Shown in pieces: positions 1 to 46,690 of a DNA stretch of 46,690 nucleotides. Location: assembly GCA_030647555.1 (NCBI GenBank), contig JAUSJG010000013.1, forward strand, positions 76,086-122,775. The letters are read 5' to 3'. The first letter of the stretch is position 1. Every line of letters begins with the position of its first letter. The notes under the pieces were generated by a model. The model ran no database searches and had not been told where the DNA came from. It was given only the letters and a program-made list of their open reading frames with translations. The stretch comes from a bacterium (GTDB lineage: Bacteria > Patescibacteriota > Andersenbacteria > UBA10190 > CAIZMI01). The position numbers and the translations under genes were made by a program.

Positions 1-377
1 CCGGCTGTGCCACAATTCTTTTGTTCATCTTTGAACAAATCCCAAGAGGCTTTTTGGGTGGTCTTGTATGTCTTGCGGATTTCTAGGCGGGAGTTTTTGA
101 AATTTTTCACGGCACTATTTAAAGCGGCACGGCGTTCCGCCAACACTGTTTTGCCCCAGGCGCTTTGTAGAGCTTCTTTTTTGGTGCCCAAAACGTTGCG
201 CATTTGGGTCGTGTAGAGATCAAAAGCGGCAATCGTCGCTGTTTCTCTCTTTGCCACGGCTGATTGGACACAGCTTGCTTTAGCTGGAGAAACAGTCTTT
301 TTTGCTTGCGCACCAGTGACGAATAAACCTAGCGCCAATGCGCTGATCCCGAGAGCAACTACTAATTTCTTGTTCAT
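1..377 (-). CDS. secreted protein of unknown function (3' end outside window)
   Basis: The reading frame stays open from an ATG at 375-377 to the left edge, giving about 125 residues. The N-terminus MNKKLVVALGISALALG followed by an A-Q-A site near residue 25 is a classic Sec signal peptide, so the mature protein should be exported. The rest is Lys/Ala/Arg-rich and predicted helical, with Cys residues near positions 36 and 121 of the visible part. I recognise no enzyme motif. Short exported helical proteins like this are common in Patescibacteria, but that is a general resemblance and not a family assignment. The C-terminus is missing. Confidence 0.75.
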   Translation of the reverse strand, partial: MNKKLVVALGISALALGLFVTGAQAKKTVSPAKASCVQSAVAKRETATIAAFDLYTTQMRNVLGTKKEALQSAWGKTVLAERRAALNSAVKNFKNSRLEIRKTYKTTQKASWDLFKDEQKNCGTA

Positions 378-437
378 AGTTTTTGGTTTAATTGTTAAAA
401 CACATGTTTGTGCGAAATTATTATACACCAATTGCCA

Positions 438-541
438 ACCAGGGACCGACCTTGGCCTGCCTGCCCCTCATATCTTTACTGCGTCACTCCGTAGCTTTAT
501 GCGAAGGGTGAGCGAAATGAGGTCCAAGGTCGGTCTCTGGT
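438..541. repeat. nested inverted-repeat hairpin element with CGTAGCTTTA core
   Basis: Bases 438-457 are repeated in inverted orientation at 521-541 with one or two differences. Inside lie further nested pairs (CCTCAT with ATGAGG, TCACTCC with GGGTGA) around the core CCGTAGCTTTATGCGAAGG. The element sits between two genes and ends just before the promoter of the 616 gene. Related cores occur at 11401-11437 and 22160-22225. Confidence 0.7.
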
Positions 542-579
542 CAACCGTCACTTTGCGTGACAAACAGACAATCTCCACA

Positions 580-585
580 TATAAT
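580..585 (+). promoter_or_regulatory. -10 box TATAAT for the 616 gene
   Basis: An exact TATAAT lies 30 nt before the ATG at 616. A weak -35-like TGACAA at 558-563 gives 16-bp spacing. This predicts a short 5' leader of about 24 nt with no Shine-Dalgarno sequence. Confidence 0.5.
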
Positions 586-615
586 AGAGTTATTAAATCT
601 AAATTAAATAACATC

Positions 616-942
616 ATGGACGCATTACCACAAACACCTGCCACGCCGAATCCAGCTGACGACGTGCAAAAGAATAAAGCATTAGCCGCAATTTCATATA
701 TCTTTATCGTCAGCTTGATCATCTTGTTGGTTAAAAAAGACAGTCCGTTCGCGCAATTTCATGCCAAACAAGGTTTCGTTTTGTTTATTGCCTTTTTAAT
801 TTGCGGATTTATTCCAAGAATTGGTGGGGTTTTGAATGTTGTGGTTTTAGTAATAGCAATCATTGGTATCGTTTCCGCCGCGCAAGGCAAATGGTACAAA
901 ATGCCGTTAGTTTCGCAATTGGCGGAAAAGATTAACTTTTAG
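616..942 (+). CDS. small integral membrane protein, DUF4870/Tic20-like
   Basis: This is a 108-residue protein. I chose the ATG at 616 because the longer in-frame extension to 316 would run through the hairpin element and the promoter. After a polar N-terminus (residues 1-20) come three hydrophobic segments, at roughly 24-40, 52-67 and 73-92. The arrangement S-Y-I-F...F-A-Q-F-H-A-K-Q-G-F...G-I-V-S-A-A-Q-G-K is typical of the DUF4870 family of small inner-membrane proteins, whose role is unknown. It is monocistronic: a hairpin element lies before it and an AT-rich repeat after it. The family call rests on pattern memory. Confidence 0.75.
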   Translation: MDALPQTPATPNPADDVQKNKALAAISYIFIVSLIILLVKKDSPFAQFHAKQGFVLFIAFLICGFIPRIGGVLNVVVLVIAIIGIVSAAQGKWYKMPLVSQLAEKINF

Positions 943-1020
943 TATTTTTCGGGTTACGCAAGTAGAAAAGGTAAAAAACCTTAGTGTTTTGTTGGGGAAC
1001 AAGGGCGTGATTAATTTTCA

Positions 1021-1140
1021 ATAATCAATTCCCAATTTTCAATTAATTATCAATGATTCAATTATCAATGACGACGTCGCCTTTTGATAATTTAAGAATT
1101 GATCATTAATTGATAATTGGTCATTGAAAATTGATAATTT
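1021..1140. repeat. AT-rich MITE-like palindromic repeat, copy 1
   Basis: This ~120-bp non-coding element starts ATTATCAATTCCCAATTTTC and ends TTGGTCATTGAAAATTGATA, so its ends are imperfect inverted repeats. The centre carries the palindrome CGACGTCG. A close copy in the same orientation lies at 16475-16600. Both copies sit just upstream of a housekeeping gene (here pyruvate kinase). Confidence 0.75.
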
Positions 1141-1198
1141 ATAAGTTTGGTTGTTCTCCAAGTTTTTCTTATTCATTATTATTTGATAAGCTACCAAC

Positions 1199-2626
1199 AT
1201 GCTTAAAAGAACCAAGATCGTCTGCACCATCGGGCCGGCGTGCCAGTCGGAAGAAAAATTATCGGCAATGGTAAGAGCCGGCATGAATGTTGCTCGCTTA
1301 AATATGTCGCACGGTACGTATGAAAACCACGCGTTGTTGATCCAGAATATTCGGAAAGCCGCCGAAAAGAATGGGGCGATTGTCGCATTGTTGTTGGATT
1401 TGCAGGGCCCGAAAATACGCGTTGGAAAATTACCGGACGGTGGCGTGGAGATAAAAAAAGATGCGAAAATTATTTTAACCACCGGTACAGAAAAATATTC
1501 CGAAGGAGTAATTCCGGTGCAGTTCAAGAATTTGCACAAAGACGTTAAAGAAGGTGATCGCATCCTATTGGATGACGGAAATTTGGAAGTGGCCGTTGAA
1601 AAAGTTGACGGCAGAGAAATTCACTGTCGCATGATTATTGGCGGGAAACTGATTTCTCACAAAGGGATTACCGTCCCCACGGCATCGTTGAGTACTTCCG
1701 CCTTGTCTAAAAAAGATAAAGAAGATTTGGTGTTTGGTTTGAAACAAGGCGTGGATTTTGTCGCCATCTCTTTTGTTCGTCGTCCGTCTGACATTCGTGA
1801 ATTGCGCGGTTTAATCAAAAAAGGATTGCCTGAAGGAATGGCCGTACCTTTGATTATTTCCAAGATTGAAAAACATGAAGCGCTAGTGAATTTGGATGAA
1901 ATTGTGGCGGAAACCGACGGTATTATGGTGGCGCGCGGGGACCTGGCGTTGGAAACTAAGGCCTCCGAAGTACCAATTTGGCAAAAGAAAATGATTCAAA
2001 AGTGTTTGGAAACCGCCAAGCCTGTGATTACGGCGACGCAAATGTTAGATTCAATGACCAACGCGCCCCGTCCAACTCGCGCGGAAATTTCGGATGTGGC
2101 CAACGCGGTGATTGATCATACGGATGCCACAATGCTTTCGCAAGAATCGGCAATGGGTAAGTATCCGGTTGAAACCGTTACAACAATGGCTGATATTGCA
2201 CGCTCGACGGAGGCTTCACCATTAGATGATATGGTAACTTTACCTCCTCTGGATGGCACCGCACCGCCCGTTTTGGCAATGAGCGCGGCCGCCTGTATTA
2301 TCGCTAAAGAAATTGGCGCTAAGGCGATTTTTGTGATGAGTCGCACCGGGTTCACCGCCCGTTGTGTTTCTCGTCATCGTCCGCTTTTGCCAATTATTGT
2401 TGCAACCTCTGAAGCATCTACGAGAAACCAGTTAGCGTTGAGTTGGGGTGTTGATCCCTATTCGATTGAAAAATTCAGCGAAGCCCGTGAAGCCTGGGCG
2501 ATTTTGGCACCGGAACTGAAGAAAAAATACAAATTCAAAAAAGGCGACCGCATTATCGCTGTTTCCGGTTTAACCTCAAACCGTCACGGCAATTGGGACG
2601 AATCGGTACGCGTGTTCGAAGTGTAA
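1199..2626 (+). CDS. pyk: pyruvate kinase
   Basis: The 475-residue protein has the full length and motifs of pyruvate kinase, which transfers phosphate from phosphoenolpyruvate to ADP in the last step of glycolysis. The N-terminus has KIVCTIGPA (6-14) and GMNVARLNMSHG (28-39) of the (beta/alpha)8 barrel. The catalytic Lys in ISKIE is at 222, the metal- and substrate-binding VARGDLALE follows (Asp 248), then TATQMLDSM. An intact C-terminal domain runs from about 340 to the end. There is no Shine-Dalgarno sequence. The gene stands alone between an AT-rich repeat and a 36-bp palindrome. For a fermentative small-genome bacterium this would be a main ATP source (inference). Confidence 0.97.
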   Translation: MLKRTKIVCTIGPACQSEEKLSAMVRAGMNVARLNMSHGTYENHALLIQNIRKAAEKNGAIVALLLDLQGPKIRVGKLPDGGVEIKKDAKIILTTGTEKYSEGVIPVQFKNLHKDVKEGDRILLDDGNLEVAVEKVDGREIHCRMIIGGKLISHKGITVPTASLSTSALSKKDKEDLVFGLKQGVDFVAISFVRRPSDIRELRGLIKKGLPEGMAVPLIISKIEKHEALVNLDEIVAETDGIMVARGDLALETKASEVPIWQKKMIQKCLETAKPVITATQMLDSMTNAPRPTRAEISDVANAVIDHTDATMLSQESAMGKYPVETVTTMADIARSTEASPLDDMVTLPPLDGTAPPVLAMSAAACIIAKEIGAKAIFVMSRTGFTARCVSRHRPLLPIIVATSEASTRNQLALSWGVDPYSIEKFSEAREAWAILAPELKKKYKFKKGDRIIAVSGLTSNRHGNWDESVRVFEV

Positions 2627-2636
2627 ATCTAGAAAC

Positions 2637-2672
2637 ATTAAGGTCCGACCTCTGCAGAGGTCGGACCTTAAT
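2637..2672. terminator. 36-bp perfect palindrome after pyk (possible bidirectional terminator)
   Basis: ATTAAGGTCCGACCTCTG followed by its exact reverse complement forms an uninterrupted 18-bp stem with no spacer. It begins 11 nt after the pyk stop codon. The flanking A/T is short (TTAAT), so it is not a textbook U-tract terminator. It could act as a terminator, an mRNA 3' stabiliser or a protein-binding site. Confidence 0.55.
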
Positions 2673-2721
2673 GCGTGCCGTTTTGTTGAGGTTAGCGTTG
2701 TCTTTATTTATGCCTTAAATA

Positions 2722-2730
2722 TGCTATAAT
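2722..2730 (+). promoter_or_regulatory. extended -10 promoter (TGC-TATAAT), leaderless start
   Basis: TGCTATAAT ends 6 nt before the ATG at 2737, so transcription should begin at or within a base or two of the start codon. No Shine-Dalgarno sequence is possible in such a transcript. Confidence 0.55.
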
Positions 2731-2736
2731 TCACCT

Positions 2737-2991
2737 ATGACAACGGGTGATTTTGTTCGAAAAAGGAAACATCTTTTTTGGTCTACGAAAAATTATGATG
2801 GCCTTTCAAACGGGGCGATTATTGAGGGTGTGTTAAATTACGGCGATATGGATGACGTGCGCGAGCTGTTCAAATTGATAGGAATAAAAGAAGTGGCAAA
2901 GATATTTAGAGAACAAACAAATCGTCCGCGTGTCAATTATGATCCAAAAATAATTAATTATTTCTCACTGTATTTCAAAAAATATGCATAA
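2737..2991 (+). CDS. putative antitoxin of an AbiE-type (type IV) pair
   Basis: This 84-residue basic protein opens with R-K-R-K-H-L-F-W and contains AIIEGVLNYGDMDDVREL (about 27-44). Small proteins of this design are found directly before AbiEii-type nucleotidyltransferase toxins and resemble the DUF6922 group. That family name is from memory and uncertain. It overlaps the toxin gene by 8 nt, which implies translational coupling. It probably neutralises or represses the downstream toxin. The start follows an extended -10 box by 6 nt. If it is not an antitoxin it would be an orphan helical protein, but the overlap argues against that. Confidence 0.7.
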   Translation: MTTGDFVRKRKHLFWSTKNYDGLSNGAIIEGVLNYGDMDDVRELFKLIGIKEVAKIFREQTNRPRVNYDPKIINYFSLYFKKYA

Positions 2992-3592
2992 GGAAATTCT
3001 TACCGTCGCGCAAATACAATTATTGCCAGTTGTAAAATTGTTTTTGAAAGATTTTGGATTGGTGGGTGGAACGGCAATCGCGTTTCATCTTGGTCATCGA
3101 GAATCAATCGATTTTGATTTGTTTATGTTTGATGAATTTTCCAACCCAAAAATAAGAAGAAAAATTTTGCGTCTCGCAAAAATTGATACTGTGTTGCGAG
3201 ATGAAACAGGCCAATTTACGCTTATCTGCAACGGTGTCAGGTTTACATTCTTTCAGTTTCCCTACAAAATCGATTTTTCAGAATCATTGGATGATGTTGT
3301 AAAATTGCCAAATCTGCTAACGCTTGCCGCAATGAAAGCGTTTGCGCTAGGCAGACGCGCCAAATGGAGGGATTACGTTGATCTGTATTTCATCTTAAAA
3401 GCGGGGCATACCGTGAAAGAAATCACGGAGAAGGGTAAGGAAGTATTCGGTAACGAATTTAACGAAAAAATATTTCGCACCCAACTCGCATTTTTTGAAG
3501 ATATCGATTATTCCGAACAGGTAGTTTTCAAAGAAGGTTTTTCCGTGCAAGACGAAACAATTAAAGCGTATTTGGTGGAAGCGAGTCTGTAA
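2984..3592 (+). CDS. AbiEii/AbiGii-family nucleotidyltransferase toxin
   Basis: This 202-residue protein has the nucleotidyltransferase signature GGTAIAFHLGHRESIDFDLF at residues 28-47. That comprises the GG-T glycine loop (28-30) and the metal-binding Asp 43 and Asp 45 after Ser 41. A Lys-rich helix, MKAFALGRRAKWRDYVDLY, follows near 112-130; in AbiEii proteins this region carries the conserved K...R...KD..D pattern. Such toxins transfer nucleotides (often to tRNA) and cause growth arrest or abortive infection, countered by a cognate antitoxin. The gene is translationally coupled to its upstream partner by an 8-nt overlap. Length and key residues look intact. Confidence 0.85.
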   Translation: MHKEILTVAQIQLLPVVKLFLKDFGLVGGTAIAFHLGHRESIDFDLFMFDEFSNPKIRRKILRLAKIDTVLRDETGQFTLICNGVRFTFFQFPYKIDFSESLDDVVKLPNLLTLAAMKAFALGRRAKWRDYVDLYFILKAGHTVKEITEKGKEVFGNEFNEKIFRTQLAFFEDIDYSEQVVFKEGFSVQDETIKAYLVEASL

Positions 3593-3760
3593 TAACATGA
3601 AAAAGGGCTCCTTAGGCAGTAAGCCGTCCGGATCCCTTCTCATCTGAATATGGTAAGTATACATAAAATAGAAGGATTGTCATTATGTCGCTTATCGAAT
3701 AGTTTATTGGAATAGATTGTAAAAGCAATGTTCAAGTAGTATAGTCTTTGGACGTAATTT

Positions 3761-3848
<88 letters not shown>

Positions 3849-3854
3849 ACGCAT

Positions 3855-3886
3855 ATTTTAAAACGGGATAAAATCCCGTTTTAAAA
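3855..3886 (+). terminator. intrinsic terminator of tRNA-Ser
   Basis: TTTTAAAACGGGAT pairs with ATCCCGTTTTAAAA across an AAA spacer, giving a GC core flanked by A and T runs, directly behind the tRNA. It can work in both directions. Confidence 0.75.
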
Positions 3887-3888
3887 TT

Positions 3889-4070
3889 GCGAGAGAGGGA
3901 TCGACACGCCTGCGCGTGTCGTGTTGGGATTCGAACGGCAAGCGATGTCTCGCAAGACCGCTTGCTGGGAGCGGCGGTTGCTGTAGTCCTGCCAGTGGCA
4001 GGACGAAAGGTGCCAGCTCGAAACTTGCAAATCATTGCAAGTTTTGAGGCCGAATCCCACCCTCTCCGCA
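3889..4070 (+). other. structured non-coding segment ending in a second copy of the tRNA-Ser 3' end
   Basis: A chain of hairpins occupies this stretch: CGACACGC/GCGTGTCG, CAAGCG/CGCTTG, GTCCTGCC/GGCAGGAC and AACTTGCAA/TTGCAAGTT. They are enclosed by TTGGGATTCG (3924-3933) pairing with CGAATCCCAC (4051-4060). The last 20 bases, CGAATCCCACCCTCTCCGCA, are identical to the end of tRNA-Ser, and a terminator hairpin follows again. It is either a footprint of integration at the tRNA 3' end (att duplication) or an independent RNA built on tRNA parts. No open reading frame here looks real. Confidence 0.6.
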
Positions 4071-4107
4071 TATTAAAAAACAGGGGAAGCCCTGTTTTTT
4101 AATATGC
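4068..4107. terminator. intrinsic terminator hairpin
   Basis: GCATATTAAAAAACAGGG pairs perfectly with CCCTGTTTTTTAATATGC around a GAAG loop. A six-T run lies within the 3' arm. It follows the duplicated tRNA-Ser tail in the same way that the 3855 hairpin follows the real tRNA. Confidence 0.75.
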
Positions 4108-4244
4108 GGGCGTTTTTGGACGAAGTTCGAACGTTTTTCGGCGAAAACGCGTGACATCCCCCCAGCAACGAAACGCGACGCGAACGTACGAATGAACTAT
4201 AACGCGATGCGCTAAGTTGGGAAAGTTTAATGTGAAAACAGATG
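4106..4244 (+). repeat. left arm of ~140-bp inverted repeat
   Basis: This segment starts GCGGGCGTTTTTGGACGAAG and ends GTGAAAACAGATG. It recurs in inverted orientation at 6726-6868 with only a few substitutions and small indels, the largest in a C run near 4158-4163. It also contains a short internal palindrome-rich part (ACGCGAACGTACG). The two arms enclose a lipobox-free pilin-like gene, a recombinase relic and a membrane-anchored protein gene. Confidence 0.85.
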
Positions 4245-4481
4245 CAGTCTTGCTTGCAATTTCCTGTTTGGTGGTTTATTCTTAAAGCAGTTCGGACGCA
4301 TTTCGCCGCCTGCGGTGGCGAAGGTCTGGCCAAAAATTCCGAACCAAAATCCTGAACTTAAAAACTGCCAATGAACCTGATAAAAATATTGGCTCAAACT
4401 AAATTTTAATTTTGGGAAAATAAAATTTTTAATCATTTTATTCAGTCGAATAAAATATTTAATAACATAAGTTTCAAAAAT

Positions 4482-5024
4482 ATGAATCAAAAAGGTTTTG
4501 CAAACATAATTTTGGTCGTAATAATTGTCGTACTTATAGGTGCGGGTGGGTATTTTGCGGTTGTTAAAAAGTCGGCGCCAATAACACAACAAACGCCTAC
4601 TCCAGCACCAACACAAGCAACTAACACCCAGAAGCCCAGCCCTACACCTACACCTACACCTACACCTACACCTACACCTACACCGAAGCAATCAAATTTG
4701 ACATTAGATCAAATATTTCAGGAAGTATCATCGCAGTTTGGTCTGACTCGTAGTCAATTGGGCTATTTTAGAATATTCGGCCAAGATAAAGTGCAATACA
4801 ATACTGGCCCTGGTACCACTTTTGCATATAAGCAAGCGGGTACGTGGCATATAGCTCAAAAAGATGCACAGAGCGTGGCAGACTGCCCTAAACTGAACAA
4901 TGTACCAGAGCAATACAGACCCGTTTGTTATGATCCTGCAACGGGACAAAATAAATATATGGATAGTCAAAGACAAAGCGTGAACTATCCACCTTCGCAG
5001 ATGACTTCGTACATTGGTCAGTAG
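4482..5024 (+). CDS. membrane-anchored surface protein with pilin-like N-terminus and Thr-Pro linker
   Basis: This is a 180-residue protein. The N-terminus MNQKGFANIILVVIIVVLIGAGGYF looks like a class III (prepilin-type) signal: a short basic leader, G5-F6, then one hydrophobic helix (8-28). A linker of alternating Thr and Pro (about 38-68) is encoded by a tandem hexanucleotide array. The C-terminal part (70-180) is a small globular region with two Cys (about 135 and 149) and many aromatic residues. I do not recognise it. The plausible role is a pseudopilin or anchored cell-surface protein. It lies inside the inverted-repeat cassette. Confidence 0.7.
   Translation: MNQKGFANIILVVIIVVLIGAGGYFAVVKKSAPITQQTPTPAPTQATNTQKPSPTPTPTPTPTPTPTPKQSNLTLDQIFQEVSSQFGLTRSQLGYFRIFGQDKVQYNTGPGTTFAYKQAGTWHIAQKDAQSVADCPKLNNVPEQYRPVCYDPATGQNKYMDSQRQSVNYPPSQMTSYIGQ
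4641..4682 (+). repeat. tandem hexanucleotide array, 7 x CCTACA
   Basis: Seven perfect copies of CCTACA encode the Pro-Thr linker of the surrounding gene. The unit is a multiple of three, so gain or loss of copies changes linker length and not frame. Confidence 0.9.
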
Positions 5025-5039
5025 GTATTTTAAAAGAAT

Positions 5040-5567
5040 TTGCCGTTAAAGAAAAACTTGAAATTGTCGCCTCTTTCCAAGAGGCAAAAACTGCCAAATC
5101 ATTTTCCGTTTGCACAATTCGCTCGATGCGGTGAGTGCGGAAGTATGATTACGGCTCAATATGCGACCAATCGTTTTGGCACAAAATATACTTATTATCG
5201 CTGCACCAAAAAGAAATTTGAGGAAAGTTTTAAGGATTTTGGGCAACAGAGAAAAAATTGGGTCGAACCCTTGCGGAGTTTCGTTTTGTCTTTGAGAGAA
5301 GTCATTATTTTGGAAAAAGGTGAAAACTATTTCGCATAGAAAGAGTTTTTCCAAAAAATCGACTCTAACCCTGTTCTCACAGACAAAAATCTTTCATCCA
5401 ATTGGGTTGAACTTTTTGATTTTACGGCGCAGGCCAAGACGAATTTCCTGTCGTCCCGCCCGCCGTCCCCCGCACCGACGGCGGGCTCCACTATTTTTTA
5501 TACCAACGTTTCTTTGGGTGGACTACCCGATCGGATTTTGCAAACGGTTTTCTGGCGAACTAATTGA
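5040..5567 (+). pseudogene. 3' remnant of a large serine recombinase
   Basis: The frame starting near 5040 reads FARCGECGSMITAQYATN...TYYRCTKKK, the zinc beta-ribbon of large serine recombinases (two CxxC-type half sites). It continues with NWVEPLRSFVLSLRE, the helical C-terminal region. An in-frame TAG at 5337-5339 interrupts it. The same frame then continues as KEFFQKIDSNPVLTDKNLS...WVELFDF, which matches the usual C-terminal end of these enzymes, and runs into low-complexity sequence until TGA at 5565-5567. The catalytic N-terminal domain is absent. This marks an old site-specific element inside the inverted-repeat cassette. A second, intact recombinase lies at 26894-28246. Confidence 0.8.
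5458..5499 (+). terminator. GC-rich hairpin followed by T run
   Basis: GCCCGCCGTC (5458-5467) pairs with GACGGCGGGC (5477-5486) around a 9-nt loop, and TTTTTT follows at 5494-5499. It has the shape of an intrinsic terminator and lies inside the degraded tail of the recombinase relic. Confidence 0.5.
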
Positions 5568-5600
5568 GCTTCGGAAAATTATAACGTAGATAAAACTGTT

Positions 5601-6572
5601 TTATTTTATCAACTTAAATGAGGAAACCATTTTGTTCCATACACTCGTTTTAAGTCGCATGTCCAATGGACTAGCTGCGCCATAAACTGTCCCTCGTAGT
5701 TCGTAGTACCTATTATTTGCACCATCATGAAATGTCCCTATTTTGAATATCTCTTGATGAGCATCGGATGCTTTTTTACTATCAAATAAATATAAACTTA
5801 CACCAACCTTGTCACCCGGAGCATTTACGGCAAAAAGCGGTGGACAAGCGTTACTAACCAAACTTATTCCACACAGTTCAGGTCTTATGGGGTACCCACG
5901 TGAACCACCAAAATCATAGGTTGTAACACCGAGAGTTTGGGCAGGCAATGCAAAGTGCCAATCTTTTGGGTAGTCGATCTGAAATCCATATTCATTATTT
6001 ACATAAGTTTGTAAGTCTTGTGGCAATGGACCAACAAGATCTTTGCATACATCCCGAGGCGACCCAGTCGCATTAATTATCTCACTTGACAGGAGATTGC
6101 AAATAGAGGGATCTTTTTTTTCTATAGCAAAATCCTGAATACAATCTTTTTTGCGGTCACTATCATTCATGCCCGAGCATGATTCCGGCCCCTTGTTTTT
6201 GCCATTGTAATTATGAACATTAGCGATCGTAACGTGAATATAACATCCGCCAAGCCCTCCTGTACCAAGAGCAGAATCTGGTTTCGTAAAATGATTATTA
6301 CAAATAGCAAAGTCGCCTAGCTTTGATGCGACATCGTCGATGCAGGTTTCTTTGTCTATCACACCACCACCGCCAAAGATATCAAAGGAAATAAAAGCAT
6401 GAGGAATGTTTGTTGTTTGTCCAATCATAAGATAGCAAAGTGAGACGCTCCGGGTTGATACAGCAAACCTGTTGATCGAACGGTTCCAATTTCCTAAAGG
6501 ATTACTGATGTCCAAAAGCACAACAACAACAATTATTACGCCAATAATTTTATATACCTTCCACTTTTTCAT
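5601..6572 (-). CDS. membrane-anchored Cys-rich protein with PsbP-like C-terminal segment
   Basis: This 323-residue protein starts with MKKWKVYKIIGVIIVVVVLL, a signal anchor, so the rest is outside the membrane. The middle (about 45-180) is rich in Cys in patterns such as C-I-D-D, F-A-I-C-N, C-I-Q-D-F-A and S-I-C-N-L-L. These look like short repeats of the type D-x-x-I-C seen in Patescibacterial exported proteins. From about 192 on, EYGFQIDYPKDWHFALP resembles the start of PsbP/MOG1-like domains, a fold found in bacterial lipoproteins. The function is unknown. It faces the pilin-like gene convergently inside the inverted-repeat cassette, with the recombinase relic between them. Confidence 0.75.
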   Translation of the reverse strand: MKKWKVYKIIGVIIVVVVLLDISNPLGNWNRSINRFAVSTRSVSLCYLMIGQTTNIPHAFISFDIFGGGGVIDKETCIDDVASKLGDFAICNNHFTKPDSALGTGGLGGCYIHVTIANVHNYNGKNKGPESCSGMNDSDRKKDCIQDFAIEKKDPSICNLLSSEIINATGSPRDVCKDLVGPLPQDLQTYVNNEYGFQIDYPKDWHFALPAQTLGVTTYDFGGSRGYPIRPELCGISLVSNACPPLFAVNAPGDKVGVSLYLFDSKKASDAHQEIFKIGTFHDGANNRYYELRGTVYGAASPLDMRLKTSVWNKMVSSFKLIK

Positions 6573-6725
6573 GTTGTGTTAATGATACAACATGAAACAT
6601 CATGTAAACAGTGTATAAGTCTTAGGTTCCAAAAAACCGTTTTGTTGACTCAGAGAGAATCGGCCTCGAAACTCGCAATTGATATTGCGTGTTTCTGGCC
6701 ACCGGTTCGCGGTCCTGCTGGACAC

Positions 6726-6868
6726 CATCTGTTTTCACATTAAACTTTCCCAACTTAGCGCATCGCGTTATAGTTCATTCGTACGTTCGCGTCGGCGTTT
6801 CGTTGTTGGGGGGGGGGCGTCACGCGTTTGCGTCGAAAAACGTTCGAACTTCGTCCAAAAACGCCCGC
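6726..6868 (-). repeat. right arm of ~140-bp inverted repeat
   Basis: This is the inverted partner of 4106-4244. It includes an unusual run of nine or ten G (6811-6820) where the other arm has six C. Just outside it (6657-6720) is a degenerate copy of the hairpin/tail sequence seen before the left arm: ATCGGCCTCGAAAC, then GCAATTGATATTGC, then GGTCCTGCTGGACACC. The 358 bp between the genes at 6572 and 6931 hold only this repeat, that copy and a promoter. Confidence 0.85.
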
Positions 6869-6914
6869 AGACAGATTTTATTATCGGCAGACCCGAGTAG
6901 CCTAGTTCGAAAAG

Positions 6915-6923
6915 TGCTACAAT
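6915..6923 (+). promoter_or_regulatory. extended -10 promoter (TGC-TACAAT), leaderless start
   Basis: TGCTACAAT ends 7 nt before the ATG at 6931, again predicting a leaderless transcript for the HAD gene. Confidence 0.5.
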
Positions 6924-6930
6924 CTTAAAA

Positions 6931-7575
6931 ATGATTTGTGCAGTTATTTTCGACCTAGACGGAGTCTTGATTGATTCAGAGCCTGTGAATGTTAAGGCTG
7001 CGCAGCAGGCCTTTTCCGAGTTTGGTTATACGCTCTCAGATGAGGACGTATTACTTATTCCCGGTCGTCATTCTGACGACTATATTCCTGAAATTGTTAA
7101 AAATAACAGCCTTCCAATATTGCCGGTGCAAGTTGTCTCTAGTATCCACGAACACTACCGCGCATTATGGCAGAAGATGGTGGTACTCATGCCTGATACA
7201 TTAGAAATACTGTCGTCTCTTAAAGAAAAAGGAATTATCTTGGCGCTGGCAACCAGTGCGAGTAGACCTACTGTTGAAATGTTTCTTAATAAGTTTGGTT
7301 TTGCTAAATACTTTACGGTAATTATATCGGCGGATGACATTTGTCACCGTAAACCTCATCCCGAGTCCTATCTTGTGGCGTTGGCTAAACTTCATCAGCC
7401 ATCACATAGTATAATTGTGGTGGAAGATACGGCAATTGGTGTGACCGCCGCCAAGGCAGCCGGCCTACTCTGCGCAGCCATACCAAATAACTTCTCGCGA
7501 AATCAAGATTTTTCCCAAGCAGATTATATATACACGTCATTGAATGAAGTGGCCACATTAATTAATGGTCTATAA
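6931..7575 (+). CDS. HAD-superfamily phosphatase, beta-phosphoglucomutase-like
   Basis: This is a 214-residue protein. Motif I is FDLDGVLIDSEP, with the nucleophile Asp 8 and general acid Asp 10. A helical cap follows (about 16-85). Motif II is ALATSASRPTV (about 107), motif III includes the Lys of CHRKPHPESYLVAL (about 141), and motif IV is VVEDTAIGVTAAKAAG (about 166). This is the subfamily IA layout of beta-phosphoglucomutases and sugar-phosphate phosphatases. The substrate cannot be told from sequence. The gene follows a leaderless promoter and ends at a hairpin. It is intact and monocistronic. Confidence 0.88.
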   Translation: MICAVIFDLDGVLIDSEPVNVKAAQQAFSEFGYTLSDEDVLLIPGRHSDDYIPEIVKNNSLPILPVQVVSSIHEHYRALWQKMVVLMPDTLEILSSLKEKGIILALATSASRPTVEMFLNKFGFAKYFTVIISADDICHRKPHPESYLVALAKLHQPSHSIIVVEDTAIGVTAAKAAGLLCAAIPNNFSRNQDFSQADYIYTSLNEVATLINGL

Positions 7576-7581
7576 AAAAAC

Positions 7582-7603
7582 CTCGGACACATTACTGTGC
7601 GCG
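7582..7603 (+). terminator. hairpin after the HAD gene
   Basis: CCTCG...CGAGG enclose a 12-nt loop, 7 nt after the HAD stop codon and preceded by a run of seven A. A second inverted pair, CTGGAAAAAG/CTTTTTCCAG (7617-7626 and 7655-7664), overlaps the end of the convergent gene. Confidence 0.4.
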
Positions 7604-7638
7604 AGGCAATAAAGAACTGGAAAAAGGAACAATGGCGA

Positions 7639-7914
7639 CTAGCAGTCAATCGGTGCTTTTTCCAGACGTCGGAAGTAGTCAGTATTTACTGTTCCATGAT
7701 CCGTATCCTCTCGGCATCTTTTACAGATGGATAGATGGGATTCAACCTTTTCGATCGTTTCCATGGAGAGCCTCTCTTGGTGAAAACAGTAATTGTCCAT
7801 GACTGGCACGCTGGGATGCATATTGACATCTTCGCTCTTCGACAGCTGAATGCTTTTCGGTGTGTGCGCGATTCGTTGCTTACGTTCTTTCTGTTTTTGT
7901 ATCGAACGTTGCAT
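7639..7914 (-). CDS. small zinc-finger protein, anti-sigma-like (zf-HC2 type)
   Basis: I favour the ATG at 7912-7914 over the upstream one at 7921-7923. The sequence AAGGAG (7924-7929 on the complement) is then 9 nt ahead, a proper Shine-Dalgarno site and one of the few in this window. The product is 91 residues. A basic N-terminus (QKQKERKQR) precedes NYCFHQERLSMETIEKVESHLSICKRC, whose C/H...H-L-x-x-C-x-x-C layout matches the zf-HC2 zinc finger of anti-sigma factors. There is no membrane segment, so it could be a soluble regulator or a fragment. Its target is unknown. Confidence 0.6.
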   Translation of the reverse strand: MQRSIQKQKERKQRIAHTPKSIQLSKSEDVNMHPSVPVMDNYCFHQERLSMETIEKVESHLSICKRCREDTDHGTVNTDYFRRLEKAPIDC

Positions 7915-8012
7915 GTTACGCATCTCCTTAATGATGGTTATAGTTTCTTGTCGAGTGTGTGCTGTAATCCCACTATAGGTTCTCTAACCCATTAGTCAAC
8001 GGGGGTAGGCTG

Positions 8013-8054
8013 GGGTCATACGTAAATTGTCTCCAGACAATTTACGTATGACCC
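8013..8054. repeat. perfect 20-bp-arm inverted repeat
   Basis: GGGTCATACGTAAATTGTCT (8013-8032) is followed after CC by its exact reverse complement (8035-8054). No T run follows. The ATG of the GIY-YIG remnant lies in the right arm, so a transcript would hide that start in the stem. Confidence 0.8.
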
Positions 8055-8197
8055 GTGCCGTGCCTGTTACAGAAGATTGTTTGCCGGTGGAATTAGATTT
8101 CTATTTTGCGATCCAAGATAAATACAAAGCATTTGAATTTGAAAAATATCTAAAATCTGGATCTGGAAGAGCTTTTGTAAGTAAACATCTATCTTAA
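8048..8197 (+). pseudogene. C-terminal fragment of a GIY-YIG endonuclease
   Basis: A 49-codon frame reads M-T-R-A-V-P-V-T...FYFAIQDKYKAFEFEKYLKSGSGRAFVSKHL. The second half matches the conserved end of small GIY-YIG nucleases (K-A-x-x-F-E-K-Y-L-K-S-G-S-G-R-A-F). The GIY-YIG catalytic half is missing. The frame opens inside a perfect inverted repeat, which suggests that insertion or recombination at that palindrome removed the 5' part. It is probably non-functional. Confidence 0.7.
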
Positions 8198-8280
8198 TAA
8201 AAATAGCAGAAATACTTAGCGCCGAGGTATTCCGCAGTTGACTTTGTGTTTATAAGTAAGATTGCTTGTATAATAAAAAA

Positions 8281-8847
8281 ATGAATTTACAAATTATTTT
8301 TGCAATCGCTTCTTCCTTGGTGGGTATAGCCTGTTTTATTCCTTACATAAGAGATGTCTTTCGAGGCACAACGAAGCCTCATGCGTATAGTTGGTTGGTT
8401 TGGACTATTCTACAAACGATAGGTGTTGTTGCCATGTTTAGTGGTGGTGCTGGTATCGGAGTATTATCTCTTGCTGTTGGTGCATTATTTTGTGGGTTTA
8501 TATTTTTGCTTTCTTTCAAATATGGAACTCACAATATAAAAACTTTTGATAAAATTTGTTTAGTTAGTGCATTGGTTGCCATATTTATATACTTGTTTCT
8601 TCACAACGCACTTCTCTCGGTTGTAGTTGTAACTCTAACTGATTTTATTGGTTTTCTACCAACAATTAGAAAGGCTTATGAAGAACCGAAAACTGAAACC
8701 GCATCAAATTACGGGTTAAGTTCAGCTTCTAGTGCTCTGGCTCTTTTTGCACTCACAAGTTTCAATCTAACCACATCCCTATACTTAATAACTGTTGTGA
8801 TAACAAATGGCATATGCGCAGCTATAATATTAGTTCGTAGAAAATAG
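8281..8847 (+). CDS. multi-pass membrane protein with PQ-loop/SWEET-like layout
   Basis: This is a 188-residue protein if the ATG at 8281 is used. A TTG at 8266 is in frame but falls before and within the -10 box TATAAT (8269-8274), so it is unlikely. About six hydrophobic helices are present. The first unit reads SLVGIACFIPYIRDVFRG followed by T-K-P-H-A-Y-S-W-L-V-W, and the second ends DFIGFLPTIRKAYEEPKTET. The repeated F-x-P-x-I-R motif in two three-helix halves resembles PQ-loop/SWEET transporters. The substrate is unknown. The transcript is probably leaderless (6 nt from -10 to ATG). Confidence 0.7.
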   Translation: MNLQIIFAIASSLVGIACFIPYIRDVFRGTTKPHAYSWLVWTILQTIGVVAMFSGGAGIGVLSLAVGALFCGFIFLLSFKYGTHNIKTFDKICLVSALVAIFIYLFLHNALLSVVVVTLTDFIGFLPTIRKAYEEPKTETASNYGLSSASSALALFALTSFNLTTSLYLITVVITNGICAAIILVRRK

Positions 8848-9137
8848 TTTTCGCCCCGAGTGCCTCAACCTGCTTCTCAAAACATCTCCAAAAAAGCCCA
8901 ATGGTTCCCAAAATTCATGGGTACTTAACCCGAGTGGCTCGCCAAGTTTCACATCCGCCCGAAACGACCAAAAGCGGAGCGTCGCAAAACGACGCAGAAT
9001 GATATTTCGCCGCGATTCGCCACGCGGATTGGGGGGAAAACGACAACGACCGCTCGGCGATGCGGAAGTTCGCCCGCCACATCGGCGGGCGCCCGCTGCG
9101 CTAGCGGGCGAATTCCACTCCCTCCGCTCTTTTTCAG

Positions 9138-9163
9138 AAAATCCCGTCCCGCGACGGGATTTT
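9138..9163. terminator. intrinsic terminator hairpin
   Basis: AAAATCCCGTC pairs with GACGGGATTTT around CCGC. It has the same architecture and core (CCCG/CGGG) as the hairpin after tRNA-Ser. Confidence 0.65.
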
Positions 9164-9394
9164 CGTGTGGAGCGTATTTTTTTGTCGGTTTGATTAATAG
9201 TGAGAGAGTTTTAGGTTTCACTACTAGTTTTTCACAGAATGCTTTATTTAGGGCTGGGTGTTGCACTTCGGGCTAGAATGTGCCTACACCCTACCCGTGT
9301 GGACAGAAAAATATAGTTGATGTAATGTATTGCCGTGTGAGGGAATGCGTTATTCCCCTTGTTTGAACTGTCACAACTTAAATCAAGAGTTAGA

Positions 9395-9401
9395 AAGGAG
9401 G
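9395..9401 (+). promoter_or_regulatory. strong Shine-Dalgarno site AAGGAGG setting a GTG start
   Basis: AAGGAGG lies 6 nt before GTG 9408. It fixes the start of the following gene there and not at the longer in-frame upstream start at 9330. Such a site is unusual in this window. Confidence 0.8.
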
Positions 9402-9407
9402 AGACAT

Positions 9408-10223
9408 GTGGCCGAACAATCAGTAGGAACAGTAGTAGAGCCCTTGGTAGTGTTTCGTGGAACTTTTCAGGAGTGCGTTCAGCATCTTGGGAAGTGCTAT
9501 CGGGCGCAACTATCCAAGAGTTCGCATAAATCAACGGAAGCTCGTGCTTCGATTGGAAGATTCTGTCAGGTTACTGATTCCACCGTGGTTCGTTGGGTCA
9601 AGGACTCTTCAAATCTTCCGTGTGGCGAGACGCGAATACGGCTGATGTGCTATCTGGATTTGATTGGTTTTCGTGTTTCCGAACTGGAGGGGCTCAAAAC
9701 AAGAAAGGGTTTTGCGGAGCTTATTGGGTATGGTCTTCTGACGCCACAAGACGCGGCGGAGATTATTGGCTATTCCAATGAACAACATTTGATTCGCGTT
9801 TTGAGACCGGCGGAAGGAATTTCAGAGGAAAAAGGAAGGAGGATTTTCGACGCATGGAAAGCAAGAAGGAATGAACTAGAGGAAAGAAAGGAGAAAAGTA
9901 GAATTGAGTATCCTGCGGGTTTTCCTTTAACCACGGAAAAGGTGGTAACGGAAGGAGACGTAGAAGTTGTTCCACAGGAAAAAGTTCCACGTTTGCGTAT
10001 CCCCGACCATACAGACATCGGTTTTCATCAGGCGACGAGGAGTCTTATTTTTGCGCTGGCGAAACTGCTTCAACAGCCGCAAATCAAAGAACTTTCACCC
10101 GATGAAGCGAAAAGTTTGTATCTTCAGTATCGAGGAACGATTCAGGACCTTTCTTGTGGATTGTGCGCTCTCTCATCCAAACTGATTGAAAAAGAAGAGG
10201 AGGTGGAGGGTAATGATGAGTAG
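9408..10223 (+). CDS. unrecognised protein with helix-turn-helix-like N-terminal region
   Basis: The product has 271 residues from GTG 9408. Residues about 38-95 contain EARASIGRFCQVTDSTVVRW, which reads like a helix-turn-helix of XRE type. The middle has LLTPQDAAEIIGYS, a second HTH-like turn. A charged linker (about 150-200) and a helical C-terminus with one C-G-L-C follow. I do not recognise a family. It overlaps the next ORF (ATG 10213) and is followed by a ParB-like gene, so a DNA-binding regulatory or partition role is plausible. Strong SD sites and higher GC set this operon apart from its neighbours, hinting at transfer. Confidence 0.65.
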   Translation: MAEQSVGTVVEPLVVFRGTFQECVQHLGKCYRAQLSKSSHKSTEARASIGRFCQVTDSTVVRWVKDSSNLPCGETRIRLMCYLDLIGFRVSELEGLKTRKGFAELIGYGLLTPQDAAEIIGYSNEQHLIRVLRPAEGISEEKGRRIFDAWKARRNELEERKEKSRIEYPAGFPLTTEKVVTEGDVEVVPQEKVPRLRIPDHTDIGFHQATRSLIFALAKLLQQPQIKELSPDEAKSLYLQYRGTIQDLSCGLCALSSKLIEKEEEVEGNDE

Positions 10224-10455
10224 CGCATCAGCGAGTCGCCAAGTGGTGACTGAAAAAGTTGTCCTCAACGGCAAACACGGACCATACGCAGTGGGACGTG
10301 ATGAAAAGTTGGGAGTAATAACTTTCTCGCTTGAACCACCGGTCTGGCAAGAGAGTGAGTATCCTGAAAAAGGGACGATAGTTGAAGTTTCCGACATTCA
10401 GAAGAAGAAAGCCGGGTGGCGCGCCAAGTCGGCGCGTTATGTTCGTCCGGTATAG
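10213..10455 (+). CDS. small unrecognised protein, possibly OB-fold
   Basis: This is an 80-residue frame. ATG 10213 (or 10216) follows GGAGG-type purine-rich sequence inside the end of the upstream gene, which it overlaps by 11 nt. The protein is beta-rich: KVVLNGKHGPYAVGRD, GVITFSLEP and GTIVEVSDIQKKKAGWRAKSARYVRPV. Alternating strands with a basic end suggest a small nucleic-acid-binding barrel such as an OB/S1-like fold. That is inference from pattern only. It is the second gene of a three-gene block. Nothing suggests damage. Confidence 0.55.
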   Translation: MMSSASASRQVVTEKVVLNGKHGPYAVGRDEKLGVITFSLEPPVWQESEYPEKGTIVEVSDIQKKKAGWRAKSARYVRPV

Positions 10456-10481
10456 CAACCCTAGCAACAAGGAAAAGAGAA

Positions 10482-11303
10482 ATGAGTAAGAAGTTCGAAA
10501 GCACAGTTGAGTTAGATCTTTTGTTGGTTGACGCGGACCTCTTTGTTCGCACGGCGCTCAACGAAGATTGGGTGGTAACACTTGCCGATCTGGTGCAAGC
10601 GGGAACTGAATTGCCCCCAATCGTTGTTGTGTCGGTTGGTGAACGTTTTCGAGTCGTTGACGGTCGGCATCGCAAGGCCGCCTATGAGCTGTGTGGTAAG
10701 GATAAGATTTTGGTGCAGTTGACCGAGGTTCCTGGTGGTGAAATCGGACTGATTTCCGCTTCCTACAAAGCCAATGTCGGTGGTTCTTTGCCACCCACAA
10801 AGGATGACACGGAACATACGATCGAAGCTTTGTTGGATGCCGGGGCAACCAAAAAGAACATTGGTCAGTTGCTCAACCTTCCTGCGTCTTTGGCTCGGAA
10901 GTATGTCGACAGTGTCGAGAACCGGATCAAGCGCAGGCGGGTCAATAAGGCGGCGCTTGCCGTTGCAACGGAATCGTTGACGATTCCACAGGCGGCGCAA
11001 ATCCACAACATCGATGTCGACGATCTGAAAACGCGTTTGGGTGTCAAGCCTGGACGGAAGAAGAAGATAATCGACTTTGCTAGTGATGGGTTGGTGCAAT
11101 GCCGGAAGCGGCATCGCGGTCTATCCTCTTCACGAGGAAGGTTCCTGGCCGAACTTGTTAAGCTGGTGAGTGATGGTGAGGTGGTGCCTCAAAGGGCAAT
11201 TGACATCTTTGATGATTTGCAGAAACAGGTCAAAGGGGATTTACGGCTCATCGAAGATTGGAGAAAACGCCTGAACGTTCGCGTGAACGGTGAAGCGACG
11301 TGA
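10482..11303 (+). CDS. ParB/Srx-like nuclease-domain protein
   Basis: The product has 273 residues from ATG 10482, preceded by AAGGAAAAGAGA. The longer frame to 10416 would overlap the previous gene heavily. The N-terminal region has the ParB N-domain pattern: PPIVVVSVGERFRVVDGRHRKAAYELCG (about 45-72), with the D-G-R-H-R signature. Residues 105-190 contain two HTH-like stretches, ATKKNIGQLLNLPASLARKYV and LTIPQAAQIHNIDVDDLKTRLG. The C-terminus is basic and helical. ParB-like proteins bind DNA and hydrolyse CTP in partition, or act as phage/plasmid regulators. No ParA is nearby, so chromosome segregation is not implied. A twin-hairpin terminator follows. Confidence 0.75.
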   Translation: MSKKFESTVELDLLLVDADLFVRTALNEDWVVTLADLVQAGTELPPIVVVSVGERFRVVDGRHRKAAYELCGKDKILVQLTEVPGGEIGLISASYKANVGGSLPPTKDDTEHTIEALLDAGATKKNIGQLLNLPASLARKYVDSVENRIKRRRVNKAALAVATESLTIPQAAQIHNIDVDDLKTRLGVKPGRKKKIIDFASDGLVQCRKRHRGLSSSRGRFLAELVKLVSDGEVVPQRAIDIFDDLQKQVKGDLRLIEDWRKRLNVRVNGEAT

Positions 11304-11326
11304 CGTGAAACTGGATTTTTTCAGTG

Positions 11327-11354
11327 ACTCGGAACCATCGGTTCCGAGTTTTTT
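11327..11354 (+). terminator. intrinsic terminator of the ParB-like operon
   Basis: ACTCGGAACC/GGTTCCGAGT around ATC is followed by TTTTTTATTTTT, 24 nt after the stop codon. This is textbook. Confidence 0.9.
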
Positions 11355-11387
11355 ATTTTTGATTCGCATTTTGTGCGAATCAAAAAT
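11355..11387. terminator. second hairpin, bidirectional terminator
   Basis: ATTTTTGATTCGCA pairs with TGCGAATCAAAAAT around TTTTG. It lies between convergent genes and can serve the minus-strand gene at 11479. Confidence 0.7.
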
Positions 11388-11400
11388 AACCCCGCGGCTT

Positions 11401-11437
11401 GTCCTTCGTAGCTCCGCCAGCTGGCGGAAGCGAAGAA
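11401..11437. repeat. CGTAGC-type hairpin repeat
   Basis: CTTCGTAGCTCCGCCAGC folds with GCTGGCGGAAGCGAAG (stem CTTCG/CGAAG with inner CTCCGCCAGCTGGCGGA). It shares the CGTAGC...GCGAAG layout with the elements at 438-541 and 22160-22225. Confidence 0.55.
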
Positions 11438-11478
11438 TGGGAGCCTTGGCGAAGTGGGATGTTTTCTTTGATATTTTC

Positions 11479-11844
11479 CTACGCCGCGGTTTTGTGTTCC
11501 GTTTCCGGTCTTGGTGCTTCCTCTTCCGGTTTTTTGAATGGCAGAATTTCCGGTTGTTCTTTTGGTTCTTCTCCTGTTTTCCAGCGCTGGTTTACATACG
11601 CTTTCATCTGATCCGGGCCCTGCAGATAGGCGGTCATGAATACCGGCGCTTCTGATTCACGGATGCGATATTCTTCCAGGTAACGGCGAAAAGTGGCGCG
11701 TTCACGATCATCCGCGAATGCTTTTTCGTGTACGGCGAAAAAATCGCGTAGCCATTCTGTGCTCTCGGGCACCGCTTTTTCTTCATTACTGTTTTCTAAT
11801 GCCCAATCGGTCATATTTCCTTCGCCTTTGTATGTTTCAGTCAT
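11479..11844 (-). CDS. small acidic protein of unknown function
   Basis: This is a 121-residue protein. ATG 11842-11844 follows TATATG by 8 nt on the minus strand, so a leaderless start fits. An alternative start is the ATG at 11814. The central part is helical and charged, STEWLRDFFAVHEKAFADDRERATFRRYLEEYR, ending in a Glu/Pro/Lys-rich tail. No membrane segment or catalytic motif is seen. It lies divergent from the operon starting at 11924, sharing a ~80-bp promoter region. The coding look (long frame, charged helical composition) supports it as real. The function is unknown. Confidence 0.6.
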   Translation of the reverse strand: MTETYKGEGNMTDWALENSNEEKAVPESTEWLRDFFAVHEKAFADDRERATFRRYLEEYRIRESEAPVFMTAYLQGPDQMKAYVNQRWKTGEEPKEQPEILPFKKPEEEAPRPETEHKTAA

Positions 11845-11923
11845 ACTTAAAACATATACCTGTTTTGCGTGGTCAACAATGTCATTGTGTGTAATTGGTA
11901 TCAGTTTGTGATATTATTTATAT

Positions 11924-13135
11924 ATGCCAAAAGAAACTACTCCAGTCGCAGGTAAGCCGGTAGAGAAAAAACCGCCAACCCTTAAGGATATTGTGGACGA
12001 CAAAGACCTTGGTCGAGGCTTTAATGTCTGGTTAGAAACGCAAGGGAAACCTGAATTAGCCACAAAACTGGTAAATAAAGGCGAATTATTAGCGGGCGAT
12101 CTTGATTCACTCGCTACGGCGAGGGAGCAATTTCAAAAAAGACGCACTGAGGCAGAGGAAATTAAAACCGGCCTGGGAACCAAAGAGGCGCTCGCAGGGT
12201 TTATAAAAGTGGCGCCAAAAGAATTGGGTCGGCTTGCGGAATTGACTGGTGAAGAAGGGTTACGGGAGGCAATGGCCGCAACGGTTGAAAAAATTGCATT
12301 GGCACCGGGTAGTAATCATGAAGAATTTTATATGGTGTATACAAAATGGGTTGAGGTTCAAAAAAATAATGCCGAGGCGCAAAAGGCTGCAGCTGAATTA
12401 TTGAAAGATTCTCACTTGTCACAAAATGAGGCGCTACAAGTAATGATGGTTGTCGATCCAACGCTTAAAAAGAAGGAGATTGAACGATTACTGGAGGCAA
12501 AAGGTGAAGGTCCAAAAGAGGAGACCGGGTTTTGGCTTTGGAAGGGTAAAAAATGGTCTAAGGAACAACAGGAATTAATTGAAATGAATGCTGCCAAGTT
12601 TTCTGATGTTGCTGTCCCAGGAGAAACGAAATCCGGGCTTGATAAATTTACAGATGTTGCCGCGTTGGCTGTTGAAGTTGAAGCTGCAGAAAAATCAACG
12701 GCTATAAAATTGGGTGAGTTTTGTTCAACCAGTGGTTCAAATGAAATAGGAAAAGTTATCATGGGTGAAAAACTTGTTGTAGGAAAGGCGATGGGTTTCA
12801 AGGAAATGAAAGATGAAGTGGCAAAATTGAAAAACACGGAACCAATGAGAGAAGAATTTTATAAATCAGCCACTGCTTCTTTTGCGGATTTTGTTATTGA
12901 AGAAAACTTTGATTTGAATAACCCAGCCATGCTTGTGTCTGCTAGGGAAGGATTCTTCGAGACATTTGCCAAACAACAAAAGGAAAAGGCCATAAAGGAT
13001 CGTGGTGGTGTGTGGGCCGCAGTATACAAAGCGTTGATTGAGCCTATTGTTGATGAATTTCTTAAAGACCTGGAAGGAAATTCGAAAATTGATGTGCCTA
13101 ATAAGCGTTTACTTCCTAAAAAGAAACCCAAATGA
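11924..13135 (+). CDS. large helical cytoplasmic protein of unknown function, first gene of secretion-ATPase operon
   Basis: This is a 403-residue Lys/Glu/Ala-rich protein without signal peptide or membrane segment, made almost wholly of predicted helices (for example TAREQFQKRRTEAEEIK and ALAVEVEAAEKSTAIKLGEF). The C-terminus is basic (NKRLLPKKKPK). I recognise no domain. A TATTAT box ends 6 nt before the ATG, so the mRNA is probably leaderless. It overlaps the next gene by 4 nt (ATGA), and the operon continues to the VirD4/TraG-like ATPase. By position it could be a structural or adaptor partner of that ATPase (inference). Confidence 0.7.
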   Translation: MPKETTPVAGKPVEKKPPTLKDIVDDKDLGRGFNVWLETQGKPELATKLVNKGELLAGDLDSLATAREQFQKRRTEAEEIKTGLGTKEALAGFIKVAPKELGRLAELTGEEGLREAMAATVEKIALAPGSNHEEFYMVYTKWVEVQKNNAEAQKAAAELLKDSHLSQNEALQVMMVVDPTLKKKEIERLLEAKGEGPKEETGFWLWKGKKWSKEQQELIEMNAAKFSDVAVPGETKSGLDKFTDVAALAVEVEAAEKSTAIKLGEFCSTSGSNEIGKVIMGEKLVVGKAMGFKEMKDEVAKLKNTEPMREEFYKSATASFADFVIEENFDLNNPAMLVSAREGFFETFAKQQKEKAIKDRGGVWAAVYKALIEPIVDEFLKDLEGNSKIDVPNKRLLPKKKPK

Positions 13136-13416
13136 GTACTATTTTAGAGCAACTCTCCGATATTGTTGTAACCGGTGAAGAAACTACTGCACGGACTTTT
13201 ATCATTGAGCACATTAACGAGTTTCCGGTTGATATGAAGAACGAGCTCATCTTCGCTTTTTTGCAAGAGGCTGTTGAAATGGACACGGCGATCAAGGAAA
13301 TTCAAAATCGGGCGATCGGCGAAGGAGTGGAGGCACTTAAAGAAGTTCGAAAAGTTAAGAGCAAAATATTGGATAAAAAAAGAATCTTTGAAATATTGGG
13401 GAAAATAAATAAATAA
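13132..13416 (+). CDS. small helical protein of unknown function
   Basis: This 94-residue acidic-to-basic helical protein starts MSTILEQLSDIVVTGEETTARTF and ends KKRIFEILGKINK. Its ATG overlaps the previous stop (ATGA), which indicates translational coupling. There are no Cys residues, no signal and no known motif. Its place between the large helical protein and the secretion-like ATPase suggests it belongs to the same complex. Confidence 0.65.
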   Translation: MSTILEQLSDIVVTGEETTARTFIIEHINEFPVDMKNELIFAFLQEAVEMDTAIKEIQNRAIGEGVEALKEVRKVKSKILDKKRIFEILGKINK

Positions 13417-13511
13417 AAGTCGCAAGAGAACGCATTTACGTGTTTTTAGTGTTGAATTGGAAATATGGAATGTCGGTTGTTTAACTGTCGCAAAAGCAGC
13501 ATAATGTGGGT

Positions 13512-13979
13512 ATGGTTGAATTAATTAAGAAAGAAAATCCCGAAGGCAGTTTGGTTTTTGAAAACCCTGAAAAGGCGAAGCAATTTGCCGAGCGCGTTAA
13601 AGAAAATCTGGAAAACAAGAATGAGGCTGAATCCGGCCTGGAAGGAAAAAACGAGCTGACGGAAAAACGGATCAAAGACGCGATTCGCGAAGAATTGGAA
13701 AGTGAAACTAGTGGTGCGGGTCCGGTGGCTTCCGTGGAAGGAAAAGGCGAGTGGCAATACAGCGCGGAAGATCGCGCCGGTGTCCAACAGTATATAAACA
13801 TCGCTTTCGCTACAACTGTTCAAAAAGCGGTGGAGAAAATTATGTTGGAAATAATTATGATGGCGGGTGGCAAGGTCGACAAGGCCGCCATGTATCGCAA
13901 ACTTGATTTGTTTCACGACACGCTCACCGATCATCTTTATCAAGACATGACGGCCAGAAAAATGTTGCCATCGGGATGA
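13512..13979 (+). CDS. charged helical protein preceding the secretion ATPase
   Basis: The product has 155 residues from ATG 13512 (MVELIKKENPEGSLVF). GTG 13506 is in frame but is only two codons longer. CATAAT ends 7 nt upstream, consistent with a new leaderless start inside the operon. The first half is very charged (Lys/Glu). The second half has YINIAFATTVQKAVEKIMLEIIMMAGGKVDKAAMYRKLDLFHD, an amphipathic helical domain. It overlaps the ATPase gene by 4 nt (ATGA), the tightest coupling possible. It is likely a small partner of the ATPase. I know no family. Confidence 0.65.
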   Translation: MVELIKKENPEGSLVFENPEKAKQFAERVKENLENKNEAESGLEGKNELTEKRIKDAIREELESETSGAGPVASVEGKGEWQYSAEDRAGVQQYINIAFATTVQKAVEKIMLEIIMMAGGKVDKAAMYRKLDLFHDTLTDHLYQDMTARKMLPSG

Positions 13980-16435
13980 TCCAGTTGCTTGTTCTTTTCT
14001 TGTTGCTGATTATCGTAGGCATAGTTGCTTATCTGGTTTTGCGATACATGCAGGAGGAACGGTTGCTTTCTTCTTTACATTTGATTTTACTGGAAGTAAC
14101 GGTGCCGAAAGATTTGCCCCAACAAGAAAAAGATCGGGAAGGAACGGTGCAGGAGCAAATTATGCGCGGTTCGCAGTTTCTGGCCAGTTTGGCGGGACTG
14201 CGTGAAGAAAATTTCATTAAGAATATTATTTTTGGTAAACCGACATGGGGTTTTGAAATTGTCGCGCATCCGAATGGTGAAATTATCTTTTTTGTGTCGG
14301 TGCCTAGGCGTTACGAAGAATTTATGGAAAAACAGATTCTGGCGTTTTATCCCCGTGCCGATGTCAAACGCGTGGCGGATTATACGATTTTTGAAGAAGG
14401 GGACACCGTGGAGGGTGGAATTGTAAAACAGCACCACAAAAAATATTTGCCGTTAAAAACATTTGAAGACTTACCGTCCGATCCGATGCAGGGTATTACG
14501 CAAGCGCTTTCTAAAATGGAGAAAGGTGACGGAGGTGCGGTGCAATTTATTGTGCGTCCGGCATCCGCGCGAATCCGCGCCAAAGGGCGCAGGATTACGC
14601 GTAATGTTGCTTTGGGTAAGGAAAAAACGGTTCGTCATAGAAGTTCCGTTTTCGGCGAAGCGGCACGCGGTTTGGGTCGTACGGTGAATAATTCGTTGAT
14701 GAAAAACAGTCAACAAAATCAAAGGCAAGACGATAAGGAAGACAAGTGGCTTCCGCAAATGTCTCCCGCCGAACAAGAGAGGTTAGAGCGAGTAGATAAA
14801 AAAACCGGCGAATATCAATTTGAAGTGACAATGCGTATGATAGTGTCGTGCAAAACCAAAGAGGCGGCGGAAGCGCACTTTATGGTACTGAAAGAATCTT
14901 TGACGCAATTTGGTGATCCCTCATTAAATGAGTTGAGTACGCATCGGCAAACGAAACGCGGTTTTTTCCGTGATTATATTTTTCGGACATTCAAACGGTC
15001 ACAGTGCATGGTTTTGTCGTTGACGGAGCTTTTGTCACTTTTTCATTTTCCGTTATCTACCACCGAAACACCCAATATTCGTTGGCGCACCTCAAGAAGT
15101 GTAGCGGCGCCGGCTAATTTGCCCCAAAACGGTATTTTGCTTGGGTATAATGACTACCGAGGAATAAAGACTCCCATTCGGCTCCAGAGAGAGGACAGGC
15201 GTCGTCATATGTATATGATCGGACAAACCGGAACCGGCAAAACGACGCTCTTTAAAAACATGATTATGCAGGATATTCGTAATGGCGAAGGAGTTGGCGT
15301 GGTTGATCCGCACGGTCAACTGATTGAGGATATTCTTTTGCAGATTCCCCGCGAGCGAGCCGAAGACGTAATCATTTTTGATCCGCGTGATACAGAAAGG
15401 CCTTTAGGTTTGAATATGTTGGAGGCGCGCAATCCGGCCCAACGCGATTTGGTGGTTTCCGAATTGATTATGATTATTGAAAAACTGGCCACGCGAATGA
15501 ACCCGGAATCGATCGGTCCGATGTTTGAACACTATTTAAGAAATGCTCTACTTACATTAGTAGAGGATCCCGATTCAACGATGATTGATATTTCTCGTCT
15601 TTTTACCGATAAAGTTTTTCGCGACTGGTTGGTGGCAAAAGTAAAAAATCCGATAGTGCGAGAGTTTTGGGAAAAAGAATACGCCCAATCGTTGAAGGGT
15701 CAACAATCGGCCGATATGTTGTCTTATGTTATCAGTAAACTGGGGCGTTTTATTGGTAACGAAGTAATTCGCAATATTATTGGTCAGCCGAAGAGTTCTT
15801 TTGATCTGCGTGAGATAATGGATAACAAAAAAATCTTACTCGTCAATTTGTCGAAGGGTTCGTTGGGCGATATCAATGCCGATCTACTTGGGTTTATCTT
15901 GGTCAGTAAGTTACAAATCACGGCTTTATCGCGCACGGACATTCCGGAAAATGAACGCAAAGACTTTTATCTTTATCTCGATGAGTTTCAGAATTTCACC
16001 ACTGACACGGTAGGGACAATTTTGAGCGAAGCGCGTAAATATCGGTTGGATTTGAATTTGACCCACCAATTTATTGCACAGCTTTCGGATGAAATTCGGG
16101 AAGCCGTCTTTGGTAACGTCGGTACGGTAATTTCTTATCGTGTCGGTGTGGAAGATTCGGAGTTAATGGCCAAACAACTCGCGCCTGTTTTTGACGAGTA
16201 CGATTTAATCAATGTTCCTAACTACAATTGTTTCACGCGCTTACTGGCTAAAAACCAACCGCAACGGCCGTTCTCGATGAAAGCATCACCACCGCCACCG
16301 GGTGGTGATGAAGAACTGCGTAGTAGTTTGTATGAATTATCCCGTCTCAAATACGGCCGTCCAAAACAGGAAGTGGAGGAAAGAATACTAGAGAGATTGA
16401 AGGTGGGAGGAAACGCTAGTGTGTCTAGGAGTTAA
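13976..16435 (+). CDS. type IV secretion / conjugation coupling-type ATPase (VirD4/TraG/FtsK-HerA class)
   Basis: This is an 819-residue protein. Residues 3-24 form one membrane helix at the N-terminus. A long soluble region (about 30-390) follows. Then comes the RecA-like motor: Walker A GQTGTGKTT at about 416-424, the following GVGVVDPHGQLIEDIL, and Walker B LYLDEFQNF near 666-674. Near 690-740 is LTHQFIAQLSDEIREAVFGNVGTVISYRVG, the usual C-terminal end of TraD/TraG-like proteins. Such ATPases pump DNA or protein through envelope channels. Patescibacteria often keep one, perhaps for DNA uptake, pili or host contact (inference). No relaxase or VirB channel genes are nearby. It is coupled to the upstream gene. 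Confidence 0.9.
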   Translation: MIQLLVLFLLLIIVGIVAYLVLRYMQEERLLSSLHLILLEVTVPKDLPQQEKDREGTVQEQIMRGSQFLASLAGLREENFIKNIIFGKPTWGFEIVAHPNGEIIFFVSVPRRYEEFMEKQILAFYPRADVKRVADYTIFEEGDTVEGGIVKQHHKKYLPLKTFEDLPSDPMQGITQALSKMEKGDGGAVQFIVRPASARIRAKGRRITRNVALGKEKTVRHRSSVFGEAARGLGRTVNNSLMKNSQQNQRQDDKEDKWLPQMSPAEQERLERVDKKTGEYQFEVTMRMIVSCKTKEAAEAHFMVLKESLTQFGDPSLNELSTHRQTKRGFFRDYIFRTFKRSQCMVLSLTELLSLFHFPLSTTETPNIRWRTSRSVAAPANLPQNGILLGYNDYRGIKTPIRLQREDRRRHMYMIGQTGTGKTTLFKNMIMQDIRNGEGVGVVDPHGQLIEDILLQIPRERAEDVIIFDPRDTERPLGLNMLEARNPAQRDLVVSELIMIIEKLATRMNPESIGPMFEHYLRNALLTLVEDPDSTMIDISRLFTDKVFRDWLVAKVKNPIVREFWEKEYAQSLKGQQSADMLSYVISKLGRFIGNEVIRNIIGQPKSSFDLREIMDNKKILLVNLSKGSLGDINADLLGFILVSKLQITALSRTDIPENERKDFYLYLDEFQNFTTDTVGTILSEARKYRLDLNLTHQFIAQLSDEIREAVFGNVGTVISYRVGVEDSELMAKQLAPVFDEYDLINVPNYNCFTRLLAKNQPQRPFSMKASPPPPGGDEELRSSLYELSRLKYGRPKQEVEERILERLKVGGNASVSRS

Positions 16436-16474
16436 TAATATATTTTGATCACCATCAGCTATAGAGGGGTTAAA

Positions 16475-16600
16475 ATTATCAATTATCAATTCCCAATTTT
16501 CAATGAATTATCAATTATTTAATTATCAAAACGACGTCGTTGTTTGAAAATTGGAGTTTGAACATTAATTGAAAATTGGTCATTGAAAATTGATAATTAT
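16475..16600. repeat. AT-rich MITE-like palindromic repeat, copy 2
   Basis: This copy lies in the same orientation as 1021-1140. It shares the CAATTCCCAATTTTCAAT start, the central ACGACGTCG and the TTGGTCATTGAAAATTGATA end, and diverges in the arms. It lies between the secretion ATPase and UMP kinase and ends 12 nt before the kinase's -10 region. Confidence 0.75.
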
Positions 16601-16611
16601 ATTGTAAAATC

Positions 16612-16620
16612 TGCTATACT
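16612..16620 (+). promoter_or_regulatory. extended -10 promoter (TGC-TATACT), leaderless start
   Basis: TGCTATACT ends 7 nt before ATG 16628. This box decides the start codon: the longer in-frame start at 16583 lies upstream of the promoter and inside the repeat. Confidence 0.6.
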
Positions 16621-16627
16621 TCTCCCA

Positions 16628-17311
16628 ATGACCAAAGACTATATCATCGCCGTTGGGGGATCGATTATTTGCCCGGACAAGGTTAATACGGAGTATCTTA
16701 AGGCATTACACGCCTTTATTCGGGGAGAAATAAGGGAAGGAAAGCGGTTTATTTTGGTGGTGGGCGGTGGGGCACCGGCGCGTCAGTTTCAAAAAGCGGC
16801 TGCCGAAGTGGTGGAAGTACCGGATGAAGATAAAGATTGGCTTGGTATTCATGCCACTAGATTAAATGCGCATCTCCTGCGGACGGTTTTTCGTGAAGAA
16901 GCAAACCCCGTGATTTTTGAAGCGCGCGGGAAAATTACGAAATTCGGCAGTTATCCTTTAATAATCGGTGCGGGTTGGCGTCCGGGATGGTCGACAGATT
17001 TTGTGACGGTGCAAATTGCGGTTGATTTTCATAATTCGCAAGCAATTATTTTGGGAAAACCGGATTACGTGTATGACAAAGATAATCAATTTTATTCTGA
17101 TGCCAAACCGATTTCGCGAATGACCTGGGAGGAATACATAAAATTAATTCCGGAGAAATGGTCGCCGGGCATTCATGCCCCTGTGGATCCGGTGGCGGCG
17201 CAACTTGCCCAAAAAGAAAAACTGCGCGTGATCGTGGCGGGTGGCAAGGATTTACAGAATGTAAAAAACATTTTGGACGGGAAAGAATTTAAAGGAACAA
17301 CGATCGAATGA
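16628..17311 (+). CDS. pyrH: UMP kinase
   Basis: The 227-residue product belongs to the amino acid kinase superfamily and converts UMP to UDP with ATP. The N-terminus MTKDYIIAVGGSIICPD carries the G-G-S phosphate loop. FILVVGGGAPARQFQKAA is the second glycine loop, and the ATP-site region reads IILGKPDYVYDKDNQF. GWRPGWSTDFVTVQIA lies in the UMP-binding region. The form resembles the archaeal-type UMP kinases often found in Patescibacteria, which is why identity with bacterial PyrH is partial. The next gene overlaps by 4 nt. Confidence 0.85.
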   Translation: MTKDYIIAVGGSIICPDKVNTEYLKALHAFIRGEIREGKRFILVVGGGAPARQFQKAAAEVVEVPDEDKDWLGIHATRLNAHLLRTVFREEANPVIFEARGKITKFGSYPLIIGAGWRPGWSTDFVTVQIAVDFHNSQAIILGKPDYVYDKDNQFYSDAKPISRMTWEEYIKLIPEKWSPGIHAPVDPVAAQLAQKEKLRVIVAGGKDLQNVKNILDGKEFKGTTIE

Positions 17312-17838
17312 TTACTCCGGAAGAATTTAAGAAGCTGATTGATTTTGCTTACGAAGCGCATGAGTTAAATATCAACGATCACGGATGGACTACAAGACAA
17401 CGGGGCATGGTGCCTTTTGTTGTTCATCCCATTTGGTGTGCACTGATGCTTCTTAATGACTTAAGCCTTCCAAAAGAACAACGTGAATTGGGTTTTCATG
17501 TGTTGCTTTTACATGATGTGGTGGAGGATACAACTTTGCCATTGCCACAAGATTTGTCGGAAGAAGTTGTGCGGTTGGTCGGTGAGATGACGTATAAAAA
17601 TTTTGACGAAGAAAAGACGCTGGTTCCGTACAAATCAACGTTTATTCAATTTCTCAAAGTGATTGATAAGGTGGCAACGATTTATGATAATTTCGGCGAC
17701 GACAACATAATGAAACCTGAACGAAAAAAAGAATGGCGACAATATACGGAGCTATTGCTAAAAAATACTGAAGCCGATTTTGGTCATACCCAAAGTTATA
17801 AAGTAGCAAAGCTTATAGTGGAAAATTGTGGCTGGTGA
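17308..17838 (+). CDS. HD-domain phosphohydrolase (RelA/SpoT hydrolase-like)
   Basis: This is a 176-residue protein. His 40 in VVHPIWCAL, His 69-Asp 70 in LLLHDVVEDT and the following Glu 73-Asp 74 make the metal-binding HD set. The H-P...H-D-V-V-E-D-T arrangement is that of the (p)ppGpp hydrolase/MESH-type group. Substrate may be (p)ppGpp or another nucleotide. No synthetase domain is present. It is coupled to UMP kinase by ATGA overlap, which suggests nucleotide metabolism. The sequence looks intact. Confidence 0.8.
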   Translation: MITPEEFKKLIDFAYEAHELNINDHGWTTRQRGMVPFVVHPIWCALMLLNDLSLPKEQRELGFHVLLLHDVVEDTTLPLPQDLSEEVVRLVGEMTYKNFDEEKTLVPYKSTFIQFLKVIDKVATIYDNFGDDNIMKPERKKEWRQYTELLLKNTEADFGHTQSYKVAKLIVENCGW

Positions 17839-17915
17839 GGACGGGAATAGCTAAATGGCTCGGTTTTTTGTATGCTTATCGTGTTGTGCTGAAGATTGAA
17901 AGAGGAAAAGCGTTA

Positions 17916-17937
17916 CCCTCCTTTCGTTAAAGGAGGG
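17916..17937. terminator. GC-rich hairpin after the HD gene
   Basis: CCCTCCTTT pairs with AAAGGAGGG around CGTT, and an outer ACCCTC/GAGGGT can extend the stem. No clear T run follows, so it may be a repeat or an RNA stabiliser. Confidence 0.4.
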
Positions 17938-18000
17938 CGAGGGTGGATTATGTGGTGTAAATTGAGAAGTTTAATATAAGGTTGCGTTGAATAAAAAACC

Positions 18001-18690
18001 ATGAAAAAAGAGGAAAAACAAAAAAAAGTCTATCGATTATACGATGAACAAGAGAGTCATCCAAAGTTGTCGTACTTTCAAATATTTCTTCGTGCGAGCG
18101 TTATTTTTGTTTTTGTCTTTATTATGTTGTGTACGGTTTTTGTGTCCGCGGCAATATTGCCGATAAAAGTTGTGGTGTTGAGTATTCCACGGGGTGGTTC
18201 AATTAGCATTGCTATGCCGTTAGCAAAAAAGAATAACACAAAACAAATCGAAATCTGTCGGGGGTTAATAAAACGAACATGTACGGTATTGGCAAAGAAT
18301 GTGCTTGGAGTAAAAAAAATAGTTAAGATTCCTGTAACTTACATATTGGGGGATGCGAATATAAAGATATCGGTTACAAGTATTAATTCGGGGAAAACAT
18401 CATATACCCTCTTGAGTAATAAAAAGGTGAAGATTGTGACAGCCAAGACCTCTGGCGGAAGTGGTGGCGGTGGAGGAGGAAGCAGCGGAGGCGGAGGCGG
18501 TGGAAGCAGTTCCGGCGGTTCCGGTTCTTCAGAAAGTATAATTACATTAATTAATGGTGGTGTTTCAACACCAACACCAATCCCAACACCGGTAAGTACT
18601 CCCTCTTCCAGCGGGACAATAATTCGTGCCACTCCTACACCCACGCCACCGTTATATAACACCAAACTTCCGGTATTGATCAATCACTAA
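18001..18690 (+). CDS. membrane-anchored surface protein with Gly/Ser-rich and Thr/Pro-rich tail
   Basis: This is a 229-residue protein. A basic cytoplasmic start (residues 1-25) precedes one transmembrane helix (about 30-55). An external beta-rich domain (about 58-150) has Cys residues near 83 and 91. The tail is first a run of Gly and Ser (about 152-178), then Thr/Pro-rich (about 190-220). Such tails act as flexible spacers on surface proteins. I do not recognise the globular domain. It is placed directly before dnaG but probably unrelated to it. Confidence 0.7.
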   Translation: MKKEEKQKKVYRLYDEQESHPKLSYFQIFLRASVIFVFVFIMLCTVFVSAAILPIKVVVLSIPRGGSISIAMPLAKKNNTKQIEICRGLIKRTCTVLAKNVLGVKKIVKIPVTYILGDANIKISVTSINSGKTSYTLLSNKKVKIVTAKTSGGSGGGGGGSSGGGGGGSSSGGSGSSESIITLINGGVSTPTPIPTPVSTPSSSGTIIRATPTPTPPLYNTKLPVLINH

Positions 18691-18711
18691 CACCGATATA
18701 CGCTCATCTTT

Positions 18712-20541
18712 GTGAGTGATTCAAATGTCGACCAGGTCAAAGAAAGAACGGATATCGCGCAACTGATTGGTGAGCAGGTGCGGTTAAAACGTGTGGGCGG
18801 TAATTATAAGGGTCTTTGTCCGTTTCACAACGAAAAGACGCCGTCTTTTATTGTAACACCAAGTCGTCAGATGTTTCATTGTTTTGGTTGTGGCAAATCC
18901 GGCGACGTTTTTACTTGGGTGATGGAAAAAGAAGGAATGACTTTCGCCGAGGCTTTGAGGGTATTGGCTCAGCGAGCAGGCGTGACGCTGGCATTTGAAA
19001 AACCGGAACATCGGGAAGAAAAAGAACAATTACGATCCACTCTTGATACCACCGCGGAATTTTATAAAGCTATCTTTGAAAAAACTACGGCCGGTAAAGT
19101 CGCGCGTGATTATTTATTGGGACGCGGATTAACCGAGGAAACCATTAGTGCTTGGCGGATTGGTTATGTACCGCCAACGGGCACGCCATTAATTGAAAAA
19201 GCAAAAAATCGGGGTGTGACGGTAAACGATTTAATTCAAACCGGTATCGTGGCCCAGGGAAGTAGAGGCTATTACGAAAGATTTTTCGGGCGGGTGATTT
19301 TTCCGCTTACTGATATGCACGGCACAGTGGTGGGCTTGGCGGGGAGAATTTTGAAAGAAGATCCCAATCGGCCGGCGGCAAAATATATTAATAGTCCGGA
19401 AACTGTTCTTTATCGTAAGAGTAAAATTTTATACGGAATGGATCGCGCGCGTGACATGATTCGCAAAGAAGATCTCGCTATTATCGTCGAAGGGTATACG
19501 GACGTGATGGGTTCGCACCAGGCCGGTATAACAAACGCGGTGGCTACTTCCGGAACCGCGTTAACCGAAGAGCATTTGCAAATCATTAAACGGTTCACGG
19601 AAAATATCGCGTTTGCCTTTGACGGCGATACGGCGGGCGACAACGCCAATCGGCGCGCCATCGACATGGCCATCGCGGCGGGATTTTCGGCAACCGTTGT
19701 GCTTTTACCGGATGGGCAGGATCCGGCGGACGTAGCAATTAAAACTCCTGACGCATGGCGACAAGCCATCGCGCATCGCCGTGACGCGTTTACGTTTTTG
19801 CTTCAGAGGGCTTTAAAAAAATATCCCAAATTGGATACGCAAGATAAAAAAAGTATTGCCGGAGAATTATTGCCGTTGTTAGCAAAAATTCCGGAAGCAA
19901 TTACACGCGGGGATTATTTGCAACGTCTCGGGCAAGCGGTGGGAATTGAATCGCGCTATCTCAACGAAGAGGTAAAGCGTTTGCAACAAATAGCAATTAA
20001 AACTGGCGCATCAACGCCATCCCCGGCCAAGATCGGAGACCAAAACGTCACTGAAAAAAAGAATTTAGTATCGCAACTCAATCCCATAGTTCTCAAGGAA
20101 GAGCGTTTACTAACTCTTTTGTTAGTGGTGCCGGGAGCGCTTCCGTATGTTCTCGAACACTTGCCAAGCGAGGTGTTTTCTGGTAACCATACTAGAGACT
20201 TGTTTAATGAGTATATTAGGTTGTATAATGCCCAATACCGCAAGGAGGCCTCGTTTGATTTTTCAAAGCTTCGGGAAAACCTTAGCGAAGAGCTCCGTCG
20301 GTTGGTCGATATCTTCCTTCTTGCCATCGAAGTTGAGCAGGAAGAAGGTCTCCTCGATCAGCCCGATCAAGAAGTCCATACGTTGCTGAAAGAATTGCTC
20401 CAGTCTTATCTCCGTCAATGTTTAAACAAACAAAGTAATAAGCTCGAGCAAGCAGATCCGCGACAAAAATCAGTTTTAATGCAAGAGATTGATCAGCTAA
20501 GAGAAAAACTGATCCAAGCGGAAAGTCTTACGACATCTTAA
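18712..20541 (+). CDS. dnaG: DNA primase
   Basis: The product has 609 residues from GTG 18712 and synthesises RNA primers for replication. The CHC2 zinc finger is complete: Cys 36, His 39, Cys 57, Cys 60 (CPFHNEKTPSF...HCFGCG). The primase core and TOPRIM domain follow, with Glu 260 in IIVEGYTDVMG and Asp 304/Asp 306 in AFDGDTAGD. The region after 420 is the helical helicase-binding part, of usual length. dnaG directly before rpoD recalls the classic macromolecular synthesis operon (rpsU-dnaG-rpoD), here without rpsU and with a large inverted repeat in between. Confidence 0.96.
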   Translation: MSDSNVDQVKERTDIAQLIGEQVRLKRVGGNYKGLCPFHNEKTPSFIVTPSRQMFHCFGCGKSGDVFTWVMEKEGMTFAEALRVLAQRAGVTLAFEKPEHREEKEQLRSTLDTTAEFYKAIFEKTTAGKVARDYLLGRGLTEETISAWRIGYVPPTGTPLIEKAKNRGVTVNDLIQTGIVAQGSRGYYERFFGRVIFPLTDMHGTVVGLAGRILKEDPNRPAAKYINSPETVLYRKSKILYGMDRARDMIRKEDLAIIVEGYTDVMGSHQAGITNAVATSGTALTEEHLQIIKRFTENIAFAFDGDTAGDNANRRAIDMAIAAGFSATVVLLPDGQDPADVAIKTPDAWRQAIAHRRDAFTFLLQRALKKYPKLDTQDKKSIAGELLPLLAKIPEAITRGDYLQRLGQAVGIESRYLNEEVKRLQQIAIKTGASTPSPAKIGDQNVTEKKNLVSQLNPIVLKEERLLTLLLVVPGALPYVLEHLPSEVFSGNHTRDLFNEYIRLYNAQYRKEASFDFSKLRENLSEELRRLVDIFLLAIEVEQEEGLLDQPDQEVHTLLKELLQSYLRQCLNKQSNKLEQADPRQKSVLMQEIDQLREKLIQAESLTTS

Positions 20542-20720
20542 GGCCTCGTCCATAAATAAATTCCCATCTTATGTCCACTACATCTCTGACTACAACCACT
20601 TCTCAATCAAAAATCTTTCAACGTACTGAAAGTACGTCTCAAGATTTTGTTCAATCAAAGCGGCCGTATTCAGAGCGTATTGAACAGAAGATGGGGAATT
20701 TATTTACGGACGAGGCCTAA
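20539..20720. repeat. inverted-repeat element between dnaG and rpoD
   Basis: AGGCCTCGTCCATAAATAAA and on to 20570 is matched in inverted orientation at 20688-20720 with about two mismatches and one indel. The centre has the hairpin ACGTACTGAAAGTACGT flanked by AAAATCTT/AAGATTTT. The left arm contains the dnaG stop codon and the right arm ends 3 nt before rpoD. In RNA it would fold as one long hairpin that could attenuate rpoD or mark a small insertion. Confidence 0.7.
20571..20720 (+). CDS. possible 49-residue small ORF inside the dnaG-rpoD hairpin
   Basis: ATG 20571 opens a frame ending at TAA 20718-20720, translating to M-S-T-T-S-L-T-T-T-T-S-Q-S and ending K-M-G-N-L-F-T-D-E-A. It fills exactly the space between the left arm of the inverted repeat and rpoD. 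The Thr/Ser-rich start is unusual. It could be a leader peptide coupled to the hairpin or a chance frame. I see no family. Confidence 0.25.
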   Translation: MSTTSLTTTTSQSKIFQRTESTSQDFVQSKRPYSERIEQKMGNLFTDEA

Positions 20721-20723
20721 TTT

Positions 20724-22076
20724 ATGGTAGCTTCAAAAAAGCATTCCTCACACGTCGAGAAGAAAGCCAAAAAGGCTACTCGGTCAAAGCAGAATAAGTC
20801 AATCTCAAGGGCGGCAAAAAAACATACAGCCGTACAAACTAGAATTGCGTTTAAAAAAGGCGTTCACGGTAAGTCGCACAAGCACGAAACCAAACCAATT
20901 AAACCAAAGATCGTAGTAAAATTAACCGCGGAAGAAATTTTAGCTTCCACGGCTGTTGGGGATTTGTTGCGCAAGGGGCAACAGGTTGGTTTTGTGACCG
21001 AAGAAGAAATTATGCGCGCCATTCCGGAAGTGGAAGATAATATTGAGGCGCTCGAAATGTTTTACGACAAACTTTCTAGCCGTGGGTTGCGCATTGAGGA
21101 ACCGGTTAGCTCACTCATCGATTATGAATTGCCCAGTGAAAACAAAGAAGAAGAAAAACCTAAAGTAAAAGGGAAAAAAGCGGAACCCGCGAAAGGAAGA
21201 CATACGGCTACTAAAAGTGGCGACGACAACGTGATCGATATCAGTAATATCAGTAACGATTCCGTGCAAATGTATTTACGGGAAATTGGCAAAGTACCGC
21301 TACTGCGTTCCGAAGAAGAAGTGGAATTGGCCAAGCGCGCGGAAAAAGGCGATCAAGAAGCCCGCAAGAGACTGGCGGAAGCCAATTTGCGTTTAGTTGT
21401 TTCTATTGCCAAAAAATATACCGGCCGCAAAAATCTTTCCTTGCTTGATTTGATTCAAGAAGGTAATTTGGGTTTGTTTCGCGCGGTTGATAAATTTGAT
21501 TATCGTCGCGGTTATAAGTTTTCGACATATGGCACTTGGTGGATTCGCCAAGCGATTACTCGCGCCTTAGCCGATCAATCTCGCACAATTCGTATTCCGG
21601 TGCACATGGTGGAAACAATTAATAAGTTTACCCAGGTTCAACGCCGTTTACTGCAAGACCTTGGTCGCGATCCGTTGCCGGAAGAAATTGCCGTGGAAAT
21701 GAAACTCCCGGTCGACAAGATTCAACATATTATGAAAATCTCGCAAGAAACGGTGTCCATCGATCAAACTGTCGGTGATGACGAAGAAGACTCAACACTC
21801 GGTGACTTTATTGAAGACGAAGAAGCGGTAACGCCCGAACAAGCGGCGTCCCGTGAAATTTTGAGTGAACACGTGATGGAAGTGTTGTCCGATCTCGCCG
21901 CCCGTGAACAAAAAATTCTGGAAATGCGTTTCGGTTTGAAAGACGGCATTCATCACACTTTGGAAGAAGTCGGAAAAGAATTTGACGTCACCCGCGAACG
22001 TATTCGCCAAATAGAAGCAAAGGCACTAGAAAAAATCCGCCAGCACAGAACGCTCCGTAAGCTCCGCGATTACTAA
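20724..22076 (+). CDS. rpoD: primary RNA polymerase sigma factor
   Basis: The 450-residue product directs core RNA polymerase to -35/-10 promoters. The first ~70 residues are a Lys-rich extension. Region 1.1-like sequence follows ([20 protein letters not shown]), then 1.2 ([16 protein letters not shown]). Region 2 holds the signature [19 protein letters not shown] and [15 protein letters not shown] (-10 recognition). Region 3 has [13 protein letters not shown], and region 4 ends in [11 protein letters not shown]-type [19 protein letters not shown] (-35 recognition). All DNA-binding parts are intact. This fits the TTGACA/TATAAT-like promoters seen in this window. Confidence 0.96.
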
Positions 22077-22079
22077 AAG

Positions 22080-22225
22080 GGAACAGGGGCGCGGCGGATT
22101 CCCTGAGAACATCCTGTGGATGTTCGAGAGGGTGCCAGCGCGGGAGATTTTGTCGTCGCCAGAGGGTCCGTCCCTGCCTGTCCCTCGTAACTTTAGTGAA
22201 GTGGGAGCCGAAGTCAGGGCCGGAC
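22080..22225. repeat. GC-rich nested hairpin element after rpoD
   Basis: GAACATCC/GGATGTTC forms one hairpin (22107-22125). AGGGTCCG (22161-22168) pairs with CGGACCCT (22221-22228), enclosing TCCCTCGTAACTTTAGTGAAGTGGGA. The inner core is the CGTA.CTTTA.G.GAAG motif shared with 438-541. It is a candidate rpoD transcript terminator or repeat. The minus-strand frame over it is not convincing. Confidence 0.55.
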
Positions 22226-22260
22226 CCTGATCGGTTGAGTCAGTTTCGTATGACAAGAGC

Positions 22261-22289
22261 TTGACAATTTTCCGAATTGGCTCTACAAT
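22261..22289 (+). promoter_or_regulatory. sigma-70-type promoter TTGACA-N17-TACAAT
   Basis: A perfect -35 TTGACA (22261-22266) stands 17 bp from TACAAT (22284-22289). ATG 22299 is 9 nt past the -10, so the transcript starts almost at the initiation codon. Confidence 0.8.
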
Positions 22290-22298
22290 TAGTAATAT

Positions 22299-22823
22299 AT
22301 GTTACTAGAAGTGGAGCGTAAAATAAAGAGTATGCCAATCCTGACAAAGCAGAATTTGTCCATTTTGCTTGATAAAAAGAAGGATGCGGTTGATTACTGG
22401 GTAAAAAAAATGCTAAAAAGCGGTGTGCTAATTAAATTAAAAAATGGGGTTTACGCGTCGCGTTATTATGTCGATCTGGTAAGCCAAAATCCGGAGGATA
22501 AAACGAAATATCTTGAATACCTAGCAAATGTTTTAAGAAGTCCGTCATATGTTTCGCTGGAATACGTTTTATCGAAAGGAAATGTTACAGCTGAAGCGGT
22601 ATTTAAAATAACCTCGGTGACCACAAAAACGGCGCGAGTCTATCAGACAGAACTCGGCACTTTTTCCTATCGTCAGATCAAACAGGAATTGTTTAATGGC
22701 TATCAAAATATTTTATGGCGCGACAAACAAATCAAAGAGGCTTCTTTGGAAAAAGCGTTAGCCGATTTACAATATTTGAATAAAGGGGCGGATACTTCAA
22801 GATACAACAATGTTAATCGATAA
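22299..22823 (+). CDS. AbiEi-like antitoxin / transcriptional regulator
   Basis: This is a 174-residue protein. The N-terminal ~60 residues form a winged-helix-like region: LTKQNLSILLDKKKDAVDYWVKKMLKSG then LIKLKNGVYASRYY, the usual start of AbiEi-type antitoxins. The C-terminal part (SPSYVSLEYVLSKGN...TARVYQTELGTFSYRQI) also matches this group, which autoregulates the operon and blocks the toxin. It overlaps the toxin gene by 14 nt. Its promoter is the best consensus promoter on this part of the window. Confidence 0.85.
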   Translation: MLLEVERKIKSMPILTKQNLSILLDKKKDAVDYWVKKMLKSGVLIKLKNGVYASRYYVDLVSQNPEDKTKYLEYLANVLRSPSYVSLEYVLSKGNVTAEAVFKITSVTTKTARVYQTELGTFSYRQIKQELFNGYQNILWRDKQIKEASLEKALADLQYLNKGADTSRYNNVNR

Positions 22824-23649
22824 TTTAAGGCAAACAGTGGAGGCTAACAAAAGCGTGATTAAACCGCTTTATTTAAGGAACCTGTTAAAAGAAGAGTTGC
22901 AAAATTACATTTTAAATTTTATTTATAATAGCAAGGAATATAAAGAGCTGATATTTACCGGAGGCACTTGCTTGCGCAAAATATACGGGTTGCCACGTCT
23001 TTCTGAAGATTTGGATTTCGATTTTTTGAGCAAGTTTAGCGTAAGTAAATTTGCTGATGATCTAAAAAAATACTTTTGGGAAACCTTGCAGTACAAGCAA
23101 GCGGAAACAAAAATCAGTGGTAATGGGAATACGGTATTTATTAAGTTGCCGGTTTTGAAAAGTTTGGGGTTCAGTAATGAAGAAGTATTATTCGTGCGCT
23201 GTGATTTCTCGGAAGAATCGTTGGGGAGTTATAAATTAGAAACAAGCTCTCTCTCGACCAGGGATTTTACTTTCTTTGTGCGCAATTACAATTTAGAAAC
23301 GCTTTTTGCCAATAAAATTAGGGCATTTTTAAATCGCGATTTTTTTAACGGCGACGATCAAGAAATTCCATTTAAGGCCAGAGATGTTTTTGATCTGGTT
23401 TGGTTTTTGGAAAAGGCTAAAAAAAGCGATAGAAATTTTACGCCGAATTGGAAACGGCTCGAATGTGCTTTTCCCGACAAATCGCGCAATGAAGTTTTGA
23501 AGATGGTACTTGAAAAAGTGAAAAATATCAAAGAAAGTGAGATAAAAAAAGATCTCGAACCTTTTATCGAATCCAGCCAAAGTGTTGAAGCGTTCAGTGA
23601 GTCTTTTAAGGAAATCATTAAAAACGGTTTTGAGGACTATCTAAAATAA
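22810..23649 (+). CDS. AbiEii-family nucleotidyltransferase toxin
   Basis: This is a 279-residue protein. The nucleotidyltransferase motif is complete: FTGGTCLRKIYGLPRLSEDLDFDF, with G-G-T at 51-53 and S-E-D-L-D-F-D at 65-71. NLETLFANKIRAFLNRDF...KARDVFDLVWFL near 160-200 carries the conserved K...R...D-x-x-D-L helix of the AbiEii family. Members of the family block growth by nucleotide transfer in a type IV toxin-antitoxin pair and give abortive infection. The gene is coupled to its AbiEi-like partner by overlap. This pair is the more canonical of the two in the window. Confidence 0.9.
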   Translation: MLIDNLRQTVEANKSVIKPLYLRNLLKEELQNYILNFIYNSKEYKELIFTGGTCLRKIYGLPRLSEDLDFDFLSKFSVSKFADDLKKYFWETLQYKQAETKISGNGNTVFIKLPVLKSLGFSNEEVLFVRCDFSEESLGSYKLETSSLSTRDFTFFVRNYNLETLFANKIRAFLNRDFFNGDDQEIPFKARDVFDLVWFLEKAKKSDRNFTPNWKRLECAFPDKSRNEVLKMVLEKVKNIKESEIKKDLEPFIESSQSVEAFSESFKEIIKNGFEDYLK

Positions 23650-23727
23650 AGCCCAAGACAAGAAGAGGTTGCCTATCTTGTATTTTCGCGATACATTCAT
23701 CCTACTGTTCTTTTTAGATTAGAATAT

Positions 23728-24079
23728 TCCCGGGTAGCTCAATGGCAGAGCAACTGGCTGTCAATCAGTAGATTGACCCTGAGCAGTGTCGAAGGGTTGA
23801 AAATGGCAGCTTCCTCGAGTAATCGAGGTTGAAAAACAGGGTGAATTGCCCGCTAACACAGCGGGTCCGCTGAAATAGCGGATCGGGAAGCCTAAATCCT
23901 TAACAGGACAGGGTAATCCGCAGCCAAGCTTTTTTCCAAGTGGAGAATTGAAGGTTCAGAGACTCACAGCGCCCTGCATCCCACCGCAGTGTCGAGGATG
24001 ATGAGATAGTCCACGCCATATTGAAAAATATGAATTAAGTGTAACCAGTAGGTTGTCGGTTCGAGTCCGACCCCGGGAG
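23728..24079 (+). tRNA. tRNA-Asn(GUU), interrupted by a group I intron
   Basis: Exon 1 is 23728-23761 and exon 2 is 24042-24079. Joined, they give acceptor TCCCGGG/CCCGGGA, D arm GCTC/GAGC, anticodon stem ACTGG/CCAGT with loop CTGTTAA (anticodon GTT), and T arm GTCGG-TTCGAGT-CCGAC. The intron lies between anticodon positions 35 and 36. CCA is not encoded (tail GCA). Exon 1 ends in U and the intron ends in G, as group I splicing requires. Confidence 0.9.
23762..24041 (+). ncRNA. group I self-splicing intron in tRNA-Asn
   Basis: This 280-nt intron has no ORF. The conserved strings are visible in order: P-type GAATTGCCCGC (23843-23853), Q AATCCGCAGCC (23915-23925), R GTTCAGAGACT (23954-23964) and S AGATAGTCC (24004-24012). 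GACT of R pairs with AGTC of S as P7, and terminal G 24041 is the omega G. The exon end CUGU can pair with GCAG (23783-23786), leaving the diagnostic U.G at the 5' splice site (P1). Subgroup IC3 is likely, as for other bacterial tRNA introns. Confidence 0.88.
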
Positions 24080-24298
24080 CAGTTCGATTTGGTTCCTGGC
24101 GACCGGTCCCCATCCAGTCCCAAAAACCAAGAAAACAGCTTAATTAAGCACAAAATACCCTCTTGTCAGGGTATTTTTGTTTTCGCAAAATGTCTTAATT
24201 TAGTTCGAGTCCGGAATACCCGGGGATCGGACGGAAAAATTAGCATCACTATTTTTGTGGATATTTAACAATATGAAATATAAAGCTACCTTATTGAT
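24080..24298. other. non-coding stretch after tRNA-Asn
   Basis: It contains a terminator (24152-24178) and, at 24203-24226, AGTTCGAGTCCGGAATACCCGGGG, which reads like a decayed T-arm/acceptor end of the same tRNA. That suggests past integration at the tRNA 3' end. TATAAA at 24279-24284 could serve the 24299 gene. I see no gene. Confidence 0.45.
24152..24178 (+). terminator. intrinsic terminator after tRNA-Asn
   Basis: AAAATACCCT pairs with AGGGTATTTT around CTTGTC, and T's continue. It is well formed. Confidence 0.8.
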
Positions 24299-25840
24299 AT
24301 GGAAGACAGACGAGTGTTTGAATTTTATAAGCCATTACGAAACTATCTAAAGCAACTGGTTTTGTCTGAAGCTTTGGCTGTAATCAGGGCGTATTCACAA
24401 TATTTATGGCTAAAGAAACCATTCTCGCCCGATGTTGAAGTTGACCGGAGAGTTCTGTCAAAAGGATTTTCCGTTTTGAATCCTTGGAGTCTGGAGATAT
24501 TGGCAAGAGAAATTATTATAAACTCTCAGGAAATAGGAATATCTAGAGTTGATTTAAAAAAATGGAATAATTTTGCCAATGCTATAGACAAAGTAAGAGA
24601 AATAGAAAATCAGATTAGTGGTACGTACACCAATCAAGAAAATATTTTAATGGAGGTGTATCGAATTTCACAGAGACAGTTTCCTTGGCAAGAACACGGT
24701 TTCGACAGGGCATATGTTGTTAGGTATTTCAAGATATTTAACTATCCAGAGCTTGCTAATATGGTGTACGGAGTTACCAATCTTTCCATTAAAGAAATAT
24801 ATATTATCGCGTTTGCTCTTCTTGGCGTTTTTCAAAAATATTTTTCTCTAGAATATCCTCCTAGTATTGATTTAGGAAAAACTGGAATTGACAATCAAAA
24901 GCTCAATTGTTTTTTGAAGTTGTTTTGTTGTTCAATTGTCGATTTGAAGCAAAAACTAATTTCTCCCTTGGAGCGCAGAATAGATGATACGTTTGCATAT
25001 TATTTCCATTCGTTTAAGAAATTTCCCTTGATTAGAATGACTATAAGTTCCAAAGACAGTGTTGTTTGTCCTATGCCTTCGTTGCTTTTTGAAAGATTTA
25101 CAAGCGGTCTATATTACGAAATTATTAACGAAAAATATTTTAGTAACTATTTTGGAAATGCATTTGAATCATATGTTGGGGAAATAATTGCGGAAACAAA
25201 TAAAAATTATGCATATAGTTATTTTCCTGAAGAAAAAACAAACACAGAAAATGAGCCTAAAATAGATTGGATTATAGATCAAGATGGCGTTGCACTTTTT
25301 ATAGAATGCAAAACAAAGCGTCTTACAGTTGCTGCAAAAATCGAATTGAATGATAAAACTGAGTTGAATAACCAATTGGATAAGCTAGCAAACGCTGTTG
25401 TTCAAATTTATAAGACCATCGACCACTATAAAAATAACAGATATAAAAATCCAATTTATAAATTTGATGATGATAAAAGAATACTTCCTCTTGTTATTAC
25501 GTTAGAAGACTGGTTTTTGATGGGTCCTTTGCTGAAAACAATAGAAAACAAGGTAAAAGCAAAACTTGAAGAAAATAAATTGCCATCGGAATGGATTGAT
25601 GATATGCCATTTTCTCTTATGTCTATAGGGGAATTTGAAGATGCTTTGTCTCTTATTCAAAGGCACGGAATAGGAAGGGTTATTGGAGAAAAAGTCTCTG
25701 ATAAGGAAATGAGTACGTGGACTGCGGCATCATACTTAACAGCAAGATTTAAAGAAGAATTAGGAAAAGAAAATTGCTTATTTCCGGATGTTTACCGAGA
25801 CATATTTTCTACTGATTTGATTAGTTCTACGGAAAATTAA
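24299..25840 (+). CDS. unrecognised protein with PD-(D/E)XK-like nuclease motif
   Basis: This is a 513-residue, AT-rich, aromatic-rich protein. The first ~280 residues are helical with no motif I know. Residues 320-340 read PKIDWIIDQDGVALFIECK: Asp 323, then Glu 336-x-Lys 338 at the end of a hydrophobic strand. This is the PD-(D/E)XK pattern of restriction-type nucleases. LDKLANAVVQIYKTIDHYK after it looks like the helix that usually follows this core. A hydrophobic strand LPLVITLEDW comes later. It is first in a row of nuclease-like genes after tRNA-Asn, so an anti-phage effector is the best guess. The family is unknown to me. Confidence 0.65.
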   Translation: MEDRRVFEFYKPLRNYLKQLVLSEALAVIRAYSQYLWLKKPFSPDVEVDRRVLSKGFSVLNPWSLEILAREIIINSQEIGISRVDLKKWNNFANAIDKVREIENQISGTYTNQENILMEVYRISQRQFPWQEHGFDRAYVVRYFKIFNYPELANMVYGVTNLSIKEIYIIAFALLGVFQKYFSLEYPPSIDLGKTGIDNQKLNCFLKLFCCSIVDLKQKLISPLERRIDDTFAYYFHSFKKFPLIRMTISSKDSVVCPMPSLLFERFTSGLYYEIINEKYFSNYFGNAFESYVGEIIAETNKNYAYSYFPEEKTNTENEPKIDWIIDQDGVALFIECKTKRLTVAAKIELNDKTELNNQLDKLANAVVQIYKTIDHYKNNRYKNPIYKFDDDKRILPLVITLEDWFLMGPLLKTIENKVKAKLEENKLPSEWIDDMPFSLMSIGEFEDALSLIQRHGIGRVIGEKVSDKEMSTWTAASYLTARFKEELGKENCLFPDVYRDIFSTDLISSTEN

Positions 25841-25895
25841 CAGAAGAATTGATAAAAGCTATTTGAGATGTTAGCGTCATAGTACTACTACGAAT

Positions 25896-26474
25896 ATGTA
25901 TGATGTAAATAAATATAACGATTTAACTTCAAAATACGGCGCTTATTCTAGTTGGGCTGTCTGGAACAGCGAGAAACCAAGCGATACAGAAATAATTGAT
26001 AAAAATATTGATCAATTACACTCAAAATACGTACTTTTGGGATTAAATATCTCTCGTCCATTAACTGACAAACCATGGTCAAATTTTCATGACAACAGTC
26101 ATGCTCGAAAATTGAGATATGCCTGTAATGATACAAAATTAAGAGGCTCATACATTACGGATATTTTTAAGGGCATTGTTAAACCAAGTTCGTCAAAATT
26201 TAGAAACGTTCTTACTAAAGAAATAATAAGTGAGAATGTTAAATTTTTTAATCAAGAAATGAAAGATATTTCAATAGATAGCAAAACAAAATTAATTGTT
26301 CTCGGTACACCAACCTCATTGCTAGCCAAGTTATTTGATGAACATTTTAAGCAAAACTATAAAAACGAAATTATCCACTATAATCATTATTCCTATTACG
26401 TTCTTACTGATAAAGCATGGGTTGAGGGACTGTGGAATATTCTGGGAATCAAAAACTCATTCATGAAGGGTTAA
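25896..26474 (+). CDS. uracil-DNA-glycosylase-like protein (tentative)
   Basis: This is a 192-residue protein. YVLLGLNISRPLTDKPWSNFHD (about 46-67) and LRGSYITDIFKGIVKPSS (about 82-99), with a later KLIVLGTPTSLLAKLFDEHF and a C-terminal HYNHYSYYV, follow the layout of the UDG superfamily: strand with G-x-N-x-S near the active site, then later G-x-P/T and H motifs. Proteins like this occur in phage-defence neighbourhoods. The assignment is from pattern only and could be wrong. Base excision of modified phage DNA would be the corresponding role. It lies between two nuclease-like genes on the same strand. Confidence 0.45.
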   Translation: MYDVNKYNDLTSKYGAYSSWAVWNSEKPSDTEIIDKNIDQLHSKYVLLGLNISRPLTDKPWSNFHDNSHARKLRYACNDTKLRGSYITDIFKGIVKPSSSKFRNVLTKEIISENVKFFNQEMKDISIDSKTKLIVLGTPTSLLAKLFDEHFKQNYKNEIIHYNHYSYYVLTDKAWVEGLWNILGIKNSFMKG

Positions 26475-26565
26475 ACTGTTGATTTTCTTTGTTGTTGAGA
26501 AAACATGTGCTGAAAGATGGTTGGAATGTGTTTTTTTGCATCAAAATATTCAGCAATAAACTAAT

Positions 26566-26892
26566 ATGGCAAACAAGTACGGAATTCCCGATCATGAGCT
26601 GGAAAAAATCCGGCAGAGAGATAAGATGTGCGTATACTGTCACAAAAAGATGGTTTTTCCTTGTGTTGGTGATAAACAACGTAACTGGGCAACAATTGAG
26701 CATCTGAATATTTTGCCTCCATGGAATAACGCGAAAACTGTTGTGATTTGTTGTGGAAGTTGTAATTCCAGTCGAGGTCAAAAAATATTAAGGGATTGGT
26801 TTGATTCAGATTATTGCAAAGAAAAAAATATCAACGAAAAAACAGTTGCGCAACCGGTTAGGGACTTTCTCGCGTTGTCCAAGAGTAGATAA
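26566..26892 (+). CDS. HNH endonuclease
   Basis: This is a 108-residue protein. RDKMCVYCHKK gives the first zinc pair (Cys 22, Cys 25). WATIEHLNILPPWNNAKTVVICCGSCNSSRG gives the HNH core (Glu 45-His 46, Asn 54/55) and the second zinc pair (Cys 63, Cys 66). Stand-alone HNH proteins of this size nick or cut DNA in phages and restriction systems. It ends 2 nt before the convergent recombinase gene. The sequence looks intact. Confidence 0.85.
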   Translation: MANKYGIPDHELEKIRQRDKMCVYCHKKMVFPCVGDKQRNWATIEHLNILPPWNNAKTVVICCGSCNSSRGQKILRDWFDSDYCKEKNINEKTVAQPVRDFLALSKSR

Positions 26893-26893
26893 T

Positions 26894-28246
26894 TCAGACA
26901 CAAATTTTTGCGTTATTTTCGAGCGACAAAGTTTGATTGTGAAGTACAAGTTGGGTTCGTAGGCACGAAAGTACCTCTCGTTTTTCTTCTCGTGTTCCTT
27001 CCTTGAGTACGTATTTTGCATAACTTCTTATATCCACTTTTGGCGACGCTGGATTGTTAGATATATGTAGCACGCCTTCTGCAAATTTTTGGTAGCGTGC
27101 TAACTCTCTTGAAAGTTTTTCTTGGACGCAGATTTCATCTACGTTTATGTTGTCTATCAAGCTTAATAGTTGATTTAGGAGTTCTTCTTCTCGAATGTAT
27201 GGTTCTTTGCAGGCCACTCGTTTTCCTTGACTGCAGTGATAATAAACATATCGCCGTCTTGTCCCGTCAGAAATATTCTTAAACTTTTCTTCTGGTGTGA
27301 TGCCTGATCCACAACTTCCGCATTTTATTAATTTGTTAAAATCGAACTCTTTGGTTCCACTCGTCCTTTTTTGGAATGTCCCCAAATTTTCTTGAGCAAT
27401 ATCGAATACCTCTTTTGTAATAATTGATTCATGTCCAACTTGATACCATTTGCCACTTTCTCTTGGGTACTCAAATTGTCCGTAGTAGTAGGGATCTCGG
27501 AGCATGATATAAATTGTGCTCAATACAATCTTCTTACCTGATCTTGTTGTGAAATCTGTTTCGTTGTTTAACCAGTGTAAAATCTTATGTCCGCTATATC
27601 CTTCGTAAGCGACTTTTTCAAACACCTGCTTGATTAATGGTGCACGCACTAAATCCAATTCAACCTTCTTTTGTCCTTTCTTTGGGTAACGATTATTGAG
27701 ATAACCAAGCGGGGAAACGCCGGGGCGATATCCCATTTCACACTTTGCACGAAGTCCACGTTTCACGTTCAATCCACGATTATCATTTTCGAGCTTCGCT
27801 TGTGAACAAAGGATCATCAATAGAAATTTTTCATTGGGGGAATTGCGGAAGTTTTGGCCATGGGTGCGGATCTCGTGCAAAAGCCCCTGATCCATCAAAT
27901 CAACCAGTATCCCCAAATCTCCGGCGTTTCTACTTAAACGATCGGGTGCCCATGTCAGAACGCCATTGAATTGTTTACCTCTTATATCCGCCAACATCCG
28001 CATATACTCTGGCCGTTGTCCTGAATCCTTTGCGGAATGACTTTCTTTGCGAATATCGACTACATTGATCCCATCTCGTTTAGCCATCTCGAGCATCTCT
28101 TTAATCTGAGAATCTATCGAAAGCGCTTGAAGTTCATCGCTTTCCGATGATTTTCTGGCGTAGAGGCAGTATCGAGTGTTGTCCACAGCAAGGGAGACAG
28201 TACCGCCACTGTCAAAGGAAGGCGAGGCCAGAAAATAACACAGCAC
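26894..28246 (-). CDS. large serine recombinase (site-specific integrase)
   Basis: The frame has 450 codons from GTG 28246. GTG 28186 (V-D-N-T-R-Y...) may be the true start and would give 430 residues. The resolvase domain opens with RYCLYARKSSESDELQALSIDSQ (catalytic Ser 33 in the long numbering) and contains WAPDRLSRNAGDLGILVDLMD. The recombinase domain has GYRPGVSPLGYLNN, and the zinc ribbon has CGSCGSGITPE...YYHCSQGK. A coiled C-terminus follows. These enzymes integrate and excise phages and islands. It is transcribed away from the structured RNA that begins 33 nt upstream. It is intact, unlike the relic at 5.0-5.6 kb. Confidence 0.93.
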   Translation of the reverse strand: MLCYFLASPSFDSGGTVSLAVDNTRYCLYARKSSESDELQALSIDSQIKEMLEMAKRDGINVVDIRKESHSAKDSGQRPEYMRMLADIRGKQFNGVLTWAPDRLSRNAGDLGILVDLMDQGLLHEIRTHGQNFRNSPNEKFLLMILCSQAKLENDNRGLNVKRGLRAKCEMGYRPGVSPLGYLNNRYPKKGQKKVELDLVRAPLIKQVFEKVAYEGYSGHKILHWLNNETDFTTRSGKKIVLSTIYIMLRDPYYYGQFEYPRESGKWYQVGHESIITKEVFDIAQENLGTFQKRTSGTKEFDFNKLIKCGSCGSGITPEEKFKNISDGTRRRYVYYHCSQGKRVACKEPYIREEELLNQLLSLIDNINVDEICVQEKLSRELARYQKFAEGVLHISNNPASPKVDIRSYAKYVLKEGTREEKREVLSCLRTQLVLHNQTLSLENNAKICV

Positions 28247-28278
28247 GAAATATCAGAAAGGCAAGGTCGCTATAAAAG

Positions 28279-28307
28279 TTGAATTAAAGGGCCTTTTAAG
28301 CTACAAC
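28279..28307 (+). promoter_or_regulatory. promoter of structured RNA copy 1 (TTGAAT-N17-TACAAC)
   Basis: TTGAAT (28279-28284) and TACAAC (28302-28307) are 17 bp apart. The equivalent promoter of copy 2 (41061-41089) has the same spacing and the shared string AAGCTACAAC. Confidence 0.7.
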
Positions 28308-28313
28308 AGATAC

Positions 28314-28491
28314 ATCACTTTATGAATATCTAATCACCTGAAAAAATCTAAGGTTGCCTAAACTTCGCTTCGGCGGAGCATGGCACAAAAACGTTAGGAA
28401 TACTGAACCCGTCGTTCAGCACGTTCCTAACGTCATACAGGGAAACTTGTATGGGTGGTCGCAAGATCACCGGCTGGCGACGGGCTTTGTG
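28314..28491 (+). ncRNA. conserved structured RNA with pseudoknot, copy 1
   Basis: In order: TGCC (28355-28358) with GGCA (28382-28385) enclose the hairpin CTTCGC-TTCG-GCGGAG. Next is a 10-bp stem ACGTTAGGAA/TTCCTAACGT (28391-28400, 28424-28433) topped by CTGAA/TTCAG with loop CCCGTCG. Then comes CATACA/TGTATG (28434-28453), and then GGTGGTC-GCAA-GATCACC (28454-28471). Finally GGCTGGCGACGGGCTTTGTG. The loop CCCGTC (28408-28413) is complementary to GACGGG (28479-28484), a pseudoknot. Copy 2 keeps every helix with compensatory changes. Function and family are unknown. The next ORF starts 35 nt later. Confidence 0.85.
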
Positions 28492-28525
28492 TTTTACCGC
28501 CAGGTTAATTTCTTCAAGAAATACC

Positions 28526-29602
28526 ATGGCGATCGTTATCTCAAAAAATGGCAAAAATGCAGTCAAGATTGATAAGACCAATTTTGACCAAGAAGACCAT
28601 TTGCAAAAATATATTTTTGATAATCCCGATAGTCTTCCGTTGTATGAAATAAAAGAAGATATCCGACTTTTGATTTTGGCACGGGAATTTCCCACACAGA
28701 GCGGTCCGATTGACGCAATTGGCATAGATAAGGAAGGCGAAATCTATATTGTAGAAACGAAACTCTATAAAAACACCGATAAACGTATCGTAGTTGCACA
28801 AATTCTCGATTATGGCGCATCACTCTGGAGGCACTCCAATGATTTTAGTGAGTTTTTAGCGACACTTGATCAGCATACGCAAAAAGCATTTAATCTGCGA
28901 ACAACGGACAAAATAAAGGAATTTTTTCAGATATCAGATGAAGATGTCGAAATTCTGATAGAAAAAGTAAAGTCTAATCTCGGAGATGGAATATTCCATT
29001 TTGTGATTCCGATGGACAAATTGGATGACCGACTTAAGGATCTTATTCTTTACATTAATCAGAATAGCCAGTTTGATATTTATGCCGTCGAATTGGAGTA
29101 CTACAAACACGCTGAATACGAAATAATTATCCCGAAAATATTTGGAGCGGAAGTGAAAAAAGACATAAATGTTTCGTCAGCTAATGGATCTCGTAGAAGG
29201 TGGACGGAAGCGGAAATGTTGGATGACGCAAAACAAAAACTTTCCAACGAGGAATATGTGGCCTTTGAGCGGATATATGAGTTTTCAAAACAAAACGCTA
29301 CAGAGATTCGACTGGGGACGGGTTCTTATGGTTCGTTTAGCCCAATTTTTGAAAAATTATCCAACAAATCACTTTTTACACTTTCTACTGATAAACGGTT
29401 GGCATTCAATTTTGAATGGATCACAAAAGACAACGAGCGTACGGCGGAAATATTCAAAACTAAACTGGAATCAATTGGGTTAACGTTTCCGGACAACTAC
29501 AAAACTATTCGACCCAGTATAATGGCAACAGAATGGCTACCCAAGACGGAACAATTTCTACAAATCATATCAGAGATGATAAATGTAAATAGAAAACAAT
29601 AG
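28526..29602 (+). CDS. NucS/PD-(D/E)XK-type nuclease protein
   Basis: The product has 358 residues from ATG 28526. A longer frame to 28451 exists but lies in the structured RNA. Residues 59-80 read SGPIDAIGIDKEGEIYIVETKL, with Asp 63, Glu 77 and Lys 79 as PD-(D/E)XK metal ligands, followed by VVAQILDYGASLW. This is the arrangement of NucS/DUF91-like nuclease domains. A second region (about 225-350) is WTEAEMLDDAKQKLSNEEY...GTGSYGSFSPIF, unknown to me, perhaps a DNA- or nucleotide-sensing part. It lies just behind structured RNA copy 1. A defence role is inferred. Confidence 0.75.
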   Translation: MAIVISKNGKNAVKIDKTNFDQEDHLQKYIFDNPDSLPLYEIKEDIRLLILAREFPTQSGPIDAIGIDKEGEIYIVETKLYKNTDKRIVVAQILDYGASLWRHSNDFSEFLATLDQHTQKAFNLRTTDKIKEFFQISDEDVEILIEKVKSNLGDGIFHFVIPMDKLDDRLKDLILYINQNSQFDIYAVELEYYKHAEYEIIIPKIFGAEVKKDINVSSANGSRRRWTEAEMLDDAKQKLSNEEYVAFERIYEFSKQNATEIRLGTGSYGSFSPIFEKLSNKSLFTLSTDKRLAFNFEWITKDNERTAEIFKTKLESIGLTFPDNYKTIRPSIMATEWLPKTEQFLQIISEMINVNRKQ

Positions 29603-29659
29603 TATTGGTTGTGAAAACTTTCAGTCACATTTTTAGTTTATCTAAAACATTAGAAGTTA

Positions 29660-29983
29660 ATGCCCAAACCCAAATCTCTACCTAAAAAGGCGCAATGTCG
29701 GAAAATTGTTTTTGAGCGTGATCGCGATGGAATTATCTTGCCGACATTAAGAAATAGCGAGATTGTCAATAATTTGTTTAAGGAGACCAAGAAGCTGGAT
29801 GTCTTAAAACAAGTATTAGGCAAAGATTATACGACATATTTTGCTAGTACTTACTTTGAACTGCATCGCCAAAATGTTTTCTTTCAATCAAGGAAAAATG
29901 CTAGCAAGGCAAGCGCAAGATGGCGAATGATTGATCAACTTAATAAAAAGTGGCTGGCAGAAAAAAACCGTAAAAGTCTATAA
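29660..29983 (+). CDS. small basic protein of unknown function
   Basis: This 107-residue, Lys/Arg-rich protein starts MPKPKSLPKKAQCRKIVFERD and has VNNLFKETKKLDVLKQVLGKDYTTYFASTYFE, with predicted helices. It has no known motif. It overlaps the convergent terminase gene by 6 nt at the stop codons. Its length and charge suggest a small DNA-binding phage or island protein. It is moderately likely to be real. Confidence 0.55.
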   Translation: MPKPKSLPKKAQCRKIVFERDRDGIILPTLRNSEIVNNLFKETKKLDVLKQVLGKDYTTYFASTYFELHRQNVFFQSRKNASKASARWRMIDQLNKKWLAEKNRKSL

Positions 29984-31426
29984 TCCAATTGGTTTAAATG
30001 TAAAACCCCTTGCGCAACGTGTATCGTTTTCAATAATTTTATGTCCCAAAATTGAGAAAGCGTCAGCTAAGTCATCATGTTTTTCAGTACCGAATCCCGT
30101 CAGCTGATTAATAAGATTTTCGGCACCATGTTCAGGGAAAAGAATTTTCCCACTTTGAATGTGATGAGTAATAGTAGCCAACCGAGCTCGTTTATCATCT
30201 CCGTGTACTTGCACACCTTCTGCTTCATAACCCTGTTGTTCTAAATCTTGCACAAGTGATTTTTGGTAACCGACATCTTCAATAAACAATTTCGCGTCTT
30301 GCAAATTTTCTGACATAAGTTTGACACGATTTATTTGTTCCGGATATGTTAGTCGCTCATTGACTGGATTGGGCAAAATATATGCACGCATATTATCTCT
30401 TCTTCCGAAAACCATTGCAGCTACCATGGCCGTATAATCTGCAGTATCTTTTTTAGAAATTGCCAGGTCAACTCCAATTGCGGTATAGCGATAATCACCG
30501 TCCCACTGTTTTGGTAATTTAGGATAATATTGAATCCAATCAGGATGTACCACTCGTTCTTGATCAATGATGATGCGGAGCAGATATTCTCGTTGCCATG
30601 ATGCTTCTGAAGCAATACTTCGTTTAAGAGTTTCTATCTGTGCCATACTGGGAAATTTTCCCGGCCATGTAATATTCTTGTTTTCATCGATCAACGGATA
30701 CCAATAAAACTTGCCATCGAGATTTTTATGATCAATTCGTTCTTTGAGACGCATCAGAAGGGAATCATCATGAAGTAAATTTCCGATGAGGATCATTTTT
30801 GTGATCCCCGGTTGTCCTGCAGGCACGACTTCACCCGTGAGCCAACCGAATGTGCGGTCGCGTCCTTCTTTTGTTTTGACCGAATTTAAATCTTCGACGT
30901 CATCACAAATTATTAAATCGGGACGGTATTGTTGGTTACGAATACCACGAATGCTTTGTTCGCTAGAGGCGACGGTGATACGAGCGTTGTATTTCGGAAT
31001 CACAATAGATCCTAAACCCCACTGATCAGTGTCTTCTTCAAAAGCAACAAAATCAGAACGCAGAAGATCATTGGTTTCCAGCTCACGTCGCAGGTTCATC
31101 ATGTGATATCTTGCCTGTGCTTGAGTCTGTGACAAAATCAAAACGAATTTACATTGCATAACGCCGATGATTGCCCAAATAGGATACGAGAGTGTCATGA
31201 TCGTTGATTTTCCTGATCCCCTAAAAGCAACAATCACTGAAAGTTTCTCGTTAGTATTTTCAGTAATTGAAAAGAAGTCTTTGTGCATCGGTGCCGTCGG
31301 ATTGGTGAGATAGTGTTGCAAATAGATTGCAAAGAACCACTCATGGCTATTAAATGCCAAATTGGTGCGCACTGCACGCGACGCAATTATTTCTTGAATT
31401 GGATTAATTTGATTTAGGTTGTTCAT
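29978..31426 (-). CDS. phage terminase large subunit
   Basis: This 482-residue protein packages phage DNA. The ATPase half has Walker A AFRGSGKST (67-75), the segment SSEQSIRGIRNQQYRPDLIICDDVED with Walker B Asp 175-Asp 176, and the coupling region ILIGNLLHDDSL. The nuclease half has Asp 320 in IGVDLAISKKDTADY, a middle Glu 383-Asp 384 in FIEDVGYQKS, and HDDLADAF at 450-457. All catalytic acidic residues are in place, so it is probably active. It overlaps the upstream small-subunit gene by 23 nt. No portal, protease or capsid gene is in the window. Confidence 0.93.
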   Translation of the reverse strand: MNNLNQINPIQEIIASRAVRTNLAFNSHEWFFAIYLQHYLTNPTAPMHKDFFSITENTNEKLSVIVAFRGSGKSTIMTLSYPIWAIIGVMQCKFVLILSQTQAQARYHMMNLRRELETNDLLRSDFVAFEEDTDQWGLGSIVIPKYNARITVASSEQSIRGIRNQQYRPDLIICDDVEDLNSVKTKEGRDRTFGWLTGEVVPAGQPGITKMILIGNLLHDDSLLMRLKERIDHKNLDGKFYWYPLIDENKNITWPGKFPSMAQIETLKRSIASEASWQREYLLRIIIDQERVVHPDWIQYYPKLPKQWDGDYRYTAIGVDLAISKKDTADYTAMVAAMVFGRRDNMRAYILPNPVNERLTYPEQINRVKLMSENLQDAKLFIEDVGYQKSLVQDLEQQGYEAEGVQVHGDDKRARLATITHHIQSGKILFPEHGAENLINQLTGFGTEKHDDLADAFSILGHKIIENDTRCARGFTFKPIGL

Positions 31427-31853
31427 CGTTTTGAATGTTATTAATTAAAGATTCTTGTTCGTGTGATAGGCCTGCAAGCAAAAGTGATTGTTTCACCATT
31501 TCTGCCTGTTCTGGTGTAAGCTGTTCCGGAATGCGCTGATTAACATCCAGTTGCACTTTGGTGGCATAAGTTGGGTGATGATGTTTCAGCCAAAATATTA
31601 TGCCGGGCATATTTTGATTTTTAATTGCCGCAATTAATTGTGCTTCCGCCATGTCATTGATGAGGTTGCTTCCTTCAGAAAGGGCAGTGTCTGTTGCTTC
31701 CGCAAAATCCTTATCATCTTTATGCCAGCGGTAATAAGTTGCCCTGCTTATTCCCGCTTTTTCACAAGCGTATTGAATGATTGGAGTTTTCTTCAGCTGT
31801 TCGATCAATCCATCTTTTTCTTTCTTTTGGCGTTCAAAAATTGTTTCGTTCAT
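31404..31853 (-). CDS. terminase small-subunit-like DNA-binding protein
   Basis: This is a 149-residue protein. Residues 22-45 read TPIIQYACEKAGISRATYYRWHKDD, a helix-turn-helix of the type found in phage small terminase subunits, which recognise the packaging site. SNLINDMAEAQLIAAIKNQNMPGIIFWLKHHHPTY matches the central oligomerisation region of these proteins. It overlaps both neighbours (4 nt with the methyltransferase, 23 nt with the large subunit), as expected for a packaging operon. Confidence 0.85.
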   Translation of the reverse strand: MNETIFERQKKEKDGLIEQLKKTPIIQYACEKAGISRATYYRWHKDDKDFAEATDTALSEGSNLINDMAEAQLIAAIKNQNMPGIIFWLKHHHPTYATKVQLDVNQRIPEQLTPEQAEMVKQSLLLAGLSHEQESLINNIQNDEQPKSN

Positions 31854-33199
31854 AAAATTTTCATTCCTTTCTGGCCTGTAAGTTTCTCCCAGCGTTTTTT
31901 AATTACTTCGGCATACACGGGTGATTTTTCCATGATGTAACAACGGCGCTTCATTTTTGTTGCTGCGATGAGAGTTGAACCGCTCCCACCAAATGGCTCA
32001 ACAACAAGGTCGCCTCTTTTTGTGAGCACTTTTATGTAGGGGATTAATATTTCAACTGGTTTGGTTCCAAACACTACCCCTTGTCCAGAATGTTTTTCAT
32101 CGCTAGCGTTATATTCGATGAAATCCGTCGGCATTATCTTCTTGCCTTTTTTGTACCCTTCCCAGTGAGGTTTTCCAGAAATGGCGTAGAGTGCCGTTTC
32201 GTATTCTTCTTGTAGGCCATCTTGTTCGGGTGTATAATTAAATTCGAGATCAGTACTTTTACTTGCCCCAACCATCGCGATATCGTGCTTGGAAAAAAAC
32301 TTATACTTCGCAGAGAATCCCTGATGTCGATTCGGCAAGTGCCACACGATCATGTTCTTTACCCTCCAATGTTTTTCCATCTCACCCCAAATCTCACGAA
32401 TATTTTTCCATAATTCGTAGACAATGATAGAGAAACTAGGTTTTTGGATTTCTGCTATGTTATTCATCCAGAGTTCAGTAAAGTCTGGAGGCAGGGAATC
32501 TGTTTCGAGATACTGCCGGTCGCGTTTGTAACCAAAACCTTTCGTTGCCGTTCCGTGTTTGGTTTTACCGTGAAGGTAATCCAAAATGTAAGGTGGGTCC
32601 GTCAGGCACATATCGGCTTTTTCCCCGTTCATTAGTTTGAAAACATCTTCTTTTATGGTGGAATCTCCAACCATGAGCCGGCTTTCTCCGAGCTGTACGA
32701 CATCACCCTTCTTTAGCTCAATTTCCTTGATATCCAGTTTGGCGAGTTCTTTTTGCAGATCAAATTCTTCAGGCGTATCGTCTACTTCAAAGATTTGATC
32801 TATTTCTTCACTCGAAAAACCGATGCCTGCTAACAGATTTGGATCGAACTCTGCGAGTAAATCTAGATCGAATTCACCTGCATTTTTATTTAAGCGAATA
32901 TTCAGTTCTTTTTCTTTTTCCTGATCTGGTATGTTTACAAAAACCACAGGTACGGTTTTTTCGCCGAGTTCCTTCAACGATTGAATGCGCATATGTCCAC
33001 CGATAAGCACATTCTCACGTCCAGCTCCGCAGTTCACTATAACTGGGTCAACAGCACCAAAACGGCGAATACTTTCTTTTAAGTTTTCCATCGCTTCAGG
33101 TGTCCACTTGCGAGGATTGTATACGCTTGGCTTGAGTTGGCTGATGTCTACATAAGTGATATCAATTTTCTGATTTTGGTTAGACTTTAAATTTTTCAT
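31850..33199 (-). CDS. ParB-domain / DNA methyltransferase fusion
   Basis: This is a 449-residue protein. The N-terminal ParB/Srx domain has SVYNPRKWTPEAMENLKESI and VLIGGHMRIQSLKELG (65-79). After a linker, the DNA adenine/cytosine-N4 methyltransferase domain has DPPYILDYL (201-209, catalytic DPPY) and, near the end, EPFGGSGSTLIAATKM (SAM-binding, about 402-415). This places it in the beta order. Such fusions are typical of phages, next to terminase genes, where they may modify phage DNA to escape restriction. It is the first gene of the packaging operon, behind a long leader with a candidate attenuator. Confidence 0.9.
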   Translation of the reverse strand: MKNLKSNQNQKIDITYVDISQLKPSVYNPRKWTPEAMENLKESIRRFGAVDPVIVNCGAGRENVLIGGHMRIQSLKELGEKTVPVVFVNIPDQEKEKELNIRLNKNAGEFDLDLLAEFDPNLLAGIGFSSEEIDQIFEVDDTPEEFDLQKELAKLDIKEIELKKGDVVQLGESRLMVGDSTIKEDVFKLMNGEKADMCLTDPPYILDYLHGKTKHGTATKGFGYKRDRQYLETDSLPPDFTELWMNNIAEIQKPSFSIIVYELWKNIREIWGEMEKHWRVKNMIVWHLPNRHQGFSAKYKFFSKHDIAMVGASKSTDLEFNYTPEQDGLQEEYETALYAISGKPHWEGYKKGKKIMPTDFIEYNASDEKHSGQGVVFGTKPVEILIPYIKVLTKRGDLVVEPFGGSGSTLIAATKMKRRCYIMEKSPVYAEVIKKRWEKLTGQKGMKIL

Positions 33200-33267
33200 C
33201 GTATTATTTCTTACAGATAAAAATGGAGTGTTATTAAAACACCTTTGATCTGTATTTTTTGTCTAAC

Positions 33268-33290
33268 AAAAAAACTGATCAGTAGGATCA
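33268..33290 (-). terminator. intrinsic terminator in the packaging-operon leader
   Basis: On the minus strand TGATC/GATCA with a 5-nt loop is followed by G and seven T. It ends the candidate small RNA before the methyltransferase gene. Confidence 0.6.
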
Positions 33291-33398
33291 AGCAATCAAG
33301 CTTGATTTCACTGAACAGTCCATTCGTTTTTTTCGCCGGTCGAGGCGTACTGTTCGACCACTTACTCTATTTCTATGACTTCGAAAAGATCAACTACC
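33268..33398 (-). ncRNA. candidate small RNA or attenuated leader of the packaging operon
   Basis: A near-consensus minus-strand promoter (TTGACA-N16-TATAAT) is followed about 130 nt later by TGATC-CTACT-GATCA plus a seven-T run. In between are the hairpin GGTCGA...TCGACC (complement of 33341-33362) and AATCAAGCTTGATT-type palindromes. The ATG of the methyltransferase is a further 68 nt downstream. It could be a stand-alone sRNA or a leader whose terminator is overridden. I see no similarity to the 28.3/41.1-kb RNA. Confidence 0.55.
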
Positions 33399-33403
33399 CT
33401 CGC

Positions 33404-33431
33404 ATTATATAACCACCCAAAAAGATGTCAA
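33404..33431 (-). promoter_or_regulatory. minus-strand promoter TTGACA-N16-TATAAT
   Basis: The complement of 33426-33431 is TTGACA and that of 33404-33409 is TATAAT, a perfect match to both boxes. It fires toward the packaging operon. Confidence 0.8.
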
Positions 33432-33438
33432 TAGAGTG

Positions 33439-33467
33439 TTGATTTTTGGCTTAAACGAGCATATTCT
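33439..33467 (+). promoter_or_regulatory. plus-strand promoter TTGATT-N17-TATTCT for the mod-AIPR-res operon
   Basis: TTGATT (33439-33444) and TATTCT (33462-33467) have ideal spacing. The leader to ATG 33517 is about 43 nt and contains the hairpin ATTTTATTCTAAATAAAAT. The promoter is back-to-back with the minus-strand one; their -35 boxes are 7 nt apart. Confidence 0.6.
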
Positions 33468-33516
33468 ATGAGTTAAAGGGGTATTTTATTCTAAATAAAA
33501 TTTCTGTAGAAATGTC

Positions 33517-35613
33517 ATGAAACTGTCGGATATTGAAAAAAGGGATGTAATCAAATACTTGGAAGCTGGGAAGCCACTGCCGGAGAAGTATCGTTTTTTG
33601 CTGTTTGACGATGACCGTGAAGTTGAGCTTGTTTGGAATGGGAAAACAAATGAAGTGACAAATGTGGTTCTACCTTTTCAAGTGATAGAACAAATAGACG
33701 AGCCGAGGAGTGATGGAAAGATTAATATGCAAAATACACTTTTCGATACTTCTGGAAGACAGATTTCTGGTTGGACTAACAAGTTAATTTGGGGTGATAA
33801 CAAACTCATTCTTTCTTCGCTTAAAAACGGCCCATTGCGAAAAGAAATAGAAGCGCAGGGTGGTTTGAAATTGATTTATATTGATCCTCCATTTGATGTG
33901 GGTGCGGATTTTTCAATGAATATTGAAATTGGTGAAGAGTCTTTTACAAAAAAGCCTTCAGTGATTGAAGAAATTGCTTTTCGTGATACTTGGGGGAATG
34001 GCGCTGATAGCTTCATTGCAATGATTTATGAGCGATTAAAATTGATGTATGACCTATTAGCGGATGATGGAAGTATTTATGTGCATTGCGACTGGAGAGT
34101 GAATAGCTACATGCGTCTAGTGTTAGATGAGATTTTCGGAAAGAATAATTTCAGAAACGAAATAATTTGGTATTATTACAATAAAATGCAAGGGAATGTG
34201 GGTCGTTTTGCCTCAAATCACGATACGATTATTTGGTACTCAAAGACTAATAAATATAAATTTTTACCAATTAGAGAGAAGCGGGAGCAAATGGTGAAAC
34301 AAATAAAAAGAGTATGGGATAAGAACACTAGTAAACTTGTGAATGCGAAAGACGAAAATGGTCATGTTATTTATATTGAGGCTACAGAACGAACAATTGA
34401 CGATGTCTGGCGGATTTCGATGCTACAACCAGCAGATAAGACTCAGAATTTAGAGTATCCAACACAAAAGCCAGAAGCACTTATTGAAAGAATTATAAGA
34501 GCCTCTTCAAATGAAGGCGATCTTGTCGCCGACTTTTTCTGTGGCTCGGGATCGACCATTGCTGTTGCAGAAAAACTTGGAAGAAAATGGATCGGATCTG
34601 ATTTGGGAAAATTTGGTATTCATACTTCTAGAAAGAGAATGGTTGGAGTGCAGAGAGAACTAAAAAAAGCAAGTAAGGATTTTCGCGCATTTGAAGTATT
34701 AAACGTGGGGAGATATGAACGTGAAAATTATCTATCCGTAAATGATGATTTGCGTGCAGAGGAAAAAGCCAAACAAGCAGAAAGAAAAGAAAAAGAATTT
34801 GTGAAATTAATTATATCGGCATATAAGGCGGAATCAGTAGAATCGTTTGTGAATATTGTAGGCAAGAAAAGAGATCGTTTGGTGGCAGTGGGTCCAATAA
34901 ATATGCCGGTTTCCTCAAAACTAGTGCAAGACATTGTGACGGAGTGTAAAGAAAAAGGAATTACTAAAATTGATGTTCTTGGCTTCGATTATGAGATGGG
35001 CTTGGATTTTTCAGAATATAAAGATCATGGAATTGATATTGCTTTTCGGATTATTCCAAGAGAAGTATTTGATAAAAAAGTAGTTGAAAAAGGGCAAGTA
35101 AAATTTTATGATGTGGCATTTATTGAAGTTAAGTCAATTGTTAAAGGCGGAAAAAACAATAAAGAAGTAGCGATTGAGCTTACTGACTTTTCTGTTTTCT
35201 ATAATCAAGACGATTCGGGGGAAATAGCGGAAGCGTTGCGACCGGGCGCGTCAAAGATCGTTGTGGAAGACGGGCAAGTCGTAAAAATTTCAAAAGATAA
35301 AAAAAGTGAGGAAATTTCAAAAGAAATTTTAACAAAAAAATGGAGCGATTGGATTGACTATTGGGCTGTGGACTTCGATTTTGCTAGTAGAAAAGAAATA
35401 ATCAAAGTTATGGAAAATGGCAAGGAAAAAGAAGTCTGGACTGGCGATTATATTTTCGATAACGAATGGCAGAGTTTTAGAACAAAAAAGAACAGAAATC
35501 TGGATCTCATTTCCGCGTTCAAGCCTGTACCAAAAGGAAACTACAAAGTCGCGGTTAAAGTCGTAGATATTTTTGGAAACGACACGACAAAAGTAATTGA
35601 GGTTAGGGTTTGA
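33517..35613 (+). CDS. DNA methyltransferase, type III-like Mod subunit
   Basis: This is a 698-residue protein. IYIDPPFDVGADF has DPPF at 123-126, and DFFCGSGSTIAVAEKLGRKW has the SAM loop FCGSGST at 341-347. The order (catalytic motif before SAM motif) is the beta class used by type III Mod proteins. LSSLKNGPLRKEIEAQGG precedes it as usual. Residues 430-690 form a long extra domain with coiled and beta parts, perhaps for target recognition or Res contact. Mod methylates host sites so that the restriction motor spares them. The AIPR gene begins 5 nt after its stop. Confidence 0.92.
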   Translation: MKLSDIEKRDVIKYLEAGKPLPEKYRFLLFDDDREVELVWNGKTNEVTNVVLPFQVIEQIDEPRSDGKINMQNTLFDTSGRQISGWTNKLIWGDNKLILSSLKNGPLRKEIEAQGGLKLIYIDPPFDVGADFSMNIEIGEESFTKKPSVIEEIAFRDTWGNGADSFIAMIYERLKLMYDLLADDGSIYVHCDWRVNSYMRLVLDEIFGKNNFRNEIIWYYYNKMQGNVGRFASNHDTIIWYSKTNKYKFLPIREKREQMVKQIKRVWDKNTSKLVNAKDENGHVIYIEATERTIDDVWRISMLQPADKTQNLEYPTQKPEALIERIIRASSNEGDLVADFFCGSGSTIAVAEKLGRKWIGSDLGKFGIHTSRKRMVGVQRELKKASKDFRAFEVLNVGRYERENYLSVNDDLRAEEKAKQAERKEKEFVKLIISAYKAESVESFVNIVGKKRDRLVAVGPINMPVSSKLVQDIVTECKEKGITKIDVLGFDYEMGLDFSEYKDHGIDIAFRIIPREVFDKKVVEKGQVKFYDVAFIEVKSIVKGGKNNKEVAIELTDFSVFYNQDDSGEIAEALRPGASKIVVEDGQVVKISKDKKSEEISKEILTKKWSDWIDYWAVDFDFASRKEIIKVMENGKEKEVWTGDYIFDNEWQSFRTKKNRNLDLISAFKPVPKGNYKVAVKVVDIFGNDTTKVIEVRV

Positions 35614-35617
35614 AATT

Positions 35618-37303
35618 ATGAATCTAAATTACCAATTGATTAAAAAAGAAGTTAATGGAATTGATAAGAAACTTGCAACACAAGCCAAGGCTCATGACGA
35701 CGGAAAGAAATTTTCGTTGTTGGTGTTAAAAAAACTGTCTGGATACAGAGGGCAGAAATTATTAAAATTTTATTCAGACAGCGGTGGTGATCATCAAATA
35801 GACTCAGTTTATCTGTATGAAGGTAAAGATGAATTAGTAATCAATATTGTCACGTGTATTTTTAGTTCTAAACCTCAAGCTACGTTTTCGGATAAAGATA
35901 TAACAGATTTTATTATTGGTCTGCACTATTTGTTGTTTGGAGGAGATGCTCCGGTGGATATAAACGAAAAAATAAAGGAAATAAAATCAGAAATCGATGA
36001 GCAAAAAGAATCTTACGAAAACAATTACTCAGTAAGTGTTAAATTTGTTTCAAGTGCTGATGTGGTATTGAATCATGATAGTAAAGCTCAAATGACAAAG
36101 TTTCAGAATGAAATAACCACATCGGGTATAGATTTTTCTTTTGAGGAAATAAATGGTCAAAATATTTCCGCAATGTTTTCTTCTAGAGTTGTTCTGAAAA
36201 CGGCGATTCCAATAAAACTATCAGGAAGATCATATTATCCACTTACCGCAAAAGAAGGGTTTATATGTAGATTGCCAGTGAATGAATTAATAAAAATTTA
36301 CTTTGGATTTAAAGACGGTTTAAAGGATTACAAAGGATATGGCGACTATCTATTCACGGATAATATTAGAAAAGATTTGGGTATAGAGAGAAAAATTAAT
36401 CAAAAAATTTACGAAACGGCTACTGATGATGCCGCGTCGGAAGAATTCGAGTATTTTAATAACGGTTTAACGATTCTTTACGATGAAATTTCTGGTGCTG
36501 TGACAGGAGATAGTCCGTCAATATATTTAAAAGGACTGCAGGTTGTAAATGGATGCCAAACGGTAAATACTTTAATTAGGGCACATAATGATGGTAAGCT
36601 TTCTGAAAGTATTTATATTACTTGTAGATTTATTAAGCGCACGGATGATCAAAAATTTGTTCAGTCTGTTATAACTTACACAAACTCGCAAAATGCGATT
36701 TCTGAGAGAGATTTACATTCCAATGATCCAGTCCAGTATAATATTCAGACCTTGTTGGACAAGTATCATGTATTTTATGAACGCAAACTGAATGAATTCA
36801 AGGATGTCTCGGAAACAGCATTGATAATTGATGCTCTCGATGCTGCACAGGCCTATCTTTGTTGTGAACTTAAAAGACCAAACAAGGCGAAGCAGGAAAA
36901 GAGGAAATTATTTGGTGTTCTTTATGAGGAGATATTTGATTCTAAGAAGTCTGATCTGGCGCATCGATTGCTTATTTCACACTTGGTCTTGGATGCTGTT
37001 TTGGTGAGACAGGCTGAACATAGACAGAAGAAACTAAAGACAAAAAAAGCAGGAAAGACTCCAAAATATAAGATAGATGATCTTGTCATTTCACATGGTT
37101 CATATCACATAGCGGCAAGATTGTATCAAAAGTGGTTTGGGGCTGATTCAGATTTAGAAAAAACCGCAAAGAATAAGAAGTTACCAAAGTGCTTCAACGA
37201 AGACTATAAAAAGACGATAGAAGAAATCGCTATGACAATTGAAAAATCTGGAACACAACGCGAAGATATACCAAAATATTTCAAAGCAAACCACTTATTA
37301 TAA
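35618..37303 (+). CDS. AIPR-family protein (abortive infection phage resistance)
   Basis: The product has 561 residues from ATG 35618. The upstream in-frame TTG at 35597 would overlap mod and is less likely. Residues about 285-390 read FEYFNNGLTILYDEI...KGLQVVNGCQTVNTLIRAH...VQSVITYTNSQNAISERDL, the hallmark of the AIPR family (PF10592), known from lactococcal abortive infection. The F-N-N-G and G-x-Q-x-V-N-G-x-Q-T motifs are exact. The biochemical activity of AIPR is not well defined; the first 150 residues may hold a nuclease-like part. Its place between mod and res suggests it is a third component of the restriction system. Confidence 0.88.
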   Translation: MNLNYQLIKKEVNGIDKKLATQAKAHDDGKKFSLLVLKKLSGYRGQKLLKFYSDSGGDHQIDSVYLYEGKDELVINIVTCIFSSKPQATFSDKDITDFIIGLHYLLFGGDAPVDINEKIKEIKSEIDEQKESYENNYSVSVKFVSSADVVLNHDSKAQMTKFQNEITTSGIDFSFEEINGQNISAMFSSRVVLKTAIPIKLSGRSYYPLTAKEGFICRLPVNELIKIYFGFKDGLKDYKGYGDYLFTDNIRKDLGIERKINQKIYETATDDAASEEFEYFNNGLTILYDEISGAVTGDSPSIYLKGLQVVNGCQTVNTLIRAHNDGKLSESIYITCRFIKRTDDQKFVQSVITYTNSQNAISERDLHSNDPVQYNIQTLLDKYHVFYERKLNEFKDVSETALIIDALDAAQAYLCCELKRPNKAKQEKRKLFGVLYEEIFDSKKSDLAHRLLISHLVLDAVLVRQAEHRQKKLKTKKAGKTPKYKIDDLVISHGSYHIAARLYQKWFGADSDLEKTAKNKKLPKCFNEDYKKTIEEIAMTIEKSGTQREDIPKYFKANHLL

Positions 37304-37307
37304 TATT

Positions 37308-39995
37308 ATGGCACTTCATAAAGATTTCCCAAAAGATCCATACGCAATATTAGACCCGAGCATTCGGTGGTTTCCCGCTGATGAAGACTTGCGTGATAAG
37401 GGATATGAAAAGCTCTTACCACCCTTAGTCGCTGATTTGCGTAAAAGAGTTAAAGAATGGCGCGAAAAACATTATGAAGGTGCTAGTGAGACTTCAAAAT
37501 CACTTCTTAATTGGTGGTTCAAAGAAGAACATATTTTATACGACCAACAGGGCGTGGCATCGCACTTTCGGTACTATTTTGCTCAAAGAGAGGCCATGGA
37601 AACAGTCGTTTGGTTATACGAAGTTGCCAAGGTAAAAGATAAATACGATCTTATTCGCTATAATTCAACAGGTGTTTTAAGTCCACAGATGTTTACTGAG
37701 GACTGGCTACGTTTTGTCATCAAAATGGCGACGGGCGCTGGCAAGACAAAAGTAATGAGTTTGGTTATTGCTTGGGCATATTTTCATAAAAAGTATGAGC
37801 AAGATTCTCAACTAGCCAAAAACTTTCTTTTGATTACACCGAACGTAATCGTCTTTGAAAGAATAAAGAATGATTTTGAAGGGTTAAAGATATTTTTTAG
37901 TGATCCTGTTCTTCCAGACAATGGTTATCAAGGACAAAATTGGCATGACGATTTTCAAGTAACACTACATCTTCAAGATGATCTACGAAACGTTTCCGAC
38001 ACAGGAAATATTTTTCTAACGAATATCCATAGAGTATTTGAAGGTGATGTCAGAGAACCAAGTTTGGATGATGAAGATACTTCTGCATATTTTCTCGGTC
38101 ACAGACCTGTCACAAAAACAAACGATTCAACTGTTGATTTGGGAATGATTGTCAGGGATATTGATGAATTAATAGTGATCAATGATGAAGCGCATCATAT
38201 CCACGACGAAAAAATGGCTTGGTTTAAGTCTATTTTGGATATTGATAATAAGTTGAAACAAAAGGGTTCAGGGCTAGCTTTGCAATTAGATGTGACCGCT
38301 ACTCCCAAGAAAAATGATGGCTCTATTTTTGTGCAAGTAATATCAGACTATCCTCTCGTTGAAGCAATTCACCAGAGAATTGTAAAAAATCCTGTTGTAC
38401 CGGATGCGGCCAGTAGGGGAAAACTGAAAGAAAATCAAAGCGCCTTATTCAGCGAGAAATATAGGGACTATATAAATCTTGGTATAGAGGAGTGGCGTAA
38501 AACATATGAAGCGCTCAAACCAATGGGAAAAAAATCAATTCTTTTCATTATGACGGATGATACGCGCAATTGTGATGAAGTGGCCGATTATATTCGAACG
38601 AGTTTTGCTGATCTGAAGGATGCAGTTCTAACTATTCATACCAACAAGAGTGGTGAAATTTCAGAAACTGTTTCAGGAAAGAACAAGGAAGAATTAGATA
38701 TTCTAAGAAAACAAGCAAACAATATCGATAGTTGGGAAAGTCCATTTAAGGTAATTATTTCGGTCATGATGTTGAAAGAAGGTTGGGACGTAAAAAACGT
38801 CACGACAATTGTTGGGCTAAGACCATACGCCGCAGAATCAAAAATTTTGCCAGAGCAAACACTTGGACGTGGTTTGAGAAGAATGTTTTTTGGAAACGAT
38901 ACTATCGAGGAATATGTGAGCGTAGTCGGTACACCTGCTTTTATGGATTTTGTAGAGTCAATCAAAGGCGAGGGTGTGATTCTTGAAAAGAGAGCAATGG
39001 GTTCCGGGGCAAAACCAATTGCGCCGATGGTTATCGAAGTTGATAAAGACAATCCTAAAAAAGATATTGAGAAATTGGATATAGAAATTCCGGTAATGTC
39101 GCCAAGAATTCAAAGGGAATATAAAAATCTTGCGGAATTAGATGTTGCTATTTTTGGAAACGCAAAAGTTAAGGTAAAAACTTTTTCCGAAGAGGAAAAA
39201 AGAGAGATAGTATTCAAAGATGTGGTTGGTGAAGTAACTCACCATACAACCATATTAACGGGTGACATTGATCCAGATTATCAAAGTGTTATCGGTTTTT
39301 TTGCGCAAGCAATAATGCGAGAACTCCGGCTGTTCGGCTGTTATGATATTTTGTTCGGAAAAGTAAAAGAATTTGTGCAAAGTCACATGTTTGATCAACC
39401 GGTTGAATTGTCGGACTTAAATACGCTAAGAAATTTATCAGAGGTCGAATATATACATCTTATAAAAGAATCATTTAAAAAAGCTATCAATGAGCTTACT
39501 GTTCAAGACACTGGTGACACTGAAATAAAGAACTATATCAAAATCAGTGAGGCACGACCGTTCGTGGTCAATGATAAATCGTATTTAATCCCCAAGAAGT
39601 CGGTTTTCAATAAGATTATTGGTGATAGTGATTTTGAACTGACTTTTTCTGATTTTATTGAAAACTGTGATGATGTAATTTCTTTCTCAAAGAATTTTCA
39701 AAACAAGGAAGCCAACGCATTGCGGATTGAATATAAAAATTCAGAAGGATTCATCGCTACTTATTATCCCGATTTTTTCGTTAAGACAGACGATAAGACA
39801 GTTTATATAGTTGAGACAAAAGGAAGAGAAGAAGATGATGACAAATTGAAATTTGAACGATTAGAAAAATGGTGTGAAGACGTAAATAGTCGGCAAACAA
39901 AGATGGTTTACAAACCACTGTATATAAAACAGGAAAAATGGGCTAAAGACAGACTCAAAAATTTTGATGAAGTTGTTCGGTTGTTTAGTAGATAG
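37308..39995 (+). CDS. type III-like restriction subunit, DEAH helicase with C-terminal nuclease
   Basis: The product has 895 residues from ATG 37308. Walker A is MATGAGKTKVMS (ATGAGKT 141-147), motif II is INDEAHHIHDE (DEAH 293-296), then motif III DVTATPKK. The second RecA domain has LKEGWDVKNVTTIVGLRPY and LPEQTLGRGLRR (motif VI). Near the C-terminus YYPDFFVKTDDKTVYIVETKG has the PD-(D/E)XK ligands Asp 822, Glu 836 and Lys 838. This is the Res architecture: ATP-driven translocation plus cleavage when sites are unmethylated. It starts 4 nt after the AIPR gene. No inactivating change is visible. Confidence 0.93.
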   Translation: MALHKDFPKDPYAILDPSIRWFPADEDLRDKGYEKLLPPLVADLRKRVKEWREKHYEGASETSKSLLNWWFKEEHILYDQQGVASHFRYYFAQREAMETVVWLYEVAKVKDKYDLIRYNSTGVLSPQMFTEDWLRFVIKMATGAGKTKVMSLVIAWAYFHKKYEQDSQLAKNFLLITPNVIVFERIKNDFEGLKIFFSDPVLPDNGYQGQNWHDDFQVTLHLQDDLRNVSDTGNIFLTNIHRVFEGDVREPSLDDEDTSAYFLGHRPVTKTNDSTVDLGMIVRDIDELIVINDEAHHIHDEKMAWFKSILDIDNKLKQKGSGLALQLDVTATPKKNDGSIFVQVISDYPLVEAIHQRIVKNPVVPDAASRGKLKENQSALFSEKYRDYINLGIEEWRKTYEALKPMGKKSILFIMTDDTRNCDEVADYIRTSFADLKDAVLTIHTNKSGEISETVSGKNKEELDILRKQANNIDSWESPFKVIISVMMLKEGWDVKNVTTIVGLRPYAAESKILPEQTLGRGLRRMFFGNDTIEEYVSVVGTPAFMDFVESIKGEGVILEKRAMGSGAKPIAPMVIEVDKDNPKKDIEKLDIEIPVMSPRIQREYKNLAELDVAIFGNAKVKVKTFSEEEKREIVFKDVVGEVTHHTTILTGDIDPDYQSVIGFFAQAIMRELRLFGCYDILFGKVKEFVQSHMFDQPVELSDLNTLRNLSEVEYIHLIKESFKKAINELTVQDTGDTEIKNYIKISEARPFVVNDKSYLIPKKSVFNKIIGDSDFELTFSDFIENCDDVISFSKNFQNKEANALRIEYKNSEGFIATYYPDFFVKTDDKTVYIVETKGREEDDDKLKFERLEKWCEDVNSRQTKMVYKPLYIKQEKWAKDRLKNFDEVVRLFSR

Positions 39996-40010
39996 TGGTA
40001 ATTGCTACAA

Positions 40011-40247
40011 ATGAAACTCTTTCGCTACAGAAAACCGTCATTGAAAACTCTTGTTGGGATTACGGCGGTAAAAAGAAGAATTAGGAAAGCAACTGGTATT
40101 AGCACATTTGAGCGTTACACCAAACCCAGTCGGGTCAAACAGCGCATTAAACAGAAGGTTGGTATTTATAGTCCACCCATGACAATTATTCGACAAACCT
40201 CAAAGGGAATAATTCCAAGTATTCTTGGGTTATTTAAAAATAAATAA
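40011..40247 (+). CDS. small very basic protein, phage-like
   Basis: The product has 78 residues from ATG 40011. A TTG at 40002 is in frame but weaker. The sequence is dominated by Lys/Arg: YRKPSLKTLVGITAVKRRIRKATG and KPSRVKQRIKQKVGIYSPPM. It has no Cys and is likely nucleic-acid-binding. It sits 15 nt after the restriction gene and before an HNH-like gene. I do not recognise the family. Confidence 0.6.
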   Translation: MKLFRYRKPSLKTLVGITAVKRRIRKATGISTFERYTKPSRVKQRIKQKVGIYSPPMTIIRQTSKGIIPSILGLFKNK

Positions 40248-40256
40248 CTGCTTAGG

Positions 40257-40577
40257 ATGTTGTCATATAATGGATTTAGTGGCAGTGAGCGGGCAAAAGT
40301 AGGACGTATTCAATTGACTACTATACGTAGTGGTGAATTTCCTGCACCTAAACAGTGCGAGCTATGCCTTCAAAACAAAGGGCAAATGCAACTGCATAAC
40401 GAAGATTATTCGCGTCCGTTTGAAGATGCTCACCCAATTTGTCGTTGTTGCCATGGAGCATTACATTCTAGGTTTAAAAACCCAAACCGCTGGCAGAAGC
40501 GTCTTGTGATTATTCGACAGCTACGGAGGGAAAGTAATACTAAGTTAATTAATAATTGGTGGGAGCATTTATGTTAA
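40257..40577 (+). CDS. small HNH-like zinc protein
   Basis: This is a 106-residue protein. PKQCELCLQNKGQMQLHNEDYSRPF gives a zinc pair (Cys 34, Cys 37) and the H-N pair (His 47, Asn 48). HPICRCCHGALHSRF adds the second zinc pair (Cys 62, Cys 65) and His 66/70. This is the layout of short HNH proteins annotated in phage genomes, and the H-N-E-D-Y string is typical. It may nick DNA during packaging or be a structural zinc protein. Confidence 0.65.
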   Translation: MLSYNGFSGSERAKVGRIQLTTIRSGEFPAPKQCELCLQNKGQMQLHNEDYSRPFEDAHPICRCCHGALHSRFKNPNRWQKRLVIIRQLRRESNTKLINNWWEHLC

Positions 40578-40679
40578 GGGTTGGATTAAGTCATTGCAAC
40601 CAAAATAGATAATCAATTTTTATTAAGCTGAACCAATAAATTTATTTAATTAACAAACACAATCCATCTCAAATGATCT

Positions 40680-40913
40680 CTAAATCCGATTATATGCAAT
40701 TTTTGCGCCACCCGGCGTGGTTATTTCCTCTATATTTTGAACATGAACTGTTCGGGGTTCTTTTGGTTGGATATTCGGGATTACAAAAGGTTTCGGGAGA
40801 TCAACAGCCCCGTATTTAGTGGTATCAACAAAAACTTGTATATTTGCTGAAAGAGTTTCTCGAAATTGTTTTTGGATCTCTTCGTGTTGTGGCTTCTTGG
40901 TCTTTTTCATCAT
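40680..40913 (-). CDS. short hypothetical protein
   Basis: I prefer ATG 40913 (M-M-K-K-T-K-K-P-Q-H-E-E), giving 77 residues. The longer frame to 41003 adds a hydrophobic, less protein-like start. The remaining sequence is polar with Pro-rich parts (DLPKPFVIPNIQPKEPRTVHV) that recall a small structural or extended protein. No known motif is present. It lies alone on the minus strand between phage-like genes and RNA copy 2. Reality is uncertain. Confidence 0.4.
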   Translation of the reverse strand: MMKKTKKPQHEEIQKQFRETLSANIQVFVDTTKYGAVDLPKPFVIPNIQPKEPRTVHVQNIEEITTPGGAKIAYNRI

Positions 40914-41060
40914 AATTTTAAGTGTTCTATATTGGTATGGTATTAGATTGACTAGTAAGTCAAGGGGGTGCAATTTTGATAGAAACTTAGTATTTATGTT
41001 CATAACGCCATTTTTTTTGCTAATTTGGCCAATTTTTAGCTTTTACTGGATCGCGAGAAG

Positions 41061-41089
41061 TTGATTATTAACTCTTTTCAAGCTACAAC
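41061..41089 (+). promoter_or_regulatory. promoter of structured RNA copy 2 (TTGATT-N17-TACAAC)
   Basis: TTGATT (41061-41066) and TACAAC (41084-41089) are 17 bp apart, matching the promoter of copy 1 in spacing and -10 sequence although the spacer sequences differ. Confidence 0.7.
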
Positions 41090-41095
41090 ATAGAT

Positions 41096-41247
41096 ACAAC
41101 TAATTGCCTAACCCTCGCTCAAACCGAGGTATGGTGCCGGAAAACTGTCTAGGATACTGACCCCGTCGTTCAGCATACCTAGACAGTCATATCCCGAAAG
41201 GGTTATGGGTAGTCGAAAGACTACCGGCTGGCGGCGGGCTTTGTGTA
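41096..41247 (+). ncRNA. conserved structured RNA with pseudoknot, copy 2
   Basis: It has the same architecture as copy 1. TGCC (41105-41108) with GGTG enclose CCTCG/CGAGG. Next is the 10-bp stem ACTGTCTAGG/CCTAGACAGT (41144-41153, 41178-41187), topped by CTGA/TCAG. Then CATA-CCC-GAAA-GGG-TATG (41188-41207) and GGTAGTC-GAAA-GACTACC (41208-41225), then GGCTGGCGGCGGGCTTTGTG. Loop CCCGTC (41162-41167) pairs with GGCGGG (41233-41238), using a U.G where copy 1 has U-A. The secreted nuclease gene starts 41 nt later. Confidence 0.85.
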
Positions 41248-41287
41248 TCTGTCCCTAGCCGTTCATTCATAAAACTGTCTAGGTGCC

Positions 41288-42010
41288 ATGAAAAATAAAT
41301 ATCTTTTATTTTCTACGTTAGCTTTTTTCTTTTTAGTATTTTTTAGTACTCATCCGGTTTTTGCTGTTGCTAAACCAACTCCACTCTATCCGGTTGTAAA
41401 AGTTGTTGATGGCGATACCATAGACGTAAAAATCGGTATCAAAGTTGAGCGTCTTCGCTTGATCGGAATGGACACTCCAGAAACAGTTGATCCGAGAAAG
41501 CCAGTCCAATGTTTTGGCAAAGAAGCTTCTAATAAAGCTAAATCAATACTCTCAGGGAAAAGCGTTAGTTTGAAAAGCGACCCAACGCAAGGAGATCGGG
41601 ACAAATACGGCAGACTATTGCGCTACGTATATTTATCCGATGGTACTAACTTTGAAAAACTTATGATTAGCCAAGGGTATGCTTATGAGTACACCTATAT
41701 TATTCCGTACAAGTATCAAGCTGAATTCAAGAAAGCCCAAAAAGATGCTCAATTAAAGAAACGCGGATTGTGGAGTCCAACTATCTGTAATGGCAGTACA
41801 AATCAAGCGTCAAAGAAAGTAGCGACAACCCTCACACCAAAACCTACACAACCAAAGTCAGCTCAATCTGTCACAACTCCGGTAGTAAAGAAAAGCGTGA
41901 ATAACCTCTGTCATGCCAAAGGGACGAAATACTACGATCAAACAAAAGTGTTTACCTCTTATTCTACACTTCAAGCATGTATAAAAAGTGGTGGAAAGTT
42001 ACCGAAATAA
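41288..42010 (+). CDS. secreted thermonuclease (SNase family)
   Basis: This is a 240-residue protein. A signal peptide (about 1-26, ending V-F-A) directs export. The SNase domain has VVDGDTIDVKI (Asp 41), ERLRLIGMDTPE (Arg 57, Asp 62, Glu 65) and DKYGRLLRYVYL (Arg in the catalytic pair), so the Ca-dependent nuclease site is complete. A Thr/Lys/Pro linker leads to a small C-terminal motif, NLCHAKGTKYYDQTKVF...LQACIKSGGKLP, with paired Cys, found on many secreted bacterial nucleases. It could feed a nucleotide-scavenging lifestyle or attack foreign DNA outside the cell (inference). Confidence 0.92.
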   Translation: MKNKYLLFSTLAFFFLVFFSTHPVFAVAKPTPLYPVVKVVDGDTIDVKIGIKVERLRLIGMDTPETVDPRKPVQCFGKEASNKAKSILSGKSVSLKSDPTQGDRDKYGRLLRYVYLSDGTNFEKLMISQGYAYEYTYIIPYKYQAEFKKAQKDAQLKKRGLWSPTICNGSTNQASKKVATTLTPKPTQPKSAQSVTTPVVKKSVNNLCHAKGTKYYDQTKVFTSYSTLQACIKSGGKLPK

Positions 42011-42112
42011 CTATAGCACCATAAATTTGCTTATATGGCCAATTCCAGCGTACATTTAAATAAGACTATATCATGGGGCATTGATAAAATAGAGTATTAA
42101 CGATATGACAGT

Positions 42113-42646
42113 ATGAGCAAAATAATTTCACAAAATCTAAATATCGTCACCTTTATTATTTTTGTGTTATTGGCAGGTATTTTTGTAGCTCTATTGCTCC
42201 TTGTATATTTGAACAAAAATCGGAAAGATAATTTATCCTTAAAGCTTGATGAGCTTTATGCAAAAATAAAGGAGGATATTAAATTTTCTGTTGCCCCTAA
42301 GCATATGGAGTTATCTATCGGAGTGAATGAGCTTATGGATCTTGCTGTCGAAGTATGGCGCATTGAACAAAGGGTTGCTAAATCCGCTTCGAATTTACAG
42401 GAAAACCAGTTTAAGGGGTTAGAAAATTCCGTACAAAAATTGAAAAGGTACCTTGCCAAGTATGATATTGAAATAGTCGATTATAAAAATCAAAAATATA
42501 ATGATGGGCTTAATCTCGATATATTATCAGTTGAAAAAGATCCTACACTTCCAGAACCGATGGTAAAGGAGACTATTGAGCCCACCATCATGTGCAAGGG
42601 GCAAGTCGTTCGTAAAGCAAAAATAATTCTAATTAGCAACCATTAA
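42113..42646 (+). CDS. membrane-anchored GrpE-like protein
   Basis: This is a 177-residue protein. One transmembrane helix (about 10-33) is followed by helices (35-115), and a short beta-like C-terminal part reads LPEPMVKETIEPTIMCKGQVVRKAKIILI. The last block, P-x-V-x-E-T-I-x-P-x-I-x-x-x-G-x-x-x-x-x-A-x-V/I, matches the GrpE beta domain that opens the Hsp70 nucleotide cleft. It lies 10 nt before an Hsp70 gene. Together this suggests a membrane-tethered nucleotide-exchange factor dedicated to that Hsp70. A GrpE tethered to the membrane is unusual. Confidence 0.7.
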   Translation: MSKIISQNLNIVTFIIFVLLAGIFVALLLLVYLNKNRKDNLSLKLDELYAKIKEDIKFSVAPKHMELSIGVNELMDLAVEVWRIEQRVAKSASNLQENQFKGLENSVQKLKRYLAKYDIEIVDYKNQKYNDGLNLDILSVEKDPTLPEPMVKETIEPTIMCKGQVVRKAKIILISNH

Positions 42647-42655
42647 CTTTTCGGT

Positions 42656-45169
42656 ATGGCAAATCAACAGAATATTCAGATTGGTATTGATCTTGGCACA
42701 ACGAATTCATCTGTTGCCATCAACAAGAACGGCAACATCGAAATCGTGAAGAAACCAGGAGGCGTGGAGTATACACCGTCCGTTTTTGGTTTCAACAAGG
42801 CCAAGAACGGGGTGGTGGGCCAAGCAGCTTATAATAGTTTTTCTAATGACACATCGGAAGAGGTGATTAAAAACTACAAATTTGAAGTTAAGAGATTAAT
42901 GGGTACTTCGGAGAAATTCCATTTCGAGAGAGCTGATGTAGAAATGGGACCAGAAGAAATTTCAGCCGAAATTCTCAAGAGTCTGAAAGAGGACATTTTA
43001 AAAAAATATCCTGATTTTAATACGATAGCCGCCGTGATCACAGTCCCGGCTGCTTTCTCTAATCTCCAAGCTGAGGCGACCAAACGAGCTGGTAATCTGG
43101 CTGGATTTAAACATGTAGTATTACTTCAAGAACCCATTGCGGCTGCTATCGCTTATGGCTCTACAAACACCAAGAATGAAAACTGGCTCATTTACGACCT
43201 TGGTGGTGGTACATTCGATGTGGCGCTGATCGCTTCAAAAGACAGGGCACTTTCAGTACTTAGTCATAACGGTGACAATTTCCTTGGCGGTAAGAATTTT
43301 GATCTAGAGATTATCGATAAGGTGATAGTGCCAAAGATTTTAGAAAAATTTTCTATTAAAAACTTTAATAGAAGCAACAAAAAATATATAGGCGTTTTCT
43401 CTAGATTAAAATTACTTGCCGAGAATGCCAAAATTGAGCTTTCCGAATATGACAAGACCTCAATCCTAATAGAGAATGTCGGAAAGGACGACGAGGATAA
43501 GGAGATTTTCGTTACCATTAACCTTACGAGAAAAGAATTTGAGACGCTTATTAAACCGATGGTTGATCGCACTATAGAACTCTCAAAGGAAACTTTGAAA
43601 GATGCCGGTATTAAAAACAGTTCTGTTGCGAAAGTAATCCTTGTTGGTGGACCAACGCAGATTCCGTATATTCGAGAAAGAATAGAGAGTGACCTTAAAA
43701 TAACTGCGGATGCATCTGTTGATCCTCTTACTGTCGTTGCTAGGGGTGCTTGTGTGTTTGGGATTGGGCAAAAGATTCCAAAGGAGTTACAAGAAAATGG
43801 TGGTAAAAAACTCAAAGAAGGAACTTTGTCTATCAATTTGAATTATGAATCTATGACTTCTGATACAGAAGAGACAGTCAGTGGTGTTATAGAATATTTT
43901 AAGGATACTGAGGATGAGTACTATATACAAATTCAATCAGATAGTGGTTCTTATAATGGTTCAAAGATTAAATTAAAAGGTGGTAAATTCTTTGATACGG
44001 TTGCTGTCGAACCGAATAAACCAAATACCTATTGGTTGTACCTTTTTGATAAACAAGGAAATTCTATTCCGATTGATCCGGACTCGTTCACCATTACTCA
44101 AGGTCTATCGGTATCCGGTGCTCCACTCCCTCACTCGGTCAAAATCGTTGTTGTTCAAAAGGATTATACAAGGAATGTAGCTTTTAATACCTGCGTCCTA
44201 GTTTCTGAAAAAGGAACAATGCTCCCTATCAAAAAAGATCTCACTGATTATAAAACATCAAGAAAGTTAAAAAGGGGCGAGGAAAATGATTTAGATATTA
44301 TAGTTGTTGAAGGTGAATCCGAGACGCCAGATCGTAATGGATTTTTATGCAAAGCGGGCATCAATGGCAAGGACTTGCCCCACGATCTCCCCGAGGGAAC
44401 CCCAGTAGAATTAACTGTTGTGGTAAATGAATCACGAGAAGTTTTTCTTACAGCATATATTCCGCTGATTGACCTTACTGTTAATGCTCGTTCAACTTCG
44501 CATGACGAAACTATTGAGCTTAAGAATATCGAAGAAGATTTAGAAACTCAAAAAGAAAGAGCAAAAGTTGCTTCAGAAAACCTATTGCCTGAGGAAAGAC
44601 AAAAAATTGATAATAACATTCAATCCGCTCAAAATAGCGTTAGGAATGCTTCCGTAGACGAGGACGAAAAAATGAAAGCAAATAAACAAATTAAAGATAT
44701 TAAGATCGCGCTGGATAAAATTGAAAAAGAAAAAGAAATGCCACAACTGGTCAAGGAGTTCAAAGATGGTATCCAAGATACTCAGTCGATTATTAATGAC
44801 TATGCGGACGAAAAAGACAAAGCTATAAACAACGACCAGTTAAGCAAGCTCAAGACCGAAGGAGAAAAGGCAATAACAGATAGCGATAAGTCTCTTTTGA
44901 TTCGGATCATTGAACAAATCAAAGAGCTTAGTTCAAAGGCGGTATATTCTAATCCGGCTACTTGGGTTCATCAATTCAATAAAATTACTTCTGGTAAGAC
45001 TAATTTTATCAATGTAAAAGAAGCGAAGTACTATATTGAAAAAGGTAAAAGAGCGATTGAGCTTGGGGATGTCGACGAGATAAAACGTTGCGTTCATAAT
45101 TTATTGCTCTTGCTCCCATCCGATGTGCAAGAAACAATAAAAGATAATCTTTCGGGCATAACCCGCTAA
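42656..45169 (+). CDS. Hsp70/DnaK-like chaperone with extended helical C-terminus
   Basis: This is an 837-residue protein; ordinary DnaK is about 640. The ATPase domain is complete: IGIDLGTTNSSVAI (10-23), LIYDLGGGTFDVALI (Asp 181 onward) and KVILVGGPTQIPYIRE. The DnaK-type linker DLLLLD and the usual substrate domain are not recognisable. Instead, after about 385, there is a diverged beta-rich region with an inserted segment (about 400-560), then a long charged helical tail (620-837). This is not the housekeeping DnaK but a specialised Hsp70, likely to recognise particular clients. It is between the GrpE-like and J-like genes. Confidence 0.9.
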   Translation: MANQQNIQIGIDLGTTNSSVAINKNGNIEIVKKPGGVEYTPSVFGFNKAKNGVVGQAAYNSFSNDTSEEVIKNYKFEVKRLMGTSEKFHFERADVEMGPEEISAEILKSLKEDILKKYPDFNTIAAVITVPAAFSNLQAEATKRAGNLAGFKHVVLLQEPIAAAIAYGSTNTKNENWLIYDLGGGTFDVALIASKDRALSVLSHNGDNFLGGKNFDLEIIDKVIVPKILEKFSIKNFNRSNKKYIGVFSRLKLLAENAKIELSEYDKTSILIENVGKDDEDKEIFVTINLTRKEFETLIKPMVDRTIELSKETLKDAGIKNSSVAKVILVGGPTQIPYIRERIESDLKITADASVDPLTVVARGACVFGIGQKIPKELQENGGKKLKEGTLSINLNYESMTSDTEETVSGVIEYFKDTEDEYYIQIQSDSGSYNGSKIKLKGGKFFDTVAVEPNKPNTYWLYLFDKQGNSIPIDPDSFTITQGLSVSGAPLPHSVKIVVVQKDYTRNVAFNTCVLVSEKGTMLPIKKDLTDYKTSRKLKRGEENDLDIIVVEGESETPDRNGFLCKAGINGKDLPHDLPEGTPVELTVVVNESREVFLTAYIPLIDLTVNARSTSHDETIELKNIEEDLETQKERAKVASENLLPEERQKIDNNIQSAQNSVRNASVDEDEKMKANKQIKDIKIALDKIEKEKEMPQLVKEFKDGIQDTQSIINDYADEKDKAINNDQLSKLKTEGEKAITDSDKSLLIRIIEQIKELSSKAVYSNPATWVHQFNKITSGKTNFINVKEAKYYIEKGKRAIELGDVDEIKRCVHNLLLLLPSDVQETIKDNLSGITR

Positions 45170-45174
45170 AATAT

Positions 45175-46690
45175 ATGTCACAAACACTCAAAAACAATGC
45201 ATATCACATCCTCGGCCTGGACACTTCTGCCAGCGAGAGGGATATCCTTAAACGGTCAAAAGAGATAATTAATCGCCTCAAGGCTGACGATGTTCCTACT
45301 TACGATCTAGATTTATTCAAAGATTTCCGAACTGAGGATTCAGTAAAGGATGCCTTACAGCAACTTCAAGCTCCAAAGAAACGGATCAAAGAATATTTCT
45401 TTTGGTTTCAGATTGCCGATAGTGTTGATGAACAAGTGCTAGGTCTACTCAAGCTCAAAGATTATTTGAATGCTATCCGGACCTGGGAGAATGCTTCTGA
45501 AGGTCAGAATACGAAAGCTTTCTTTTATAAAAAGAATCTTGCTATCTTGTACTGCCTCATGCTTTCTGCGGAAGATAATAAAGGCTATTTACAAAACTCT
45601 CTGGCTATATGGAAAGAGCTTATTGATTCAGATAAATTTTGGGCTTCTTTTTCCAAAGTTTACCAACTCCATGATGAGCAGACGGCCAGCGAAGACATTA
45701 TCTCTGATTTCAAGAACCATGTAGCGAAGTATCTATCCGATATATACACCGAGCTTCATCACATACACAAAAATAGTGACTACGTTAATGAGCTCCAACA
45801 AGTCTTTTCAGTAAAGGGAGAGAGAATGGAAAAGAGTGTTTTAGGACCGGCTTATCACGCGATCGGTAAGGCTGTTGAAGGACTTGAAAAAATGGAAGTA
45901 AGTAAGGATGGCAAGTTTGATAAAGAAGAATCAGAAGCAATCAAAGGGTTGGTTGCTTCGGTGTCCTCGGAACTAAACAAGCTAATTGACCTTGGACTAT
46001 ATGACGACAGTCAAACTAAAATTATGCGTGATCGTGCGGCAAACGCGTTACGTGCCGTTGTTCTTGATTTGCATAATAATCTAAGCGAACTCGATAAGTC
46101 CCATGGGCTTTTGGAGGTGGCAATTAAACTTGCTGGTACAGAAAGTCTGAAAAACAAACTTCAAAGTGAGCTCGAGCAAATCCAAAAGAGTATTAAAGAT
46201 GATGCAGAAAATTCTCTCGCAATCAAGATATCAGGAATATTTTCAAACTCTACTATTGTTTTCAAAACTAACTTTGTTGAGTATAAAAATAAAAAGATTT
46301 TCTATAAAGATGCTACCGGTATCTCTTTTGACTCAACTGCGACTAGACACTCGATCAACGGTATACCAACAGGGACGACGTATGCATATAGAATATCCAT
46401 TATCTCTGAAAAAGAAACTATTTCGCTATCTTTTTCTGCAAGTAGAGATGAGAGTAAGGAAAAGGAGGATTGGTCAAAATTGGTTAATTGGACAATTAGT
46501 TTAATTGAACCTCTTATTGTAAAAAGAATAGTTGATCAGATCTTTTCTCGTGGAGAAAATGTAAAAATTGGTGATGTTGAATTCTCAAAACAAGGGTATT
46601 CAAAAATGAAATATAAATTGTTTGGTGAAAATGAAAAGATGATGGTTAAGTGGTCAGATGTATACATCCCAAAGTTACATCAAGGAGCTG
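45175..46690 (+). CDS. J-like co-chaperone with large extension (runs off window)
   Basis: The frame from ATG 45175 is open to the right edge (505 residues). Residues 8-70 read NAYHILGLDTSASERDILKRSKEIINRLK...APKKRIKEYFFWF, a J-domain-like fold (Y-x-x-L-G-L, helix II, helix III), but the HPD tripeptide that stimulates Hsp70 is absent from its loop (the region reads ADDVPTYDLD). Residues 80-370 are helical. From about 375 a beta-rich part resembles a PH-like domain. It is in one operon with Hsp70 and the GrpE-like gene. The C-terminus is missing. Confidence 0.75.
   Translation, partial: MSQTLKNNAYHILGLDTSASERDILKRSKEIINRLKADDVPTYDLDLFKDFRTEDSVKDALQQLQAPKKRIKEYFFWFQIADSVDEQVLGLLKLKDYLNAIRTWENASEGQNTKAFFYKKNLAILYCLMLSAEDNKGYLQNSLAIWKELIDSDKFWASFSKVYQLHDEQTASEDIISDFKNHVAKYLSDIYTELHHIHKNSDYVNELQQVFSVKGERMEKSVLGPAYHAIGKAVEGLEKMEVSKDGKFDKEESEAIKGLVASVSSELNKLIDLGLYDDSQTKIMRDRAANALRAVVLDLHNNLSELDKSHGLLEVAIKLAGTESLKNKLQSELEQIQKSIKDDAENSLAIKISGIFSNSTIVFKTNFVEYKNKKIFYKDATGISFDSTATRHSINGIPTGTTYAYRISIISEKETISLSFSASRDESKEKEDWSKLVNWTISLIEPLIVKRIVDQIFSRGENVKIGDVEFSKQGYSKMKYKLFGENEKMMVKWSDVYIPKLHQGA

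What the first reader, a model, noticed from the sequence alone, without database searches (positions are those of the whole stretch)
28279..28525. Unrecognised pseudoknotted RNA (copy 1) with its own promoter, beside the serine recombinase
Directly visible: a promoter with 17-bp spacing, then four consecutive hairpins and a loop (CCCGTC) complementary to the 3' segment (GACGGG). Comparison with the second copy at 41.1 kb shows compensatory changes in the 10-bp stem (almost every pair changed, pairing kept) and in the GNRA-capped stem (G-C to A-T, G.T to G-C). The unpaired blocks TACTGA.CCCGTCGTTCAGCA and GGCTGGCG.CGGGCTTTGTG are nearly unchanged. Selection on both structure and sequence is the simplest explanation. 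I cannot match it to a ribozyme, riboswitch or guide RNA that I know. It lies head-to-head with an intact recombinase gene.
Basis: partly seen in the sequence, partly recalled or inferred. Interest (0 to 1): 0.88.

Follow-up and report, generated by a model that had tools for sequence, protein, structure and literature searches.

The report
LOOT leader RNA, a self-addressed switch
The hairpin-rich RNA is a member of LOOT, a known RNA family of unknown function; comparison of 251 relatives shows that it is the start of a messenger RNA, often with a strand that can pair either with its own stem or with the start site of the next gene, which suggests that LOOT is an RNA switch used by cargo genes of integrated viruses in ultra-small bacteria.

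Summary
The RNA is real but not unrecognised: Rfam identifies both copies as LOOT (RF03000; 83.4 and 68.8 bits), a family of unknown function. The stems and the CCCGTC/GACGGG pairing are confirmed. The pairing belongs to a longer helix of about 18 bp (S:S') that Rfam's model omits; it covaries strongly and explains both "unpaired conserved blocks".

New here: (1) LOOT is a 5' leader. A same-strand ATG lies a median 55 nt downstream in 94% of copies. (2) In 72 of 251 copies (three separately sampled sets) the 5' arm of the variable stem is repeated exactly (9-16 nt), ending just before or at the next gene's ATG; swapped arms give 0.06-0.16%. Homologous genes with different arms carry correspondingly different start-site copies. 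The 3' arm can therefore pair with its own stem or with the start site, at nearly equal energy. Copy 2 has this (12 nt before the nuclease gene); copy 1 does not. (3) LOOT lies near large serine recombinases (33 of 53 within 10 kb; 3.8 expected).

Best reading: a cis-acting pseudoknot switch on cargo genes of phage-like elements. Its signal, and its mode in the roughly 70% without the repeat, are unknown. No expression data were available.

The parts
28279..28307 (+). promoter of copy 1: TTGAAT, 17 bp, TACAAC
   Evidence: read directly; same layout in copy 2; -10-like hexamers enriched in relatives
28355..28471 (+). LOOT RNA copy 1, the part covered by Rfam RF03000
   Evidence: 83.4 bits, gathering score 46.4
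28355..28385 (+). P1 with internal loop CCUAAAC/GCAUGG, resembling the 11-nt GAAA tetraloop receptor, and inner hairpin P1a
   Evidence: CS line; invariant columns; receptor counts; receptor sequence in PMC11381326
28391..28400 (+). arm5 (X): 5' strand of the variable stem, ACGTTAGGAA; base 28400 is shared with S
   Evidence: no second exact copy of AACGTTAGGAA in the own genome
28400..28416 (+). S: 5' strand of the long-range helix, AUACUGAACCCGUCGUU; contains the 5' strand of Rfam's small hairpin P2a
28424..28433 (+). arm3 (X'): 3' strand of the variable stem
28434..28453 (+). P3 with GAAA tetraloop (loop GAAA in 178 of 187 relatives)
28454..28471 (+). P4, tetraloop variable
28476..28492 (+). 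S': 3' strand of the long-range helix, GGCGACGGGCUUUGUGU, outside Rfam's model; G+C core then U-rich end, terminator-like
28526..28602 (+). start of the gene led by copy 1 (coding sequence 28526-29602, unknown family; LOOT-led homologues form a seven-member cluster)
   Evidence: no Pfam or PDB hit
26894..28246 (-). large serine recombinase (integrase), head-to-head with copy 1
   Evidence: Pfam PF00239, PF07508, PF13408; PHROG 95 integrase
41061..41089 (+). promoter of copy 2: TTGATT, 17 bp, TACAAC
41105..41225 (+). LOOT RNA copy 2, the part covered by Rfam RF03000
   Evidence: 68.8 bits
41142..41153 (+). arm5 (X) of copy 2 with its lead-in, AAACTGTCTAGG
41154..41170 (+). S of copy 2
41178..41187 (+). 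arm3 (X') of copy 2, complementary both to arm5 and to the start-site copy
41230..41246 (+). S' of copy 2
41272..41283 (+). start-site copy of X, AAACTGTCTAGG, ending 4 nt before the ATG at 41288
41288..42010 (+). gene led by copy 2: staphylococcal-nuclease-like protein
   Evidence: Pfam PF00565, 1.2e-25

Best explanation
LOOT is a cis-acting leader RNA that controls the single gene behind it. Shown by comparison: it is co-directional with and just upstream of a gene; it folds through P1, the variable stem X:X', P3, P4 and an 18-bp long-range helix S:S'. The order X-S-X'-S' makes X:X' and S:S' a pseudoknot, and S:S' competes with the small Rfam hairpin P2a. In about 29% of copies a further copy of X lies at the translation start, so X' can pair with X inside LOOT or with the start site. 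Inferred: X' is the switching strand. When LOOT is folded with X:X' the start site is free and the gene is translated; when X' is released and takes the start-site copy, translation is blocked. The two pairings are nearly equal in energy, so the fold (GAAA loop in its receptor, S:S' against P2a), possibly with a bound signal, would tip the balance. S' ends in a U-rich stretch, so S:S' may also act as a conditional terminator; this could be the main control where no start-site copy exists, as in copy 1. The controlled genes are cargo of elements integrated by serine recombinases. The direction of control, the signal and the terminator role are not shown.
For: Leader position: 114/122, 64/70 and 63/64 copies have a same-strand ATG frame within 130 nt. 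Start-site repeat of at least 9 nt: 27/117, 12/69 and 33/64, against 0.06%, 0.14% and 0.16% for arms swapped between loci; none on the opposite strand of that zone, no excess upstream or farther downstream. In 40 of 41 copies of the first two sets the repeat ends from 4 nt inside to 9 nt before the ATG. 27 distinct matched X groups. Six clusters of homologous genes carry two or more different X, each matched at its own start site, e.g. DNA methyltransferases 7 of 8 matched with 7 different X, the MYKRIPV family 4 of 4 with 3. X at other start sites in nine genomes is at background, so the action is in cis. X':X and X':start-site energies differ by a median 0.5 kcal/mol; copy 2: -17.0 and -19.2; non-repeat copies average -5.2. 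S:S' covariation. No promoter-like excess between LOOT and the ATG (0.40 against 0.40 shuffled).
Against: About 70% of copies, including copy 1, have no start-site repeat and no other pairing with the start site above chance, so the switch as described cannot be the general mode. Part of the third set's high rate reflects shared ancestry (three X groups make 38 of 72 matches). No expression, probing or ligand data. Whether X:X' and the full S:S' can coexist sterically is unknown. Nested energies favour X:X' over S:S' by a median 7 kcal/mol. Downstream genes share no pathway, so no signal is suggested.
Confidence: 0.6

Rival explanations
1. LOOT is a stand-alone small RNA (Rfam's type), made from its own promoter and ended by S:S' as terminator, acting in trans; the gene behind it is incidental.
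For: Own promoter; S' has a G+C core followed at once by a U-rich stretch, 6.0 of 10 nt U; Rfam lists it as sRNA.
Against: Constant co-directional placement, mostly 35-90 nt before an ATG, no promoter-like excess after LOOT, start-site repeats only in the adjacent gene, arm of copy 1 not repeated elsewhere in its genome.
Confidence: 0.15
2. LOOT is a classical riboswitch: the GAAA/receptor-docked core binds a small ligand, and X' or S:S' is the expression platform, translational in some copies and transcriptional in others.
For: Invariant GAAA loop and receptor-like internal loop, conserved core with variable platform, leader position, mutually exclusive helices.
Against: Downstream genes are diverse (DNA methyltransferases, nucleases, zinc-ribbon and secreted proteins), unlike genes of one pathway; no conserved ligand pocket identified; conserved blocks are largely accounted for by pairing.
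Confidence: 0.2
3. The start-site repeat is a DNA-level relic: LOOT is a mobile insertion that copied its target, or the repeat arose by slippage, without function.
For: Repeats are direct and close; copies multiply with phage-like elements; some matched copies share ancestry.
Against: X is inside LOOT behind conserved P1, not at its edge; the repeat is confined to the bases just before or at the ATG; homologous genes carry different X with all three sites changed together; few half-decayed cases.
Confidence: 0.07
4. LOOT is a guide RNA for an RNA-guided protein (like HEARO/omega RNA, TIGR or IS110 bridge RNA), with X as target match.
For: A short target match adjacent to a recombinase-bearing element.
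Against: The match is hidden in a perfect stem, lies only in the next gene's start site, is about 10 nt, and no common effector gene appears among downstream neighbours. Neighbours on the other side were checked only for the recombinase, terminase and nuclease.
Confidence: 0.03

Closest known systems
LOOT RNA, Rfam RF03000
   Same: Both copies pass the gathering score over the whole model; P1, variable stem, P2a, P3 and P4 present and covarying
   Different: Rfam's model stops before S', has no long-range helix, no assigned function, and is typed as sRNA rather than leader; the start-site repeat is not in anything I could read. The original description (Weinberg and co-workers 2017, from memory) was not held. 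PMC7657543 notes 28 unexplained cross-covariations in LOOT
ermC-type translational attenuators
   Same: A strand that pairs alternatively with an upstream strand or with the ribosome-binding region (PMC5418344 for RBS sequestration and an alternative structure)
   Different: No conserved leader peptide in LOOT; a pseudoknotted, probably tetraloop-docked fold; many different strand sequences rather than one gene family
Riboswitches with translational or transcriptional platforms
   Same: Folded core in a 5' leader with mutually exclusive helices
   Different: No ligand known; no common pathway downstream
GAAA tetraloop / 11-nt receptor module
   Same: Invariant GAAA and CCUAA(A/C)...(C/U)AUGG, against CCUAAG/UAUGG (PMC11381326)
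   Different: Sixth receptor base and its partner differ from the canonical G.U; docking not tested

Membership tests
LOOT RNA (RF03000) | score above the curated threshold over the whole model | tested here: met
   83.4 and 68.8 bits against 46.4, model 1-121
LOOT RNA (RF03000) | the family's helices present and covarying | tested here: met
Riboswitch | located in the 5' leader of a gene it controls | tested here: met
   location only; control itself not testable here
Riboswitch | binds a small-molecule ligand | not testable with these tools
   needs probing
Riboswitch | downstream genes share a pathway or transport function (typical, not strictly required) | tested here: not met
ermC-type translational attenuator | translated leader peptide | tested here: not met
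   reading frames from the only recurrent AUG vary in length and frame
ermC-type translational attenuator | mutually exclusive helices, one covering the start region | tested here: met
   by sequence complementarity only, in 72 of 251 copies incl. copy 2; not copy 1
Intrinsic terminator | G+C-rich helix followed at once by a U tract | tested here: inconclusive
   met in form but the U-rich part also pairs and the loop holds about 60 nt of structure; no 3'-end data
Trans-acting sRNA | pairs with targets elsewhere | tested here: not met
   (one arm in the own genome, one X type in nine genomes)

The most novel reading that the evidence does not exclude
LOOT is a portable, self-addressed pseudoknot switch: a leader that carries a decoy copy of its own gene's translation start, so that one strand swaps between two nearly equal partners. 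At least 27 different address sequences have evolved; in the genome with most copies (seven LOOT) five different ones were seen. It serves as the standard control unit of cargo genes (notably DNA methyltransferases) in serine-integrase phages and related elements of Patescibacteria.
Probability: 0.4. Interest if true: 0.8.

Novelty: new variant of a known kind. Interest (0 to 1): 0.62.

Why it matters
LOOT has been a family without a function. These results turn it into a testable one: a gene leader whose variable stem copies its gene's start site, with a helix that the present model leaves out. They offer a possible explanation for the unusual covariation reported for LOOT (arms changing as blocks together with a third site). 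They also tie LOOT to integrated phage-like elements in a bacterial group that is hard to culture, where gene control in such elements is little known.

Tried and rejected
Trans targets of copy 1's arm in its genome: only LOOT itself has the 11-mer; one-mismatch hits do not exceed the reversed-pattern control. Trans regulon for the X type CCGTCCAAA in nine genomes: sites without LOOT are at background. Other LOOT segments pairing with the start site in copies without the repeat: no excess. Weak or decayed repeats in those copies: little or no excess. Conserved leader peptide: none. A second promoter between LOOT and the gene: no excess. Shine-Dalgarno loss in repeat copies: trend only, 3/40 against 25/137, p = 0.14. 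Weaker U tract in repeat copies: marginal, p about 0.04. Sequence search of the gene behind copy 1 against solved structures: no match. The original LOOT paper is not in the library.

Full report
Identity. Rfam's LOOT model (RF03000) matches window 28355-28471 at 83.4 bits and 41105-41225 at 68.8 bits, gathering score 46.4. The finding is therefore a member of a known family whose function is not stated. The only paper in the held library that discusses LOOT RNA in its text (PMC7657543) reports 28 cross-covariations as an extreme case without explanation. LOOT was found in 83 of 380 sampled genomes of the window's phylum, with up to 7 copies, and in none of 14 control genomes. A pattern scan of a public genome collection found relatives almost only in records named as Patescibacteria/CPR or left unnamed. 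I infer, but was not told, that the window is from that group.

Structure. In 41 diverse homologues aligned by sequence alone, the known helices covary: 325 two-sided cells against 44-101 in slid controls. The 12-bp core is 93.1% paired, 10 of 12 pairs have two-sided changes, 67 two-sided cells against 3-9 in slid controls. Six further outer pairs are supported, more weakly. The median helix is 18 positions long; only 3% of helices with swapped tails reach the median score. The order 5'-X-S-X'-S'-3' makes X:X' and S:S' a pseudoknot. S:S' overlaps the small hairpin P2a that Rfam draws inside S, so these two exclude each other at least in part. P3 has a GAAA loop in 178 of 187 relatives while P4's loop varies, and the internal loop of P1 reads CCUAA(A/C)...(C/U)AUGG, close to the 11-nt GAAA receptor CCUAAG/UAUGG (PMC11381326). 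Docking of P3 into P1 is an inference.

LOOT is a leader. A same-strand ATG reading frame starts within 130 nt of the Rfam end in 114 of 122, 64 of 70 and 63 of 64 copies, median 55 nt in the first set. -10-like hexamers are enriched 15-38 nt upstream (133 of 186 against 53), and there is no promoter-like excess between LOOT and the ATG.

The start-site repeat. In copy 2 the stem's 5' arm AAACTGTCTAGG (41142-41153) recurs at 41272-41283, four bases before the ATG of the nuclease gene. In the first set 27 of 117 copies have a repeat of at least 9 nt 20-100 nt downstream on the same strand, against 0.06% for arms swapped between loci; the opposite strand has none, and upstream and far-downstream zones are at chance. 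A set from other genomes gave 12 of 69 against 0.14%, a third gave 33 of 64 against 0.16%. In total 72 of 251, in 27 distinct sequence groups; three groups make 38 of the 72, so the third set's higher rate is partly shared ancestry. Counted by arm groups, 32 of 148 have at least one match. In all but one copy of the first two sets the repeat ends from 4 nt inside to 9 nt before the ATG. Contigs classed as viral show it too (L340, L341).

Three-site change. In six clusters of homologous downstream genes, members carry different X, and each matches its own start site. The DNA methyltransferase cluster has 7 of 8 matched with 7 different X; the MYKRIPV family 4 of 4 with 3; others include the MNNENTE pair G357/G248 (the cluster of 40 is joined loosely by low-complexity segments and is not relied on). 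Such coordinated change at three sites is expected if X' must pair with both partners, and is hard to explain by neutral repeats. Methyltransferases are matched in 9 of 10 cases against 63 of 241 other copies (Fisher p = 7e-5; grouping made after seeing the data). The pairings X':X and X':start site differ by a median 0.5 kcal/mol; copy 2: -17.0 against -19.2 (the printed mean for the start-site pairing is spoiled by failed rows, the median is not).

Cis action. The X type CCGTCCAAA before an ATG occurs in nine genomes at LOOT-led genes and otherwise at background. Copy 1's arm has no second exact copy in its genome.

Copy 1. It has no start-site repeat. About 70% of copies are like it, and no other pairing with the start site exceeds chance. 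For these the only visible device is S:S' against P2a; S' ends in a U-rich stretch (6.0 of 10 nt), so conditional termination is possible, but that U-rich part also pairs, which leaves the terminator reading open. Nested-fold energies put the X:X' state a median 7 kcal/mol below the S:S' state.

Surroundings. Homologues of the head-to-head recombinase occur beside many LOOT copies. Over 20 genomes with 57 such recombinases, 33 of 53 LOOT copies lie within 10 kb of one, against 3.8 expected. This null assumes random placement and ignores that both prefer variable regions. Terminase large subunits are also frequent. In the window the recombinase (PHROG integrase) and terminase genes at 29978-31853 indicate a phage-derived element; capsid genes were not seen among the proteins scanned. 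LOOT-led genes include DNA methyltransferases, nucleases, zinc-ribbon and secreted proteins, as expected of cargo genes.

What is shown and what is inferred. Shown by comparison: family membership, helices including S:S', leader position, start-site repeats with three-site change, cis specificity for the X type tested, recombinase association. Inferred: that X' switches partners in the cell, that pairing at the start site blocks translation, that S:S' may terminate transcription, and that some signal sets the balance. The idea that block-wise change of X explains the reported cross-covariations is also an inference.

Noticed in passing
window 23728-24033: Rfam finds a group I intron (23789-24033, 57.2 bits) directly behind a weak tRNA-like match (23728-23785, 29.9 bits): probably a tRNA gene with an intron.
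   Followed up: no
window 31850-39995: Defence-like block: ParB-domain methyltransferase, second DNA methyltransferase, AIPR protein, ResIII helicase with a weak TnsA-like end.
   Followed up: no
window 22810-23649: AbiEii-type nucleotidyltransferase toxin gene beside the primase and sigma-70 genes.
   Followed up: no
window 42113-45169: GrpE-like and Hsp70-like genes follow the LOOT-led nuclease gene; the GrpE match is weak.
   Followed up: no
L051 (G112:C3 17612 and 17988): Two LOOT copies some 240 nt apart, each leading a paralogous small gene (MPKFKIDFWFDQ / MPKYKIDIWFDQ): tandem duplication of leader plus gene.
   Followed up: partly
L259, L267, L291, L298: True LOOT copies on contigs binned as Gastranaerophilales, Bacteroidetes, Woesearchaeota and Lentisphaerae: mis-binning or transfer.
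   Followed up: partly
L336, L339: LOOT on viral contigs without an ATG frame seen in the usual place; the tail can form a different hairpin (CUACUCUUGG...), with a promoter-like TATAAT farther on.
   Followed up: no
upstream of LOOT in many loci, e.g. L119, L120: A conserved ACAATTTAAT-like stretch just before P1, near the presumed transcript start (in 107 of 186 loci), of unknown role.
   Followed up: no
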